Assembly (NCBI GenBank): GCA_963971405.1
Contig: OZ020490.1
Span: 12,696,874 to 12,760,873 of the forward strand
DNA: 64,000 bases
Direction of reading: 5' to 3'
Source of the DNA: Psococerastis gibbosa
Taxonomy: Eukaryota; Arthropoda; Insecta; Psocodea; Psocidae
Shown here: piece after piece, positions 1-64,000 of the stretch
How the letters are laid out: each line of letters begins with the position of its first letter
How positions within the stretch are numbered: position 1 is the first letter of the stretch
Translations under genes and position numbers: made by a program
The notes under the pieces: model-generated
Database searches by the model: none
Told to the model about the DNA's origin: nothing
The model's input: only the letters and a program-made list of their open reading frames with translations

Positions 1-250
1 GGTCAGCCTCGTGTGCCCAATAAGCAGTCGTGTTATTAATACTTCCTCCATGCGGCTAAGGCTTATGTCAGCCGACACTTTCCCTACATGAGGTTTGATG
101 GCCCTAAGTTTATTATGTGAAAATTCCGGATTCTCCCAGTGATTTTGCCATCTTTGTATCATAATTCGGGTAGAGTTAGTCTTAAAATCACTTGGAGAAA
201 AATACGGATAAGGGGGAGAGGGGATCGCAGCTGCTGCTTGGACATTATAT

Positions 251-548
251 TAACTTTGGTTGAAGAGGCAACCTCCTCGTTATAATCAAAATTAGAGGAT
301 ATAGAAAAACTAGGCTTGGCGGAATTCGAGCATATAGATAAAGACTTATATAGAAGTATATATATATCAACTGCTCTTGTCGGGGCTTGTGGTCCAGCAG
401 TTGAGACAACGCCCCGGTTAGGCGTAGATCGTGGTTTCGAATCCCGCCATGCCGCCCGGTTTGTCTAGATATCCTCTAATTTCGATTAAGTTCAGATTTT
501 CTTAAATCCTCCAATTTCGGTTATAACAAGGAGGTTGCCTCATTCAAC
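251..548. repeat. Foldback repeat enclosing a tRNA-like SINE-B head
   Basis: The two ends are inverted copies of each other: GAGGCAACCTCCTCGTTATA near 265 recurs reversed near 522-540, and ATTAGAGGATAT near 291 recurs reversed near 468. The middle (385-450) looks like a tRNA-derived Pol III promoter: GGTCCAGCAGTTGAGAC resembles box A and GGTTTCGAATCC resembles box B. The same tRNA-like part recurs at 23101-23160 and 47550-47610, both on the - strand, so this is a dispersed SINE-like family (SINE-B here). No full cloverleaf is present. Confidence 0.55.
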
Positions 549-737
549 ATACACTGTATATGTTAGTTTAATTTCAATATTATTGTATATATCTACGGTA
601 CAATGCTGAAATATACTGGTATATTTTTGGTGCAGTGGTCGGCAAGCCCTGAAATGGTTCATATCGTGTTTCCATAAATGTTTCCATGTTATAGGTACTT
701 TTTTGAATTCCAATGTCCGTAGAGGCTTTCCAAAAAG

Positions 738-900
738 CGACTTCGATGGCAAGTGCATGTACTTCTGCGAGTATCTACACACCTTGCGGTCGGAGAGGTG
801 TCGCAACTCGACACAAGTACCTATATTAGGTGACTTATTGAGGCGATTGAAGATGTTAATCGGATACATTCAATAAATTGTTTGTATGCAATTTAACCTT
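738..900 (+). repeat. SINE-A copy (tRNA-derived-looking short repeat)
   Basis: It starts CGACTTCGATGGCAAG and ends near TTGTTTGTATGCAATTTAACC. It shares head and tail with copies at 3811-3990, 33390-33550, 34735-34906 and 42619-42790. The head has a box-A-like TGGCnnGGTGG in other copies, and GATCGGAGAC about 50 bases later could be a degenerate box B. This copy is somewhat diverged. Confidence 0.6.
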
Positions 901-2149
901 TTATAAAGAAAAGAAAGAAGAAAAGTCATATGAGATATAGGAACTGTGTACCTACTTTCAATAGTTATTATATATAATGACATATGACATCACTTTACCA
1001 ACAAGATTATTCCGTAATCTGGAACATATCCATAAAAGCCAGATAGCAAATGGCAAACATTAAACCTAAAACATTAAAACTAAAAAATAGCTAATGACAA
1101 ACATCAAACCCGGGAAATTGTGATTGAGCCTGTCCCCTCAATATCAGACCACATCAGCTGTACGTCAATATTCAACAATAGAAAAATGACGAGGGTAAAC
1201 CCGACGAATAAACATTTAAATAAAAGATTTCTCGAGATTTATAACGAGTTATGGGACCCCCGCCGCCTCCATAACAGTGTACAGCTTCCTAGTGACTTAA
1301 TGAAAATGGATGTGCAAAAAACTGTGCTTTGTCGAGCCCCCCGTAGTGTTTTCCGTCAGATTCGCTTGACTTTGCATTTCATCCTCTTCCGTGGTTGAGC
1401 ATGAAAACCGTTTTGGTTGTAATGCTTGCAGAACGATTGAACTCTAATCATCTACATTATGGAACTCAATACCCACTGAAATACGAGCATCTACAGTGTC
1501 ACGTGACGTGTTACAAAATGCGCGGGAAATGAAAATGAATAAATTATTGGAATACAAGAGAATGGTTGCGATGTTTTACATTGAAAGAAATACTAATAAA
1601 CATTAAAATGCACGGGTAGAATTTTGAAATATATTGTACAATAAATCCAATTTTAATAAATGTGCCTAGACATCTAAGGGAGAAAAAATTGAAAACTCAC
1701 CAAAAAAATAGCCGAGGATTAATTTTTCAATTTTAATTTCCCGCACATTTTGCACTCATTTGTTTAAAACAATATAATAAACCTCGATGTGACGTTAATC
1801 TCAAATCGCCGCCATAATAGGGCTGCAGCTTCATAATGGGTCTTGGTTTGCAACTAATGCTCGTAAGACAATTCTGATGACTATTTAACTATTTATATGC
1901 AACTCGGGGGATTTCATGGCAAGTTTCTGAAAAGGTCTGAAGTTTAAATTACTTTAGCAGACGGACTGCTGATGGGAATGAGCTGTAAAATGTTAATGTC
2001 GTATTGAACTTGGTCCGTAATGTCTTCTGCCATTCCGCAGCCATGTTTCTTTTTAGTCGGTGATAGTTACATTTATATTCTGATAGGTATGTATTAAAGA
2101 TTGGGTTCCGGGCGACATGTTGCGTTTTCTTATTACAATACTCTGTGGT
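901..2149. other. AT-rich stretch, nothing recognised
   Basis: I see no gene, no clear repeat family and no RNA gene. Open frames here (up to 92 codons at 1120-1398) lack recognisable protein features and have no matching splice context. Confidence 0.5.
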
Positions 2150-2390
2150 AAATGACATTGACGGAAATTTGAATTTTTCTTTTTATAGAAATCTATTAAA
2201 ATGTTTGTAATTAACATATCCCATGACGCCATTTTTTAATATTAGTTTATTTGTTTGTGATTTTACTGTATGATCATTGATCAATTTTAACTATGGCATA
2301 GAGGAAAATAAATATTTCCGTCAATTCTGCAATGTGAGGTCGGTGGAAACGCTACCTAAGTCTTGAATGTCTGCTACCACGTCACCGTTG
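2150..2390. repeat. MITE-C copy, left end truncated
   Basis: It shares its whole length with 49235-49509, including GACATTGACGGAAAT, the internal CATTGATCAATTTTAACTAT and the terminal GAGGTCGGTGGAA. The right end here carries CTGCTACCACGTCACCGTTG, which is the reverse complement of the left end of the 49235 copy. The family therefore has inverted ends of roughly 65-70 bp, and this copy has lost its left arm. Confidence 0.65.
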
Positions 2391-2667
2391 TTGGAAATAG
2401 CCCTAGCCGGTCAATGGAATGGGCACCTAAATTAAAAAAAAATATTGACACTGTGCCACTACACTGATGTGGTGAGGTTATTGTATTAATTATATTGATT
2501 GATACATTTAAATAGGACATGCGCATTTTTTGCGTATTGCATTTATGATAAGGAATGAATGAATGATGTATTAGACTGTACTGTATATACAATAAAGTAT
2601 TACAGTAGAGATACAGTATGTATTCGGTACCGTAAAAACGACAAATAAATAATAAGCGGTACGTCAG

Positions 2668-2884
2668 GACATGTAGAGTAGTGGTACGGGCTCCAACTTT
2701 CACCCGAACAGTTGTTGGTTCGAGTCCTACACTTACTACATTTTCTGGTCATTCTTTAGCGGGCATGTAAAGCGAGCGGTCCCACGCCTTTCTAGTTGGG
2801 TATAAGAGAGGGCTTTATAACCCTAACTCCGCAAGGTTGTCTTAGTAATAGAACAAAAGTCAATATTTATTTATTTACTTATTT
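2668..2884 (+). repeat. SINE-C copy (tRNA-derived)
   Basis: The head ATGTAGAGTAGTGGTACGGG (box A-like) is followed about 45 bases on by GGTTCGAGTCC, a good box B. Then comes the family body GGGCATGTAAAGC...AGGGCTTTATAACCCTAACTCC and a TTTATTTATTTA tail. Inverted copies lie at 3180-3405 and 47947-48136. The layout of Pol III boxes, unrelated body and simple tail is that of a tRNA-derived SINE. Confidence 0.75.
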
Positions 2885-3179
2885 AGATAAAACCTATAAT
2901 CACAAATACAATACCCAATCTAAAAGTTTACCTAATTTAAGGACTCCATGAACTCACTTATAAGAAGTAAGAATAACACCCCTGGAGCAATGCCCTATTC
3001 ACCTCTTTTCTGAAGTTGGGTTTAGTGATATTGACGTCTTTAAGGATAATTGACAACTTGCAATATTAAAGAGTCTTAGTGCCATTTGCTGGGGGACCAG
3101 TATAGGAGTTGTTACCTCCGCAGTCTTATTCGCACCAAGTGGATGTTGCCCCTAACTCGTGTGTAGGCTACAGTGGTCA

Positions 3180-3405
3180 TAAATAAATAAATATATAATT
3201 AATTAAATATTGACTTTTTGCTCTATTACTAAGCCAACCTAGCAGATTTAGGGCTATACCTACACTCAACTAAGAAGACCCATCACTACCTGCTTTACAT
3301 GCCCTCCGAAGCATGGCTAGAAAATGTAGCAAGTGTGGGACTAAAAAAAAAACCGCCTTTCACGTGAAAGTTGGAGTCTGTACTCCTACTCTACAGTCTA
3401 CATGT
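3180..3405 (-). repeat. SINE-C copy, inverted partner of the copy at 2668
   Basis: The reverse complement carries the same head, box region, body and TAAATAAATA tail as 2668-2884. The box B region is partly degraded. With the + copy 300 bp to the left it forms a long inverted pair with a 295-bp spacer. Confidence 0.7.
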
Positions 3406-3686
3406 CATGTAAGTCATAATTAAAGGGGTGCACTTGTTTACGATGTTGTATGGGACAATTTCTAAAATGTATAGCTGTCATTCAAAGGAGAATCATCAAT
3501 GAGCGAAATAAAAATGGAATGTAGATACTCCAGATGGTGGAGCGTTGTGCAAAACCGAGAAGAATGGAGGAGTGTTGTCGAGCAGGCCAAAGCCCACCAA
3601 GGGCTGTAGAGCCGGAAGAAGAAGAAGGAGATACTCCAGTTTGGTGCATTCTGAACCGTATTTTCGGTATAATACAGCCCAGCGGT

Positions 3687-4188
3687 CAGTGGCGGAGTGT
3701 GGGATAGTTGCTAGTGTAATGCTTGCAAATACTGTATTTATTTAAGTTAAAAAAAAGGCAAACACGCAGCATTTTATATAGTATGTTCTATCTTTATTAA
3801 TAAGTAAACATCGACTTCGGTGGCAAGGTGGTAGCGTGCTTCTTGTGCGAGTCTCTACAAGCCATGCGATCGGAGACATGTCGTAACTCAACACGTACTA
3901 ATCTACAGAGGTGACTAAAGACTGAAGAGGTCAATCGGATACATTCATAAAATTGTTTGTATGCAATTAACCTTTTTTAATAAAAAAATCTGAAAACAAA
4001 AAAGGAAACATTTAAATTCTAAGGTGACGTGATTCTTAATTTTCTTAGCCTGCGTCGATAACATCACGCTCATACAATCTTATTTGCTCGCGGCTTCCTA
4101 TAGATTTCAACGAAGCTTTTAATGCATTCTAAGGATTTGTTGATTGTAATGCGGCATTGCCCGTATTACATGCACCCTTCGCCACTGC
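3687..4188. mobile_element. Non-autonomous hAT element (family hAT-1), interrupted by SINE-A
   Basis: The ends are CAGTGGCGGAGTG on the left and CTTCGCCACTG on the right, imperfect terminal inverted repeats. The flanks CCAGCGGT (3679-3686) and CCAGCGGC (4189-4196) match at 7 of 8 bases, the 8-bp target duplication expected of hAT transposons. The interior matches the copy at 46296-46706. There is no coding capacity. A SINE-A copy lies inside at 3811-3990. Confidence 0.75.
3811..3990 (+). repeat. SINE-A copy inside hAT-1
   Basis: TCGACTTCGGTGGCAAGGTG opens the copy and the GCGATCGGAGACATGTCG block follows. The body ends ATTGTTTGTATGCAATTAAC and an A-rich tail. It splits the hAT-1 sequence that is continuous at 46296-46706, so the SINE arrived later. 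Confidence 0.7.
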
Positions 4189-4196
4189 CAGCGGCT

Positions 4197-5192
4197 TAAT
4201 AATATAGGTGGGAATATCAACCCTCAAGGGAGAACAATGAAAAGCAAATAACTTGGTATAATACAACGATAATAATGGCATCTTTATCTGGCCACCATCA
4301 GAGATCATTGCACGTTTGGATTCTATGGTTCATTCATAATAAAAGAAACTCTATACCCTCAATGGAGTGTTCACATGACTGTTCGCTACATGCAGGCGAA
4401 CGGCTTTGTTTACCGTTACGCGAACGTGATGCCAAGTACACTATTGACTTTGTTACCCCAGTGTACTATACACGTATTGCGAACGGCCTTTTGAAACAGA
4501 CGTATCAATTGATATGCAGTGAACAACTCCTTTATATGGACTCTGACTGTGGGTATCGTATGCAAAAGCTCTCAATCCGTTTGACCTGTTAGGCTATGAC
4601 GGCAATTGCAAAGCGACACTTTGAATAGTCATATCGTTGACAGTACTTAAAGGGGTGAATCCAGGATTTTTGCAAGTGGGGGGGGGGGGCGGCGCAAACA
4701 GGGCCCCATACAAAAGAGAGATTCCTTTTCCTCATGCTGTTCTTGTAAGTACATTTTATGAACGTTAATATTTGAGTAGCATGAATGCAAATGGCGATTG
4801 GCCACAAAAATGATTTTTTAGTTAGTAGTATCAGTAGGCTACAACATTAACTGCTAAATTTAATTTTAAAAAAATCTAATGCGATTCCTGGACTATATTA
4901 TCAAAGAATATTTATTAATATCGTATTATATCCTATGTAGAACCATTTAGATTTTACAAGGTTTTTGTCTCTTCTGCATTTATATACAGTTTCAATTTGC
5001 AAATCGCTCTTTGCATAAATGATAAATGCTCATGATTTAGAAAGAAAGAAAGAAAATTGTCTTTGTTTTCCATATGTTTTCCATAATTTTGGGTCTTTCG
5101 GCCCACTCTTACAATTAACCCATAATTTATGAAATATTGTTATATTGGTGGGCCCCAACCTCAGCACTCATGACACGCCCTGTCTACTGCCC
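4197..5192. other. No gene seen; G-tract and simple AAAG repeat
   Basis: It holds a G-run at about 4679-4690 next to GGGGTGAATCCAGG, possibly one end of an old hAT-like element. An AAAG microsatellite lies around 5041-5056. Short open frames here have no recognisable features. Confidence 0.45.
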
Positions 5193-5282
5193 TGTATGAC
5201 CAATGGCGGACCCAAGAGGGGTGGTCAGGGGGTCATGACCCCCCCTTAATGAGTAAATTCATAGTAAATTCATAAGGTACCT

Positions 5283-5466
5283 TGTTGAAAACATTAAACA
5301 ATTCCAATTTCTAATATTTCCTTTATTTTATTCAAAATGCCGTCATTTCCATTATTTTTCTCAGAATAATTCAGACATACAACATTACAACGATTAAACA
5401 AATTTAGCGCGCCAATTAGTTAGAAGTTCAGTTTTGAGCGCACAATTAATCTTATGTTAATCAACA
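5283..5466 (-). repeat. 3' LTR of the BEL/Pao element
   Basis: This 184-bp direct repeat nearly matches 10998-11181. In the element's - orientation it begins TGTTGATTAAC just after a purine-rich tract (reverse complement of TTCTTCCCCCTG, from about 5467). Confidence 0.88.
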
Positions 5467-5722
5467 TTCTTCCCCCTGAAGAAAGAACGTACCCAACAAA
5501 CAAACTTAAATCAACATTCTTCCCCCTCAAAAAAAAAAGAAGAATGAGCCCAACAAGAGTTCCAAAGAAAAGAAAACGAGAAACCTATTGTATTGCATGA
5601 AAGCAATTCCCAGAATAACCTACAATGAACTAAAAGATGTATTAATAACCCCAAATAATAAACTACAGTAACGAACCATTGAGCTTAAAAAAGAAATGCT
5701 TAACTATTATCCCTCCTATCGA

Positions 5723-8700
5723 TTACCAGTTCAATCGGGAAGGTGCCTTAACCAGTCTACCTGCTCTGGTAGTTTTGGACTCCGCCGCAGTATGTGCACA
5801 CTCACCTTGTTCCTTATCATCTGATGAGGTCTCAAAACCTATCGGTTGCTCTTTCGCATTTGCAGCTCTTACCTCGTCTCCTGTAGTCATTGGCAGTTCA
5901 CCAAATGAAATCTCAAGCGGATACAGGCGTTGAACTGGTCGCACTAATTCGCCTTGAGCCGTCCTCACCCGGGCTACTCTGACAGTACCATCTCGTCCAG
6001 GCATGATCTCAATAACAATAGCGAGAGGCCAAAGCACTCTTTTCTTATTGTCATTTTCGACTATTACTATGTCCCCCACTTTCAAAGTCGTTTCCTTCCC
6101 CTTCCTCCTATGTACGAGTTCACTTAAATATTCTCTAGTAAATCGGTCTCTCATTTGCTGTCTTATGCCCTGAATATAGCGCACACGACTAATTAAACTA
6201 GCAGCATCTAGCACATCGAGTTCAGGAATTCCCTCCCCCGGGGTTTCCTCTAGAAAATGAGTGGAGTCAGAGCCCTCAAGTCGCGAGAATCATTAGATAT
6301 GTACGTAAGAGGTCTAGCATTAACGACTTGCTCGCACTCGCAAAATAACGTTCGAAGCTCGTCAAATGAAAGGTAAGCGTTACCTAGCTGTTTTTTCAGA
6401 CATAACTTCACTATCCCAACCATACGTTCAAAAAATCCACCCCACCATGGTGCTCCCGGAGGATTCTGAACCATTTTCAGACGCCGAGACGTAGCAAAAT
6501 CTCCAACATCATTCCAATTAATTTCGCGTAATTGATTCGAGAGACCTTTAAAATTAGTTCCGTTATCCGAATATAAAATCTCAACGTGACTGTGTCTGGC
6601 CAAAAAACGTCTTAATGCCCGAACAAAACATTCGGTTGATAGCGAATCAACTAACTCAAGTCTAATAGCTCTGAATACTGCACACGTAAACAGAACCCCC
6701 CACACCTTTCCACCTCCCCTCAAAAACAAGGGCCCAAATAAATCGACACCCGTAATTTGGAATGCGCAAGAATTCGTCGCCGTCCGCTCCATGGGAAGTT
6801 TGGACTCAACTGTTTGACATCCTTTAGCTAACATTTTCAGACACACCACATACTTTGACAAAATCTGTGCCACTGTTCGCCTTCCTTTCTTAATCCAAAA
6901 TTTTTCTTTCAACTTGGCTAGCGTAGTTTCAGTGCCTGCATGCAAAAGAATGCTGTGTGTATACACAATAAGCAACCGCACTATCTCATGATCATTTGGC
7001 AAAACTATGAGAGAAGTTTCAGGGCCTTGACTCACCACTCTCGACGATACTCTGATTAGCCCATCATGCGAATGTATCATTATTCCTTGAACGACACAAT
7101 CGGATTCTCTCTGAATGATGCTAAAAATTTTGATTTCAGCTCTATCCAACTCCGATAGGCTCAACGGTCCAGTTACTTTGTTCGTAAGATTGGATCCCCT
7201 ATTAGCGTTACAACCAAATCGTAACATGCAGGCAACCATCCTAATTAATTTATTGTAGTTGCTGAAATAACGAATCAATTCATTAGAAAACGATGATTCT
7301 GTAGTTATCATGCACAAATGTGACACCTCTGAGTGCTGCCTCAACTCGTTGAGAGCATCTGGAGTGTTCTGAATTTCAGAGTGTGGCCAAAACTCTAGCA
7401 ATTCTTTTAGCCAATCGGGCCCGTACCACCAGTTCGCTGCAAGTAGATCATCGAACCCGCAACCTCTTGACGCCACATCGGCAGGATTCAGGTTCCCAGG
7501 CGTGTGTCTCCATTGCTCAGCCTTACTACCAGCTCTGATCTCCATTATCCTGTTGCCCACAAAGGTACCCCATGGTAATGCGTTCGTTATCCACGCTAAC
7601 ACCGTCATTGAATCTGTCCAAAAGGTAGTTTCGATCGAAAAGTTAAATGCCTTCTTTAGGCTGCCGCACAGCCGGACACCAATGCATGCAGCAAGGAGCT
7701 CCATCCTTGGAATCGTCTGGGCCTGCAGAGGGGCCACTCTAGCCTTAGCTGCCACAAGGTGAACAGACACAACTCCTTCCTTCTCATATCTTAGGAAAAT
7801 GCAACAACCATAAGCCCGCTGGCTAGCGTCGCAAAACACATGGAGTGTGGAGGTATTAATATCAAATTCTCCAGATGAAATCCGTCTAGGAATACGACAA
7901 TGCTCTATCAGGTGCAGACTATCCATCCAGTCCTTGCAGCGTTTCTGTAGATCAATACTAAGAGACTCATCCCATTCCAACCTTTCCTTCCAGGCATCCT
8001 GAAAAATTATTTTCGGCACCAATAGAGCTGGACATAACATTCCAATCGGGTCATATATGGCGTTAACCAAAGCTAACAATTTCCGTTTAGTCATTGGTGT
8101 TTCATTTTCGCGTTTGAACTCAATGGCACTACAAAATATTTTGTCTTCTGCTAAAGCCCATTTCATTCCTAACACCATAGCAACACCGGTGCCCTCTTTT
8201 TGCATCCAAGGAGCGTTAGTGGTCCAACGCCTCAGATGAAATTTGGCATTTTCCATTATTTGACTGGCGTTCTGTACAAACGAGTTAAGGTCCTCTGCTG
8301 ACTCCCAAGAAGTTACCGAGTCATCGACATAGAGTGACCTTCTCAGCTCCTCAATGACAGACGAAAGTCGTGGGTTCTCTGAAATTTGATTATTTAAATG
8401 GTGGTCAATACAAGCGTTAAGTAAGAACGGACTGGAACTGACACCGAACACAACGCGACAATGTCGATATATCTTTATTTTCCCTATTTTGTCCCACCAC
8501 AGAAATCTCAGTACATCTCTATCTCTTGCAGCTACCGACAACTGCAAGAATGCTTGCTTTATGTCCGCTGTGATGCCGAATTTTTTAAGTCGGAACTTCA
8601 CCAAAAGTGAAGGAATTTGTTGTAGCAGATTGGGTCCTTTTAGGAGGCACTGATTTAGCGACGCACAACCCGGTTGTTTCGCCGAAGCGTCAAACACAGG

Positions 8701-11022
8701 CCTTACTTTAGTACTTGCACTTTGCATTTTCACTATTGGTCTATGCGGCAGATAGTGCTTTAATGATGGTGCATCGTCATAATAGTCATCGTGATCTGCC
8801 ACAGCTTCAATTATTCCATCTTGTTCCCATTGGTTGAAAATCTCGTTATATTGTTCATACAGGCCATCCCTCTTTAACTTGGCTGTCATATATTTCAAAC
8901 GCGTGAATGAAATGTCGAAGTTATTTCTAAACGGAGGGTGTCCTCCCAGCCATGGAAGTTGCACGATGAACCTACCAGTATCATCCTTAGTTACCGTATT
9001 ATTAAAATGGATTAAGGCATCGTCAGTTTCATTCTTGTAGGGCAATATAGGCTCTGAGATTCCTATAGCATCGAGTTCCCACATTTGTGGCGCAGAAAAA
9101 TTACTCATACACAGCGTCACCATAGCCTTCGCTTTACGTTGCGAACTGCCAATTATGCTCCACCCCAAAACAGTCTCAACCGCGGCTATACCATTGTCTA
9201 AAACTTCTAAGCGCCCAGTGAGTAACCCACCCAACATATCCGCCCCTAATAAAAGCAGAATCGGTGCTGGGGATTCACCGCTACCCACATCTGTCAATTG
9301 AATACCCCTCTTCCGCAATTTCACGAACAATTCTGGGTCACTCAAAGGAGTAGGGCTTAACAAATCGTCGCAAATTTTATCCTGCCCTAGAGCAGAAACT
9401 TTCTTAACATCTGTGTTAGCAAGTCCCTGTAACCCAAAATCATATACTCCATATTGGCGAGACGGTCCCGCAACGCCCCCAAACAACCCGTGAGTGACGT
9501 ACTCCTGAGATGATGGCTTCAATTGCAACATCTCAACAAGTGGCAGCGCTACATAGCTCTGGTGCGCGCCATCGTCAAGCAATGCTCTCACGACCAGGGA
9601 TCTAGATCCTGAAATAACCCTGACAAGTAGTGTCTTTAAGTACGTTGGGTGCCGCTGTCCCGCACAGCAAACGAGCGATTTATCTGTATGCTCACCGCTA
9701 TCACGACTAAGTACAGGTCTCTCTTTGCACATGAGAGGAAAATGGGACTTGGAACAGATCACACAACGTATATTTACTTTGCAATTCGCTGCCCGATGAC
9801 CACCATGGCGTAAACATTGGAAGCACGCACCACTCTTAGCAACTTTAGCATCTCTGTCGACAGGGCTGAGCCCCTGAGCCTTTATACAATCTTGACTGGC
9901 ATGCATAACCACTATTGGCTCACAAAACAAACAGTTATTGAGTGATTTACCTGTATTAGAACGCTCCGTTGTCGTAAGGGAAGTGACGGTACTTACCGCG
10001 CCCATGTCGTCACGTTCCCCAGACCCTTGCCCCATCGGTCTTGACGCCAATGCCACCCTTTCTTCGCTCCGTATCTCCTCGGCCAGAAATGTCATTAGTT
10101 CATCTAGGGGGTTGTAGGTGTCGATGCCGCCATCGCTACGTACGCTTTCGTGACTCCCTTTGTCATATCTACCTCTTCTCTGCCGTTCCCAAGCTCGTAG
10201 CACCTCGATGGGCAGACAGCTTTCTACAAGTGGGTAGAATACAAAGGCACAATTGTTCGTTGTCATGCCTAGGTTTGCTAGCGCCCTCAAATGTGAACTG
10301 ATTTTGTCGTATAGTTCAGACATAGAATAATTTTCATGCTTCAATACTAAATCTAGTAGCTCTCTGGTGTATACCTCTATCAAAATATCGTCCCTGCCAA
10401 ACCTTTCCTTTAACGCCTCAACCGCCCTATTTAAGTTATCTTCGTCCTGCGGGTACATCATCATCATTTCGCGTCCCTTGGAACCCTCCTTAAGGCTCAT
10501 TAACAAATAATGAAATTTTTGATTGACACCTAAATTATCATTGCATAAAATAGCCTTGTACTGCGCCCAAAACAAAAGCCAATTCTTTGGGTTAACATCA
10601 TACGCTACTAATTCTAATTTTGGAAGCCTATAAGCTTGGCTCCTCTCACCAATGTTGCCGAAGCCTTCTTCTCTTCCTCGCCGTCCCTCAAGATTGTTAT
10701 CCCACTTCTGCTTCTGAAACGTCGCCTTCACCATTTTGTCATGATATTCCTCGCAAGTGTTAACATCATCTTCGTAATCTGCTTCTGTAATATACTCTCG
10801 TGCCTGTTGTTGAATGTTCACGAGCCTCTCAAATTTATCATGTAGAAGATTGTACGCGCAACTCACCATGTCATCGCCTTCATTGTTTGCCACGGCTTCT
10901 TCAAATTTACTGACGGCTACGGAAAACGCCCTTCTCAATCCCTTCCTCTCAGCTTTGAGACGTTTACCATCCATACTGCAAGTATGTCCTGTCACTATGT
11001 TGAAAACATTAAACAATTCCAA
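5723..11022 (-). CDS. BEL/Pao gag-pol polyprotein region (fossil)
   Basis: This is the coding body of the LTR element. The N-terminal part is a gag-like region, followed by cysteine/histidine zinc knuckles. An aspartic protease of the retropepsin-like type found in BEL elements is marked by an LDDGAHQS active-site block. The reverse transcriptase has the YVDDS catalytic box. An RNase H and an integrase with a downstream basic domain come last. The domain order and the RT block VRPVFDASAK identify BEL/Pao rather than Gypsy or Copia. About one break is present overall; I treat it as a recent fossil. Confidence 0.85.
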
Positions 11023-11181
11023 TTTCTAATATTTCCTTTATTTTATTCAAAATGCCGTCATTTCCATTATTTTTCTCAGAATAATTCAGACATACAACAT
11101 TACAACAATTAAACAAATTTAGCGCGCCAATTAGTTAGAAGTTCAGTTTTGATCGCACAATTAATCTTATGTTAATCAACA
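10998..11181 (-). repeat. 5' LTR of the BEL/Pao element
   Basis: This is the second copy of the 184-bp LTR, with TG...CA-type ends. It is followed outward by the GTACCT target duplication at 11182-11187. About two differences from the other LTR indicate a low age. Confidence 0.88.
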
Positions 11182-11303
11182 GTACCTAGTAAAAAAATAA
11201 TCTAATAAAACTCAACTTAAAAAAAAAAAAAAAAAACGTTTTAAACTTACAAAGAACATGTGACCTCCCTAAATCTTCCGCTGGATCCGCCCTTGTGTGT
11301 GAC

Positions 11304-11758
11304 ATAAGAAATGTTACCTACACAGTCTCGCCAGGTTGGTTTTTGACATTACCTGCAAGTTTTAAAAAGACTCCTTATACCTAGGGTCAAACCTTGCACA
11401 CGTCTAAAGAGAAAATGTCTATCTGTCCCCTGCTCATGGGTTTCTCACTGAGACCATGAATATTTGAAGCCTTGCGGTTCACGCATTTTGTGGACAATTT
11501 CGTTGAAATGTCCAAGGGGAACTAACGTTTTAAGGAATAATTGCTGAAACTGTGAGGCTATGTGAACAGTGTCACAGTCAATTAAGCATAAGTAATAAGG
11601 CAGCTGACGAGCAGCCCAGAAAATTCGTCTCTCTAGTTTACATCGCATTGTAATACTCGTAGTTTCGAAAAGGAAATTTCAGCGAGGCAAAATGATGCTT
11701 CGGAGGCAAGGTAGCGTGCTTGTAGGTAGGTAGCCAGAAGTTTTTTTCGGGAGGGGTC
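11304..11758. other. No gene; SINE-A fragment and old hAT end
   Basis: Around 11693-11725 GGAGGCAAGGTAGCGTGCTT is a scrap of SINE-A. At 11725-11758, GTAGCCAGAAGTTTTTTTCG followed by a G-rich run resembles the left end of the hAT family at 20870. This suggests the neighbouring foldback element landed in an older hAT copy. The rest is unrecognised. Confidence 0.4.
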
Positions 11759-12528
11759 CATCTGACACGAAAACTTAAATGCTGGCCTTAATCCTTGTTA
11801 CTGCGCATGTGTCAGGTCCAATTGGCTCTAACCCTCCAACGAGGCAGGTGTACAACTTACAAGTTCCAGAATTTTAAAATATAGCCTAAAAGTAAAACCT
11901 CCAGCACTCATTTTTATCAATAGCTTTTCATGGTCTTTAAACGTTATTATAAGCCTAAATGCAACCAGTATGTACTAGATTTTGATCATAGCATACGTAC
12001 CTATAGGTTTTACTTTTAGGCTATATTTTTAAATTCTGGAACTTTGACTTTACAAAAATTAATGGTTAATTGTTAGATATTATTAATAATGGCAGCTAAC
12101 TTAACTAGTTACAATATGATATGGTTACTTAACAGTTACTATAGTATATGCAAAGTAGTAACCTAGGCTATTTATTCCATTTCCAACCATAATGCACGAC
12201 ATATGATACAATTCAGTAGATTCTCGATTTCGTCACGGAAAATAGTCAAAACAGTAACTAATTAAGTTAGCAGTCGTAATTAATAATACCTAACAATTAA
12301 ACATTTGATAAAGTCAAAATTCCAGAATTTAAAAATATAGCCTAAAAGTAAAACCTATATGCTATGATCAAAATCCAGTACATACTGGTTGCATTTAGGC
12401 TTATAATAACGTTTAAGGACCATGAAAAGCTTTTTTTTTTTATTTTTATTTTTTATTTTTTTTTGGCATTGTGGGTTCACATACAGCCATGGTGGGTAGG
12501 TGGGGTTAAAATTCAACGTGGACTTCCC

Positions 12529-15500
12529 TTAGAAAGTCATATATATAGCCTGGTAGGAGTCACTTTTAGAGATCATGTGGGCATAATTAAAAGGGAGGAC
12601 TGTCATTAAGGGGAAGATGCGGTCTAGTAATTTGTTTCTAGCTATGGTGAATTCAGGGCATTCCAATATAACATGCTGCATTGTGCCTTCACTTTCCAGG
12701 CAATGGCTGCAGAGAGGAGAGTATGAGCCCCGTAGGGTATGATAGATATATGCCTCAGAGAGTCCATGGTTTGTCCTCAGACGTGAGATGGTAGATAAAT
12801 ACATGCGGTGAGTTGGGCCAGACACATTGGCAGACCATTCGTTTTTAAGCGGTCGAGGTAAAATAGACCTATAGAAGGAGCCAGAAGTATTGGAATTGAA
12901 GTCATTTACCCAGAACTGGAAATGGTGTTGTTTTATGGTCTTGTAAAATTCCTCTTTCGGGAGCAAAATAGCACTGTACTCGCCAGTATTTGCTCCTTCT
13001 TTAGCCAGTGCATCTACCTGTTCATTCCCCTTAAGTCCGACGTGGGCCTTCACCCACACAAAACGAACATTGATGCCTCTTGATCGTAAATCAGCTAGAA
13101 GCACAAGAATTTTTACGATGAATGGGTTTTTTGCTCTATTTTCCATACTTTCGAGAAGCTGCAAGCAGCTCATAGAGTCTGAGAAAATAGCGACATTCCT
13201 ACAGTCTGAAATTATCATGGTTTCTTTGCAATGTACCAGTGCTCTATATATCGCTTCTACCTCAGCAGCGAAGCTGCTACAATGAGGTGGAAGCTTAAAG
13301 GCTTTACCGTAATTTGTCGTGGCCACATAAAAGGCGCAGCCTGTGGCGGAAAGGGTGTGGGGGTGAGTATTTTGTCCTTTTGAGCCATCTGTGTAAACAT
13401 GCAGGTAATTGTTATAATTAGTTTGGGACCATTCGGTAAATGTTTTACAGTATTCCCTATCAGATATGTTATCTTGTCGCCGAAAATAGGTTACCGACAC
13501 CTCCATTGCATACTCATCATACGGCAAGGAGTATTGTGGAAGATTTCTGTGGGTCCACAGCAACTTCCAATCGACATGTTCCATTGTAAAGCTGTCAACC
13601 AACAGGGGGCTGTTTCGCCCGGTGGGAGAGGTTAGTACAAAACCGGTTAATTCTGCCAATTCGGGCAGCAAGCTGCTTTGTCGCGCTCTTTGTTTCAGAA
13701 GGAACTTGTCAGACATAATAGCTCTGCGGTATCGGAGGGGTAGTTCTCCGGCTTCAGACAGTAGGGCTGCAATAGGGGTTGATTGTAACAGACCGAGACA
13801 TGCACGGAGGCACCGGTTATGCAACCGGTCAACTTTGACTAAATGTACTTCACTCGCCTGGCCATAGAAAAAACCAGCGTAATCAATGATTGCCCGTATA
13901 GTGAGCCTGTAATACATTAGACATGTTGAGGGGTGAGCGCCCCAACGACAACTAGTTATCATTTTAAGTATATTGTAATATTTTTCGCTTTTTGAAGGAA
14001 CTAAGTCAATATGCTTCTTCCACGTCAGCGTCTTATCTAAGGTGAGACCCAAGAACTTTGCATCACTTTTAACGGAAAAAGTCAAGCCAGATATCGATAC
14101 ACTGTCTCCTATGTTTTGGTTTCTCTTCCGGGTGAAGGGGACAACAAATGATTTCTCCAGGGACAGCGCAAGACCCATGGTTATGAGCCAAATTTTGAGA
14201 TCCGCTACAAACTGACTAAGGGCTGTCACACATTCATCTAGGCTGTTAGTTTCTACATACGCGCACACGTCATCGGCGTATTCTATAATCCGGACGTTTC
14301 CGGGGGCAAGTTCGCTTAAATTTGCTACATAGATGGCGTACAGGCTAGGGCTTAAAATTCCTCCCTGGGCCAAACCCTTCCACATGGGTCTTGGACCAAA
14401 CATTTGTTGACCTACTCGCACAGAGACTTGTCGATAAAGGAGTGGTACTAGTCTACTAATAAATGGTTCAGGGAAACCCACGGTACGTAATCGCTGGATC
14501 AGCATAGTCCAAGGGACCTCATCATAGGCACCCTTAAAATCAAGAAATAATGCTAACGTGATTTTACGCCGTTCTAGGGTACGGTGAATACCGCACACTA
14601 GTTTGCCCATGTTATCATAAACAGACCGACCTGAGCGGAAGCCACATTGGGAATCAGGTAGGATGTTATTGTGTTCTATCCACCATTGCATTCGGTTTTT
14701 TATTAGGCGCTCAAAGGTCTTGAGAACGCAGGATGTTAATGAGATGGGTCTGTAAGAGGACGCAATATTGCTTTTTTTCCCAGGTTTTAAGATGGGTATT
14801 ACCGTGACCCTAGACCATTCAACTGGATAGTCAGCATTATTCCAAAATGTGTTAAAAAGTTTTAGGAGATGTAGCTTAAAAATGAGTGGCAGGTGAAATA
14901 GAATAGGGTATGTGATGAGGTCGGGGCCGGGGGCAGACCCCCCTTTATTCCGTAGAACACTATTGAACTCGGCTTGAGTAAAGGGTCTACTCAATGAATC
15001 ATAGCCTATATTTGGGGGTGGCCCACCCGACAGTAAGAACTCTGTTGAATAAGAAACGGATGGAGAGGCATAATTATCTAAAAAATCCTCAACCCAGTCT
15101 CCAGGTACAACAACGGGGTTTGGGTCATTCATATTTTTATTTATGCGTTTTAATCTATTCCAAATATCACGGACAGGCGTGGACCTATTAAGCTTCGCAC
15201 AGTAATTTTTCCAAGACAGAGCCTTTGCGTCCTTAACAATGCGACGGAACTCATCATTTCGTTTGTGGTATAGATTATAGTATTCCTGATTGGGTACAAG
15301 TCTATATTTTTTGAAGGCCTGTTTCCGTAACAGAAACGCCCGTTCACAACAAGAGTTCCACCACACTGTACTTTTTGGATTCGGAGAAAAGGGTTTTGAG
15401 ATAGGGAAAGTCGCATCGCAAGAGTCAGTGATTTTTTGTAGAAATGTCTGATAAGAGTCAGAGGCTTGCACCAGATTATTCTCCAACAGGTGTTGCTGAA

Positions 15501-16251
15501 AGCTTTGCCAGTTAGCAGCATCTGTTTTCCATCGGCGGGATGGGTAGATGGTGTAGGGTTCATATTGAATGTAATTTGATGTAAATTTAATAAGGAAATG
15601 ATCTGACCCGAGACTCTCATCTAGCACTTGCCAGGAAAATAATGGAGCAAGTTCTGCAGAAAGTAATGTCAGGTCAATGGCCGAAAACGAAGTGGAATTT
15701 CTACGATTAACTAATGTTGGGCTACCGTTGTTCAGAAAGGCTAAATTATTTTTATCTAGGGCATGAACAAAGTTAACTCCTTTACTTGTGGTCACAGTTG
15801 AACCAAAACACGCATGATGTAAATTGTAATCCCCAGCATGAATGACTGATCCTGCGGGTACTGAGGAGAAGAATTTTTCCCACTCTTGTCTGCTTACATT
15901 ATTCCTATCACAATTATATATACAAACAAGATTTAGCGTTGTACTAGTACCAGGCAGCGATATTTGAGCACCCACCACTTGACTGTTGGCAGGTTTATGG
16001 ATAGAATGTGTTATGTTCATGTATGGTATGGTTTTGCGAATAATCAGGGCCGATCCTCCAAAGCCGTCTGCCCTGTCATCCCGCAGGATGTCATATTGTC
16101 TATAAGAGATATTACGTTTTGGGCTAAGCCAAGTCTCACTGATAAACGCTATGTCAATGTGCTGGTCCAGCAAAACTTGCTCAACTTCATCCTTTCTGTT
16201 CCATAGGGAACGTGCATTAAATTGCAGGCAAGTCAGTGGGAATTTAGTCAT
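12529..16251 (-). CDS. LINE ORF2: endonuclease, reverse transcriptase, RNase H
   Basis: This 1240-residue ORF supplies the enzymes of target-primed reverse transcription. An APE-type endonuclease fills about residues 1-225, with SETWL near residue 40, AGDYNLHH near 137 and SDHFLIKF near 220. The reverse transcriptase follows, with GGILSPSLYA and the catalytic YADDVCAY near 658. RNase H begins at TDGSKG near 953 and includes SDSMSCLQ and WVKAHVGLKGNEQVDALAK. A C-terminal zinc motif, CSHCLESEGTMQHVILEC, is near 1179. No stop or frameshift interrupts it. The starting Met lies just before the first endonuclease strand (LTCLQFNARSL), as usual. The RT tail and RNase H fit the I clade; the exact family is unknown. 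Confidence 0.92.
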   Translation of the reverse strand: MTKFPLTCLQFNARSLWNRKDEVEQVLLDQHIDIAFISETWLSPKRNISYRQYDILRDDRADGFGGSALIIRKTIPYMNITHSIHKPANSQVVGAQISLPGTSTTLNLVCIYNCDRNNVSRQEWEKFFSSVPAGSVIHAGDYNLHHACFGSTVTTSKGVNFVHALDKNNLAFLNNGSPTLVNRRNSTSFSAIDLTLLSAELAPLFSWQVLDESLGSDHFLIKFTSNYIQYEPYTIYPSRRWKTDAANWQSFQQHLLENNLVQASDSYQTFLQKITDSCDATFPISKPFSPNPKSTVWWNSCCERAFLLRKQAFKKYRLVPNQEYYNLYHKRNDEFRRIVKDAKALSWKNYCAKLNRSTPVRDIWNRLKRINKNMNDPNPVVVPGDWVEDFLDNYASPSVSYSTEFLLSGGPPPNIGYDSLSRPFTQAEFNSVLRNKGGSAPGPDLITYPILFHLPLIFKLHLLKLFNTFWNNADYPVEWSRVTVIPILKPGKKSNIASSYRPISLTSCVLKTFERLIKNRMQWWIEHNNILPDSQCGFRSGRSVYDNMGKLVCGIHRTLERRKITLALFLDFKGAYDEVPWTMLIQRLRTVGFPEPFISRLVPLLYRQVSVRVGQQMFGPRPMWKGLAQGGILSPSLYAIYVANLSELAPGNVRIIEYADDVCAYVETNSLDECVTALSQFVADLKIWLITMGLALSLEKSFVVPFTRKRNQNIGDSVSISGLTFSVKSDAKFLGLTLDKTLTWKKHIDLVPSKSEKYYNILKMITSCRWGAHPSTCLMYYRLTIRAIIDYAGFFYGQASEVHLVKVDRLHNRCLRACLGLLQSTPIAALLSEAGELPLRYRRAIMSDKFLLKQRARQSSLLPELAELTGFVLTSPTGRNSPLLVDSFTMEHVDWKLLWTHRNLPQYSLPYDEYAMEVSVTYFRRQDNISDREYCKTFTEWSQTNYNNYLHVYTDGSKGQNTHPHTLSATGCAFYVATTNYGKAFKLPPHCSSFAAEVEAIYRALVHCKETMIISDCRNVAIFSDSMSCLQLLESMENRAKNPFIVKILVLLADLRSRGINVRFVWVKAHVGLKGNEQVDALAKEGANTGEYSAILLPKEEFYKTIKQHHFQFWVNDFNSNTSGSFYRSILPRPLKNEWSANVSGPTHRMYLSTISRLRTNHGLSEAYIYHTLRGSYSPLCSHCLESEGTMQHVILECPEFTIARNKLLDRIFPLMTVLPFNYAHMISKSDSYQAIYMTF

Positions 16252-16492
16252 AAGAATTAGTTAAAAATACCAAAAATACCTCCTGACTGTTACCAGGCAC
16301 ACGTACACATACGTGCATAGGCCTATATGCACACAAACAGACACCCATATATGCACATGCACAGGCACATGCATACACATGCATGCCGCATACATACAAG
16401 GATATGCAAAGGGCATAAATGTATATATGTAGTAATTATACGCAGTTAACGTAATTTATTTAAAATAGCAGTACGTATGGTACAAACAGATT

Positions 16493-18013
16493 CTAATTAC
16501 CAAACCTGAGAGAGCCATTGCTGATACTATCAGCGACGGCTGCACGTATTGTCTCATCATTTAATTCACAAGCCATATCCAATTTTTCTATAAAATTAAT
16601 GACTTTCATGGCGAATTCGCAAATTTTTTCTTTGTCAGTCCCAGACTGGCTGAGAGTATTCTCAGCGCCTCTAGTAATCCCCTCCCTTTCAGCGTGATTA
16701 GCTGAGTTGCTTAAATTTATGTAGCTACCAGGGACCTGGCGTTCTTTATAGTTATAAAAAACCTCTTGGGGAATCTTCATGCCAGGTGAAATTGGGGAGA
16801 TAGGCTTCCTTTTCTTTGGCCTAATATCCCTATTAGGCCTAGGCGACGGTTCAGGTTGGCCCTGAGGTCTCATTCTAGCTTGGGCTGAGGGAGTCCTTAA
16901 ATAGCTGGGGTTAGCTCTTGTCAGGGGCGGAAACTGAGTGATATTGGCACTGTTAGTGTTTGACGAAAAATTTACTACTTTTTGCGCGTAAGACTGTGCC
17001 CCAATGGCCTGTTTGGCTTCCCAATAACTGACGTTTGATTGCGCCATCAATTCTTTAATTTTTTTTTCACTATCAAACTTCTTGCAAAGTGTCTTATCAT
17101 TTGGTTTGTGAGCTTGTTTACAATTAATACAATGGGGTGGCTCAGAGTCACATTTACCCTTATCATGATCTTCATTCAAAGCCCCCGAACACCGCTCACA
17201 GATTTGCTTCCCTTTGCAATTGCTTATTATATGCCCAAAACGGAAACAGCCCCTACATTGGACTGTATTCTGGATGAAGGGTTGCACTTTGCACACCACG
17301 TACATAATACGAACTTTGTCAGGTAGGTGTTGCCCCCTTATAGTAAACATAACTGAGGTTGTTGGGACTCGGCTAACTGTCCCATCCTTCTGTACTTCAC
17401 GTCGAGTCATTCTATCTAACTGTAGTATTTCGGGTTTACCATACATTCCTATACATTCCATATTTTCCAGAATTTCCTCTTTTGTGAGGGACGGATCTAC
17501 CCCTCTAATAACTCCTTTCCTTCGAGTTAAATGTATAGGGATGTATGCACGAAATTTGCAAGCTATTAATTTAGTACTGTTAATTAAATTGTTAGCATTG
17601 GTTAAGTTAACCAGGGTAACTATAACCCTATTCCTTCCGGTTTTCTGAATACCAATCACCCCAGGTGCAACTGGAAGGTCTAAATTATTAAGAAGCTTAC
17701 CTACTGTCATGGGGTGAAGGCGCCCCACTCCACGGGATTCACTGTCCCAGCTCTCAACAACTACAGAATAGGGACTGCTGTCAGATAAACAATACGTATG
17801 CTGTATGTTACTCACGCTTTTATCGGTACCCAAACCCTTATTGTTATTTGCTACCTGATCGGCGATAGAGCTAATGCCTATGCCTAGTGTTGTTTCCATC
17901 TGCTGAGGAGGACTGGGCAGTCCCCCTCCCCCTGACTCCGATTTATCCTCATCCTGATGCTCATGCGTATCCTCAAAAAAGGGGGGGAATTTCCCCCCAC
18001 TTGTGACACTCAT
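16493..18013 (-). CDS. LINE ORF1: gag-like RNA-binding protein
   Basis: This 506-residue ORF lies upstream of ORF2 on the same strand and is probably the nucleic-acid-binding protein of the ribonucleoprotein particle. About residues 110-240 look like the RRM-like central region of insect LINE ORF1 proteins. Zinc knuckles follow: CRGCFRFGHIISNC near 251, then CERCSG...HDKGKC and CINCKQAHKPNDKTLC to about 310. The C-terminal third is Pro/Ser/Asn rich and contains a basic PKKRKP block. The N-terminus is acidic (EDTHEHQDEDKSE). The reading frame is complete, and the start is the first Met after the 163-bp 5' UTR. Confidence 0.88.
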   Translation of the reverse strand: MSVTSGGKFPPFFEDTHEHQDEDKSESGGGGLPSPPQQMETTLGIGISSIADQVANNNKGLGTDKSVSNIQHTYCLSDSSPYSVVVESWDSESRGVGRLHPMTVGKLLNNLDLPVAPGVIGIQKTGRNRVIVTLVNLTNANNLINSTKLIACKFRAYIPIHLTRRKGVIRGVDPSLTKEEILENMECIGMYGKPEILQLDRMTRREVQKDGTVSRVPTTSVMFTIRGQHLPDKVRIMYVVCKVQPFIQNTVQCRGCFRFGHIISNCKGKQICERCSGALNEDHDKGKCDSEPPHCINCKQAHKPNDKTLCKKFDSEKKIKELMAQSNVSYWEAKQAIGAQSYAQKVVNFSSNTNSANITQFPPLTRANPSYLRTPSAQARMRPQGQPEPSPRPNRDIRPKKRKPISPISPGMKIPQEVFYNYKERQVPGSYINLSNSANHAEREGITRGAENTLSQSGTDKEKICEFAMKVINFIEKLDMACELNDETIRAAVADSISNGSLRFGN

Positions 18014-18477
18014 ACCCTCTCACTTATTAGGCACTAGGAACGTGAAAGGTTGAAAAAAAACGCAAAAAAAGCAGGGTCCAACCGCACAAACCCAATAAAC
18101 ACACCGCACACCGGTTTTCACTTGCTCAACAACTAATAGGTTAGGTGTTGTCGCTGGCGCGTCCCGACACAAACTGATGAAAAGCTATTGATAAAAATGA
18201 GTGCTGGAGGTTTTACTTTTAGGCTATATTTTAAAATTCTGGAACTTGTAAGTTGTACACCTTCCTCGTTGGAAGCGTAGAGCCAATTGGACTAAGTCCT
18301 GACACATGCGCAGTAACAAGGATTTAGGCCAGCATTTAAGTTTTCGTTATCTGACTTCTCCAGAGGTGAGGTAACCCCAATATATTTACAACTCAATTCT
18401 ATATAGTGTGCACTGCCGCCGGACCCCCCTCTGGAGGTTAGCACCACTCCAAATTATAATAATAATAATGTCTTTTT

Positions 18478-18625
18478 TTTAAAAAAATATGTATAGATAC
18501 AGCGAGATTAGGGCCTATGGCCCTCTCTTACACCTAACTGTACATAACAACGATATAGTTTGATTGAAATATATTTTTATAAACTACATTCATGCAGTAT
18601 ATCAGTCATACCTTTCATTCAAGAT
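18478..18625. repeat. Dispersed repeat, LINE 3'-end-like
   Basis: It shares TACAGCGAGATTAGGGCC-type sequence and CTCTTACACCTAACTGTACA with 63855-63985, both next to an AATAATAATG run. It looks like the 3' end of a retroelement family; no coding part is present. Confidence 0.5.
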
Positions 18626-18869
18626 AACAGACATACTAATTCACATTCGCTACCATCTACTGTACATTCACACACACATTTTCTCACACATTCACACGCA
18701 GCCTTGCCTTGATCAACCGGTGACAGTGGTTTGCTGACTAAGGAGAAACTTGTAATATTTGTTTTTAAATACGTTGAGAGAAGGAGAGGCACGAATTTCT
18801 ATGGGTATCGAGTTCCATAGTGTAGAGGAAATTGAGTTTGCCTAAAATAGAATTATAATCTCGATAGGC

Positions 18870-19095
18870 CCACATGATTTGTGTGCCTAATTTCATCAAA
18901 ATAGTAGTATTAGTTTGCCAACAAATCGATCGAAAATACCGATAGGCAGACATCTTGTAATAACAAAAAAAAAAAAAACACTTTTTTGGGTTCCTGGGAC
19001 TTCAAAACGTATGTAGGTAACCACTTAAATCTCGAAATAGAAAATTTCGACAATCACAAAGCCTTTCTACTACGTATAAATAGGAAAGCAAAAAA
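18870..19095 (-). repeat. R870 fragment, inverted
   Basis: The reverse complement carries the first ~220 bases of the R870 repeat: TTTGCTTTCCTATTTATACG, the CTTTGTGATTGTCGAAATTT block, GGTCCCAGGAACCC and GATTTTGATGAAAT. It is more diverged than the copies at 53557 and 55436. Confidence 0.65.
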
Positions 19096-19479
19096 ATGAT
19101 GATAATAAGTAGGTACAACGTTTTCTATAGGTGGATAATAGAGCATTGGCAGTAAGCAAATAAGGGGAGTTAACGGTGCGACTCTCACAATTTTTCCCCT
19201 ATGGCTTTCCCTCTTAGCCCGTTCCCGTCGAGTCTTTAAAATATCTTAGAGGCAAGCAGCAGCAAAGAAAGACTCCTTCTGATTTATCTACCTTGTTAGC
19301 AACCCTTTAGGATGTCAAGAGACTCTCAGTTCATGTGTAACACGTTTCGTTCCCACGAATTTTACGTGGGCAAGGGTACGTACATAGCGGCGTAGCGCCC
19401 TCGTGTTTGAACTTGCGCTATGATATGAATGATTATATTGGATTTCGAACCACTTGGCTTCAGCCTCTCACTTTAAATC
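19096..19479. other. Nothing recognised
   Basis: This mixed-composition stretch has no gene or repeat family that I can support. The short ORF beginning at 19407 only gains meaning where it enters the next repeat. Confidence 0.4.
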
Positions 19480-19640
19480 TTCTTCTTCTTTTAATGCCTC
19501 TTCTATCGAAGATTGGCGATCATCATGGCAATTTGGACCTAGGAGACTGCTGCTGTAGAAATGGTGTCGTGCTCTTGCCAAACCGCCGCCTCAGGTTTAT
19601 CAACCAGAATGTTCTTCTGTCGGGAGCAGTGGCGTAAATA
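19480..19640 (+). repeat. Dispersed repeat with a LSKIGDHHGN-like frame
   Basis: It carries CTTCTTCTT, then TATCGAAGATTGGCGATCAT, then GGAGACTGCTGCTG. The same order occurs at 47730-47905 (+) and, shorter, at 39001-39075 (-). All three copies can be read as LLSKIGDHHGN-like peptide in one frame. I do not recognise the family; it could be a LINE or SINE end rather than protein. Confidence 0.45.
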
Positions 19641-19815
19641 ACACTCCCACAACCCCCGCAGTTAGAATTCAAATATTTTCTTTTTTTCTTCAAAGTTTTA
19701 CTTTTTTTTTATAAGATAGAACATACTATATAAAATGATGCGTGTTTTCTTTTTTTTAAACTTAAATAAATATTTGCAAGCATTACACTTGCATTTATCC
19801 CACGCTCCGTCCACT
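19627..19815 (-). mobile_element. Degenerate hAT-1 copy, inverted
   Basis: The reverse complement shares GGATAAATGCAAGTGTAATG, CTTGCAAATATTTATTTAAG and AACACGCATCATTTTATATA with 3687-4188 and 46296-46706. Its ends are eroded and no clean 8-bp duplication is left. Confidence 0.55.
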
Positions 19816-20152
19816 CGAGTAGACCCTCAGGAGATCTTCAAAGAGCGATTTTGATAAAATAGGGACCATGGAAATATGGTTTAATTAATTAACTCTCATG
19901 TTTGTCCAAAATTCGGGAAATTTCCCCTCAATAGGAATACATCAATACGGGACAAAATATATACAGCAATAAATCCCATGCAAGATAAAATTATAAACCT
20001 GTATATTTTTCGAATGAGAAATAACCAGTGGACGCTCACAAACCGTCATAAATATTAGAGAGGCAGCCGTCGAAACTTTGTTCCGTGCTTACAAACGCTC
20101 TTTCTGCCTTGGGGGGCGCAACCGAAACCAAAATCGGAAATGTGGTATAGTA
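19816..20152. other. Nothing recognised before the tandem duplication
   Basis: I see no gene or clear repeat. The sequence runs into the left unit of the duplicated segment. Confidence 0.4.
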
Positions 20153-21066
20153 CCCTTCGTGTACAGCGATGAGTCCGTAAATTAGCAGGGGCATTAAAAA
20201 TTCTTGACTGCGAAATGAGGGGAACATATACTGGGAAATAGTGTTATTTTATGAAGCTGCTCACTGTTTTCCTATCTAGTCAGTTGTGCAATTTCCGCCA
20301 CATGAATTTTGAAGTATTAAAATTCAGTGAAAACAAGGGAAATTTGGTAGGGAGTCACTTTATTAAATTTGTTACCTACGAGTTTTGAGTTGGGAATCAT
20401 TAATGAATGACTTTTTGTCTACCTGCCCAAGGCCGTAGCCAAGTTTTTTTTTTCCGGGGAGGGGGGGGGGGTTCAGAAATTTCATTGGTTATTACACAGT
20501 AGTTTTTATTTTTCCTCTCAAAATTCGATTCTATCTAGTATCAAGCCATTTCATTTCGGGGAGGGGGGGGGGGGGTTGAACCCCCATGAGCCCCCCCTTC
20601 GTGTACAGCGATGAGTCCGCAAGTTAGCAGGGGCATCAAAAATTCTTGACTGCGAAATGAGGGGAACATATACTGGGAAAAAGTGTTATTTTATGAAGCT
20701 ACTTACTGTTTTCCTATCTAGTCAGTTGTGCAATTTCCGCCACATGAATTTTGAAGTATTAAAATTCAGTGAAAACAAGGGAAATTTGGTAGGGAGTCAC
20801 TTTATTAAATTTTTTGCCTACTAGTTTTGAGTTGGGAATCATTAATGAATGACTTTCTGTCTACCTACCCAAGGCCGTAGCCATGATTTTCTTCCGGGGA
20901 GTGGGGAAGGCTTCAGAAATTACATTGGATATTACACAGTAGTTTTTGTTTTTTCCTCTCAAAATCCGATTCTATCTAGTATCAAGCCATTTCATTTCGG
21001 GGAGGGGGGGGGGGGGGGTTGAACCCCCATGAACCCCCCCCCCTTGGCTACGGCCTTGTACCTACC
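20153..21066. repeat. Tandem duplication, unit about 442 bp
   Basis: Sequence from CTTCGTGTACAGCGATGAGT (20155) recurs 442 bases later (20597) and stays collinear for over 250 bases with few changes. Each unit ends in a hAT-like element, and the junction between units falls in the C-run at 20588-20597. The first unit's hAT end is cut at that C-run, whereas the second unit's is whole. Confidence 0.85.
20870..21058. mobile_element. Non-autonomous hAT element (hAT-3) with exact 8-bp duplication
   Basis: The ends are CAAGGCCGTAGCCATG and CTTGGCTACGGCCTTG, inverted repeats. The 8-bp flanks TACCTACC (20862-20869 and 21059-21066) are identical. The interior of 189 bp has long G-tracts and no ORF. 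A partial copy starts at 20428 in the first unit of the tandem duplication. Confidence 0.85.
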
Positions 21067-21369
21067 TTAAAAGGAAGCTGACCGTTGACATTGGTCACCT
21101 CTGCATCACCCAAAATTAGGTTGGTTTATATTTTTTAATTTAATGCAATAAAATTATTTTATTGTATTTTTTATTTAATGTAATAAACTTCAAACTTATA
21201 AAAATTTGTTCTCGTCAATTTGTTGAGGACTATTTAATTCATTCTGTATATAATTATTACATGGATTTTTAATTTTTTTGTTATACTTTTTTATTGTTTT
21301 TAATTTGTTAATTCGGTAAATTTTTCTGGCAACTATCAGGTTTAACGAAAAATACCTGCCCCATAGTAG

Positions 21370-21606
21370 TAGTAGTATGGTTGGGCACAGTCCCAGGCCA
21401 CGGTGTGGGCCCATAGGACAGGGGACGTCCTGATTATAGTGGATTCCGAACCACTTGGGAAACACAGTGAAGTCACACGATTAGTTCGGAGGTGACCAGG
21501 ACAAGTCCTACCATGTTTCCCTACCGGCACTGTGCACACTACCAAGTTATCTGCATCTTTGAACCTGCTCTGGTCCGCTGAATTCAACTAGGTAAGGCGG
21601 CCGGCT
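21370..21606. repeat. Repeat W, copy 1
   Basis: About 235 bp are almost identical to 22529-22764, both just right of a TAG/TAGT run. Shared blocks include CCCAGGCCACGGTGTGGGCC, GGATTCCGAACCACTTGGG and GTTCGGAGGTGACCAGGACA. An older inverted copy is at 52436-52605. If it is a retroelement, the TAG run would be its tail and it would lie on the - strand. The class is unknown. Confidence 0.6.
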
Positions 21607-21649
21607 GCCCATGGGTTAATCTGGCACTGCTTGTTAGATGAACATTCAC

Positions 21650-21765
21650 GATTTTTGCTTTGCAATTTACACGTAGTATAAGGAAAGCTTTGTGACGGTC
21701 GAAATTTTCGATTCCGAGATTTCAACGGTATCAGGCTCCAAAACAGGATTTTTTTGGGGGGAGGG
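21650..21765 (+). repeat. R870 5' fragment
   Basis: TTTTGCTTTGCAATTTACAC through TTCGATTCCGAGATTTCAAC matches the first ~90 bases of R870, followed by unrelated G-rich sequence. Confidence 0.6.
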
Positions 21766-21775
21766 CTCCCATCTT

Positions 21776-22400
21776 ATAGTAAGCGTATGAAGTAAAAACC
21801 CGCACACATAGAAAGCTCAATTCTATCTAGTGTAGAGGCCCCAGCCCCCGCAATTACTTGGTTTTACACTGGTAAAGGTGTACTGAATCAAAAGTAACCC
21901 GCTCCATAGCAAATGAGATTGCACTGCGCTTTTGGGTGTTAGACCCCATATAAAGTCTTGAAAAAATGTTCCACCTGCGTCTGTCACTTTGTTCCGAAAT
22001 TCCCCGCAGTCCTGTCGAAAAAAAATTCTCCTGCGTCCTGTTACGGCATATTTATGAGTTTCCAAAGCAAAAAATGGAAACAAGTGAACAAACGAAAAAA
22101 AAAATCATTGTAGCCGAAAAACTCAAAGAACAGTTGAGCCGGGAAATAAATGTAGAAACAGGAGATAATGAATGTTAGTTAGACACGAGAAAACCACCAA
22201 AAACAGATTTTCATCTTGCACTGGTTGTACCTACAGCGTTTTTGCAAAGAAAACATTTTACCTCTCTTGTGTTTTATGTTTTAATTAACTTATGTTCTCG
22301 GTTTACCTTCATTTCTCATGGACCGTAATAGCCAAGCCTCAACACTCCTACAGTACCAGATGACTGCAAATAATGTGGTCCATTTTAAAGCCATGGACCA
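21776..22400. other. No supported gene
   Basis: A short frame at 22077-22178 reads METSEQTKKK..., lysine-rich and uninterrupted. It has no clear splice sites or repeat match, so I do not call it a gene. Nothing else is recognised. Confidence 0.35.
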
Positions 22401-22404
22401 GATT

Positions 22405-22465
22405 AGTTTAGTTTAGTTGGTAGAGCACTAGACTAGGATTCGGAAGGTCGAGGTTCGATTCAGCA
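22405..22465 (+). repeat. tRNA-like half (SINE head), not a functional tRNA
   Basis: TTAGTTGGTAGAGCACTAGA is a good box A and GAGGTTCGATTC a good box B, correctly spaced. There are no matching acceptor-stem arms and the 3' part is unrelated. It is best read as a tRNA-derived SINE head or relic. Confidence 0.5.
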
Positions 22466-22497
22466 GTTTCAATAGTTTTAATTCAACACCGTGGTTA

Positions 22498-22530
22498 AAG
22501 TAGTAGTAGTAGTAGTAATAGTAGTAGTAG
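22498..22530. repeat. TAG microsatellite
   Basis: A run of TAG units with one TAA interruption borders the left end of repeat W copy 2, as a shorter TAG run borders copy 1. Confidence 0.8.
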
Positions 22531-22764
22531 TATGGTTGGACACAGTCCCAGGCCACGGTGTGGGCCCATAGGACAGGGGACGTCCTGATTATAGTGGATT
22601 CCGAACCACTTGGGAAACACAGTGAAGTCACACGATTAGTTCGGAGGTGACCAGGACAAGTCCTACCATGTTTCCCTACCGGCACTGTGCACACTACCAA
22701 GTTATCTGCATCTTTGAACCTGCTCGGGTCCGGTGGATTCAACTTGGTAAGGCGGCCGGCTACA
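22529..22764. repeat. Repeat W, copy 2
   Basis: It is nearly identical over about 235 bp to 21370-21606, with only a handful of differences. This suggests either a young family or a local duplication about 1.16 kb apart. Confidence 0.6.
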
Positions 22765-23100
22765 GTGGTTAAAAATGGAAACAATGGAATTTTAGAATAT
22801 CATTTTTTAATTAATCCAAAAATTCTTTAATCCGCCTCACCCTATATTATTATAATTATAGTATTACTACAATATATAGAGAGAGCTTAGCTGACATAGT
22901 TCTTGGGACCCTTTGAAAAGCATAATTATTAGGATCACATCAATGTATCCCAATCATTAATACTACGGCCATTGCCAATTAATAACTGTCGAAAAACAGC
23001 AGCTTAACCTTGTTAGCAAAGACAGTCATGCCAATGATGGCAAGTCAAGCAGATTGACATAATCGATGTAGGCAGCCCCTAAACAAAAATAAAAGGATAT

Positions 23101-23180
23101 AGAACCAACGATATACGCCTACCGTTGTCTTAACCGCTGGACCACAAGAAGGTTACCTCTTCAACCAAAGTTAGTTTAAA
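23101..23180 (-). repeat. SINE-B fragment
   Basis: The reverse complement reads CTTGTGGTCCAGCGGTTAAG, the tRNA-like box A region also at 385-410. It is preceded by TAACTTTGGTTGAAGAGGT, the sequence at the left end of the 251-548 repeat. The box B part is degraded. Confidence 0.5.
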
Positions 23181-23419
23181 GTCAGCGTTGCATACCATAG
23201 AATACTGCAAAATAGCTCCAAAACAGTCATACGCGCCCACCACATGATGGACAGTGGCAACCACGTGTTCCGCGGTTTCCTCGGACTCATTGCAGTGCCG
23301 GCCGGCTGATGATAGGACCTCCATGACCCAACTTCAGGCTTCTAAGATTGTATCTTGGAGTCTCAGCAGCAACTGAAGTTGTCGACCGTAGATACTGTTG
23401 ACGTTTGGAAATACGCTTT

Positions 23420-23710
23420 CTGCAGCCTGATCGAGGCGATTACAATACCGGAGTTAAATAAATACCCTAGGATTATAACTGTAAACAAACAAATTTTGAA
23501 TAGCACTTTCCATTATAAAATTATCTTGTTTACATTTTTATTACCAGGGGATTAAATAAATACCGGTATTTATTTAATCACCTGGTATTAAAAACGTAAA
23601 CAAGATAATTTTATAATGGAAAGTGCTATTCAAAATTGGTTTGTTTACAGTTATAATCCTAGGGTACTTATTTAACTCCGGTATTAAAATCGCCTCGATC
23701 AGACTGCAGG
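23420..23710. repeat. Near-perfect palindrome, ~140-bp arms
   Basis: The left arm TGATCGAGGCGATTACAATA from 23428 is mirrored by the right arm ending TCGCCTCGATCA at 23701. The arms meet at AAATACCGGTATTT near 23567 with almost no spacer. Differences between the arms are few. It is a foldback/MITE-like element with no ORF; its class and target duplication are not clear. Confidence 0.85.
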
Positions 23711-23719
23711 CTGCTGAAC

Positions 23720-24350
23720 GACCACGGCCTCTCATCCCGGATTCTACTGATTTGTCACATTTACATGTAGACCTGTATAGCATTTATTTTAACTAATTTC
23801 CCGAAATTCGCTGTTTCCGATTAATACCATAACTGTTTCAAACATACCGTTGATAAGTTACCGAAGTTGGGAGGCATAACCGTTCCTCACCCACCGCATA
23901 ATGTTAGCAGCAACATTAGTGGTGTAGAAATCAATATAAAGCTGGGAACCGAAGTGCGCACTTTCCTACATGTAGATATTTCCCGAGGGATTCCAACCCG
24001 AAACTTTCTCCCCGTGGCATATTTCAACGGGCATTAAATATATGACCGATCAATACTTACCCAAATCCTCTCTGGAGGAATTAGTTTGTTCGCATTATAG
24101 CTACATGCCCATGAATTGTTTTTTACGCCGATTTCATAGGCTGAGTTTGAAATTATGTCAAAGGGAATTGCATTAAAGATTCGTCTATAACAGATGCGGT
24201 AGACATCTATAGTGGGGGTTGTCACTACTGAAACGTTGGCAAACCTGCCGGGTCGGGTGTCCTTGACAAATACAGGAGAAATGGGACCAAGAATATTTTT
24301 TTCTGGGACCAAACTGAGCTTCGGTTAGTTGACGCGTCATTTTTGGACCC
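23720..24350. other. No recognised gene
   Basis: A 92-codon frame on the - strand at 24034-24312 has protein-like composition but no recognisable domain or splice context. No repeat family is recognised. Confidence 0.35.
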
Positions 24351-24477
24351 GTGCTTTGTTGCTTTCCATTTTATACGTAGTATAAGGAAAGCTTTGTGAT
24401 GGTCGAAATTTTCGATTCCGAGATTTCAACGGATTTACACGTTTTCAGGTCCCAGGAACCCAAAAAAGTGGTTTTTA

Positions 24478-24508
24478 CGAAATGTCTGTCTGTCTGTCTG
24501 TCTGTCTG
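24478..24508. repeat. GTCT microsatellite within R870
   Basis: Six or so GTCT units sit in the part of R870 where other copies (53690, 55560) show shorter GTCTGTC runs. Confidence 0.8.
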
Positions 24509-24697
24509 TGCATCGATTTCCGGGCAAACTACTCGGTCGATTTTGATGAAATTCGGCATGTAGGTTCACAAAAATCATACCTCGAGACCATTTTTTTTTA
24601 TTTGGGGCTAGATTAGATTAGATTAGTAATGGGGCGATGCTGCTACTTGAGCTTGGCTCACTTTGACCTTAAAGATCTATTGTGAATCCCCGTACTT

Positions 24698-27600
24698 TTA
24701 GTCCTGGTCAGTCAGCAGGTCCCGTAAAAACCTGCACAACTGCCCAGGGGCCAACTGGCAAGCCTCCCTTGGTGATAGAAACCAAGAGGACGTTGCTAGC
24801 AGCCGTCTGTTCTTTACTGCCGGACACGAGCAGATGATATGCTCAGCAGTCTCAGCCTTTTCTTTGCAGAATCGGCAGGTGTCATTCAAGACTTTACCCA
24901 TGTTCTTTAAATGGTAGTTCACGTGGCAGTGTCCTGTGAGTGCACCTGTAAGTACCTTAAGTTCAGGCTTGCTGAGGTTCAGTGCTTTGGCGGTATAGCT
25001 CTTAGAGTGAGTGAGGAATATTTTGGATTGTCTGTGGCCTGTGACAGACTTCCAGTATGCTTCCTTTCTCTTTTCTTCCCATAGGCCAATCTCTAGGGTT
25101 TGGCGGTTTCTCGGGAAGGCGCAGAAGGGTTCAGGCCCAATGAAGGGTAGCGCGCTCCCTTCTCTCGCCAAGGCGTCGGCATTTTCATTGCCTTCGATCC
25201 CGGCGTGTCCTGGAACCCACATGAGGGTGACTTTATTCGTCACTCCCAATGCGTTGAGTGCAAGCATACATTCCCACACCTGCTTGGACTCGTAGCTACT
25301 CGAGTCCAGCGCAAGAAGGGAAGCCATGCTGTCGGAGATAATGAATATCTTGCTGTGGCGGTAAGCACGTTTAATGCAATGCGCCGCACATGCGCGTATG
25401 GCATGTATTTCGGCTTGGAAGACTGTGGGTTGGGATCCCATGGGGATGACTAAGTTGAGTCGTGGCCCATAAACCCCCGCCCCTGTACCTCCGTTTTCTA
25501 TTTTTGACCCATCAGTATAAAATCTTAATGAGCCGTATGGAAAGACTACCTCTCCGTCAGTCCATTTTTTCCGGCTTTCCAATATAACCGAGAAATTCTT
25601 TGAGAATTGAAAAGTTGTCTCCATGGAGTCTGAGAACATAACCTCCGGAACCTTGCACTCATTAAGAATGCGTAAGTGTCCGGTAAGGTCGCCAGGCTTT
25701 AGTCCATGGCTTTTCTTAATGCGATAGGCCCACTTAGCTGCCTCACTCTCGATGAAAATCGGGAGTGGTGGTAGGTTCAATAGGACCTCCATGGCAGCCG
25801 TGGGGCACGAACGGGATGCTCCCGTGATCGCGAGGCAAGCCAGCCTCTGTAGTTTGGTGAGAGATTTTGCTCCCTTTTTGCTCTTATGCAGTCTAGGCCA
25901 CCAAATTAGCGCCGCATAGCTAATTATAGGTCGCACAATGGACTTATATAGCCAGTCCGTTACTTTCGGCTTAAGCCCCCACGTTCTACCCACCATTCTG
26001 CTCGTAAGAAATAAGGCGTTTCGCGCCCTGCTTACAGCCTGGTCCAGATGCAGGCTCCATGTGAGCTTCCGGTCAAGGATAACACCAAGATATTTGGTGC
26101 TATCTGTGAGGGCTAAACGCACCCCGCTGAGGGTGGGAGCTTTAATATTAAGCTTCAACTTCCTCGTGAACGGGACCAGGGTGGTTTTTTTAGGATTTAT
26201 ATTCAGTCCTTCAGAAAGGCACCAATTATGGGCTATGGTTAAGGCCCTTTGCATTCGCTCAGAGACAAGAGCGTCATGCTGGCCTCGCACCAAGATCACC
26301 AAATCATCCGCATAGCCGCAGACGTCGTACCCATCTTGCCCTAGTGCAGTTAGCAGCCCGTCGACCACCAGAGACCAGAGGAGGGGGGAGAGGCATCCGC
26401 CTTGTGGGCAGCCCTCACCTGGCGTGGCTGTGATCGAGTCTGTGCCGAGTACCATTGAGATAATTCGGCTTTCTAGCGATGTCATGATCCAGTCTGCTAC
26501 GACTGGCTCAACGCCTCTCTTTTCTAATGCATTCATGATTGATTTACGAGGCGTGTTGGAAAATGCCCCTTCTACGTCAATAAATGCGCATAGGGCTATC
26601 TCTTTGAACTCTAGAGCCTTTTCCAGTTTCCTGGTTAGACTGTGTAGAGCCGAGATGGTTGATTTACCTTTTTGGTAAGCAAATTGACCCTTATGCAGGG
26701 GGTTCCGCATCAGCAGATCGCCTCTGATATAGTTATCAATAATCTTCTCCATCGTTTTCAAAAGGAAGGATGAGAGACTGATAGGACGAAAGGATTTAGC
26801 TTCGGTACTAGGGCGATTTCCAGCCTTTGGTATGAAGCTCACTTTCACCTCCCTCCAGGGTGTGGGAATGTGCGACCACGCAAAGCTCGCACGAAATAGA
26901 GCTAGCAGATCCGCCATGAGAATCTGAAGCCCCTTCTGCAAGAGGGCCGGATACACGCCATCGCCCCCTGGAGATTTAAAGGGCTTGAAGGACTTAATAG
27001 CCCAAGTAACCCTATCTTTTGTAAAGAGTTTTCGACCCAGTTTCCATGCTCCCCGCTTAGGGCGTTTACGCGCTGCGCGGGTGGGCGTCGTACCGCCGAC
27101 TATGTTGGAGCCTGGAAAGTGGGTGTCAAGGAGCACCTCCAACGTCTCAGTACCTGACTGAGTGTAGGTGCCATCCCCTTTTTTAAGCTCACCCATGCCG
27201 TTGTTATGGGTCTTAGCCATAACTTTATGCAGGCGAGCTGCAGTCGGTGTCTCGTTGATCCCTTGACAGAATGAACGAAATGACTGCCGTTTTGCTTTCC
27301 GCAACTCTCGAGAGTACTCAGCTAAAGCGGTTTTGTAGACAGCATGGTGATTCGAATCCCTGCTGCTTGACCACTTGTTGTAAAGCCGTCTCGTTTTCTT
27401 GCGCAGTTTTGATAGCTCCTTATTCCACCATGGTGCATCACCATCAGATTTCGGAGCTACCTGTGCACAGCTAGACTCAAAAGCATTTTTAATTTTGTTA
27501 TGCAGGTTAAGGGAGGCATTTTCAATCTCATCTATATTATTTAGATCGTGTGTCCTCGGACCCTCCCTATCTAACAGACTTAGATATTTATTCCAGTCTG

Positions 27601-28321
27601 TGCGTCTCGGGTTTCTTCTCATAGCCTGCCGTGGTTTGTTAGCCACGATTCCAAACATAATATGTTTGTGATCAGAGAGTGAGGCATAATCCGAAACATG
27701 CCACCCAGCAATCTTCTGCTCAATTGCAGGACTGCAGAGTGTGAGATCGAGTACCTCATTTCTGATAGCATTTTCAAATGTTGGCTTATTACCTACATTA
27801 CTCACCGACACCCCGTTCGCAACGAGGTAGTCAAGGAGATCTTCTCCCCTCTCATTGATGTCGGAGCTCGCCCATGCAGTGTGATGAGCGTTGCTGTCAC
27901 ATGCAACGATAAACTGGAGATTGTTCTTCTTGCAGTGTGAAATAAAGCTCTTCGTAGCTTCGGGGGGCGCTGGGTCCCCGTGCGGGAAGTAGGCTGCGGC
28001 TACAGCAACTTTGATTCCCTGCACTTCTATCATCACTGCTGCGAAATCGCGTTGTATGAATCTGGACATAGGAAAGCAATTTAGTTTTTTGTCTACTAGT
28101 AAGGCAGCTCTTGGAGCTGTACTGTCAGACGAAAGATAAATGAGCTTACCTTTTTGTGAGTTCAGGCCCCTGATGGCGTTTCCCACCACGTACGGCTCCT
28201 GTAACATCATGATGTCCACATCTTCTTTTAAAAACCTCCGCAAGGCAGTATCCGAGGCTGCCTTGGCGTGATGGAGGTTTGCTTGGAGGCACTTGATGTT
28301 AGCGCCGACCCCTCTTACCAT
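24698..28321 (-). CDS. LINE ORF2: endonuclease, reverse transcriptase, RNase H
   Basis: The ORF has 1207 residues. The APE-type endonuclease starts with CLQANLHHAK and MMLQEPYV near residue 40, with ACDSNAHH near 139 and SDHKHIMF near 217. The reverse transcriptase includes GGDGVYPALLQ, GCPQGGCLSPLLW and catalytic CGYADDLVILV near 672. TAAMEVLLNLPPLPIFIE downstream is the type of block I recall from LOA-clade elements. RNase H begins FYTDGSKIE near 935 and includes SDSMASLLAL and WVPGHAGIEGNENADALA. The C-terminal zinc motif CRFCKEKAETAEHIICSC is near 1147. There is no interruption. The start overlaps the end of ORF1 in another frame, so reinitiation or a similar mechanism is probably used. 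Confidence 0.92.
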   Translation of the reverse strand: MVRGVGANIKCLQANLHHAKAASDTALRRFLKEDVDIMMLQEPYVVGNAIRGLNSQKGKLIYLSSDSTAPRAALLVDKKLNCFPMSRFIQRDFAAVMIEVQGIKVAVAAAYFPHGDPAPPEATKSFISHCKKNNLQFIVACDSNAHHTAWASSDINERGEDLLDYLVANGVSVSNVGNKPTFENAIRNEVLDLTLCSPAIEQKIAGWHVSDYASLSDHKHIMFGIVANKPRQAMRRNPRRTDWNKYLSLLDREGPRTHDLNNIDEIENASLNLHNKIKNAFESSCAQVAPKSDGDAPWWNKELSKLRKKTRRLYNKWSSSRDSNHHAVYKTALAEYSRELRKAKRQSFRSFCQGINETPTAARLHKVMAKTHNNGMGELKKGDGTYTQSGTETLEVLLDTHFPGSNIVGGTTPTRAARKRPKRGAWKLGRKLFTKDRVTWAIKSFKPFKSPGGDGVYPALLQKGLQILMADLLALFRASFAWSHIPTPWREVKVSFIPKAGNRPSTEAKSFRPISLSSFLLKTMEKIIDNYIRGDLLMRNPLHKGQFAYQKGKSTISALHSLTRKLEKALEFKEIALCAFIDVEGAFSNTPRKSIMNALEKRGVEPVVADWIMTSLESRIISMVLGTDSITATPGEGCPQGGCLSPLLWSLVVDGLLTALGQDGYDVCGYADDLVILVRGQHDALVSERMQRALTIAHNWCLSEGLNINPKKTTLVPFTRKLKLNIKAPTLSGVRLALTDSTKYLGVILDRKLTWSLHLDQAVSRARNALFLTSRMVGRTWGLKPKVTDWLYKSIVRPIISYAALIWWPRLHKSKKGAKSLTKLQRLACLAITGASRSCPTAAMEVLLNLPPLPIFIESEAAKWAYRIKKSHGLKPGDLTGHLRILNECKVPEVMFSDSMETTFQFSKNFSVILESRKKWTDGEVVFPYGSLRFYTDGSKIENGGTGAGVYGPRLNLVIPMGSQPTVFQAEIHAIRACAAHCIKRAYRHSKIFIISDSMASLLALDSSSYESKQVWECMLALNALGVTNKVTLMWVPGHAGIEGNENADALAREGSALPFIGPEPFCAFPRNRQTLEIGLWEEKRKEAYWKSVTGHRQSKIFLTHSKSYTAKALNLSKPELKVLTGALTGHCHVNYHLKNMGKVLNDTCRFCKEKAETAEHIICSCPAVKNRRLLATSSWFLSPREACQLAPGQLCRFLRDLLTDQD

Positions 28322-29537
28322 CTACGTGCTTCCAGGGTTTCCCCCGGTTTCTGGATTGAGGGCCACGAAGGTCCCTGGCTGGGTCCAGATCTAGCTCGCG
28401 CTTATTCCGAGCATCAGGTTTGCTGCCGTCTCTACTGCCTTTGGGTACCTGTCGTCGATCCTTATTAGCGGCGCTGCCGCCAGGTTCCTTGGCATTTTCG
28501 ATTTTTGAAGTCGGGTCAGTGGAGCTGCCTTCACCCGCCTCAACTGAGACGGAGGCTGCGTTTTCCTCTGCCTGACTTTCGTCTTTCCCTTTTCTAGGGT
28601 GCAGTTTCACCTTACCCAGTCGAAAGCAGATCTGAAAGCCAGCTGCTGTCAGTACCTTGAAACTGCTTTGATCGACTGCAAAAGCTACTTCTACGCAGTT
28701 TTTCTCCGTGTTCCTTCTACGCAGTACCCTCCAAGCTTTACACTGCAGCAATGGGTTCTGGCCTGCGATATAGTCCACGATTTTGGCTGTTTCGTAGCCT
28801 AGGCTATTGGGAAAGTACCCAGTTACCACCTGCGAGCTGGGGAGATCTTTTCCATCGAGGACAATAATGTCAAGATCTGACTGACTTAGCTCTTCTGCCT
28901 TGCTCTTGGCCCAGGCCGCGGTGCTTTCATTCTCGCAGACGACTACGAGGTAGCCACAGCGGAAGGTGGTGCCCCCAAATCTGAGAGGAGGGCCTTCGCT
29001 CGTGACGTCTTTATGCACCAGCTCAGCTAGTCTTTCCTCAGTGGACACCAGCTGCTCTTGGGTCATTGTCACCTCGGGGTAGTTACGGGGCAGTATCCCT
29101 ACCCTATAGCATTCCCCTATGCGTACAGCATCTCGGTAGCTGCTTTGGTGAGCTTGGATTACCGGTTGCTGCGTTGACCCTGTAGCATTGGTGCGTGAGC
29201 GTTTTGCAACAGTCGGCTGCGGTGGAGTCGGAGTCATTGCCTCCGATCTGCCTCTCTTTACAGCTGGAGGTGTGGGTGCAGAGGTGCCCCCCCTTTCGGC
29301 TATCTTGAGAAGGCAGAGCTTCCGGGCTTCTTCATACGAGTGCCCTATCTTTAACAGATATTTCAGCCTCTTCCTCGCGGTCGAGCTGAGCCCTTTTCGA
29401 GGAGCTTGTGCCGGTTCGTTAATGACCAGCCTCTCCACTGATAAGGCGGTGATCGTACTGGCACCGTCTGACGAATCGTCATCGCCGCCGAGCAGCATTG
29501 CTTCCGCCTGTGGCGACGGAGTAGGACACTCTTCCAT
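28299..29537 (-). CDS. LINE ORF1, no zinc knuckles seen
   Basis: This 412-residue ORF lies upstream of ORF2 and ends 23 bp inside it. The N-terminal ~130 residues are low-complexity and Ser/Pro/basic (RKGLSSTARKRLKYLLKIG). A middle domain of about residues 130-310 starts SYRDAVRIGECYRVGILP. It resembles the DUF4780-type domain that I recall from arthropod retroelement ORF1 proteins. The C-terminal ~100 residues are Lys/Arg/Asp rich and end KHVDGKRGRR. Unlike the other LINE in this window it has no CCHC knuckle, so RNA binding probably depends on the middle domain and the basic tail. The DUF4780 assignment is from memory. Confidence 0.82.
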   Translation of the reverse strand: MEECPTPSPQAEAMLLGGDDDSSDGASTITALSVERLVINEPAQAPRKGLSSTARKRLKYLLKIGHSYEEARKLCLLKIAERGGTSAPTPPAVKRGRSEAMTPTPPQPTVAKRSRTNATGSTQQPVIQAHQSSYRDAVRIGECYRVGILPRNYPEVTMTQEQLVSTEERLAELVHKDVTSEGPPLRFGGTTFRCGYLVVVCENESTAAWAKSKAEELSQSDLDIIVLDGKDLPSSQVVTGYFPNSLGYETAKIVDYIAGQNPLLQCKAWRVLRRRNTEKNCVEVAFAVDQSSFKVLTAAGFQICFRLGKVKLHPRKGKDESQAEENAASVSVEAGEGSSTDPTSKIENAKEPGGSAANKDRRQVPKGSRDGSKPDARNKRELDLDPARDLRGPQSRNRGKPWKHVDGKRGRR

Positions 29538-30659
29538 CTGCAGAGGGCCTGAGGGCCCAGCTCCAGAAGCCAGAGTGTCTAGAGAGCGGTTGCCAGTAGA
29601 AACAGTAGCTGTTTCTGTCTGGGTTCGCTCTGAGATATTTCCAGTGGAAGCATCAAGTGTTTCCGCCTGGGCAGAGCAGAGCCCCGCATACTAGACTAAG
29701 GGGTCTCATACTTGGGGGTTCCCCCCTGTACCCCCAAGGGCTCCGTTACAGCTCCATTTGCCCTTGGAGCCTTCCACCCCGAGCACGGGTCGCATAACAC
29801 TCGGGGATTTAGGGGAGGGTGCATTCCATCTTAGTCGCTGGCACTAAGTTACATCCCAGCAGGATGCAGCCCAGTGACAGCTTAAGCCCCATTACCTCGT
29901 CAAGGTCCGGTTAACTCCTAAGGCACAAACAACAGGCAAGCCGTCAAACCACTACTTAGAGCTAAAAGCAACGAGCAAAGCATGCAGGCAAGCAAGCAGG
30001 ATGGGCCCAAAAAGCAACCAGGAATGCGTAAATGGGGTATTTGGGGCTAACTCAATTTGGGGGGGTTTCATTCTCAAAAAACTCCAAAAAAAACGTCAAA
30101 AAAAATTATTTCTCAAAAACGGCTCCAACGATTTCTTTTAAATTCACATATATTCTAGCCGTTCTTAATGTTGATAAAATGCGGGGGGTTGCTTACCCCT
30201 TGATAGTTTGCTTCTGGGGGTAAAAAATAAAAATAACTTAATTTTAATGAAAAATGACTAAAAAATAATATTTCTGCGAAACTTTTCTATCGATGATTTC
30301 TACCTTCAGGCATGTTTTAGGTGTTAAGTTGAGTAACGAAACCCGACAGTTGGCTTTCCCAAAAACCTATTTGCTTTTGCGCAATTTTTTTTTTTTTTTA
30401 AATGATAGAAACTTCACGCTGAAATGCATTGCCTGCCCTGCCATTATTACTGTGTTGTAATGTGTTTTAAATATATTGAGGTTACCTCACCTCCAGTGAC
30501 GTCAGGTGGACACCCCCCCCCCCCCCCCGAGATATCCGAAATTTAACCGTAAGAAAATTATTTACCATGAAATTATTCATTTTCTCTCCCTGCTAATTGA
30601 TAAATTGGAAAGCATGTTCGAGGAAACTCGGACCGGTTCTTTATTTTGTTGTCAGCCGG

Positions 30660-32270
30660 AGTGTTGTCTTCGTTGTTAATTGTTGTGTTGTTGCTTGGTA
30701 GCCAAAGGCTAATTTGTTAGTGTAGGGCCGAATAGGAAGACGAAAACCACGTTGTGTTTAAATGTAAAGAGAGATGGGGAAAGGATATTTTTTGAATATC
30801 TGGTGCCACGTCTTCTTCGACAAAACTGAGTTTCGGTCAATTGACACGTCATTTTTTGACCAGTGTTTTTTTTTTTTTTTTGGCTGCCGGAGTGTGAGTG
30901 TGGAGCCGAATGGGAAGACGCAAACCATGCTTTATTTCAATGTCCCCGGTTTAAAAAGAAAGTATCAGGATCTCAGGGTGTACCATTTTCTAACACAGAA
31001 TGGCCACAATGTCTGAATTGGATTTGTACAAAAAACTATTGATGTGTTAGACCTGAGGAAGGAGTTAAAGAACTATGTTATTTTTTTAATTACTTTTTTA
31101 TGGACCCAGGCCTATATGTCGCATTTATAATGACAACGACCCCGTGGATTTCGGGAATTATTTGTATTGTTTCCGTGTGAATTTTTGGCCATTGACAATA
31201 TATACGTTCTCGATGTCAACCTACACCGGCTACAAGTGATAATGGACAAGCTGAGATAAGCTTACCATTAACGCAATAAAACAGGCGAACATGACTTAAT
31301 CAAGTACAGATACGAGTCGGTCAGTTGGTGTTTGTGAAAGCCAAATGTCATATATCGAAATGTACAGGAGAATTTCTGCAAGTTTAATTGATATTTTTGA
31401 CAGCTCTACACTCGATATTTCCTGTAAAAATCAAGTATGTACAAAAAAACGTGTAGTGGGGGAACTAGAATTGGCTTTTAATGCTTACAGTGTAAATAGT
31501 ACGCCTTTCTTCTCTGAATAATTTGAGCTGGCACTTAATCAAAGAAAGAGCAGACGCTCAAAGCGTACCGTACAAAATAAAATCAAGCTAACAAATCTCA
31601 CAAAAGGATTTTCTCAAAGAGGATGAGCAGACTGAATTACGCCTGAGGTATGGTTTGGCCGAGAAGCTGGGGGCGGGATGAAAAAGAAGGAGAGCGCATC
31701 AAAAAACTTCATTTTCGTCTTGCCATTTGCAGGTGTGATTATGGCCTCTTTTCCGCCTGCACAATGAGGTCACTGTACACATTTACTTTTCAATTTCTCT
31801 TTTGAATGAAAGGAAAATGGCCCTTGGATTTAATAAGGGCTCACATTCTATTATTATTTATCACTTGGAAGGCTAGCAGTCACTAGGAATAAATTGCAGG
31901 AAAAAATTATGTTAATGGGATCCTGGTGAAATGTGGACTTCTTCAGTAAATTGTGGCTTTGCAGATACTTCATTTTTTTTACCACCAAAAAGTGAGTTTT
32001 ATTTTCAAGTTAGCTTTATGCCACAAGAACACGCAGTTATTTTTTTTTTCGCTTATCGCACAGAAACAGCAGTGCGTATATAATACGAGCTAAAGTGGAA
32101 ATACTTTTTAATACCTGTTCTTTGGCCTATAAGACCACTGCGATAACTCTTCTATTGTATTTTCGAATGTACGTACGGAGCATGCTACGGTAGGAATATC
32201 TGAACCATATGTTTATTTAGGAAACCAACCTGTTTGGTTTTGTTACTCTAATTAACACCTAAAACATACC
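30660..32270. other. Non-genic, with repeat Z inside
   Basis: It contains two diverged copies of a block with GTTTCGGTCAATTGACACGTCATTTTTTGACC-like sequence (also at 24310), followed by repeat Z at 31085-31290. After 31300 I see nothing recognisable. Short ORFs have no features. Confidence 0.4.
31085..31290. repeat. Repeat Z copy
   Basis: TTTTTTATGGACCCAGGCCT, then CGTGGATTTCGGGAATT, ATACGTTCTCGATGTCAACC and GATAATGGACAAGC are shared with 34636-34960 and 38050-38225. The family is unknown. Confidence 0.55.
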
Positions 32271-32289
32271 TCAAGTTGGAAAGCATTTA

Positions 32290-32920
32290 TAGAAAGGTTC
32301 CACTGAAAAATTGTTTTTAGTTATTTTTCATAAAAATTCAGTCTTTTTTAATTTATTTTTTACCCATAACCAAACTGTCTATTGGCAAGGGAACTATCGC
32401 ATTTTGTTAATATTAATAACGACTACAATGTATGTGAATTTGAAGGAAACCGTTGGGGCCGTTTTCGAGAAAATAACCGGTCCGAGTTTACTCGAACATG
32501 CTTTCCAATTTATGAAAATTAGTAGATAGAGAAAATGAGTAATTTCAGGGAAAATAATTTTCCTGTGGTTAAATTTCCGATATCTCGGGGGAGGAGGGGG
32601 GAGGTTGTCCATCTAACGTCACTGCAGGTGAGGTAAATTCTAGATAGGTCAGACCAACACATTGCCACACAGCAATAATGGCAGAGCACGCTCAATTGCA
32701 TTGGAGTTTTTTTGAAATAAAACCCCCCTAAATTGAGTTAGCCCAAAATAAAAAAAATGATCTCGAGGCATGATTTTTTTGAACCTATATGCAAAATTTC
32801 ATTAAAATCGGCCGAGTAGTTTGCCCGGAAATCGATGATCAGGCAGACAGAGCGACAAAAAATTTGGACTGCCACAAAGCTTTCCTTATACTACGTATAA
32901 ATTGGAAAGCAAAAATGTTT
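32290..32920 (-). repeat. R870 copy, inverted and rearranged
   Basis: The right side (32500-32905) reads as R870 in reverse: TTTCCAATTTATGAAAATTA..., GGTTAAATTTCCGATATCTC, GACGTCA-like CTAACGTCACTGCAGGTGAG and CTACGTATAAATTGGAAAGC. The left side (32290-32480) holds interior blocks of R870 in an order not found in other copies, so it is a mosaic. A further scrap of the R870 end is at 32955-33005. Confidence 0.65.
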
Positions 32921-33389
32921 AATTAGTAGTTTTTTGGGGGTGAAACCATCGACTATCACAAAGCCTTCCTTATATAGGCTACTACATATAAATAGGAAAG
33001 GAAAAAAACCCTTTCGCACCTACAAACCATAATACAAAAATGCTCGCAGCTACAAGCTATCTGACAGCACTAACTGGTACTTTATAACCTACTTTAACTG
33101 GTATAATCAGCCATAAATTAAAATTACACCTTCGCAAGTGTAGCAGAGGCTATGGAAAGATATGGTAGCTTTAAAACTGCCAGAGGCAATTTCCTTCATC
33201 CTTTCTTCGTATTACACATCGTCTGCAATCATTTCAACTGCCGCTCCCACTAAAAATATGTGAGAACCTGGTCACAATTCCTTTTATTTGTCATCTTCTG
33301 ACGTTATTTCTTGAAGAATACAGGAGAAAAATGTCCAAAAGCAGGTAACTTATTAGCTACTATCGTATTGTATTATATCATATCATAAG

Positions 33390-33550
33390 GAATGGCATTC
33401 GATGGCATAGCGGTAGCTTGTTCGTACTTGTGCGAGTCTCTACACATCATGCGATCGGGGACCTGTCGTAACTCAACACAGGTATTACCTACAGAGGCGA
33501 CTGAACAGGTTATTCGGCTACATTCATTGAATTGTTTGTATGGCTTTTAT
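33390..33550 (+). repeat. SINE-A copy
   Basis: ATTCGATGGCATAGCGGTAG, ATGCGATCGGGGACCTGTCG, ACAGAGGCGACTGAACAGGT and TTGAATTGTTTGTATGG follow the SINE-A order. It is moderately diverged. Confidence 0.65.
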
Positions 33551-33836
33551 TCCACTTGTCAATTATTCTTCAATTATGATAATGCCATTGACGGAAAATC
33601 ATCAATGTTGCATTTATATTTTTACACCTCATTCCACTTATCTTCAATAATTGACCATTTTTGTTTTCAATTTTTTCAAATTTGGTAAGTTTGCCCGCCA
33701 CCGTTTTTCTTTCAATTTTAAAATCTACAAGAAATTTTATGATTTAGATTATGAAATAATACTTTTGTTCTCAAGAAATTAATTTTATTGAATTGTAGTT
33801 TGTTATTGTTTGCAAAGCGCCAAAGCGTTTTCAGTT

Positions 33837-34234
33837 TTAAGAGTGTACAGCCCGTAGGAAATTGGCAGCCCGAAATTTAATACATTTTATTTTTTAGTTA
33901 ATGAACTAAGCATGTTATTCAAGATTTGCCTCATCAAAGTTGTAGAAGACTATTTCATGCATCATATTATATGATATTTTTAATTTTCGAAATTGCATTT
34001 TTTTCATAAACATGCAAATATTTTTTAAACAATAACTTTTCACGTATTATCGATGTTATAAAAAAAAAAACTGCAATTTCGAAAACTAAAAATACTTTAT
34101 TATATATGATGCATGAAGTAGTCTTCTACAACTTTGATGAGCCAAATGTTTATTAACATGCTTAGTTTATTAAATAAAAAATAAAAAGTATTAAATGTCG
34201 GTCTGCCACTTTCCTATGGCCTGTACACTCTTAA
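33837..34234. mobile_element. Palindromic element flanked by TTAA
   Basis: The ends GAGTGTACAGCCCGTAGGAA and its mirror TTTCCTATGGCCTGTACACTC are inverted. The arms extend inward about 150 bp (CAAAGTTGTAGAAGACTA near 33938 mirrors TAGTCTTCTACAACTTTG near 34120). TTAA lies at 33837-33840 and 34231-34234, the target used by piggyBac-like (and Kolobok) transposons. A relative is at 59849-60216. It has no ORF. Confidence 0.75.
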
Positions 34235-34272
34235 CGCGTGGAAGTTAAAATGGACAATAGAGCATAGAAAAA

Positions 34273-34515
34273 ATCTCATCAACTATTGACGGAATATTGA
34301 CAAGTGGAATGACCGGCTATGCGAATAGTCTTTTAAAAAAATCTCTCCCGAAAGCTGGGTTGTATTGTGCTGACAATTACCCTCAATTGAGTGATTTCGA
34401 TTCACGCTTGACAGCTAGGTCTAAAGGTAATACATGTTGTGATGTTTGTTTTGATAAAATGTCGTGCCTGGAGAACGTGGCAGGAGACAGTCAATAATGG
34501 AGGATTGGAATAATA
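34273..34515 (+). other. Short open frame with cysteines and an AATAAA, unassigned
   Basis: A frame ending at 34497 reads ...KSLPKAGLYCADNYPQLSDF..., then NTCCDVCFDKMSCLENVAG and a stop. An AATAAA follows at about 34510. It could be a terminal exon or a pseudogene scrap. I recognise no family and see no convincing acceptor site. The left end lies in sequence that is inverted relative to 33545-33570. Confidence 0.2.
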
Positions 34516-34635
34516 AAGCATCGTTTAAAGTTCAAGTATAATTTATTTAAAACAATACACGTGTCACTATGACCAGCGTACCTATAGTCTGCGTCATTAT
34601 TGGTCAACCTGTAATTTTGTAATTTTTTAAAAGAC

Positions 34636-34960
34636 TTTTTTATGGACTCAGGCTCACTTATAGTGGCCCATAGGTTCCTTTTTCAATGCCAACGATCCCA
34701 TGGATTTCGGACATTACTTGTATTGTTTCCATATCGACTTCGATGTCCAGGTGGTAACGTGCTTGCGAGTCTTTACACGCCATGAGATCGGAGACGTGCC
34801 GTAACTCAGCACGGGTACTAACCTACAGAGGCGACTGAAGAGGTCAATCGGATACATTAATTAAACTGTTTGTATGCGATTAATCTTTTTTAAAAAAGAA
34901 AAAAAAAAGTTTTCAGCCATTGGCAAACTGGTACGTTCTCGATGTCAACCTATACGACAA
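34636..34960. repeat. Repeat Z copy split by SINE-A
   Basis: Left part: TTTTTTATGGACTCAGGC to GGACATTACTTGTATTGTTT. Right part: GGTACGTTCTCGATGTCAACC. Both match the continuous copy at 31085-31290. The SINE-A at 34735-34906 lies between them. Confidence 0.6.
34735..34906 (+). repeat. SINE-A copy
   Basis: It starts TCGACTTCGATGTCCAGGTG, contains GAGATCGGAGACGTGCCG and ACAGAGGCGACTGAAGAGGT, and ends TGTTTGTATGCGATTAAT plus an A-rich tail. It is one of the best-preserved copies. Confidence 0.75.
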
Positions 34961-35048
34961 TTCTGCTAGTTTATAACTTCTGACTGCCTTTTCTCTCGGG
35001 TTTCAGGATGCGCGAAGATTAGTGTGTGGCAGTGTACTGGTGTGTGTC

Positions 35049-35123
35049 ATGGACTCTTCTCCCGAGCATACAGGTACAGGACCAAGGGACAGTCAGCAGT
35101 ATCTCCTAGGCACGGTCAGCTGA
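35049..35123 (+). promoter_or_regulatory. Possible upstream ORF before the 113-residue gene
   Basis: An ATG at 35049 opens a 24-codon frame ending TGA at 35123, 24 bases before the main ATG. A TTTCAG at about 35001-35006 could be the acceptor of a 5'-UTR intron. If this stretch is transcribed, the uORF may lower translation of the main frame. This is inferred, not shown. Confidence 0.3.
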
Positions 35124-35147
35124 TCAAACGTAACCTGGAGGCAAGCG

Positions 35148-38100
35148 ATGCGACGCATTTTTACCATTAAACTTATTCTTCTCCTAGTTTTGAATGGTAA
35201 GTTTCTAATCAAAAATCTAATCCATCGAATACTTGTCTTTAAGCTAAGTATTTAGAAAATGTGTAAAGCGGTGTCCACATTATGCCACCACTGGCTGTGG
35301 GCACTGCCAATTTGGCAAAGCCAACGCGGCAAATCTGATTGTTGGCCTCCTGTCTACACCAAGACCTGGCATTCTGTCGCAAAATGTCCGCCGAGAAGAA
35401 TGTACTAGGAGGATATACCTACGTGCCAAAGGTTGGCTCTCGCTGTTTTTTTTTTATGGAGACCGATACTAAGCGGCACATGTCAACGTCCACATTGTAT
35501 TGTGGTTTGCCAAATTGGCAGTGCCAACAGGCAAGGGCGGCATAGTGTGGACACCGCTTAACAAATGGACAGTAGACCGTGGGAAGAAACCTTCCGGGTG
35601 TAAAAAAAAATTAATTTTTCTGAAAATGTAGATGAGATATAAAAAAGTAGAAGAAATGTACATCTACATTTTGATGTATTGTGTATATTATATGACCGGC
35701 CGAAAGTTATACAGTAATGGTAAATACATATTTTTTACGACAAACGAACCTGTAGCCTGTACCTGAGCTATTGTATTATATATAACATGACAATATTCTG
35801 CTTATTTTTACATTTAGTTCATGTAATCATGTTACTGTTAGGTTGATGTGCCACCCTCACACGTTTCAGTTTGAGGGGGCACAGCTCTGTTATTCACGCT
35901 GTACCTATTTTTTATTATTTATTAAAACACGGATTTTAGGGAGATGGTGAAAAATGTTCGACTTTCGGAAAACCTTTCATTTCATGATCCCCTGAGCCCA
36001 AAACCACCCTCCGTTCAAAATGTTATATAGTAGGTATATACAGGCGGCCATTCCACCGGCCAATTTACTTCATTTGTGATTTTGTCATTGACGTTTGTTT
36101 TGTTTTAAGGAGACTATTATTTAGATACTTAACTTATCTATTATAACTTAATTTATAATAGATAAGTTAAGTTTCTACATAATAGCCTCCTTAAAACAAA
36201 ACGAACGTCAATGACAAAATCAAAAGTGAAGTAAATTGGCCGGTGGAATGTATATCGATTATAGGAAACACTCTAACTTCAGTAAATGTTATCTGATTTT
36301 GATGAAACTTGGCATAAAAATTAATCATACAAATGTCTTGATCGAGTTTGTTAACCAGCTAGATATACTATTTAGTTACAAGATGGCGGCCGATTGAAAC
36401 CTTGTATAATTCATGTCTCAGTTAATATTGGTCGCAGAGGAATGAATAAAAATCTGACTGAAAGCCCGTATTATTATCTACGATAATGGTGATCAACACT
36501 TTTTATGACAAATCAACCATTTTAAGATGGCGTCCAGTCAAAGTGAAAATAATTTGATAAGTAAAGTTCATAGTCGTCATTGTGATTCGAAATTTAGAAC
36601 ACACGAGTGTTTTGTGTGTTGATGTTGTGGTCGGGAAAATAATGAAGTATTTTCAATTGTTCATTACTAGTACATATATACATACCGCAGGTAGTGTAGA
36701 GGAAAATCAGGGTCTGCGGAATCTCCCTACACCTTATCGGCCACAGCTGAAAGGGATTTTTTATCCATGTAATTTAATTTCTGAAAATATAACGCATAGT
36801 GAGTCGAAGTTGGAGAATTCCAAGGAGTTCCAAAACTGTGGTCGACTGGTGTAAGTGACGACCATATAATATACATCAAAATGTAGAGGAGCATTTCTTC
36901 TACTTTATAACATTTCATTTATAACTCTCTAAAATAGATACTTAATGTGAAATTGAATTTTATACAAACACTGGCTGTGTGGTGTCCGATCGTCAATTAA
37001 ATTGTTTCATGACTAACTCACTAATTTAATTTTGTCGGTTGAAAAGATGGCGTTACTTTGTAAGCTTACACACGCCTTTTTTTAATTTTGTTTTTGGGTT
37101 TTCCCAAAGGCGGCCCGAGCTCAAATTTAATTACGACTTGATGAATTAGGATGGTAATAATCTCTTAAGATAATGAGTTTAGTAATTATCATAATTTTGT
37201 AGTGTATTAATATTATATAAGCAATTAGGCTTGAAGTTACTATATTTCCGGGCATGTAAAGCAGAGTGTTCCGGACTCCTTTGATTGAATACTGGCTATG
37301 GAAGGTTTTTAAAGCTCTAATTCCTGGGTGGATTTACCCGCGGTGAAATGTCTACACCTATTAAGTTACGATCGGCACTTTTTAACGTAACTCACCGACT
37401 ACTCTTAGACAAAGTTAATTTTTTAACGATTATTTGGGTTTTACTAATTCTAGTTAAATAACAATTTTTGCTAAAACACTATGTTTTTGTTTTTGTTTGT
37501 TCGCATTGTTCGGAAATAATTTGTCCCGCCCGGGAGTCGAGCCCACTTCGTACAGGTGGTAAGCGTAGAGCCCACACTTTAGTCTGTTGGTAAGGACCTT
37601 CGTGCGTTGGTTTTTGGGGACAGACAGACGGCCTTATGTGAATTAATGTATAGAGCTAACCACTGAGCTCATTTTACTAAAAGCGGCAAAAGAAATAAAA
37701 ATAAAAACACGCAACCTCGTCTATATCATCCCGTGGCTGGTGACCGTTATCTAAATCGCTGCTAGTGTAGCATCCACAAGATAAGTACGCAATTTGGCGG
37801 GGAAAGCAGTGATAAGTGTAGCCTGCACAAGCTAAGTACAGAGTTTTTGATCCGATCCAGGTATCCGTTCTGCTATGCTGCAATGTGTAAGACTTCGATA
37901 TTTTTTGCGTTGGTACTTATCTCTGATAGTTGGCTTATGGTTAACGGGTGCCTCATTAGGCATATTATGGCCCCCGCCGCTCCAATTAATGTATTTCTAT
38001 GGTCTATATAGAGTTCTATAGGATATAGGATACTTTGATTTTTGTTTTTAAAGTACTTTTTATGAACCCAGGCCTACTTACAGTGGCCCATTGGACCCTT

Positions 38101-41100
38101 GTCCAATGCCAATGACCCTATGGATTTCGGACATTAAATTTGTTAAAATTGGTACCTATACGTTCTCGATACACCGGCCATAAGCGATAATGGACAAGCA
38201 TGAATTAACAAAGTACAGATACGAGTCTATATAGAGCTCTACATCGGAGAGATAGAACATTCGCTCCATGCCAAAAATGGAGAAGGACGACGACGATGAC
38301 GAAGAAGATGAAAAAAAAAAGTAGTTTCATCAGACTACAGAAGCGCAAACAACAGTTTTTGTACACCCCGTCAAGCCTGAAATTTAAACTCAAGTTGGTA
38401 CTATAATATATAGGGGTGTCTCGTAAGGCAGTTCCAAACTTTAATCATAAACTTACCAGTTGCTTTATGTAGGCATAAATGGCCGGATGTCGCGCAATCA
38501 ATACTTGACTTTCCCCATAGAAATTGCTTAAAGTTGAGGACAGGGGTTGGGGCTTGGTTTCCTTTACAATCACAGGTGAGCACTGAAACAATGGATGAGC
38601 CGCTAAGGTTAACTTCGTACACTGTTTATGAATTAAGCTACCCTATTTATTGCTTATCTATTTTATACGTTATAGTGCAGAATGAAAGTTTTGCGATGGT
38701 AGATATTGTCGTTTTCGAGACTTCAAAGGATTTAAACGTGCTTAGGTCCCATGACCTAACTAACAACCATTGTTTTCACATGTTAATTGATGTATTGTTT
38801 GTGTTTTTAGTCTGACCATGGTTATGTGCTGGTCGCTTTAAATATATGTTTAGTATTTCTTGACAAAGTTATTTTATTATTTACTATGATGAAGTATTTA
38901 AAAGTAAATGTCGAAAATATTACTGAAGTCAAGAATTGAATTATCGATTTAACATGTTTAACGCGGTTAATGATAAAAATTCCGGATAGTACGATATCTG
39001 CGTGGTTACAATTACCATGATGATCGCCCATCTTCGATAGAAGGGGCAGATGGAAAAGAAGAACAAGAACAAGAAGAAGTAGAAGTAGAAGAAGAAGATG
39101 ATGATGATGAAGAAGAAGCAGAAGAAGATATGAAAACAAAAGTACTGTATGTATTCACAGCAGACCTGCCTACCGCATATTTTCCTCAGATACTGTAGTA
39201 TATGCCGTAAGTAAACAAAATTGAGATATTTTCATGATGCTTTCAACGAAGAAAGGTTGAAGAATGGATTTACCATTTGCGTGGTCTTTATTACAATTTA
39301 TTACAACATAAGCTCTCTTCTTCACAATTTTCAGATCGTTTTATTGAAAATTTGTCTTCCATTGTGTTCTGTTCTTCCCACGTCTATTGTTGGTAGAAGA
39401 ATCAAGTTTAACTGATAAATTTTTCGAATAAACCTTCTTATCATGTTTCCTACTGAGTACCAGCCATTTCTTTGAAAACCCGCCAGCCAGGGTGCTCTGC
39501 CAATTAAACAGACCAAATTATTATAACTTAAGTATTAAATGAAACACAAATGTGAACGGCTGGGGTGGATTTTGGGAAATGCATTTTTCTTTCTTTCTTT
39601 TCCTCTTAACTTGAAGTTGCACTCAGTTCCTTTACGCATACTGTCTGACCAGTCTTACAATACTATACAAGGCTATTGTACCCAGTGGCGGCTCGCCTTT
39701 AAAGGCAACCTAATTTTCCAAATAACAGTAGAATCCGTTTATTATGACTCCGCCTATATTGACCAACCGCCTATTATGACGCAATTACACAAGGAAGTTT
39801 GGTTTTCTTTAAGGCTTTGTATATACTTACGCTTTATATGACATCTGCTTATTATGACGTGTTTGTCAATTCCCTTCGATGTCATAATAAACGGATTCTA
39901 CTGTAGTGTATTTTGAATTAGGAAATGTAGGCTAAACAAATTCTAGAAGAGACAATTAAAACTTTATAAAATACCGCGAAAATGCAGAACTAGCTTAAAA
40001 TTCACAAGGACTAGCTATAACGATGCAGAGGCACCATTTCCGACTGCCTCTCCATTGCTAGAAGACAGGCACGAATTGAAGCTGTTAAAAGCTCAAACAG
40101 CGTGAAGATACATACTCAAAACATTCGCTGCACCCAGCTCAATGATGAGCCGTTGAGACACGTGCTAGACCCTGCATCTAAACGAGTTAAACACACGCAC
40201 AGCTTTATTTTATATTTTATTTTTGTATGCTGTGCCTCACAAATTTATATGCCCATGAGCCGCCACTGATTGTACCTATCTATGACCTACCTACTCAAAT
40301 CAGCATGACATAATAATGCGAACCACAATCTGTGAACATAATTGGACAGCACTCAATCTATTATCTAAATGCCCTTGATGGAATGCACTATGCAAATTGA
40401 TGGATAACATCTGATCATATATGGTCCACGAGGGAGGCAGTTAAGGGCTCTGTAATACTTGCCCCTTCCCCCTGCTTACGACCCGCTATGTAAATCACAC
40501 CCCCGGATTGCAGAATCCAGCGGTCATGTAATGTGTTTTGAGAGCTGTAAAACAAAACTACACTCGGATAACTTTTTTTTTTGTATTTTTTATTGTTAGA
40601 GTGTTATTATTGTATAATGAACATGAACGCTGAACACCTCCTGTCGTGCCCGGCGATCGACCACACACCAACAAATGAAGACGAGTTCGAAAAGATCGCT
40701 ACTGGTCAGCGCGTCACCAAATGGCCGACATGCCAAGGGTGGGCGTTGGCTAGTAAGTAAGTAAGTATAATGAACATACGGTATATAGTCGGTTATGCAA
40801 GGTATGATTTGGTACGACAACGAATTGAGGATCTAGGCGTAAGTTCTGGTGGGGGATCCTCTTCCTAATTGATCTAATTGGGATGTTATGGCCAGCAACA
40901 TGCCCGGTCGTCGCGTTTCCCCCCTAATGAAGTAGAGGATATTGAAGAAGATAGACAGCTGCTACCTCATATCAAAATTAGAAGAGCGAAATGGGAGGGG
41001 CATTTGTTAAGACACGAAAATCTGGTGCACACCACCATTGAGGGCACAGTAGAAAGAAGTGAAAGAACCAATAGAAGGAATAAATGGATCAACTGAAGGA

Positions 41101-44100
41101 GGACGCAAGAGCTCGAGCGTACCAAGAGCTGAAGAGGAAAGCGCAGGACCGAGAGAGTTGGAGAATGATATGCAGGGAGTTGCTGCCAATCAATCGTTCA
41201 TATTCTGACCTCTGAAGATGAGTTTGGCCCCAAATCGAGTTACTGCCGCTCATTATATTCGTTTTAGGCGGTTGCCTGGATATTGAAACTGAGTTAGTTG
41301 GTTCTCCAACTTTCGTTATTAAAAAAATTCCACCGTAATCCCATTTCTGCTGAAGAAGGTAAGGCAACATCACAAAATTGGAAGAAAAAACAACGAAATA
41401 AACTCAACTTGAATTTTTAAAATCCCCAGACTTTGTTTCAATTTAAAGCTTTGCCCGAAATTAACCGTATAAGCCTCAAAAAAATATTTCGCCATTTTTA
41501 TTCACAATTTTGTCAATCTTTCTAAAGAGATAAAGTGACTTTCATTTATATTCTGTTTAGATGACAATTAAAAATCAAGATCCCTAGGAGTCTTAACGCT
41601 GAGAAAGTATTGTAATTCATCAGGAAAGCACTCGGGGCAGGGGGGGGGGGTGTTGTCCCCACCCGCTGCGCCCCCCCTCCCCAAAGTCAACATCGTCTTG
41701 GAAAAGTCCCAAAGTGCCCCTCAAAGGCGCCTCTTTCTCTAACGGACAACTCCATTACTTACACTTGGACCGATTAAGACATTTCCTAGCTGACGTCAAT
41801 TGGCTTTGTTTTGGTTGGCTAACTTCACTTTAAAGGTACTAATCAAATCCAAGTGCGGGGGTGGGACTTTCATTACAAATTTAAATTCACATGTAGTCAC
41901 GGTACCCCTAAATTCATTAAAACTATAGTCAGAAAACCTATAGGACTTGCCCTCAACATTTCCTCTTCTTGCGTTTTTTCGTCTATCCCCGGAGCGTCTG
42001 TCGCCACCAGTCTATACTAGGGCAGTGGCTCTTCAGCGTTTTTTTTACTGCAACCCCTTTTGACATTTCGCATTGGTCTTGCGGAACCCAAGTAATAAAA
42101 TACACATAAAAGTACTTCATACCTCATGACTCATACCATTGTAAAGTGTAAAGTGGATGTTCTATCAGTGTCGATTGTCAACCAATATTTTATTACTAGC
42201 TTACATTACTTTAGTTATCTTAATTCGTAATTTATTACTTGTATTTAAACTAATTTTTACTTTTAAAGGGGGGCCCAGCATGGGACTTGTCCTTATGGGC
42301 CCCCCTTCCATTTTTAATATTGTAAATGTTGCTGTTTAATTTGATTTGATAATAAATTTGATTTGATTGTGAAGCTAGATTTTCCGCAATGACTACTATA
42401 TGGAAACCAAAAACAGAAACTGCCTGCATAACTTGGATCACAATTTATACTACTTTACTTCTCAATAGCACCAATATAAGATCTCAAATTCGTGAACTTA
42501 TTAAGAAAGCAAGCAAGAGGGGGATGCCCTCACTGATTTGATCCTTTTCATCATTTTTAATTCAAAATTATACTTCTTTAGTGTTTAGCGACCCCCAGTT
42601 TAAGAACCACTGTATATATCGACTTCGATGGCCAGGTGGTAACGTGCTTGCACTTGTGCGAGTCTTTACACGCCATGCAATCGGAGACGTGTCGTACTCA
42701 TCACGAGTAATAACCTACAGAGGCGACTGAAAAGGCCAATCGGATACATTCATTAAATTGTTTGTATGCGATTTATCTATAAAAAAAAATAAAAAAAAAT
42801 AAAAACAATAGAAGACTTTACGAATTTTTTGAACGTTTTTTTTACTGCGGCCTCTTTTAACATTTTGCTTTGGACTTGCGATCCCCATGCAATAATACAC
42901 ACTTAAAAGTACTTCATACCTCATGACACATACCATTGTGAAGCTGGATTTTCCGCAATGGCTACTATGAAAATCAAAAACAAAAACCAGCTGCAAACTT
43001 TGCACCACAACTTACTTCTCAGTAGCACCAATAAACGAGTAAGACTTCAATGTCACGAACTTATTAAAAGAAAGCAATTTCATCCACCTCACCGATTTGA
43101 TCCTTTTTTATATTTTTAATTCAAAATTATAGTTCTTTAGCATAATTTCTTAGTTTTTTTTACATTTATTTAACATACAATAGTTAGCGCGACCCCCGGA
43201 CCGGTTCTCGAGACCCTCTGCGGAGAGGTGGGGTTGCTACCCCCAGTTTAATAACCGCTGTATATACAAGAGTCAAGACATTACTCCAGCAGCGGCGATC
43301 TGGCTAATTGGAATAAGTACACAAAGTGAATTAAATATTAGATAACTGCAGTTACGATGTACACAGTGTTTCGTTACCTTAAATTAATAGTCGGCAGTGA
43401 GTTGACTCTTTAAAATTTGGGCAGGAGAGAGATTTTTATAGTCAGCAAGGCCGTTCCCAGGTTTTGATTTCGGGAGGGAGGGTTCAATTTTTTTAAACGT
43501 AAATTTATCAATTAAATTCCATTCTGTTCAGTGTTCAAGCTCAAATAAATTTATTCCCATTCTTCAAACAATGCAGGTTCACACCTCTGTGTAAGCCATC
43601 TCTGGTGCGGTCACAGCAACTTTCATAATCAAAGACCTATTAGACTTCAAAAGCTTTAACGGCTTTGACAACGACTACAAGCTGTTTTCTGCGTTTCTGC
43701 CAATAATGACGACGTTCTCTGCCCCCAAACAGGCACAATCAGGGCCGTAGCGCTGAGAAAAGACTTAGGGGGGCTGGGTATCCTTTTGGGGGGGCTAGGT
43801 TTTTTGGGTTGTCATAATCAGATCTAAGCTATTCTCCGTGAATCCTAGCCACTAATGTTATTATAAACCTGAGGGGGGGGGGGGTGTTTAGAACCCCAAG
43901 ACTTTCATCCCCCGGAGAAAAAAATTGATAAATAGGCCCAAATTAGTGAGGTTTTACGCATTTTATCCCCTGGAGAAAGGGGCGCCCGGGGGTCTCCCCT
44001 GGAGAAAACAGGGATTAATGGGCCGAATTTAGTGAGGTTTTACGCATAGTATAACTTGGAGAAAGGGGGGCCCGGGGGTCTCCCATGGAGAAAAAAATGG

Positions 44101-47100
44101 ATAAATAGGCCCAAATTAGTTTTACGCATTTTGTAAGCAGTATACAGTTGAGATTGTACCGACGAATAAACCTACCACTGAGGGGGGCCCGGGGGTCTCC
44201 TCCGAAGAAAATGTTTGAAATAATAGGTCTGAAATATTGGGGTTTTAAGCATTTTGAGTAGTATATTTTTGTGAAAGTAAGTTAATGCGTTGATTTTTTC
44301 ATGATGTCTTTCATGTAAAATATGCATACCAAGAACTAATTTCCCTTTCGTTATTGTGGTGTTATATGTAGTTAAACAAATATTGTCCCTTCATTTTTTC
44401 AAAAACAAATTGACAATGGGCTAAGTAGGCCTATAAATCAACAATTACAAATAATAATTGTATGAAAATCAATACAATTGCAGCCGTGACGCTGTGTTTT
44501 GGGTTTGTTAAAATTTCTACAAAACTCTTCGGGCAGCCACGCATCGGGCTGTAATATTGAATGAGTACGGGGTGAAACATCAGCGCAGAATGCAACTGGT
44601 CTTTGAATAGCTCAATGGTTTATATAGGTATTGTAATCCATGCATTACAATACATGTAATTAAAGTGAGTTTACTAAGTCTACACTCTACCTAACCTATC
44701 TACCTGCTGTTAAAATATTTCCATTAAAATGTGCATTTGTTCGTATCTAATAAATTATAAATTTATTTTGATGGTGTTTTTAAGTACCGTACCTCTCTTT
44801 TTTATATTATAATAAACTGAAGTGTACTGTCAGAGGAATCCGTTGCTCCGACACTCTCTGAGCACAAATTTTTAATAAAGGAAGTGGAAGGAAGTTCCAC
44901 CTGTCATTTGCTTATTAATTCAAAACTGTTTTAGCTTCCTCAGCAGTCTTAGTTCTGTCAGTCTCCAGCATTTCTACATAGGCGCGGTTTCCACCGACCT
45001 CTACATACGGTGACGTGGTAGCAGATATCATTAATAAAGGCGGGGTTTCTAACGTCACATTTAAAACCCCATTTTATCTAGTTAGGTAGGGGGAGACATA
45101 ATTTGTATCGTTAATTAGGTAAAGGTTAACTTTTATAATGAAAAAAAGTCGTCATTCATGAATTCATTCATGGTTTTGGTTACAGTGCTGAGTGCGCCGA
45201 GCCCGCAAGGCAGTCAGCATGGTCCCCCAGCGGCAGGCTCGATGTCGACCCCCATACCTGGCTCTGTCGGTACCAAACCTCGAAGCAGGTTCAAAAATGC
45301 GCAACGAGCTGACCCAACCTTGCTCAATAACCTGTGGAGGAGCACTACCCCACTCGGTAAGCAAAATAAAACACGGTTGTACAATATATGCATTCTGTTT
45401 AGCTGCTTACATTAACATATTTTCCACGGACAGTTGTAGAGTATATAAAAATCAGTTAGATAGTGTTATACATATTGTAAGGCGTAACCTGAGGGACACA
45501 ATGTCAGGTTACAAAAAAGATGGCGAATCGGGTTACAATAAACCGAAAAAGCTGCAGTATGAGCTACCGTACGCGACCGGTTTGGAACTAAAAAAAAAAT
45601 GGTATTTTAAACAATAATTAATGTGAGTAACTTCATCTAATCTCCTAAACATCTTTTACCGTAACATAAAAAGTACATAAACCTAATTGCTAATAAGTTG
45701 AGCTCTGGAAGTTTGTTAAGCATTTAAGTGTACGATTTTAACGAAAATTACCTAATTAATAGTGTTATTAGTTATAAAGTCATATTATCTATTTTGAGAC
45801 CGCTTTTTATCTTGTAGGGAAGAATGCGGGTGCGCAGGAAACTTCTTAGTGCCGCTGTGCGCAGCGTGTGGGGGTCGCCCCGGATCCATTTCTTATACGA
45901 TATGTATCCGAGGCTTCCATTTGTGTTATGCATCAGTAGTACCACTGTGTAGCGACAGTGGGGAGATGATTTCCATCTCTGGGCTCTACCTACTGGGGAG
46001 TTTTCTGTTAAGCCCCCCCCCCCCTTAGCCTTTGGGTCAATACCCTTCCCTCAAGACACTGAGGTGGATGACCTCTTGCTCAGCTGTCTCTTCCGCCGTT
46101 GTGGTGTTTCTAGACGCCATCATCTTCCGCCATTGGCATTAGACTTGTACTTATTGAAAGGCGGTGTTAATCTAGTTCTTCCGGTACAGCTTTGGTCGGC
46201 GTTTTATCCTATTTTATAAGGGACCCCTCCCCACTTGGGTTCCCCGCCACCTCCTCCACTACCACCCATCTTCCTTTCTCAAAAGGACTTGGGACCAGTG
46301 GTGGAGCGTGAGATAGTTGCGAATGTAATGCTTGCAAATAGGCTATTTATTTATGTCGTTAAAGTTAAAAAAAAGAAAATAAATTACGCATAGCATGTTC
46401 TATCTTCTTAAAAAGTAAAAATTTGAAAACAGAAAAGAAAACACGCATCATTTTATGTACCGGTAGCATGTTCTATCTTCTTAAAAAAAGTAAAAATTTG
46501 AAACAAAAAAGAAAACATTTGAATTCAAACGTGGCGAGATTCTTAATTTTCTTACACTGCGTTGATAACATCATACAATCTTATTTCCTCGCGGCTTCCT
46601 ATAGATTTCAAGGAAGCTCTTAAAATACATTCTACGGATTTGTTGATTATTGAGGGTAATGCGGCATTACACGCCATACATACTGTACATGCACGCTTCG
46701 TCACTGCTTGGGACCATTTACGGCGGAGTGCACAGGAAACAACGTGTTGATTGAGGGGAAAACTTGACAAGATAATTTACATTTAACTGTTCTCATTCAT
46801 TCGTATAATGCAACATAACGCAGTAAATTCATGACAATGTTGCAAACTTGCCACTAATTTTATCCAGGACATGGGTATTTACTTTCCTATGGCATTACAA
46901 TAATATTCAACACAATATTTTTATATTTCCATTAAAAGTTAAGTTGCAATAATTATAATAATGCTGCAGGGCTCAGACCGCGTGTGCAGCTTAAATTTAA
47001 AAAAAAAGGCCTAATCCAACATTCCGTAAGTAAGTCAGTAAGTAAGTTGTTTAGTCTTCGTTTGTCGGGGTTAACTCGTTGAGATTTGTTTTTAGATATT

Positions 47101-50100
47101 TTCGAAATACGTTCAATTGTTGGATAGTTTTTACGTATGTTGGGAGTCTGTTGTAGTGCGTTAGTCGGTAGTCCTACACTCCTATGTACTAGGCCTTTTT
47201 TGACATTTTCCGGGGAGCCATCATCGGATTTTTCGCGAGAAACAGGACACATTGTTTGGTGTGGGCCGGCCCTTTCACTAAGACCCTAAACCTGTTTTGA
47301 CTGCCCTTAACTTGATTAAATCAACAGTACCCTCCATTTTTTCAATTACTTAAACCCTCTTTTTCTGTTATTTTTCGTCATTCTCAAGCGTTACCGGTTT
47401 TTTGAGTTCTGTCCTAAATCCTGAGGAGGGTATCCTTTAGTTAATTAGATCAACACCGCTCCCAGAAATTCAATCCTCAAATCCTTTTTAAATTCATTTA
47501 GTAGGAACGGGCTATACAGGGCCGAAAGTCTGGGTATGGGGCTTGGAGGTATTCGAACCCAGGATCTATACGCCTAACCGGGTGTCGTCTCAACCGCTGG
47601 ACCAAAAAGAGGGCTGGTTCTATTAAAAACTTAAACATTATTTTTTATAAGGTTACGATAACAATAGGCTAATAGCCTAGAAATACAATACTTTTCTATA
47701 TTATTGCTGATAATACGAAAATAGGCGTGTGCTTACATCTTTTGCCTCTTCAAATGCCTATCGTCTATCGAAGATTGACGATCATCATCGCAATTTATTG
47801 GTCCTTGGAGACTACTGCTTTGAAAAGGGAAGTCGTGCCAATGCCTCAGATTTTTCAACCATTTTCAACCCAATTTTTCTGCAGGGAACCTTATGTCTTT
47901 CTATCTTTCCTTGGATTATTACAAAAGGAAAAGCGATCCTTTAAAGTAAATAAATAAATAATTACTTTTTGTTCTATTACTGAGCCAATCTAGCGGAGTT
48001 AGGGCTGTAAAGCCCTGTCTTACACCGCCTGCTTTACATGCCCTCCGAAGCATAGCTAGAAAATGTAGCTAGTGTGGGACTCGAACCAACAACCTTTCGG
48101 GTGAAAGTTGGAGTCTTTACCACTACTCTACATATCCTTTTCGTTCCCTATCACACAGACGAAGTGCAGTATGTTTGATTCCGTTTTTAACCGCCAGCAG
48201 CAGCTCAGCGGAGTACTGAAATGTGACCAATACCAGAGCTCATTTTATCTTGAGCTGTGAGTTGTTAGTAAATATTTATTCTATGAGTATTAATTATAGG
48301 TATAATCAATATTCAATGAGAAATTCATTAGGAAGTGGAGTCAAAGGTTTGATAATTAACATTCCAATAAATATCTGGCAGCACTGCATAAAAAAAAAAT
48401 AACGCTTAGGAACGCTAAGAAACCCCCCCCCCCCTCCCCCACCGATTAATTCCCCCAAGAAACTCTGCGAGGAAATTTTCAGTATAAATCATTAATCTTT
48501 GTTAGTTCGGACTGGATTAAAAGCTCATTATATTAAAAGCTTAAACCGCCATCACCTCTCTCAATTTATTCCCTTTAAAATTTAATTTGCAGATTATGGG
48601 TAGCTAAGAAAAATGAGTTCGCGCCAGCTTGCTTGGCTTGGCTTTATAGCAACCGAGACTTTTCTTTGGGGGGAATTGGGGTAGTTCTCGAAACGGGAAG
48701 TGTATGAGGGTTGTTTAAGCAGCAAAAGAATTGAAATAAAGTATGACTTTGTGGGTTGTTGTGGTTGATTTGTTTCTGAAACTTTGCTTTCAAGCATGGT
48801 TCACTAGTTCTCTGAAGTTTTCCAAAATACAATACCTTGATAATGCCATACATATAGTAAATGAAGTGGAATGAAATGAAAATGAGCCTTTACTGGGGAG
48901 CTTTGTGCTATTCATAAAGCTACCCCTTCAACAGTACGGTACAGTGGACTAGTTATTCCAATATTTTAAACGAAACTATAAATAAATAAAAAATTATGGG
49001 ACAGGCGAAAAAAAATTAAAATAACTTTGTCGAGTAGGCCTATTACTAAAATACATATGTAGCGACCTGTTTCAGCACTAGGCTATCGTCAGGCTACAGA
49101 AATATAAGCAACACTACATAAATCGGCAAGTAAAAACAATGGTTCCGGATATTTATGTTGGTGGCAATGGAAAATTGGCGGCAAGCTCCACTAGCAGTGA
49201 CCTCATAAAACTAAGGCGAGGGCAATTTACAAAAACGGTGACGTGGTAGCAGACATTCAAGACTTAGGTGGCGTTTCCACTGACCTCGCATTGCAGATTG
49301 CAAATGACATTGACGGAAATGTTTGTTTTTCTTTTTATAGAAAATCTATTAAAATGTTTGTAATTAACATATCCAATGACGCCATTTTTTAATTTTAGTT
49401 TGTTTGTTTGTGATTTTACTGTATGATCATTGATCAATTTTAACTATGGCATAGAGGAAAATAAACATTTCCGTTAATTCTGCAATGCGAGGTCGGTGGA
49501 ATGGGCGCCTTACATCGATAGTAAAATTTTTCCTGAGTTCATAGTTGTTTTAATTTACTCTAGGGAGTATAGCAATTTTCCCTTACCACCCAGGTGCAAC
49601 ATTTTAAAATCATTAAAATTACAAAGATGGCCTGGCATGTTTGTATGGTAGGCCAGAGCGGAAGCTGTTTCAGGCTTGCCTGTGCCCCTTTGTGCTCTTT
49701 TATGCAATCCTAAAAATACCTTCCGGTTTGGCCCACATGAAGAATATCCCATATGCTGCAGTCTATTTCGTACACACCCGACCTTAAACATTTCTCTACT
49801 GACGGCTTCAAATCAATGAGATATTGTGATATAATGATTCTTTCTATATAATAAGCATGTTGACTATTTTTGACCAATTTGCCGCCCTCCCCCCCCCCTC
49901 GCTCGATCGTTACGTTACTGCCTCTACCCTACTTACTTAGGTAGGCGCATCCAGCCCGGGGGCTTTAGGCCGCTGCCACTACACCACGCCATCTCGGACG
50001 ATCTTCTACTGCTAGCTTCCAGTCTCGGGTACCGGTGGTGTGCACATCTTCGAGCACTTGGTCTCTCCGTCTGAGCGTTGGCCTACCGGGCCGCCTAGGG

Positions 50101-50527
50101 TGGTTGAAGGTGTCTTCGAACACCAGCTTCGGCGTCCCCTCCGCCTGCTTACGGTGCACATGACCCAGCCATTGGATTAAAGCCCTTTTAGTTCTAATAT
50201 TATGTTTGGGGGAGGCGAATATGTACCCTACCTATCTATTTGGAAGTTGGTTTTTAGGAAGTAAATTCAACATAGGTCCCGTGATCACAAAAAACATTAA
50301 ATAAACATAGCACAACAAAGCATCAAACATGGCGGGCGCGACCAATATGGCGGCTAAAAACAGCAAATACCAACACTATATCTATATCTATTAATCTATT
50401 TACAGGTAACGCGGAAGTTTACATTGTCCTGGCTCTACTCATCGGATTCATCACAGTCGTCATCGGCTGCTGGCTCAGCGATAACTGCTGGTCACCAGAA
50501 CCGGAGCATCTTGTCACAATTGCGTAG
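35148..50527 (+). CDS. Three-exon gene for a 113-residue single-pass membrane protein
   Basis: The coding exons are 35148-35196, 45186-45356 and 50406-50527. All junctions are phase 1 with good sites: AATG/gtaagt, ttacag/TGCTG, CTCG/gtaagc and ttacag/GTAACG. The joined frame is open and ends TAG at 50525. Residues 1-20 are a signal peptide (MRRIFTIKLILLLVLNVLSA). Residues 21-75 form a Ser/Pro/Gly-rich, basic ectodomain with no N-glycosylation sequon. VYIVLALLIGFITVVIGCW (about 78-96) is a membrane helix. The short tail has CWLSDNCW and an acidic/Pro end, EPEHLVTIA. I infer a type I plasma-membrane or secretory-pathway protein. The family is not recognised and its function is unknown. The introns are 10.0 and 5.0 kb and full of transposons. 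Confidence is limited by the absence of transcripts or homologues to check against. Confidence 0.68.
35267..35558. mobile_element. Harbinger-like MITE in intron 1 of the small membrane-protein gene
   Basis: The left end AGCGGTGTCCACATTATGCC is mirrored by the right end GGCATAGTGTGGACACCGCT. The arms are ~65 bp and include CACTGCCAATTTGGCA. TAA flanks both sides (35264-35266 and 35559-35561), fitting the 3-bp TWA target of PIF/Harbinger elements. It begins only 70 bp after the exon 1 donor. Confidence 0.75.
36043..36250. mobile_element. MITE-B copy, foldback
   Basis: The arms CATTCCACCGGCCAATTTAC and GTAAATTGGCCGGTGGAATG are exact mirrors. CTTAACTTATCTATTATAA is mirrored by TTATAATAGATAAGTTAAG at the centre. 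A second copy is at 59065-59300. There is no coding capacity. Confidence 0.8.
36251..38049. other. Intronic, mostly unrecognised
   Basis: A SINE-C-like scrap (GGGCATGTAAAGC) is at about 37252-37340. A tRNA-like block in reverse (GGGAGTCGAGCCC near 37530) is also present. ORFs of 60-90 codons here lack features. The rest is unassigned. Confidence 0.4.
38050..38225. repeat. Repeat Z copy
   Basis: ATGAACCCAGGCCTACTTAC, CTATGGATTTCGGACATTA, ATACGTTCTCGATACACCGG and AAGTACAGATACGAGTC correspond to 31085-31320. An old R870 scrap follows at 38655-38765. Confidence 0.5.
39001..39125 (-). repeat. GDHHGN repeat fragment followed by a purine-rich run
   Basis: ATTACCATGATGATCGCCCA and TCTTCGATAGAAGG are the reverse of the 19480 repeat. 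A GAA/GAT-rich run (39055-39127) follows, the counterpart of the CTT run that starts the 19480 copy. Confidence 0.45.
39683..40268. mobile_element. hAT element (hAT-4) with exact 8-bp duplication, carrying a pogo-like MITE
   Basis: The ends CAGTGGCGGCTCG and GAGCCGCCACTG are inverted. The flanks ATTGTACC at 39675-39682 and 40269-40276 are identical. It is 586 bp including the nested element at 39726-39903. It has no transposase, so it is non-autonomous. Confidence 0.85.
39726..39903. mobile_element. pogo/Tigger-like MITE nested in hAT-4
   Basis: CAGTAGAATCCGTTTATTAT and its mirror ATAATAAACGGATTCTACTG form ~24-bp perfect ends. CAGTAGAAnCCnnTTATTA-type ends are typical of pogo-group elements. 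The interior (178 bp overall) has no ORF. The expected TA target duplication is clear only on the right. Confidence 0.7.
40600..40770 (+). pseudogene. LINE ORF2 C-terminal stub
   Basis: The frame reads MNAEHLLSCPAIDHTPTNED and then TKWPTCQGWALASK before a stop. AEHLLSCP is the end of the C-terminal zinc motif of LINE ORF2 proteins (compare AEHIICSCP in the LINE at 24611). A GTAAGTAAGTAAGT run follows as a probable tail. It is a 5'-truncated relic. Confidence 0.5.
40880..41215 (+). pseudogene. LINE ORF2 C-terminal relic (RTE/craTA-like tail)
   Basis: HIKIRRAKWEGHLLRHENL and then RNKWI are followed in the next frame by ARAYQELKRKAQDRESWR. This is the RRLRWxGHLLRM...GRPxxRWxD...AQDRxxWR tail of LINE reverse transcriptases. 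Only the last ~100 codons survive, with at least one frame change. Confidence 0.65.
41216..42020. other. Intronic, no family recognised
   Basis: G- and C-runs around 41640-41690 look like the debris of a hAT-type end. Nothing else is supported. Confidence 0.35.
42023..42613. mobile_element. hAT element (hAT-5, Charlie-like ends), with inserts
   Basis: CAGTGGCTCTTCAGCG at the left and AGTTTAAGAACCACTG at the right are inverted and look like the CAGTGGTTCTnAA ends of Charlie-type hATs. The interior (ACTGCAACCCCTTTTGACAT, TACTTCATACCTCATGAC, GATTTTCCGCAATG) is shared with 42830-43262. A LINE 3' end is inserted at about 42142-42370. The left flank TATACTAG and right flank TATATATC only partly match. 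Confidence 0.7.
42142..42370 (+). repeat. LINE 3' end inserted in hAT-5
   Basis: This ~220-bp block is absent from the second hAT-5 copy. It ends in ATTTGATTTGAT-type units, contains GGGGCCCAGCATGGGACTTG, and is bounded by near-identical ATTGTAAAG and ATTGTGAAG. This is the pattern of a 5'-truncated LINE with a short simple-repeat tail. Confidence 0.55.
42619..42790 (+). repeat. SINE-A copy
   Basis: TCGACTTCGATGGCCAGGTG, ATGCAATCGGAGACGTGTCG, ACAGAGGCGACTGAAAAGGC and TTGTTTGTATGCGATTTATC, then an A-rich tail. It abuts the right end of hAT-5. Confidence 0.75.
42830..43262. mobile_element. hAT-5 second copy, left end missing
   Basis: ACTGCGGCCTCTTTTAACAT, TACTTCATACCTCATGACAC, GCTGGATTTTCCGCAATG and the end CCCCCAGTTTAATAACC follow the first copy. 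It has a ~90-bp extra segment (43150-43240) not in the first copy. Confidence 0.65.
43446..43760. repeat. Old hAT-3-like remnants
   Basis: CAAGGCCGTTCCCAGGTTTT at 43448 and CAGGGCCGTAGCGCTGAG at 43740 are left-end-like sequences of the hAT-3 type, both followed by G-rich tracts. No matching right ends or duplications are found. Confidence 0.4.
43900..44240. repeat. Degenerate minisatellite, unit about 84-88 bp
   Basis: The module GGAGAAAAnnnnGATnAATnGG, then CCCAAATTAGTGAGGTTTTA, CGCAT and CCCGGGGGTCTCC recurs at about 43913, 44001 and 44085. A more eroded unit follows near 44190. Units vary by short deletions. Confidence 0.75.
44985..45060. repeat. MITE-C end fragment
   Basis: GCGGTTTCCACCGACCTC and GTGACGTGGTAGCAGA are terminal blocks of MITE-C (49235-49509), rearranged. 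It lies about 130 bp before exon 2 of the small membrane-protein gene. Confidence 0.5.
45357..46295. other. Intron 2 of the small membrane-protein gene, GC-richer block unexplained
   Basis: From about 45820 to 46260 base composition turns GC-richer, with CGTGTGGGGGTCGCCCCGG and several CC-rich runs. It may be the 5' end of an unrecognised retroelement. No open frame or family is recognised. Confidence 0.35.
46296..46706. mobile_element. hAT-1 element with exact 8-bp duplication
   Basis: The ends CAGTGGTGGAGCG and CGCTTCGTCACTG are inverted. The flanks CTTGGGAC at 46288-46295 and 46707-46714 are identical. The interior matches 3687-4188 and contains a local duplication of AGCATGTTCTATCTTCTTAA (46391 and 46457). 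It has no ORF. Confidence 0.85.
47010..47255 (-). pseudogene. LINE ORF2 C-terminal relic
   Basis: On the - strand the frame reads YNRLPTYVKTIQQLNVFRKY and then LKTNLNE, the WNxLPxxIRxxxSVxxFKxxLK tail common to Jockey/CR1-group LINEs. TTACTTAC-type repeats follow as a tail. It is 5'-truncated. Confidence 0.5.
47550..47610 (-). repeat. SINE-B tRNA-like block
   Basis: The reverse complement reads TGGTCCAGCGGTTGAGACGA, then CACCCGGTTAGGCG and TGGGTTCGAATA. Box A and box B spacing equals that at 385-450. Confidence 0.6.
47730..47905 (+). repeat. GDHHGN-type dispersed repeat
   Basis: TATCGAAGATTGACGATCAT, TTGGAGACTACTGCTT and GTCGTGCCAATGCCTCAG line up with 19480-19640. The frame reads RLSKIDDHHRNLLVLGDYC. 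Confidence 0.45.
47947..48136 (-). repeat. SINE-C copy, well preserved
   Basis: The reverse complement reads ATGTAGAGTAGTGGTAAAGA, then TTGGTTCGAGTCCCACACT (box B), GGGCATGTAAAGCAGGCGG, AGGGCTTTACAGCCCTAACT and a TTATTTATTTA tail. Confidence 0.8.
48137..49029. other. Intronic, nothing recognised
   Basis: A C-run lies at 48423-48440. No gene, RNA or repeat family is supported. Confidence 0.4.
49030..49850 (-). mobile_element. Penelope-like element remnant, split by MITE-C
   Basis: On the - strand at 49850-49555, one frame reads CSIWDILHVGQTGR and then IKEHKGAQ. This matches the GIY-YIG endonuclease region of Penelope-like elements, here damaged by frame changes. After the MITE-C insertion (49235-49509) the tail at 49130-49050 reads GCCTGACGATAGCCTAGTGC and then TGAAACAGGTCG, like the conserved 3' end of Penelope elements. 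Only the 3' part is present. Confidence 0.6.
49235..49509. mobile_element. MITE-C copy inside the Penelope remnant
   Basis: It is about 275 bp. The left end ACGGTGACGTGGTAGCAGAC...TTTCCACTGACCTCGCATTG is mirrored by the right end CAATGCGAGGTCGGTGGAA. The interior matches 2150-2390 nearly base for base. No ORF is present. Confidence 0.7.
49925..50200 (-). pseudogene. LINE ORF2 C-terminal relic
   Basis: The - strand reads MHRKQAEGTPKLVFEDTFNH, then PRRPGRPTLRRRDQVLEDV and RDWKLAVEDRPRWRG, followed after a stop by WMRLPK. This is the GRPxxRWxDxVxxD...AxDRxxWR tail of a LINE, in an open frame of 64 codons. It lies 200 bp before exon 3. Confidence 0.6.
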
Positions 50528-51275
50528 CATCACCCGCATCTAAATAAGCAAAAAGTGCAGAAGGCTACGGATGTCTTCACCACCCCAGAAAACATTATCA
50601 CAGCTACAATCGTCAGCGATGGTGATAAGGCTTTCTTTTTAATTGTTCCCTTTGATAATTCATCACGTGGACTGTAAAAGTTTATCACTACATAGGATAT
50701 AAAATTAGAACTTCTAGCTCTAGGTAGAAATGTGCTTCAGTGGTGGCAGTTTAGAATTTCACAAGGCGCTGCTCTTCCTCCGGCCCTATTTGTTTCTTAT
50801 TGATCCTGGCAGCAGGATCGATAGCAATCATACCTCACATTTTTCATTACTATAGTGTCGTCACATGGTTCGGTTGCAAATATTTAATGAAGGGTAAGAA
50901 AGTACGTTAGGTAAGCTACTCTGGGTCGTGCTGGGTACCATAGGGCGTGGGACGTAGCACCGAAGGGGCGCCACTTTAGTCCCCACTGCTAGTTTTATAT
51001 TGGCGAAATATAATGTGATTTAAAAGTTTTCCACCAAGTTATTTTACATAACTTTTATAAGGCCCAACTTTCACGTTTTTGTTCTCCCGATTTTTTAAAT
51101 TTTATTTGAAAACGTCCATCCTATGAAAGGCGCCATCATGGTTTTTGAGCACAACCCTGCAGGGAGCTATAGCTGTAGCTCTGTCGTTGCATTAAAGAAA
51201 CGTAACAATGACAATTTGTTGACCCTAGAAAGTTTGGGTCCAGAAATCTAATATGAAGATAAATACATATAAATC

Positions 51276-51281
51276 AATAAA
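51276..51281 (+). terminator. Candidate polyadenylation signal of the small membrane-protein gene
   Basis: AATAAA is the first canonical signal after the stop at 50527 and would give a 3' UTR of about 750 bases. It lies in an AT-rich AATAAATAAATAT context, so it may be fortuitous. Confidence 0.35.
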
Positions 51282-51289
51282 TAAATATA

Positions 51290-53440
51290 TTATTCTGTTA
51301 CATTTCACAATCAAGTAGGCTACCTAATCAACAAGAAAGTATAAAGTAAAGTAGTCATATCGTCAAGATAACGCCTTCCTTAGGATTTTATAGATAAGAT
51401 AAGATATAATGTCCACATACAAAACATTTCAAAGTCAATGGTTCCTATGAACCCTCGGGCTCCTGTGCAAAGGACACTGAGTTCATTAATTTAAAAGCTG
51501 TGTACCGTACGTCCATGAGAACGGCTTTCCTCTTTATCTACACTTTTACGAAAATGGGGAGGGGGCGCCAAATAAAACACCGGCCCCCTTCGAAAACCAA
51601 ATAAACGATCTATACTAATAAATATAAATAATATCAATACACATCACATCTTGCAGCCGCTCTCTCTCTCTTCTTCAAATCTTCTCCTTTGCGAATTGGC
51701 CTCTAAGTCGCCGTTACTATAGTCTTTTATCACTCATTAGTAGTTTAAAAGATGCGTCATAACTAGCGCACTGATTGGCTATAATAAATACCGTACACAC
51801 AATTGATGACTTGATGACAACAGGCCATAGATACACTGGTAAATAAACACGTGTATTAGGTACCTTTAGACCAAGCTATCCAGAGTGAATCATTATAATG
51901 CAATCAAGGACAATTGTCAGAACAACAAATACAACAACAACAACAACATTTTTTTGCAGCGGATACTATTCTGAAGAAAGCTTCCAATTGTTTGAACATA
52001 GCCAATTAGTCAACATATTATTGTTCCAAAATGTCACACCCAGTATGAAAATGCTTAACTTTTAGCGCTTAATGTACGTATCCTTATGTAATTATATATT
52101 ATATAATATACGCATTTACAACCTACGATTAAAGTAATATGGGTCTACCTAATCACCAACGATTGAAGATTTTTTTTTTACCTAGGCTACCAAATGCAGA
52201 CGCAAAAGTGAAGATTTTAAGGTACCTGAAAAGAAATAGATACGAGTGCCTACATCAGCATCTTTGTTAATGAACTTCATTCTTGACCTGCCGCAAAAAA
52301 AAAAAAAAAAAAAAAAAAAATCTACATATTTTCTAACTTATTTGTAGATTTTGTAGTAAGTTAAATTTATCAGATGTTGCCAACAGCCACACCAAGCTGA
52401 ATCCATTGGAACAGAGCCTGTTCAAAACTGCAGAAAACTTGGTAGTGTGCACAGCGTTGGCAGGGGAATATGGTGGGACAATGCGCTGAGACTATACCAG
52501 TCAGTTAAAGTGCGGGTCGAGTCCTGTGTCACCTCCGAATTAATCGTGGGACTTCACTGTGTTCCCCAAGTGGTTCGGAATCCACTATAATCAGGAGGTT
52601 CACCTTGTCAGTCAGCTCCCCTTCTCCCCGAGGTGAAGGAGTCTGCCCTTAGGGTGCCTCAAGTCAATAAACAGACTCACTCTCCCCGCCAGGCTGACAG
52701 AGTTGCTTAAAACAGAAATGCTGAAAGCAGGCATTGGAAAATTATGATTTTTTTTTTTTAATTCTCGAAAACCAGAAATGCAGTTTTTAATATTTCTTAA
52801 AACAATCATTAGTTGGTGATGGGCTCCCAGAAGAGAACAGTAGGACCAAATAATTTAAGTAGACTAATAGGCTGACCAGTTATTATAATATATTAACATG
52901 CTATTCATTAGTAATATTTTAGATTACATAGGCCTAGATGTAGCGCCTAATAGCCTATTGTAGTTAAAGCTTAGGCCTATAAGGAGCTAACTTTAAATAT
53001 GCATACTAAGCTTTTTAGATTTTTATGTAATAGGCTATCAAAATTATCTTGGAATTGAAATGATTATAGCCTACCTAGTTAGAGTTTTTAATCTATTTAT
53101 AATACAACAGTATATTGATTGATTAATTATTCTTAATGGAATAATTCATTATATGTACAAATGTACTGTAGGTATAGTAGATAGGTGATGTGTGTGTCGC
53201 ACTTACCTACCTGCATAATAATGTCAATTTATCTTCTGTGTTTAATTAAAAATAATTTTAAAATGGAATTGGACATAGCCTATTTTGCAATACCTACCAA
53301 TACATACAGTATATGTATATATGCATTCAGCAATAGGTACTGGTGAACCTAGAAATACTGCAGCGGTTCGACTGAACTGAGAGATGACTGGTCGAATTTT
53401 AAAATTTCATTCCTGTATTTTCAGACTGTTGGAAGATCCC
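51290..53440. other. Intergenic between the two host genes
   Basis: It contains a 26-base A-run (52295-52320), an inverted relic of repeat W (52436-52605) and CA/ACA-rich short runs near 51925. I see no additional exon and no promoter motif that I trust. Confidence 0.45.
52436..52605. repeat. Repeat W, old inverted copy
   Basis: ACTTGGTAGTGTGCACAG, CACCTCCGAATTAATCGTGG and CCAAGTGGTTCGGAATCCAC are the reverse complement of repeat W blocks at 21370 and 22529, with many changes and one internal replacement. Confidence 0.55.
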
Positions 53441-53444
53441 CATG

Positions 53445-53473
53445 ACTCTCTCTATCTCTCTCTCTCTCTCTCA
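53445..53473. repeat. TC microsatellite
   Basis: TCTC/TATC runs into an uninterrupted TC tract just left of an R870 copy. Confidence 0.8.
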
Positions 53474-53556
53474 CCCTCAACCATATAGTTTTGATCCAAC
53501 CTTTCTTCAAGGACTACCAATGTCCAATAGGCTACATAAAAATGAAAGTACATTTT

Positions 53557-54372
53557 TGCTTTCCAATTTATTCGTAGTATGAGGAAAGCTTTGTGATGGT
53601 CGAAATTTTCGATTCCGAGATTTCAACGGATTTACACGTTTTGAGGTCCCAGGAACCCAAAAAGTGTTTTTTACGAAATTTCTGTCTGTCTGTCGCTCTG
53701 TCTGTGCGTCGATTTCCGGGCAAACTACTCGGTCGATTTTGATGAAATTTGGCATGTAGGTTCACAAATATCATTCCTCAGGACCATTTTCTTTATTTTG
53801 GGCTATCTCAATTTGGGGGAGTTTTATTTTCAAAAAACTCCAAAAAACGTCTAAAAAAAATTATTTATCCAAAGCGGCTCCAACGATTTCTTTTAAATTC
53901 ACATAGGTATATTGTAGTTGTTATTAATGTTGCCTCTTGATAGTTTGCTTCTGGGGGTAAAAAAATAAAAATAACTAAATTTTAATGAAGAATGACTAAA
54001 AAATAATTTTTCTGTGAAACATTTCCATCTATGATTTCTACCTTCAGGCATGTTTCAGGAGTTAAATTGAGTAAAGAAACCGGTCAGATTGCTTTCCCAA
54101 AAAACTATTTGGTTTTGTGCAAAAAAAGTTTTTGAAAAAATGATAGAAAATTCACGGTCAAATGCATTGCGTGCCATGCTGTGTGGTAATTTGTTGGTCT
54201 GACCTATCTAGAATTCACCTCACCTCCAGTGACGTCAGGTGGACACCCCCCCCCCCCCACGAGACGCCGGATATTTAACTATAGGAAAATTATTTACCAT
54301 GAAATTACTCATTTTCTCTAGCTACTACTTGATAAATTGGGAAGCATGTTCGAGTAAACTCGGACCGTTTTT
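53557..54372 (+). repeat. R870 copy
   Basis: It runs TTTGCTTTCCAATTTATTCG to GATAAATTGGGAAGCATGTT and CTCGGACCG. The shared landmarks are the TTTCGATTCCGAGATTTCAAC block, GTCTGTCTGTC, GGGCAAACTACTCGGTCGAT, GGCTCCAACGATTTCTTTTA and CCTCACCTCCAGTGACGTCA. Small gaps separate it from the copy at 55436. No ORF is conserved between copies. Confidence 0.85.
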
Positions 54373-54390
54373 TTTTTGGCTTAAGGTATA

Positions 54391-54830
54391 CAGCCATTAC
54401 CAAATCCATCTGGCAAAAGACTGCTGTCGGGAGCTCACTGGACAACGAGGTTGCCCAGGGACCGTCTAAAACAGCTTGCTCAACGTCCTACCACTTTTGT
54501 CCGATACTCTCCAGGAAGCTGACCACCTCCGTCAACACCTCTCTGTCCAAGTCCTGGAGCACATCCATATACGTGAATGGCGGCAACTTCCCCTGGTCCT
54601 GCAACCTGCTAATAAGCTCTGTCCTCTCCCGGCTGTAGAGGGGGCACTCAAAAGTGATGTGGTCCGGCGTACCCTCTTGATCCCCACACTCACAGAGAGG
54701 AGTCTCTCGGACACCGATCCGTGTTAGATGGCATGGGAAGGAGGCATGACCCAGCCGTACATTATGTAGGTACGAGTATGTACCTGCCAGTATTACGGTA
54801 AACGCAGGCATTGCATATATACCACTGTAA
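54391..54830 (-). pseudogene. LINE ORF2 C-terminal relic
   Basis: The - strand reads LGHASFPCHLTRIGVRETPL, CECGDQEGTPDHITFECPLY and then ELISRLQDQGKLPPFTYMDV to a stop at 54488. The Cys-rich block is the ORF2 C-terminal zinc motif after RNase H. The frame is open for 107 codons, so the relic is not very old. Confidence 0.65.
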
Positions 54831-55162
54831 CACTATAGTGTTATATATTCAATGATGCAGGATTTGTAAGCTGCAGTACCATCAGTACAGTACCTTATGT
54901 GCAAAGTAATTTACAGAAGCATATATATAGTATATGAAACACATGTTATATATGGTATATATAGCACTGACATTAAAATTAATAAACTACAATAGAATAT
55001 GATAATATGCAGGAATTCATTTTCATTCGAGATTGAAGTGCCTACAGTGTACATAATAATTATTTTACCCATGGTTGATACACATAAGTTAATTCAACAA
55101 TTGACACAGGAAAAAGCTTATACAGTGGTTTAAATTTAAGTAAGAATACGTAGACCTATATT

Positions 55163-55235
55163 CAAGGGCGGATCCAGCGGAAAATTTAGGGGGGGGGGGT
55201 CTCAAGTTGTATGTAAGTTTAAAAGGTAATTTTTT
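55163..55235. repeat. hAT-2 left-end fragment
   Basis: CAAGGGCGGATCCAGCGGAA followed by a G-run matches the end of the hAT that hosts the BEL element. No partner end is present. Confidence 0.5.
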
Positions 55236-55435
55236 GGTTGAAATTATTCTTTTATTATTTATTTATTTGTATTGCCAATATTTCGAATAATATAGGCCTA
55301 AGAGAACGTAATTAATTAATTATTTTATTATTACTCACAGGGGTGTATACAAGTGATTTTTTCTGGCTTACCCAGTGAAAATAAGATTTTAATAAGATTT
55401 AAAGTAAGTCATAAATATTAGATCAATTCATTTTT

Positions 55436-56294
55436 GCTTTCCAATTTATACGTAGTATAAGGAAAGCTTCGTGACGGTCGAAATTTTCGATTCCGAGATT
55501 TCAACGGATTTACACGTTTTAAGGTCCCAGGAACCCAAAGAAGTGGTTTTTACGAAATGTCTGTCTACTGTCGCTCTGTCGCTCTGTCTGCCTGTCTGTG
55601 CGTCGATTTCCGGGCAAATTACTCTGTCGATTTTGATGAAATTCGACATGTAGGTTCGCAAAAATCATACCTCGGGACCATGTTTTTTATTTGGGGCTAA
55701 CTTAATTATTCTCAAAACACTCCAAAAAAACACGCCTAAAAAAATTATTTCTCAAAAACGGCTCCAACGATTTCTTTTAAATTCACATATATAGTAGTCG
55801 TTATTAATGTTAACGAAATGCGGGGGGTCGCTTGCCCTTTGATAGTTTGCTTCTGGGGGTAAAAAAATAAAAATAACTAAATTTTAATGAAAAATGTCTA
55901 AAAAATAATTTTTCTGCGAAACCTTTCTATCGATGATTTCTACCTTCAGGTACGTTTTAGGTGTTAAATTGAGTAACGAAACCAGACAGGTTGCTTTCCC
56001 AGAAAAGTAATTGGTTTTGTAAAAACAAATGTTGTTTTGAAAAAATGATAGAAAATTCACGCTCAAATGCATTGCGTGCCTTGCCAGTATTACCGTGTGG
56101 TAATGTGTTGGTCTGAGCTATCTAGAATTTACCTCACCTCCAGTGACGTCAGGTGGACAACCCCCCCCCCCTGAGATATCGGAAATTTAACCATTTAACC
56201 ATAGGAAAATTATTTACCATGAAATTACTCATTTTCTTTATCTACTAATTTTGATAAATTGGAAAGCATGTTCGAGTAAACTCGGACCGGTTCT
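55436..56294 (+). repeat. R870 copy, best full-length example
   Basis: About 859 bp from GCTTTCCAATTTATACG to AAATTGGAAAGCATG plus CTCGGACCGGTTC. GCTTTCCAATTTA at the start is mirrored by TAAATTGGAAAGC near the end, so there are 13-bp inverted repeats, the right one ~25 bp inside the boundary. No long ORF and no tail are present. It could be a non-autonomous DNA transposon; the class is unresolved. Confidence 0.8.
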
Positions 56295-56957
56295 TTAAAT
56301 GTATTTTGTCTTATTATTAATAGCTTTGAATTTGTGCGCTATGGCACTGAATTTTCAAGCTAGGTTTTAAGCAGGCACAAGCCATGTACAGAGACCCAAA
56401 ACATTTACGACAAATTCGCCATGTTTATTGTTTAGCTGTGAGCCCCCAAATGTCATCTAAATAAAGATGCACATTAAAAATTAGACTAAATAATTAAATA
56501 TTGCATTTACAGTTCATGTAATAATTAAATTTTCAATGATTAAATTAAAAACTTTCCTAAAAAAGGCGGGAGATCGAAGGGATGACTGTCGCAACTATGC
56601 AAAGTGTCAAAGCCCTGGTGGTATAATTTTGTACTTCCCTTTGTAAACATTAGCATTAGCAGTCAACAATTTCAGCAATTTTGTTTAAACCTTTTAAAAA
56701 TATGTATATAATAATTTATTGGGTAAATTAATGATATAACTAAGGTTTCTTGTACATATCAATTGAAATAACAAAAAATCACGTGTTCAATGATTTTGGG
56801 TACAGTGTTTAATTGTAATCATCCGATGACGAAGCTTAAGCATACGTGTCCTTAATGTTATCAATTTTTGAAGCCCCACAACGGGCTTAAACTTGTTAGA
56901 GGAATTATGTCAAGGAAAAGGAGTCAATGTGACGTTAATGTTTAGATGTAGCAAGTA
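56295..56957. other. Upstream region of TXNDC11
   Basis: This is AT-rich, with no repeat that I recognise. It should contain the 5' UTR and promoter unless a further upstream exon exists. I find no TATA box placed convincingly. An in-frame TAG lies 9 bases before the chosen ATG. Confidence 0.4.
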
Positions 56958-59900
56958 ATGTCAAACCCAGCCGACAACCCAAAAGATGATAATAGACCCA
57001 AAGGAAGACGTTTATCAACAATGTTTATGTACATCAGAGAAGCTTTGTTTTTCTTTGCGCTCATGTTCACGTCGTATGCGACATTTTTTAAAAGGTATGT
57101 ACCTATTTCTAACTGTTGTTTGTAATGATAGCTTTATGGCTCACCTAACCGTTCATTCAGAATTCGGATGGGACATTGGTAATGGCTCATTTGTGTCTCA
57201 TGACCTCATGCTGTATGGGTCTGAGTGCTGGGCTGCACGACAGTGAGAAGAAAATATGATTCACGTAGCAGAAATGAGAAGGCTGAGAAGATCCTGTGGC
57301 GTGACGCTGAGAGACCAACGTAGAATCCAAGAGATAAGATAAGAGATGAGAACCCGGGACGTACTGAAGAAACTCAGAGAAAAGAGGCTGAACTGGTGGG
57401 GGCACGTGCTATGTTAGAGACGAAAACCACGTAGTCAAAAGAGTAACGAACGGGGAGATACAAGGAAGAAGACCACCAGGTAGGCCGAGAGTTACACTGG
57501 GAAGAAAGAACGCCGGGGATATGGCAAGTTTGGGGCTCTCCACCGAGGACGCACAGGACAGGACTCTGTGGAGACGCTGCTGTAGTGCCGCCGACCCTCC
57601 ATGAGGATAAGGTGCAGTAAAAGTAAGTACCTGGTATCAACGATATAAAATGTTTGCTTATCGTAGACGTAGTTGCATTCGTGTTTAAAATACTAGCTAC
57701 TTTTTACTTTAATCAACGCCCGTCCTTGACTTGTCAGCCATTTGCAAAGTGACCCAGCCCCAGTATATCCGTGCTCTTGTGCCTATTGATTCGTCGCCGT
57801 TCTCTTGTAGGACTGGACAGTCGGCCAGTAGCCTCCTCCAGCGAGCAGAGGAGTTGAGCTATGCAGATCCTAAATGTGGTCAACGCCACTTCCCGGCGCA
57901 GGTTGATTATAATGGGTCATCCTATATTTCCTTGATGCTCCCGCGATAGAATAACAATGCTAATATTTTGTTGTAGTTGATCGGTACTAATTAAGAACCC
58001 TGCTTCCTTTGCTTTGCTTTTGCATTCCCAGTACTCATTGCTGACCTCTCTAAAATGGCAATGGTAATTTGTTAAGCATTTGTACCAGACCTTGGTGGGT
58101 CATGGACAAAGATTGATTGATTGATTGGTTTTCCAGTTTACCGAGAGTCGGAAAATCACCACCGTCTGTTCCATTTTTTCCTTCCTCATCGGTAGTGGCG
58201 GACTACTACAGGGGTGGCATGGGGGAAGCCTTCCAAGAAGCGGTCAGAGCCGACCTGGCCGTGGTCATGTATTACGCTCCATGGGATGCAGAGTCGCAGG
58301 CTGCTCGTCCCGTCTTTGACTCAGTGGCTCGATTATTCCATGATGAGGTATATATTATAGTATATTTCCCAGATTAAAGTAATACAATGTTTTTTATGCC
58401 ATCTACCATCAGTGATTTTAAATTTCAAAAAGGAAATATACTGTGCGTGTGGTTCTTAATCGAACCGATTCACCGACATTCAATTAATTTACCATAATCC
58501 TCCTGATTACACTCTAATATTGTTCCAATATGCGATCCAATAAATATGGGTCGAAGAAATATTGGACAATATGCCACAATTTAGATTCAAATCGTATGTG
58601 AAGAACCAGTAGAATCCGGGCTGACGGGCCGTGGTCGATATGAAAGTGAACTTCAAAACGTTTCGTCAACATCTGCGTTCGACAACTTCAGTGGCGCTGC
58701 GTAGACTTCGTTCGTAGGTTGTACCGAGATCCATCAGCCCGGGTTCTACTGGTTCTTCATACGACTCCGGCCGTGAAAGCCTTTGCAGTTACATCAAATC
58801 GTATATTCAAAATGTGCATAACAAAATATGTCGAATATATCGAATAAATATTAGAGCGTGTAATCAGGGCCAATAATCAACGTTTCAATTATCAGTTCAG
58901 AGACAAATATAATATCTAATTAAGTATCAAACGCAGATTCGCAGAGCTGTTCAAAATATCTAATAGAATATAGGCTACATAATATTAAAATACATTTTCC
59001 TACCCTTTTTTAAGTTCCAGAACTGTGGCCAACCGGTGTTAGTGACGGTCACACACTGATTCCTTAGGCGGCTATTCCACCAGTGATTTTACTTCATTTT
59101 TGATTTTGTAATTGACGTTTGTTTTGTTTTAAGGGGACTATTATGTAGATACTTAACTTATCTATTATAAATTAAGTTATAATATGGTAGCAGACAACAT
59201 TAATAAGTCTCTAACATATTATAACTTAATTTATAATAGATAAGTTAAGTATCTACATATTAGTCTACTTAAAACAAAACAAACGTCAATGACCGCCTTA
59301 GTGATAGCGCTACAGTCGATATTTCTCATTGCATTTCATTATTCAAACATTTATGAGAAATTTCCCCTCCGGCTGTATCTTAATGTATGATTGCTCTTTG
59401 AGGCACAGGAAGATGATGATAAAAATGTTTTTCTTACAGATTTTTTTCGCTGCAATAAGCTGCTGGTCGCCATCTAGCGAGTGCAAGCAGCACTATTCGA
59501 AAATTCGCTCATTCCCAGTGCTGGTCGCTTATCCACCGTATGGCGTTGGAGTCCAATACAGAGGGCCTTTAGTCGAAGGCTATATGATCCGCTTCTTGCA
59601 AGCTTTACTGCGCCCTATTCATCGTATTCACTCGCAAGAAGACATTTTGCACCTTTTAACTTCTTATACTGTAAGTCACTCATACTGCGTGGATACGAGT
59701 CAGAAACTGCAGCGCACATCCTATCCTTATGCAGAGCGTTCTGACGACAGAGGATGGTGTGTTTTTGAACAGGTGTTTCCCGATAGCGCCACAATAAAGA
59801 ACAGCAAGCTTGCAGGCTTAACTGGACCGATGTAAAATAAGTGTCGTATTAAGGGGACATGCTCCGTAGAAAATTAGCACCACAAAATTTTTTGTTTTTA

Positions 59901-62900
59901 TTTACTTTTTATTTAATTAACAAAACAAGTTATTAAAGATTTGGCTCATGTAAGTTGTAGAAGACTACTTCATGCATAATATAATAGGAAATATTACACT
60001 TTTGGTAACTTAGTTCTTTCATAAAAACCAGTGGGGACAAAAATTTCGCGTAAAATATAATTTTTGAAAAAACTACAAACACAATAAGTAAAAATACCCG
60101 ATTATATAATGCACGAGGTAATCTCCTACAACTTACGTGAGAAAAATCTTTAATAACTTTCTTTGTTAATTAAATAAAAAATATTCAATTTTGGGGTGTC
60201 AATTTTCTCTTATTAAACACAATAGACTGATGTCAATACGCTGTTCAACGGGTCTAATGCGACCTAATTAATTGAAAATAAAAATAATACTCATTCTGCA
60301 ATAAAAAGTGGCAAACCGTGCCATTGATCAGTTACTATACGTCGATTTTAGAAAATGAACACTGATCTCTTTAATTATTGTGTCCCATCCTTAGGGGCGG
60401 GGTAAAAAGGATGTCAGTCGGTTCGGAGTCGCCCATATACATAGACTAAATTTTTGTTTCAGGGGGTAGTAGTGGGCTCGTTCTTATTCGAGGGTAATTT
60501 GGGTGGTAGTGGGTACCACACCTTCTATACGTCGGCACTCAAGACCTTGGAAAGGGACTTCAATCATGATATTGCATTTGCAATCACCACCAACTCCGAG
60601 GACGCGGTGGCACTTAATATACAAGAATTACCAGCAATAAGGTATGTTGCATCGTATAGAAATACTTCTTTTTTCTTGCTTGAGGCATCCTCAGTCTATT
60701 CCAAGTGGAGGCAAGCCTATGGTACGGACACTGAAGTCTTTCGCCATGGATTGCAATAACCGAATAGGAATAATCCGAACAACCTCTTTAGTCGCCTCTC
60801 TAGGTGATACTCGTGATAAGATCGCTTGCTGTCTAGTGACTACCACAAGTATTAAAGTTCTATATAGAAGTGATGGGATATTCGAGCGCGCCAAAAATAT
60901 TTTTTGAATCCTGGGGCCACGTGCAACGGTTTTTCAATGGCTGGTCGTAGGAGATAAAAATATATTTTTGGTGACAAGCGAATGTCCCATCGCTCCTATA
61001 TCGAACGCTAACCAGTATGGGCAAGCTATCAAGTATGCCACCGACCAGCGACCACAAGGTAGATTCTTTCTTTGTAGAAGATACATTGCTCTGTAGCATA
61101 TTCTTTAGTTTCATTTTACAAGGTAAAGAGACGTTTTATTTACTTGCTTATGTTGGCTCTATAGTCCGCTGCTACCGATCGACGCTACCTTTTATTTACC
61201 TCTTCCTCAGTCATGTCACAGATATTCTGTTTTCTGGATTATTGCCGAACACCTTCTTGGGGACTCCAGTTCCATCAATTCGCATGACCCAGCCATCTGG
61301 ATCTCATTATTTTATGTCATTAATGTTGACTGAACCGTGTTTCATTTCTAGATTGCATTTTTGGAATGAAACTCATGAATTTCCACTGGATGCCGAGTAC
61401 ACCGTGGAGTCAGTTTCGAATTGGGCGTGGCAGAAGACGCATCATCTCGCCAAATGGGTTAGTCTTCCTGGAGTTAAAGCCACGACTCTCTCCAAGTTCA
61501 TCTCGAGCAGACCGACACTGATGGTGTTTACTCCGGGACATCCTATGTTGTCCAACCAGCCTGTGCCTAGTCTAGTAAGTAATGGCTCATTTATGCTAGG
61601 TTAGGTGAGGTTTACAGCGAAAAAAACATATGATAAGCTTGCTGACTGTTTATTTTTACAAGGCATTGTTTTTTTAAGAGAATACACTGTACCCTAACAA
61701 AACTTAATATGACGTCTCAACAATGAGTAACCGAACAGTCCTGTTGAATACTAGTTCGAAAGTGCAGTCAGCAAATGTAAGCAGTAAGTCTGCACTAGAC
61801 TTCTTCTTCAAGTTACAACCGGCTGGCTGGTTGACAGCAACATGTGGCATCGATGCTTCCACTCCCTTCGATCCTGGCACGCCCTCTTCAACTCCGCGTA
61901 TGTACTGCCCCCTTCATCCTCCATCACATGCTGTAGATACTCTTTTCTCGGGCGTCCAGGTCGGTTGGCGCCTTCTATGGTTCCTTCTATGATGCAGCAC
62001 TAGTAATAACTCTAATCTAAAAAGGTTGTTAGTTCGAGTCCACCACTAGTTACATTTTGTGCCCATATTTCAGAGGGCTACCCTAGTTTCTAGGTGGATT
62101 TAATAACATAATAATTACAGATCTTTTGTTTTTGACCGTACCGTATTCTTATTTCAGGTAAAGGGACTTTCTCTTCGCTATAACATATGCCCGCCTTGGG
62201 GGACGCCATTAGTTGATAAAATGGATGAGTTGACTCGTAGTATTCACAGAAATATCCAGAGACTGGAGCTGAAATGCTTACGGCTGAAGCAAGTTGAAAT
62301 GGCCAAGAAAATGGCTACTAAAACGGTGACGTCTACTGTAATTGCTGCAAGTGCGCTAAATAATCGTAGTGGATGCAATGCTTGCCATGTTAGCACCACA
62401 GTTTTGGGTCCTCAGTTAGAAGTTTGTGTGAGACCTATGGGCTCGGTTGCTGCCAATAAAAGTACTCCAATAAGGTACATTCAAATTATTTACCTTAACA
62501 TTTTAATTGTTATAATTATTATATATATATTATTATAATTAATTTAAAAATCATAAATTATAAATAATAATATATAATAAAAATATTGATTGCCTTTTAC
62601 ACAACGCAAGTTAATGGCATGCAAGGCAGTTGATTTCAGAAACGGCCGTCAAGACCTGTAACGCTTGCATAGGGGTAGATCATATGGATAATTTAAGAGT
62701 TTCTGTTTGGAGACTAACCCAAAGTATAAAAAAATCAGGGTAAGCTAAATGTGTCAACTTTTAAAGGGATTGTCGGCAGGAAGCGACGGTGGGGATTACT
62801 ATTCTCAGCAGTCCCTTAGGTCGTACATCAACGCGCACCGGAGTCCCAGTTATCCCATATTTCTCCATTTTCTTCCTCAGCTTTACGGCGAGATTTGAAG

Positions 62901-63766
62901 CCCACAATATCTTTTGGCTTTCATTTCTTAATGTGGTGAAACAGAAAATCATGTTACTTAACCATTTCCAAACACCCATTTAGGCCTACTATTGCAGTAT
63001 TAATTTGATTAATTGTGAATGACAAAATTTCTTCTGTTAAAGAGAAATAACAAAGTATTACATATATACATATGTATATACATATATGCTAACGTTATTA
63101 TATGACTTAATTTTGTTTTCAGGTACGACACATCAATGTGGGACAATGAAAATGACAGACGGGGGCCAAATTCTCTCCTAAAGAAAACTGAACGGAAACA
63201 GTGTAAATTATTGGAGAGAACGCATTCTCATAGTAAAATTTACTACCCCAAAATGTCGGAAAATGCGGGTAAAACGGTTGGCGGTTTATCGTGTGTAAAT
63301 AATAGAACTTTAAATTTTGTTGTGTTGGACTCCCTGCTTCATTATCAAATTGCGGAGGGACTCGGTGTTGATGTTATGAACCGATCTGATAAGACATTGG
63401 CTGTTATCGTTGATCCTAAGGTAAATATTAAATAAATAAATAAAATGAATAAGCATTTATTTGCAAACAGACCTAAACGCCCAATAATATAGCGTTTTAA
63501 ATTTACTTTTTTTTGTATTCCAGGCGGAAAGTCAGTTCATTTTAAAAGAACCGTTGACGGAGACCTCCTTAGCCGGTCTAATAGTTAATTATACAAATGG
63601 GAAATCGGAGCGGCACCTGAGGGTGAGCGATGTGGACCGTAACGTTTACGGTAAACATAGGTACCTCGTACGACCAGTTGGCCTGTGCCAACACACCGAT
63701 ACTGAATCTTGTGTGATAGAACTAAATTCTGAGAATTTCTTGTCACATGTTATGGATCCTAATAAG
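56958..63766 (+). CDS. TXNDC11: TXNDC11, thioredoxin-domain ER membrane protein (3' part beyond the window)
   Basis: The coding exons are 56958-57094, 58137-58347, 59440-59670, 60463-60641, 61352-61574, 62158-62474, 63123-63420 and 63524-63766. All junctions are GT/AG and phase-compatible, giving 613 codons with no stop. The ATG follows an in-frame TAG (TAG CAA GTA ATG). Residues 1-21 are polar and basic (KGRR), then ALFFFALMFTSYATFF is a signal anchor, so the rest is ER-luminal. The first thioredoxin-like domain has MYYAPWDAESQAARPVFDSV (D96, S99) and AISCW (C124). The human protein, as I recall it, has PWCAQS and NCW. Matching blocks follow: GPLVEGYMIRF, TFYTSALKTLERDF, a CNAC motif aligned with human CELC, GLSCVNNRTLNFVVLDS and VIVDPK. 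The second thioredoxin domain and coiled coil are not in the window. Known role: an ER thioredoxin-like protein linked to DUOX maturation and ERAD in vertebrates. Confidence 0.93.
57200..57620 (+). pseudogene. LINE ORF2 C-terminal relic in TXNDC11 intron 1
   Basis: MLYGSECWAARQ, then MIHVAEMRRLRRSCGVTLRD, EKRLNWWGHVL and AQDRTLWRRCC are the classic tail of craTA/RTE-type LINE reverse transcriptases. Several stops and frame changes are present. A GTAAAAGTAAGT run follows. Confidence 0.75.
58600..58758. mobile_element. Short MITE in TXNDC11 intron 2
   Basis: GAAGAACCAGTAGAATCCGG and its mirror CCGGGTTCTACTGGTTCTTC form 25-bp ends with one mismatch. The mirror continues outward as CGTATG/CATACG. 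It is 159 bp with no ORF. The class is unknown. Confidence 0.7.
59065..59300. mobile_element. MITE-B copy in TXNDC11 intron 2
   Basis: TTGACGTTTGTTTTGTTTTA is mirrored by TAAAACAAAACAAACGTCAA. The centre repeats TTAACTTATCTATTATAA and its mirror. A block ATGGTAGCAGACAACATTAA at the centre is related to MITE-C end sequence. It ends 140 bp before exon 3. Confidence 0.75.
59849..60216. mobile_element. TTAA-flanked palindromic element in TXNDC11 intron 3
   Basis: TTAA at 59849-59852 and 60213-60216 bounds the element. The arms include TTTATTTAATTAACAAA mirrored by TTTGTTAATTAAATAAA, and CATGTAAGTTGTAGAAGACT mirrored by AATCTCCTACAACTTACGTG. The arms are diverged. It is a relative of 33837-34234. 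Confidence 0.65.
61995..62100 (+). repeat. SINE-C fragment in TXNDC11 intron 5
   Basis: GGTTGTTAGTTCGAGTCC (box B), ACTAGTTACATTTTGTGCCC and TTTCTAGGTGG correspond to the middle of SINE-C. The head and tail are lost. Confidence 0.5.
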
Positions 63767-63854
63767 GTACGGTTAAGTAGAACACTACGATACTAAATAT
63801 TTGAGGTTGAATGTCGACTAATATTTTATAATAATAACACGTAATAAAAGTCTT

Positions 63855-63985
63855 TATTGGAAAAATGATAATAATAAACACAGCTACAGCGAGGGCCCTC
63901 TCTTTCACCTAACTGTACATATCAACTAGTTTAACTTGTAAAACTACATGCATACCGAATTCCAGTCATACCTTGTAAGGCCAGC
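63855..63985. repeat. Dispersed repeat, LINE 3'-end-like, after TXNDC11 exon 8
   Basis: AATAATAAACACAGCTACAG, GGGCCCTCTCTTTCACC and TAACTGTACATATCAA match 18478-18625. It lies in the intron after the last visible TXNDC11 exon. Confidence 0.5.
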
Positions 63986-64000
63986 GCCACGCACAGCCAA

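Follow-up and report, generated by a model that had tools for sequence, protein, structure and literature searches.

In the window, that is, the whole stretch of 64,000 nucleotides of the Psococerastis gibbosa genome that was analysed (C15:12696874-12760873), three short exons on the + strand are best explained, taken as a whole, as a genuine protein-coding gene with a small membrane product, and this reading is considered probable. The exons are 49, 171 and 122 nt long. The first intron measures about 10 kb and the second about 5 kb, and old repeats occur in both. All introns are bordered by GT-AG, as read from the + strand sequence. Once spliced, the 342 nt hold no internal stop and give 113 aa plus a stop codon, with phase 1 at both junctions. 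The spliced product is MRRIFTIKLILLLVLNVLSAPSPQGSQHGPPAAGSMSTPIPGSVGTKPRSRFKNAQRADPTLLNNLWRSTTPLGNAEVYIVLALLIGFITVVIGCWLSDNCWSPEPEHLVTIA. The original prediction had described these three exons with their lengths, consensus splice borders, phase and 113 residues, and all of this was re-derived from the sequence.

Gene structure

Coding exon 1 (35148..35196, + strand) encodes MRRIFTIKLILLLVLN, which is signal-peptide-like. Coding exon 2 (45186..45356, + strand) covers about residues 17-74 and encodes a Ser/Pro/Gly-rich segment followed by a basic one. Coding exon 3 (50406..50527, + strand) contributes the membrane helix, C95 and C101, and a tail with a VTIA end that is closed by a TAG stop at 50525-50527. 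Phase 1 introns are common between the signal, ectodomain and helix exons of secreted and membrane proteins.

The start codon of the gene is fixed by an in-frame TGA at 35121, 5' of the exon 1 ATG. Exon 1 probably also has a 5' untranslated portion, at 35007..35147 (+ strand). The strong acceptor at 35007 (score 4.89) suggests that the exon really spans 35007-35196 and that the 5' leader of the gene may be spliced. Upstream ATGs are found at 35008 and 35049, ahead of the exon 1 start. The donor of exon 1 scored 6.12, which places it in the top 10 among the 3606 GT sites of the + strand.

Splice sites were scored with matrices of generic consensus frequencies, untrained on this genome, and hydropathy was calculated according to Kyte and Doolittle (KD). 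When the thresholds of a chain search were set strictly at the observed values (the splice scores, a first-exon KD of 2.75 over 10 residues and a helix KD of 2.6 over 19), a single first exon and a single last exon passed on the + strand of the window. These are the predicted pair, with compatible phases. Two middle exons link them, namely 45186-45356 and a shorter form, 45237-45356. On the - strand of the window no first or last exon of such quality was found.

Coding signal of the exons

The coding model was built from 32 fragments with 8129 codons. Of 30 kinase loci, 24 contributed, and of 9 sugar-transporter loci, 8; the other six kinase loci and the other sugar-transporter locus were dropped for internal stops. 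The noncoding set, with windows that overlap each other, was picked by the author from within the window, and the noncoding model was trained on it as well. As a check, all eight exons of the neighbouring gene, with approximate borders, scored above 0 in their own frame (1.6 to 10.9 bits).

Exon 3 displayed a coding score of +15.3 bits in the predicted frame, versus -12.6 and -5.7 bits in the others. Among 6986 open noncoding windows, which overlap and come from both strands, 4 reached this value. The score was still +11.3 bits when the model was trained on kinases alone. The GC3 of this exon is 24/39. Exon 1 scored -2.8 bits, with 16974 of 27294 open noncoding windows equal or better, and its coding score is not informative. 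For exon 2 the score was -6.8 bits, a level attained or exceeded in 1658 of 2684 open noncoding windows. An alternative frame scored slightly more, -4.9 bits, but it contains a stop. Since a Ser/Pro/Gly-rich segment is ill suited to a coding model derived from kinases and transporters, the exon 2 score is judged uninformative rather than negative. Over the whole coding sequence, codon choice was 10.6 bits better than noncoding composition, and against the base composition of the coding sequence itself there was no gain (-3.2 bits).

It is unlikely, though it deserves the most weight among the alternatives, that exon 3 is real, and perhaps exon 1 too, while the middle is wrong or incomplete, with another or an extra exon, or with exon 2 starting at 45237. 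The coding model gives exon 2 no coding signal, the form 45237-45356 chains with the same ends at the observed values, and a stretch at 40600-40752 does so at looser thresholds. The latter reads by eye as the tail of a retroelement frame, which argues against it. Moreover, the predicted frame is the only one without a stop across the whole of 45186-45356, and its phase fits both sides. The exon is also a sharp GC island, with a GC content of 0.60 where the 200-nt flanks have 0.365 and 0.35. In the 34.7 kb regarded as noncoding, counted on both strands, only two open AG..GT intervals of 90-300 nt equalled its splice scores, and their GC content was 0.46 or less.

Comparison with chance

A second alternative is that splice-like sites and hydrophobic codons of A+T-rich noncoding DNA were linked by eye. 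Exons 1 and 2 do score as noncoding, and with looser thresholds (splice scores one bit lower, hydropathies of 2.0 and 1.8) a chain was present in 11 of 120 simulated strands. In the window the same thresholds gave three chains on the + strand, which share exons 1 and 3 but differ in the middle exon, and none on the - strand. At the observed values, in contrast, none of 1000 simulated 64-kb strands (order-3 Markov) contained a chain, a result that overstates the case because the thresholds came from the finding itself.

The composition of the helix was also considered. T-rich chance membrane helices from noncoding DNA are described by Vakirlis et al. (PMC7005711), which would favour a chance origin. 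The helix of exon 3 is, however, rich in C-ending codons; its GC3 is 0.737, whereas chance helices average 0.34 (one of 11 as high), and its T content of 0.298 is below that of all 11. The chance set is small (n = 11, from the noncoding DNA of the window), and a set of real helices with n = 2 only gave a mean GC3 of 0.58. The high GC3 and low T content count against an origin of the T-rich kind described there. Together with the coding score of exon 3, these values make a chance assembly very unlikely, and a genuine three-exon gene remains the preferred reading.

Repeats and neighbouring loci

No repeat was detected that overlaps any of the three exons, in searches that skip very common words, though repeats adjoin them. 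An old interspersed repeat lies in the last intron (50250..50375, + strand) and occurs at 11 further places with 76-82% identity. The block common to eight aligned copies stops about 30 nt 5' of exon 3; four of the 11 further copies match as far as 50402, 3 nt short of the exon. None of the 11 matches into the exon, and a repeat-derived exon 3 was thus rejected, as was a retroelement gene, the three exons being free of any repeat match apart from the very common words skipped.

A further repeat ends near 34960, 5' of exon 1. An element of about 70 nt (44979-45049), 136 nt 5' of exon 2, is present dozens of times in the genome, frequently in inverted pairs spaced about 310 nt, and resembles short DNA transposon ends. 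An inverted repeat at 36049-36250 consists of two 101-nt arms that are 93% complementary with no spacer, and similar sequence was seen by eye near 59080-59290. On the - strand, a stop-to-stop open frame of 1591 aa (6250-11025), with a further frame at 5723-6289, is presumably a BEL/Pao-type retrotransposon polyprotein; that it is still open suggests a recent insertion. Two probable non-LTR retroelements were observed on the same strand, one at 12529-16260 and 16493-18019 (open over 1243 and 508 aa) and a second at 24698-28321 and 28299-29690 (1207 and 463 aa). Each has a long endonuclease/reverse transcriptase-like frame with a gag-like frame upstream.

Downstream, a TXNDC11-like gene with eight exons (56958..63766, + strand) is unfinished at the end of the window. 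We take it to be TXNDC11. Its spliced frame of 613 aa matched the Pfam Thioredoxin family with an E-value of 1.2e-6; when three of the open frames that carry its exons were searched one by one, Pfam gave no match. The small gene as a 5' part of this neighbour was rejected: its stop lies at 50525-50527 and the neighbour begins with its own ATG at 56958, so that the small gene is separate.

Two observations were made at other loci. A tRNA match at 383-455 (+ strand) scored 30.4 bits against an Rfam threshold of 29 bits, and ARAGORN makes no call there; it is perhaps a tRNA-derived repeat. The mitochondrial contig (17,084 bases; L051, L052) has ND3 between ND5 and ND4 and not after COX3, with gene names assigned by eye, and it also carries a tandem repeat block. 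This position of ND3 is an unusual gene order for an insect. The mitochondrial frames are readable in the invertebrate code, a trait that, like the retroelements, points to an insect.

Protein features and predicted topology

The N-terminal stretch is hydrophobic with a basic start. The maximal KD value over 10 residues was 3.22 within residues 1-25, and 2.76 in exon 1 alone. One further membrane helix was found, with a KD of 2.62 at residues 80-98. In the 113-aa protein, 19-residue windows above 1.6 start solely at positions 1-5 and 71-83, so the hydrophobic N-terminus and the single membrane helix that had been proposed are well supported. The product is most likely a small single-pass membrane protein with a signal peptide and a short acidic tail.

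The charges flanking the helix were read from the sequence. Those before it are K47, R49, R51, K53, R57 and R68, giving a net positive side, and those after it are D99, E105 and E107 with no Lys or Arg, giving a net negative tail. Positive charges C-terminal of the helix, as in type I proteins, are absent. This pattern contradicts the positive-inside rule and leaves the assumed topology, with the N-terminus outside, insecure. The earlier interpretation was sustained in the three-exon gene, the hydrophobic N-terminus, the one membrane helix and the lack of a recognised family, and weakened as regards topology. C95 and C101, at or near the membrane border, may possibly be palmitoylated. If the N-terminus is not a signal peptide, the tail could be outside and the two cysteines could then form a disulfide instead.

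A way of working can be proposed in which the gene is predicted to be expressed and exon 1 would serve as the signal peptide, with an n-region MRRIFTIK and an h-region LILLLVLNVL as judged by eye, and cleavage likely after S19 or A20, also by eye. Exon 2 would supply a short, disordered Ser/Pro/Gly-rich ectodomain that includes a basic stretch, and exon 3 a membrane helix at about residues 78-96 followed by the acidic tail. The protein would follow the secretory or endosomal route with a single membrane pass, and its tail bears an acidic dileucine-like motif, E105xxxL109V110. Among the roles that could be imagined, the border cysteines and this motif make that of an accessory subunit of a larger membrane complex, or of a regulator of its trafficking, the most likely, and even so we infer it only as a doubtful one.

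Search for relatives

The 113-aa protein had no significant family match in Pfam and NCBIfam. In the PDB nothing significant was found, with three chains at E-values of 0.56 to 8. The statement that it belongs to no recognised family agrees with these results. Within the 40-aa peptide of exon 3, residues 9-31 matched Vps55 (PF04133) weakly (E 0.051). Membership was rejected, as the match reached 13.9 bits against a cut-off of 24.6, covered 22 of 120 profile positions and involved the exon 3 peptide only; the overlap is mainly the hydrophobic helix, and the whole protein matches no family.

In the 409-Mb genome of the insect itself, where the best candidates only were scored, no second copy was found. 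Besides its own exons there was one match (E 2.8), which was taken as chance. Among viral contigs, one of 15 pattern-matched stretches was confirmed (L050), with 42% over residues 2-49 and an E-value of 9e-8, calculated among the candidates only. This match depends on an exact PQGSQHGP; since it is loose elsewhere and lacks a helix after it, the relation was taken as chance. None of 76 pattern-matched stretches from prokaryote genome contigs was confirmed. A degenerate CW..DNCW tail pattern matched 59 viral stretches, and in tblastn mostly the pattern alone aligned. The best of them aligned over 17 residues at 65% (L093 and L100) and over 23 residues at 48%, including part of the helix (L064). 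These were likewise judged chance, because the pattern itself had selected them. The lack of real viral or prokaryote relatives is as expected of an animal gene. The string CWLSDNCW was not found in the literature searched.

Comparison with known small membrane proteins

The paper on Purriato, a smORF peptide of Drosophila (PMC10036370), describes small open reading frames (smORFs) as having fewer than 100 codons and assigns Purriato to an ancient family that has expanded in Protostomia. With such insect smORF membrane peptides the protein of the small gene shares its small size, a membrane-spanning segment and the lack of a large domain; it is set apart by its 113 residues and its signal-peptide-like N-terminus.

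The small protein resembles transmembrane adaptors such as LAT and PAG in its short ectodomain, its single helix and the cysteines next to the helix, which in the adaptors lie at the cytosolic border. Their tails are long and rich in tyrosine, whereas its tail has 17 residues and no tyrosine.

The small gene is thus a probable instance of a common kind of protein whose family is not recognised. It is possible, if still well short of probable, that it founds a small membrane-protein family so far undescribed and restricted to one insect lineage, with a fast-evolving ectodomain and a conserved helix and CWLSDNCW tail, which would regulate a receptor or transporter complex. If transcribed, it would be an example of a gene overlooked by single-frame open reading frame lists, with its exons of 49-171 nt scattered among repeats across 15 kb, and would lie outside the coverage of the protein-family libraries searched. 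It is one more candidate for the insect small membrane proteome, within a general view that stays unchanged.
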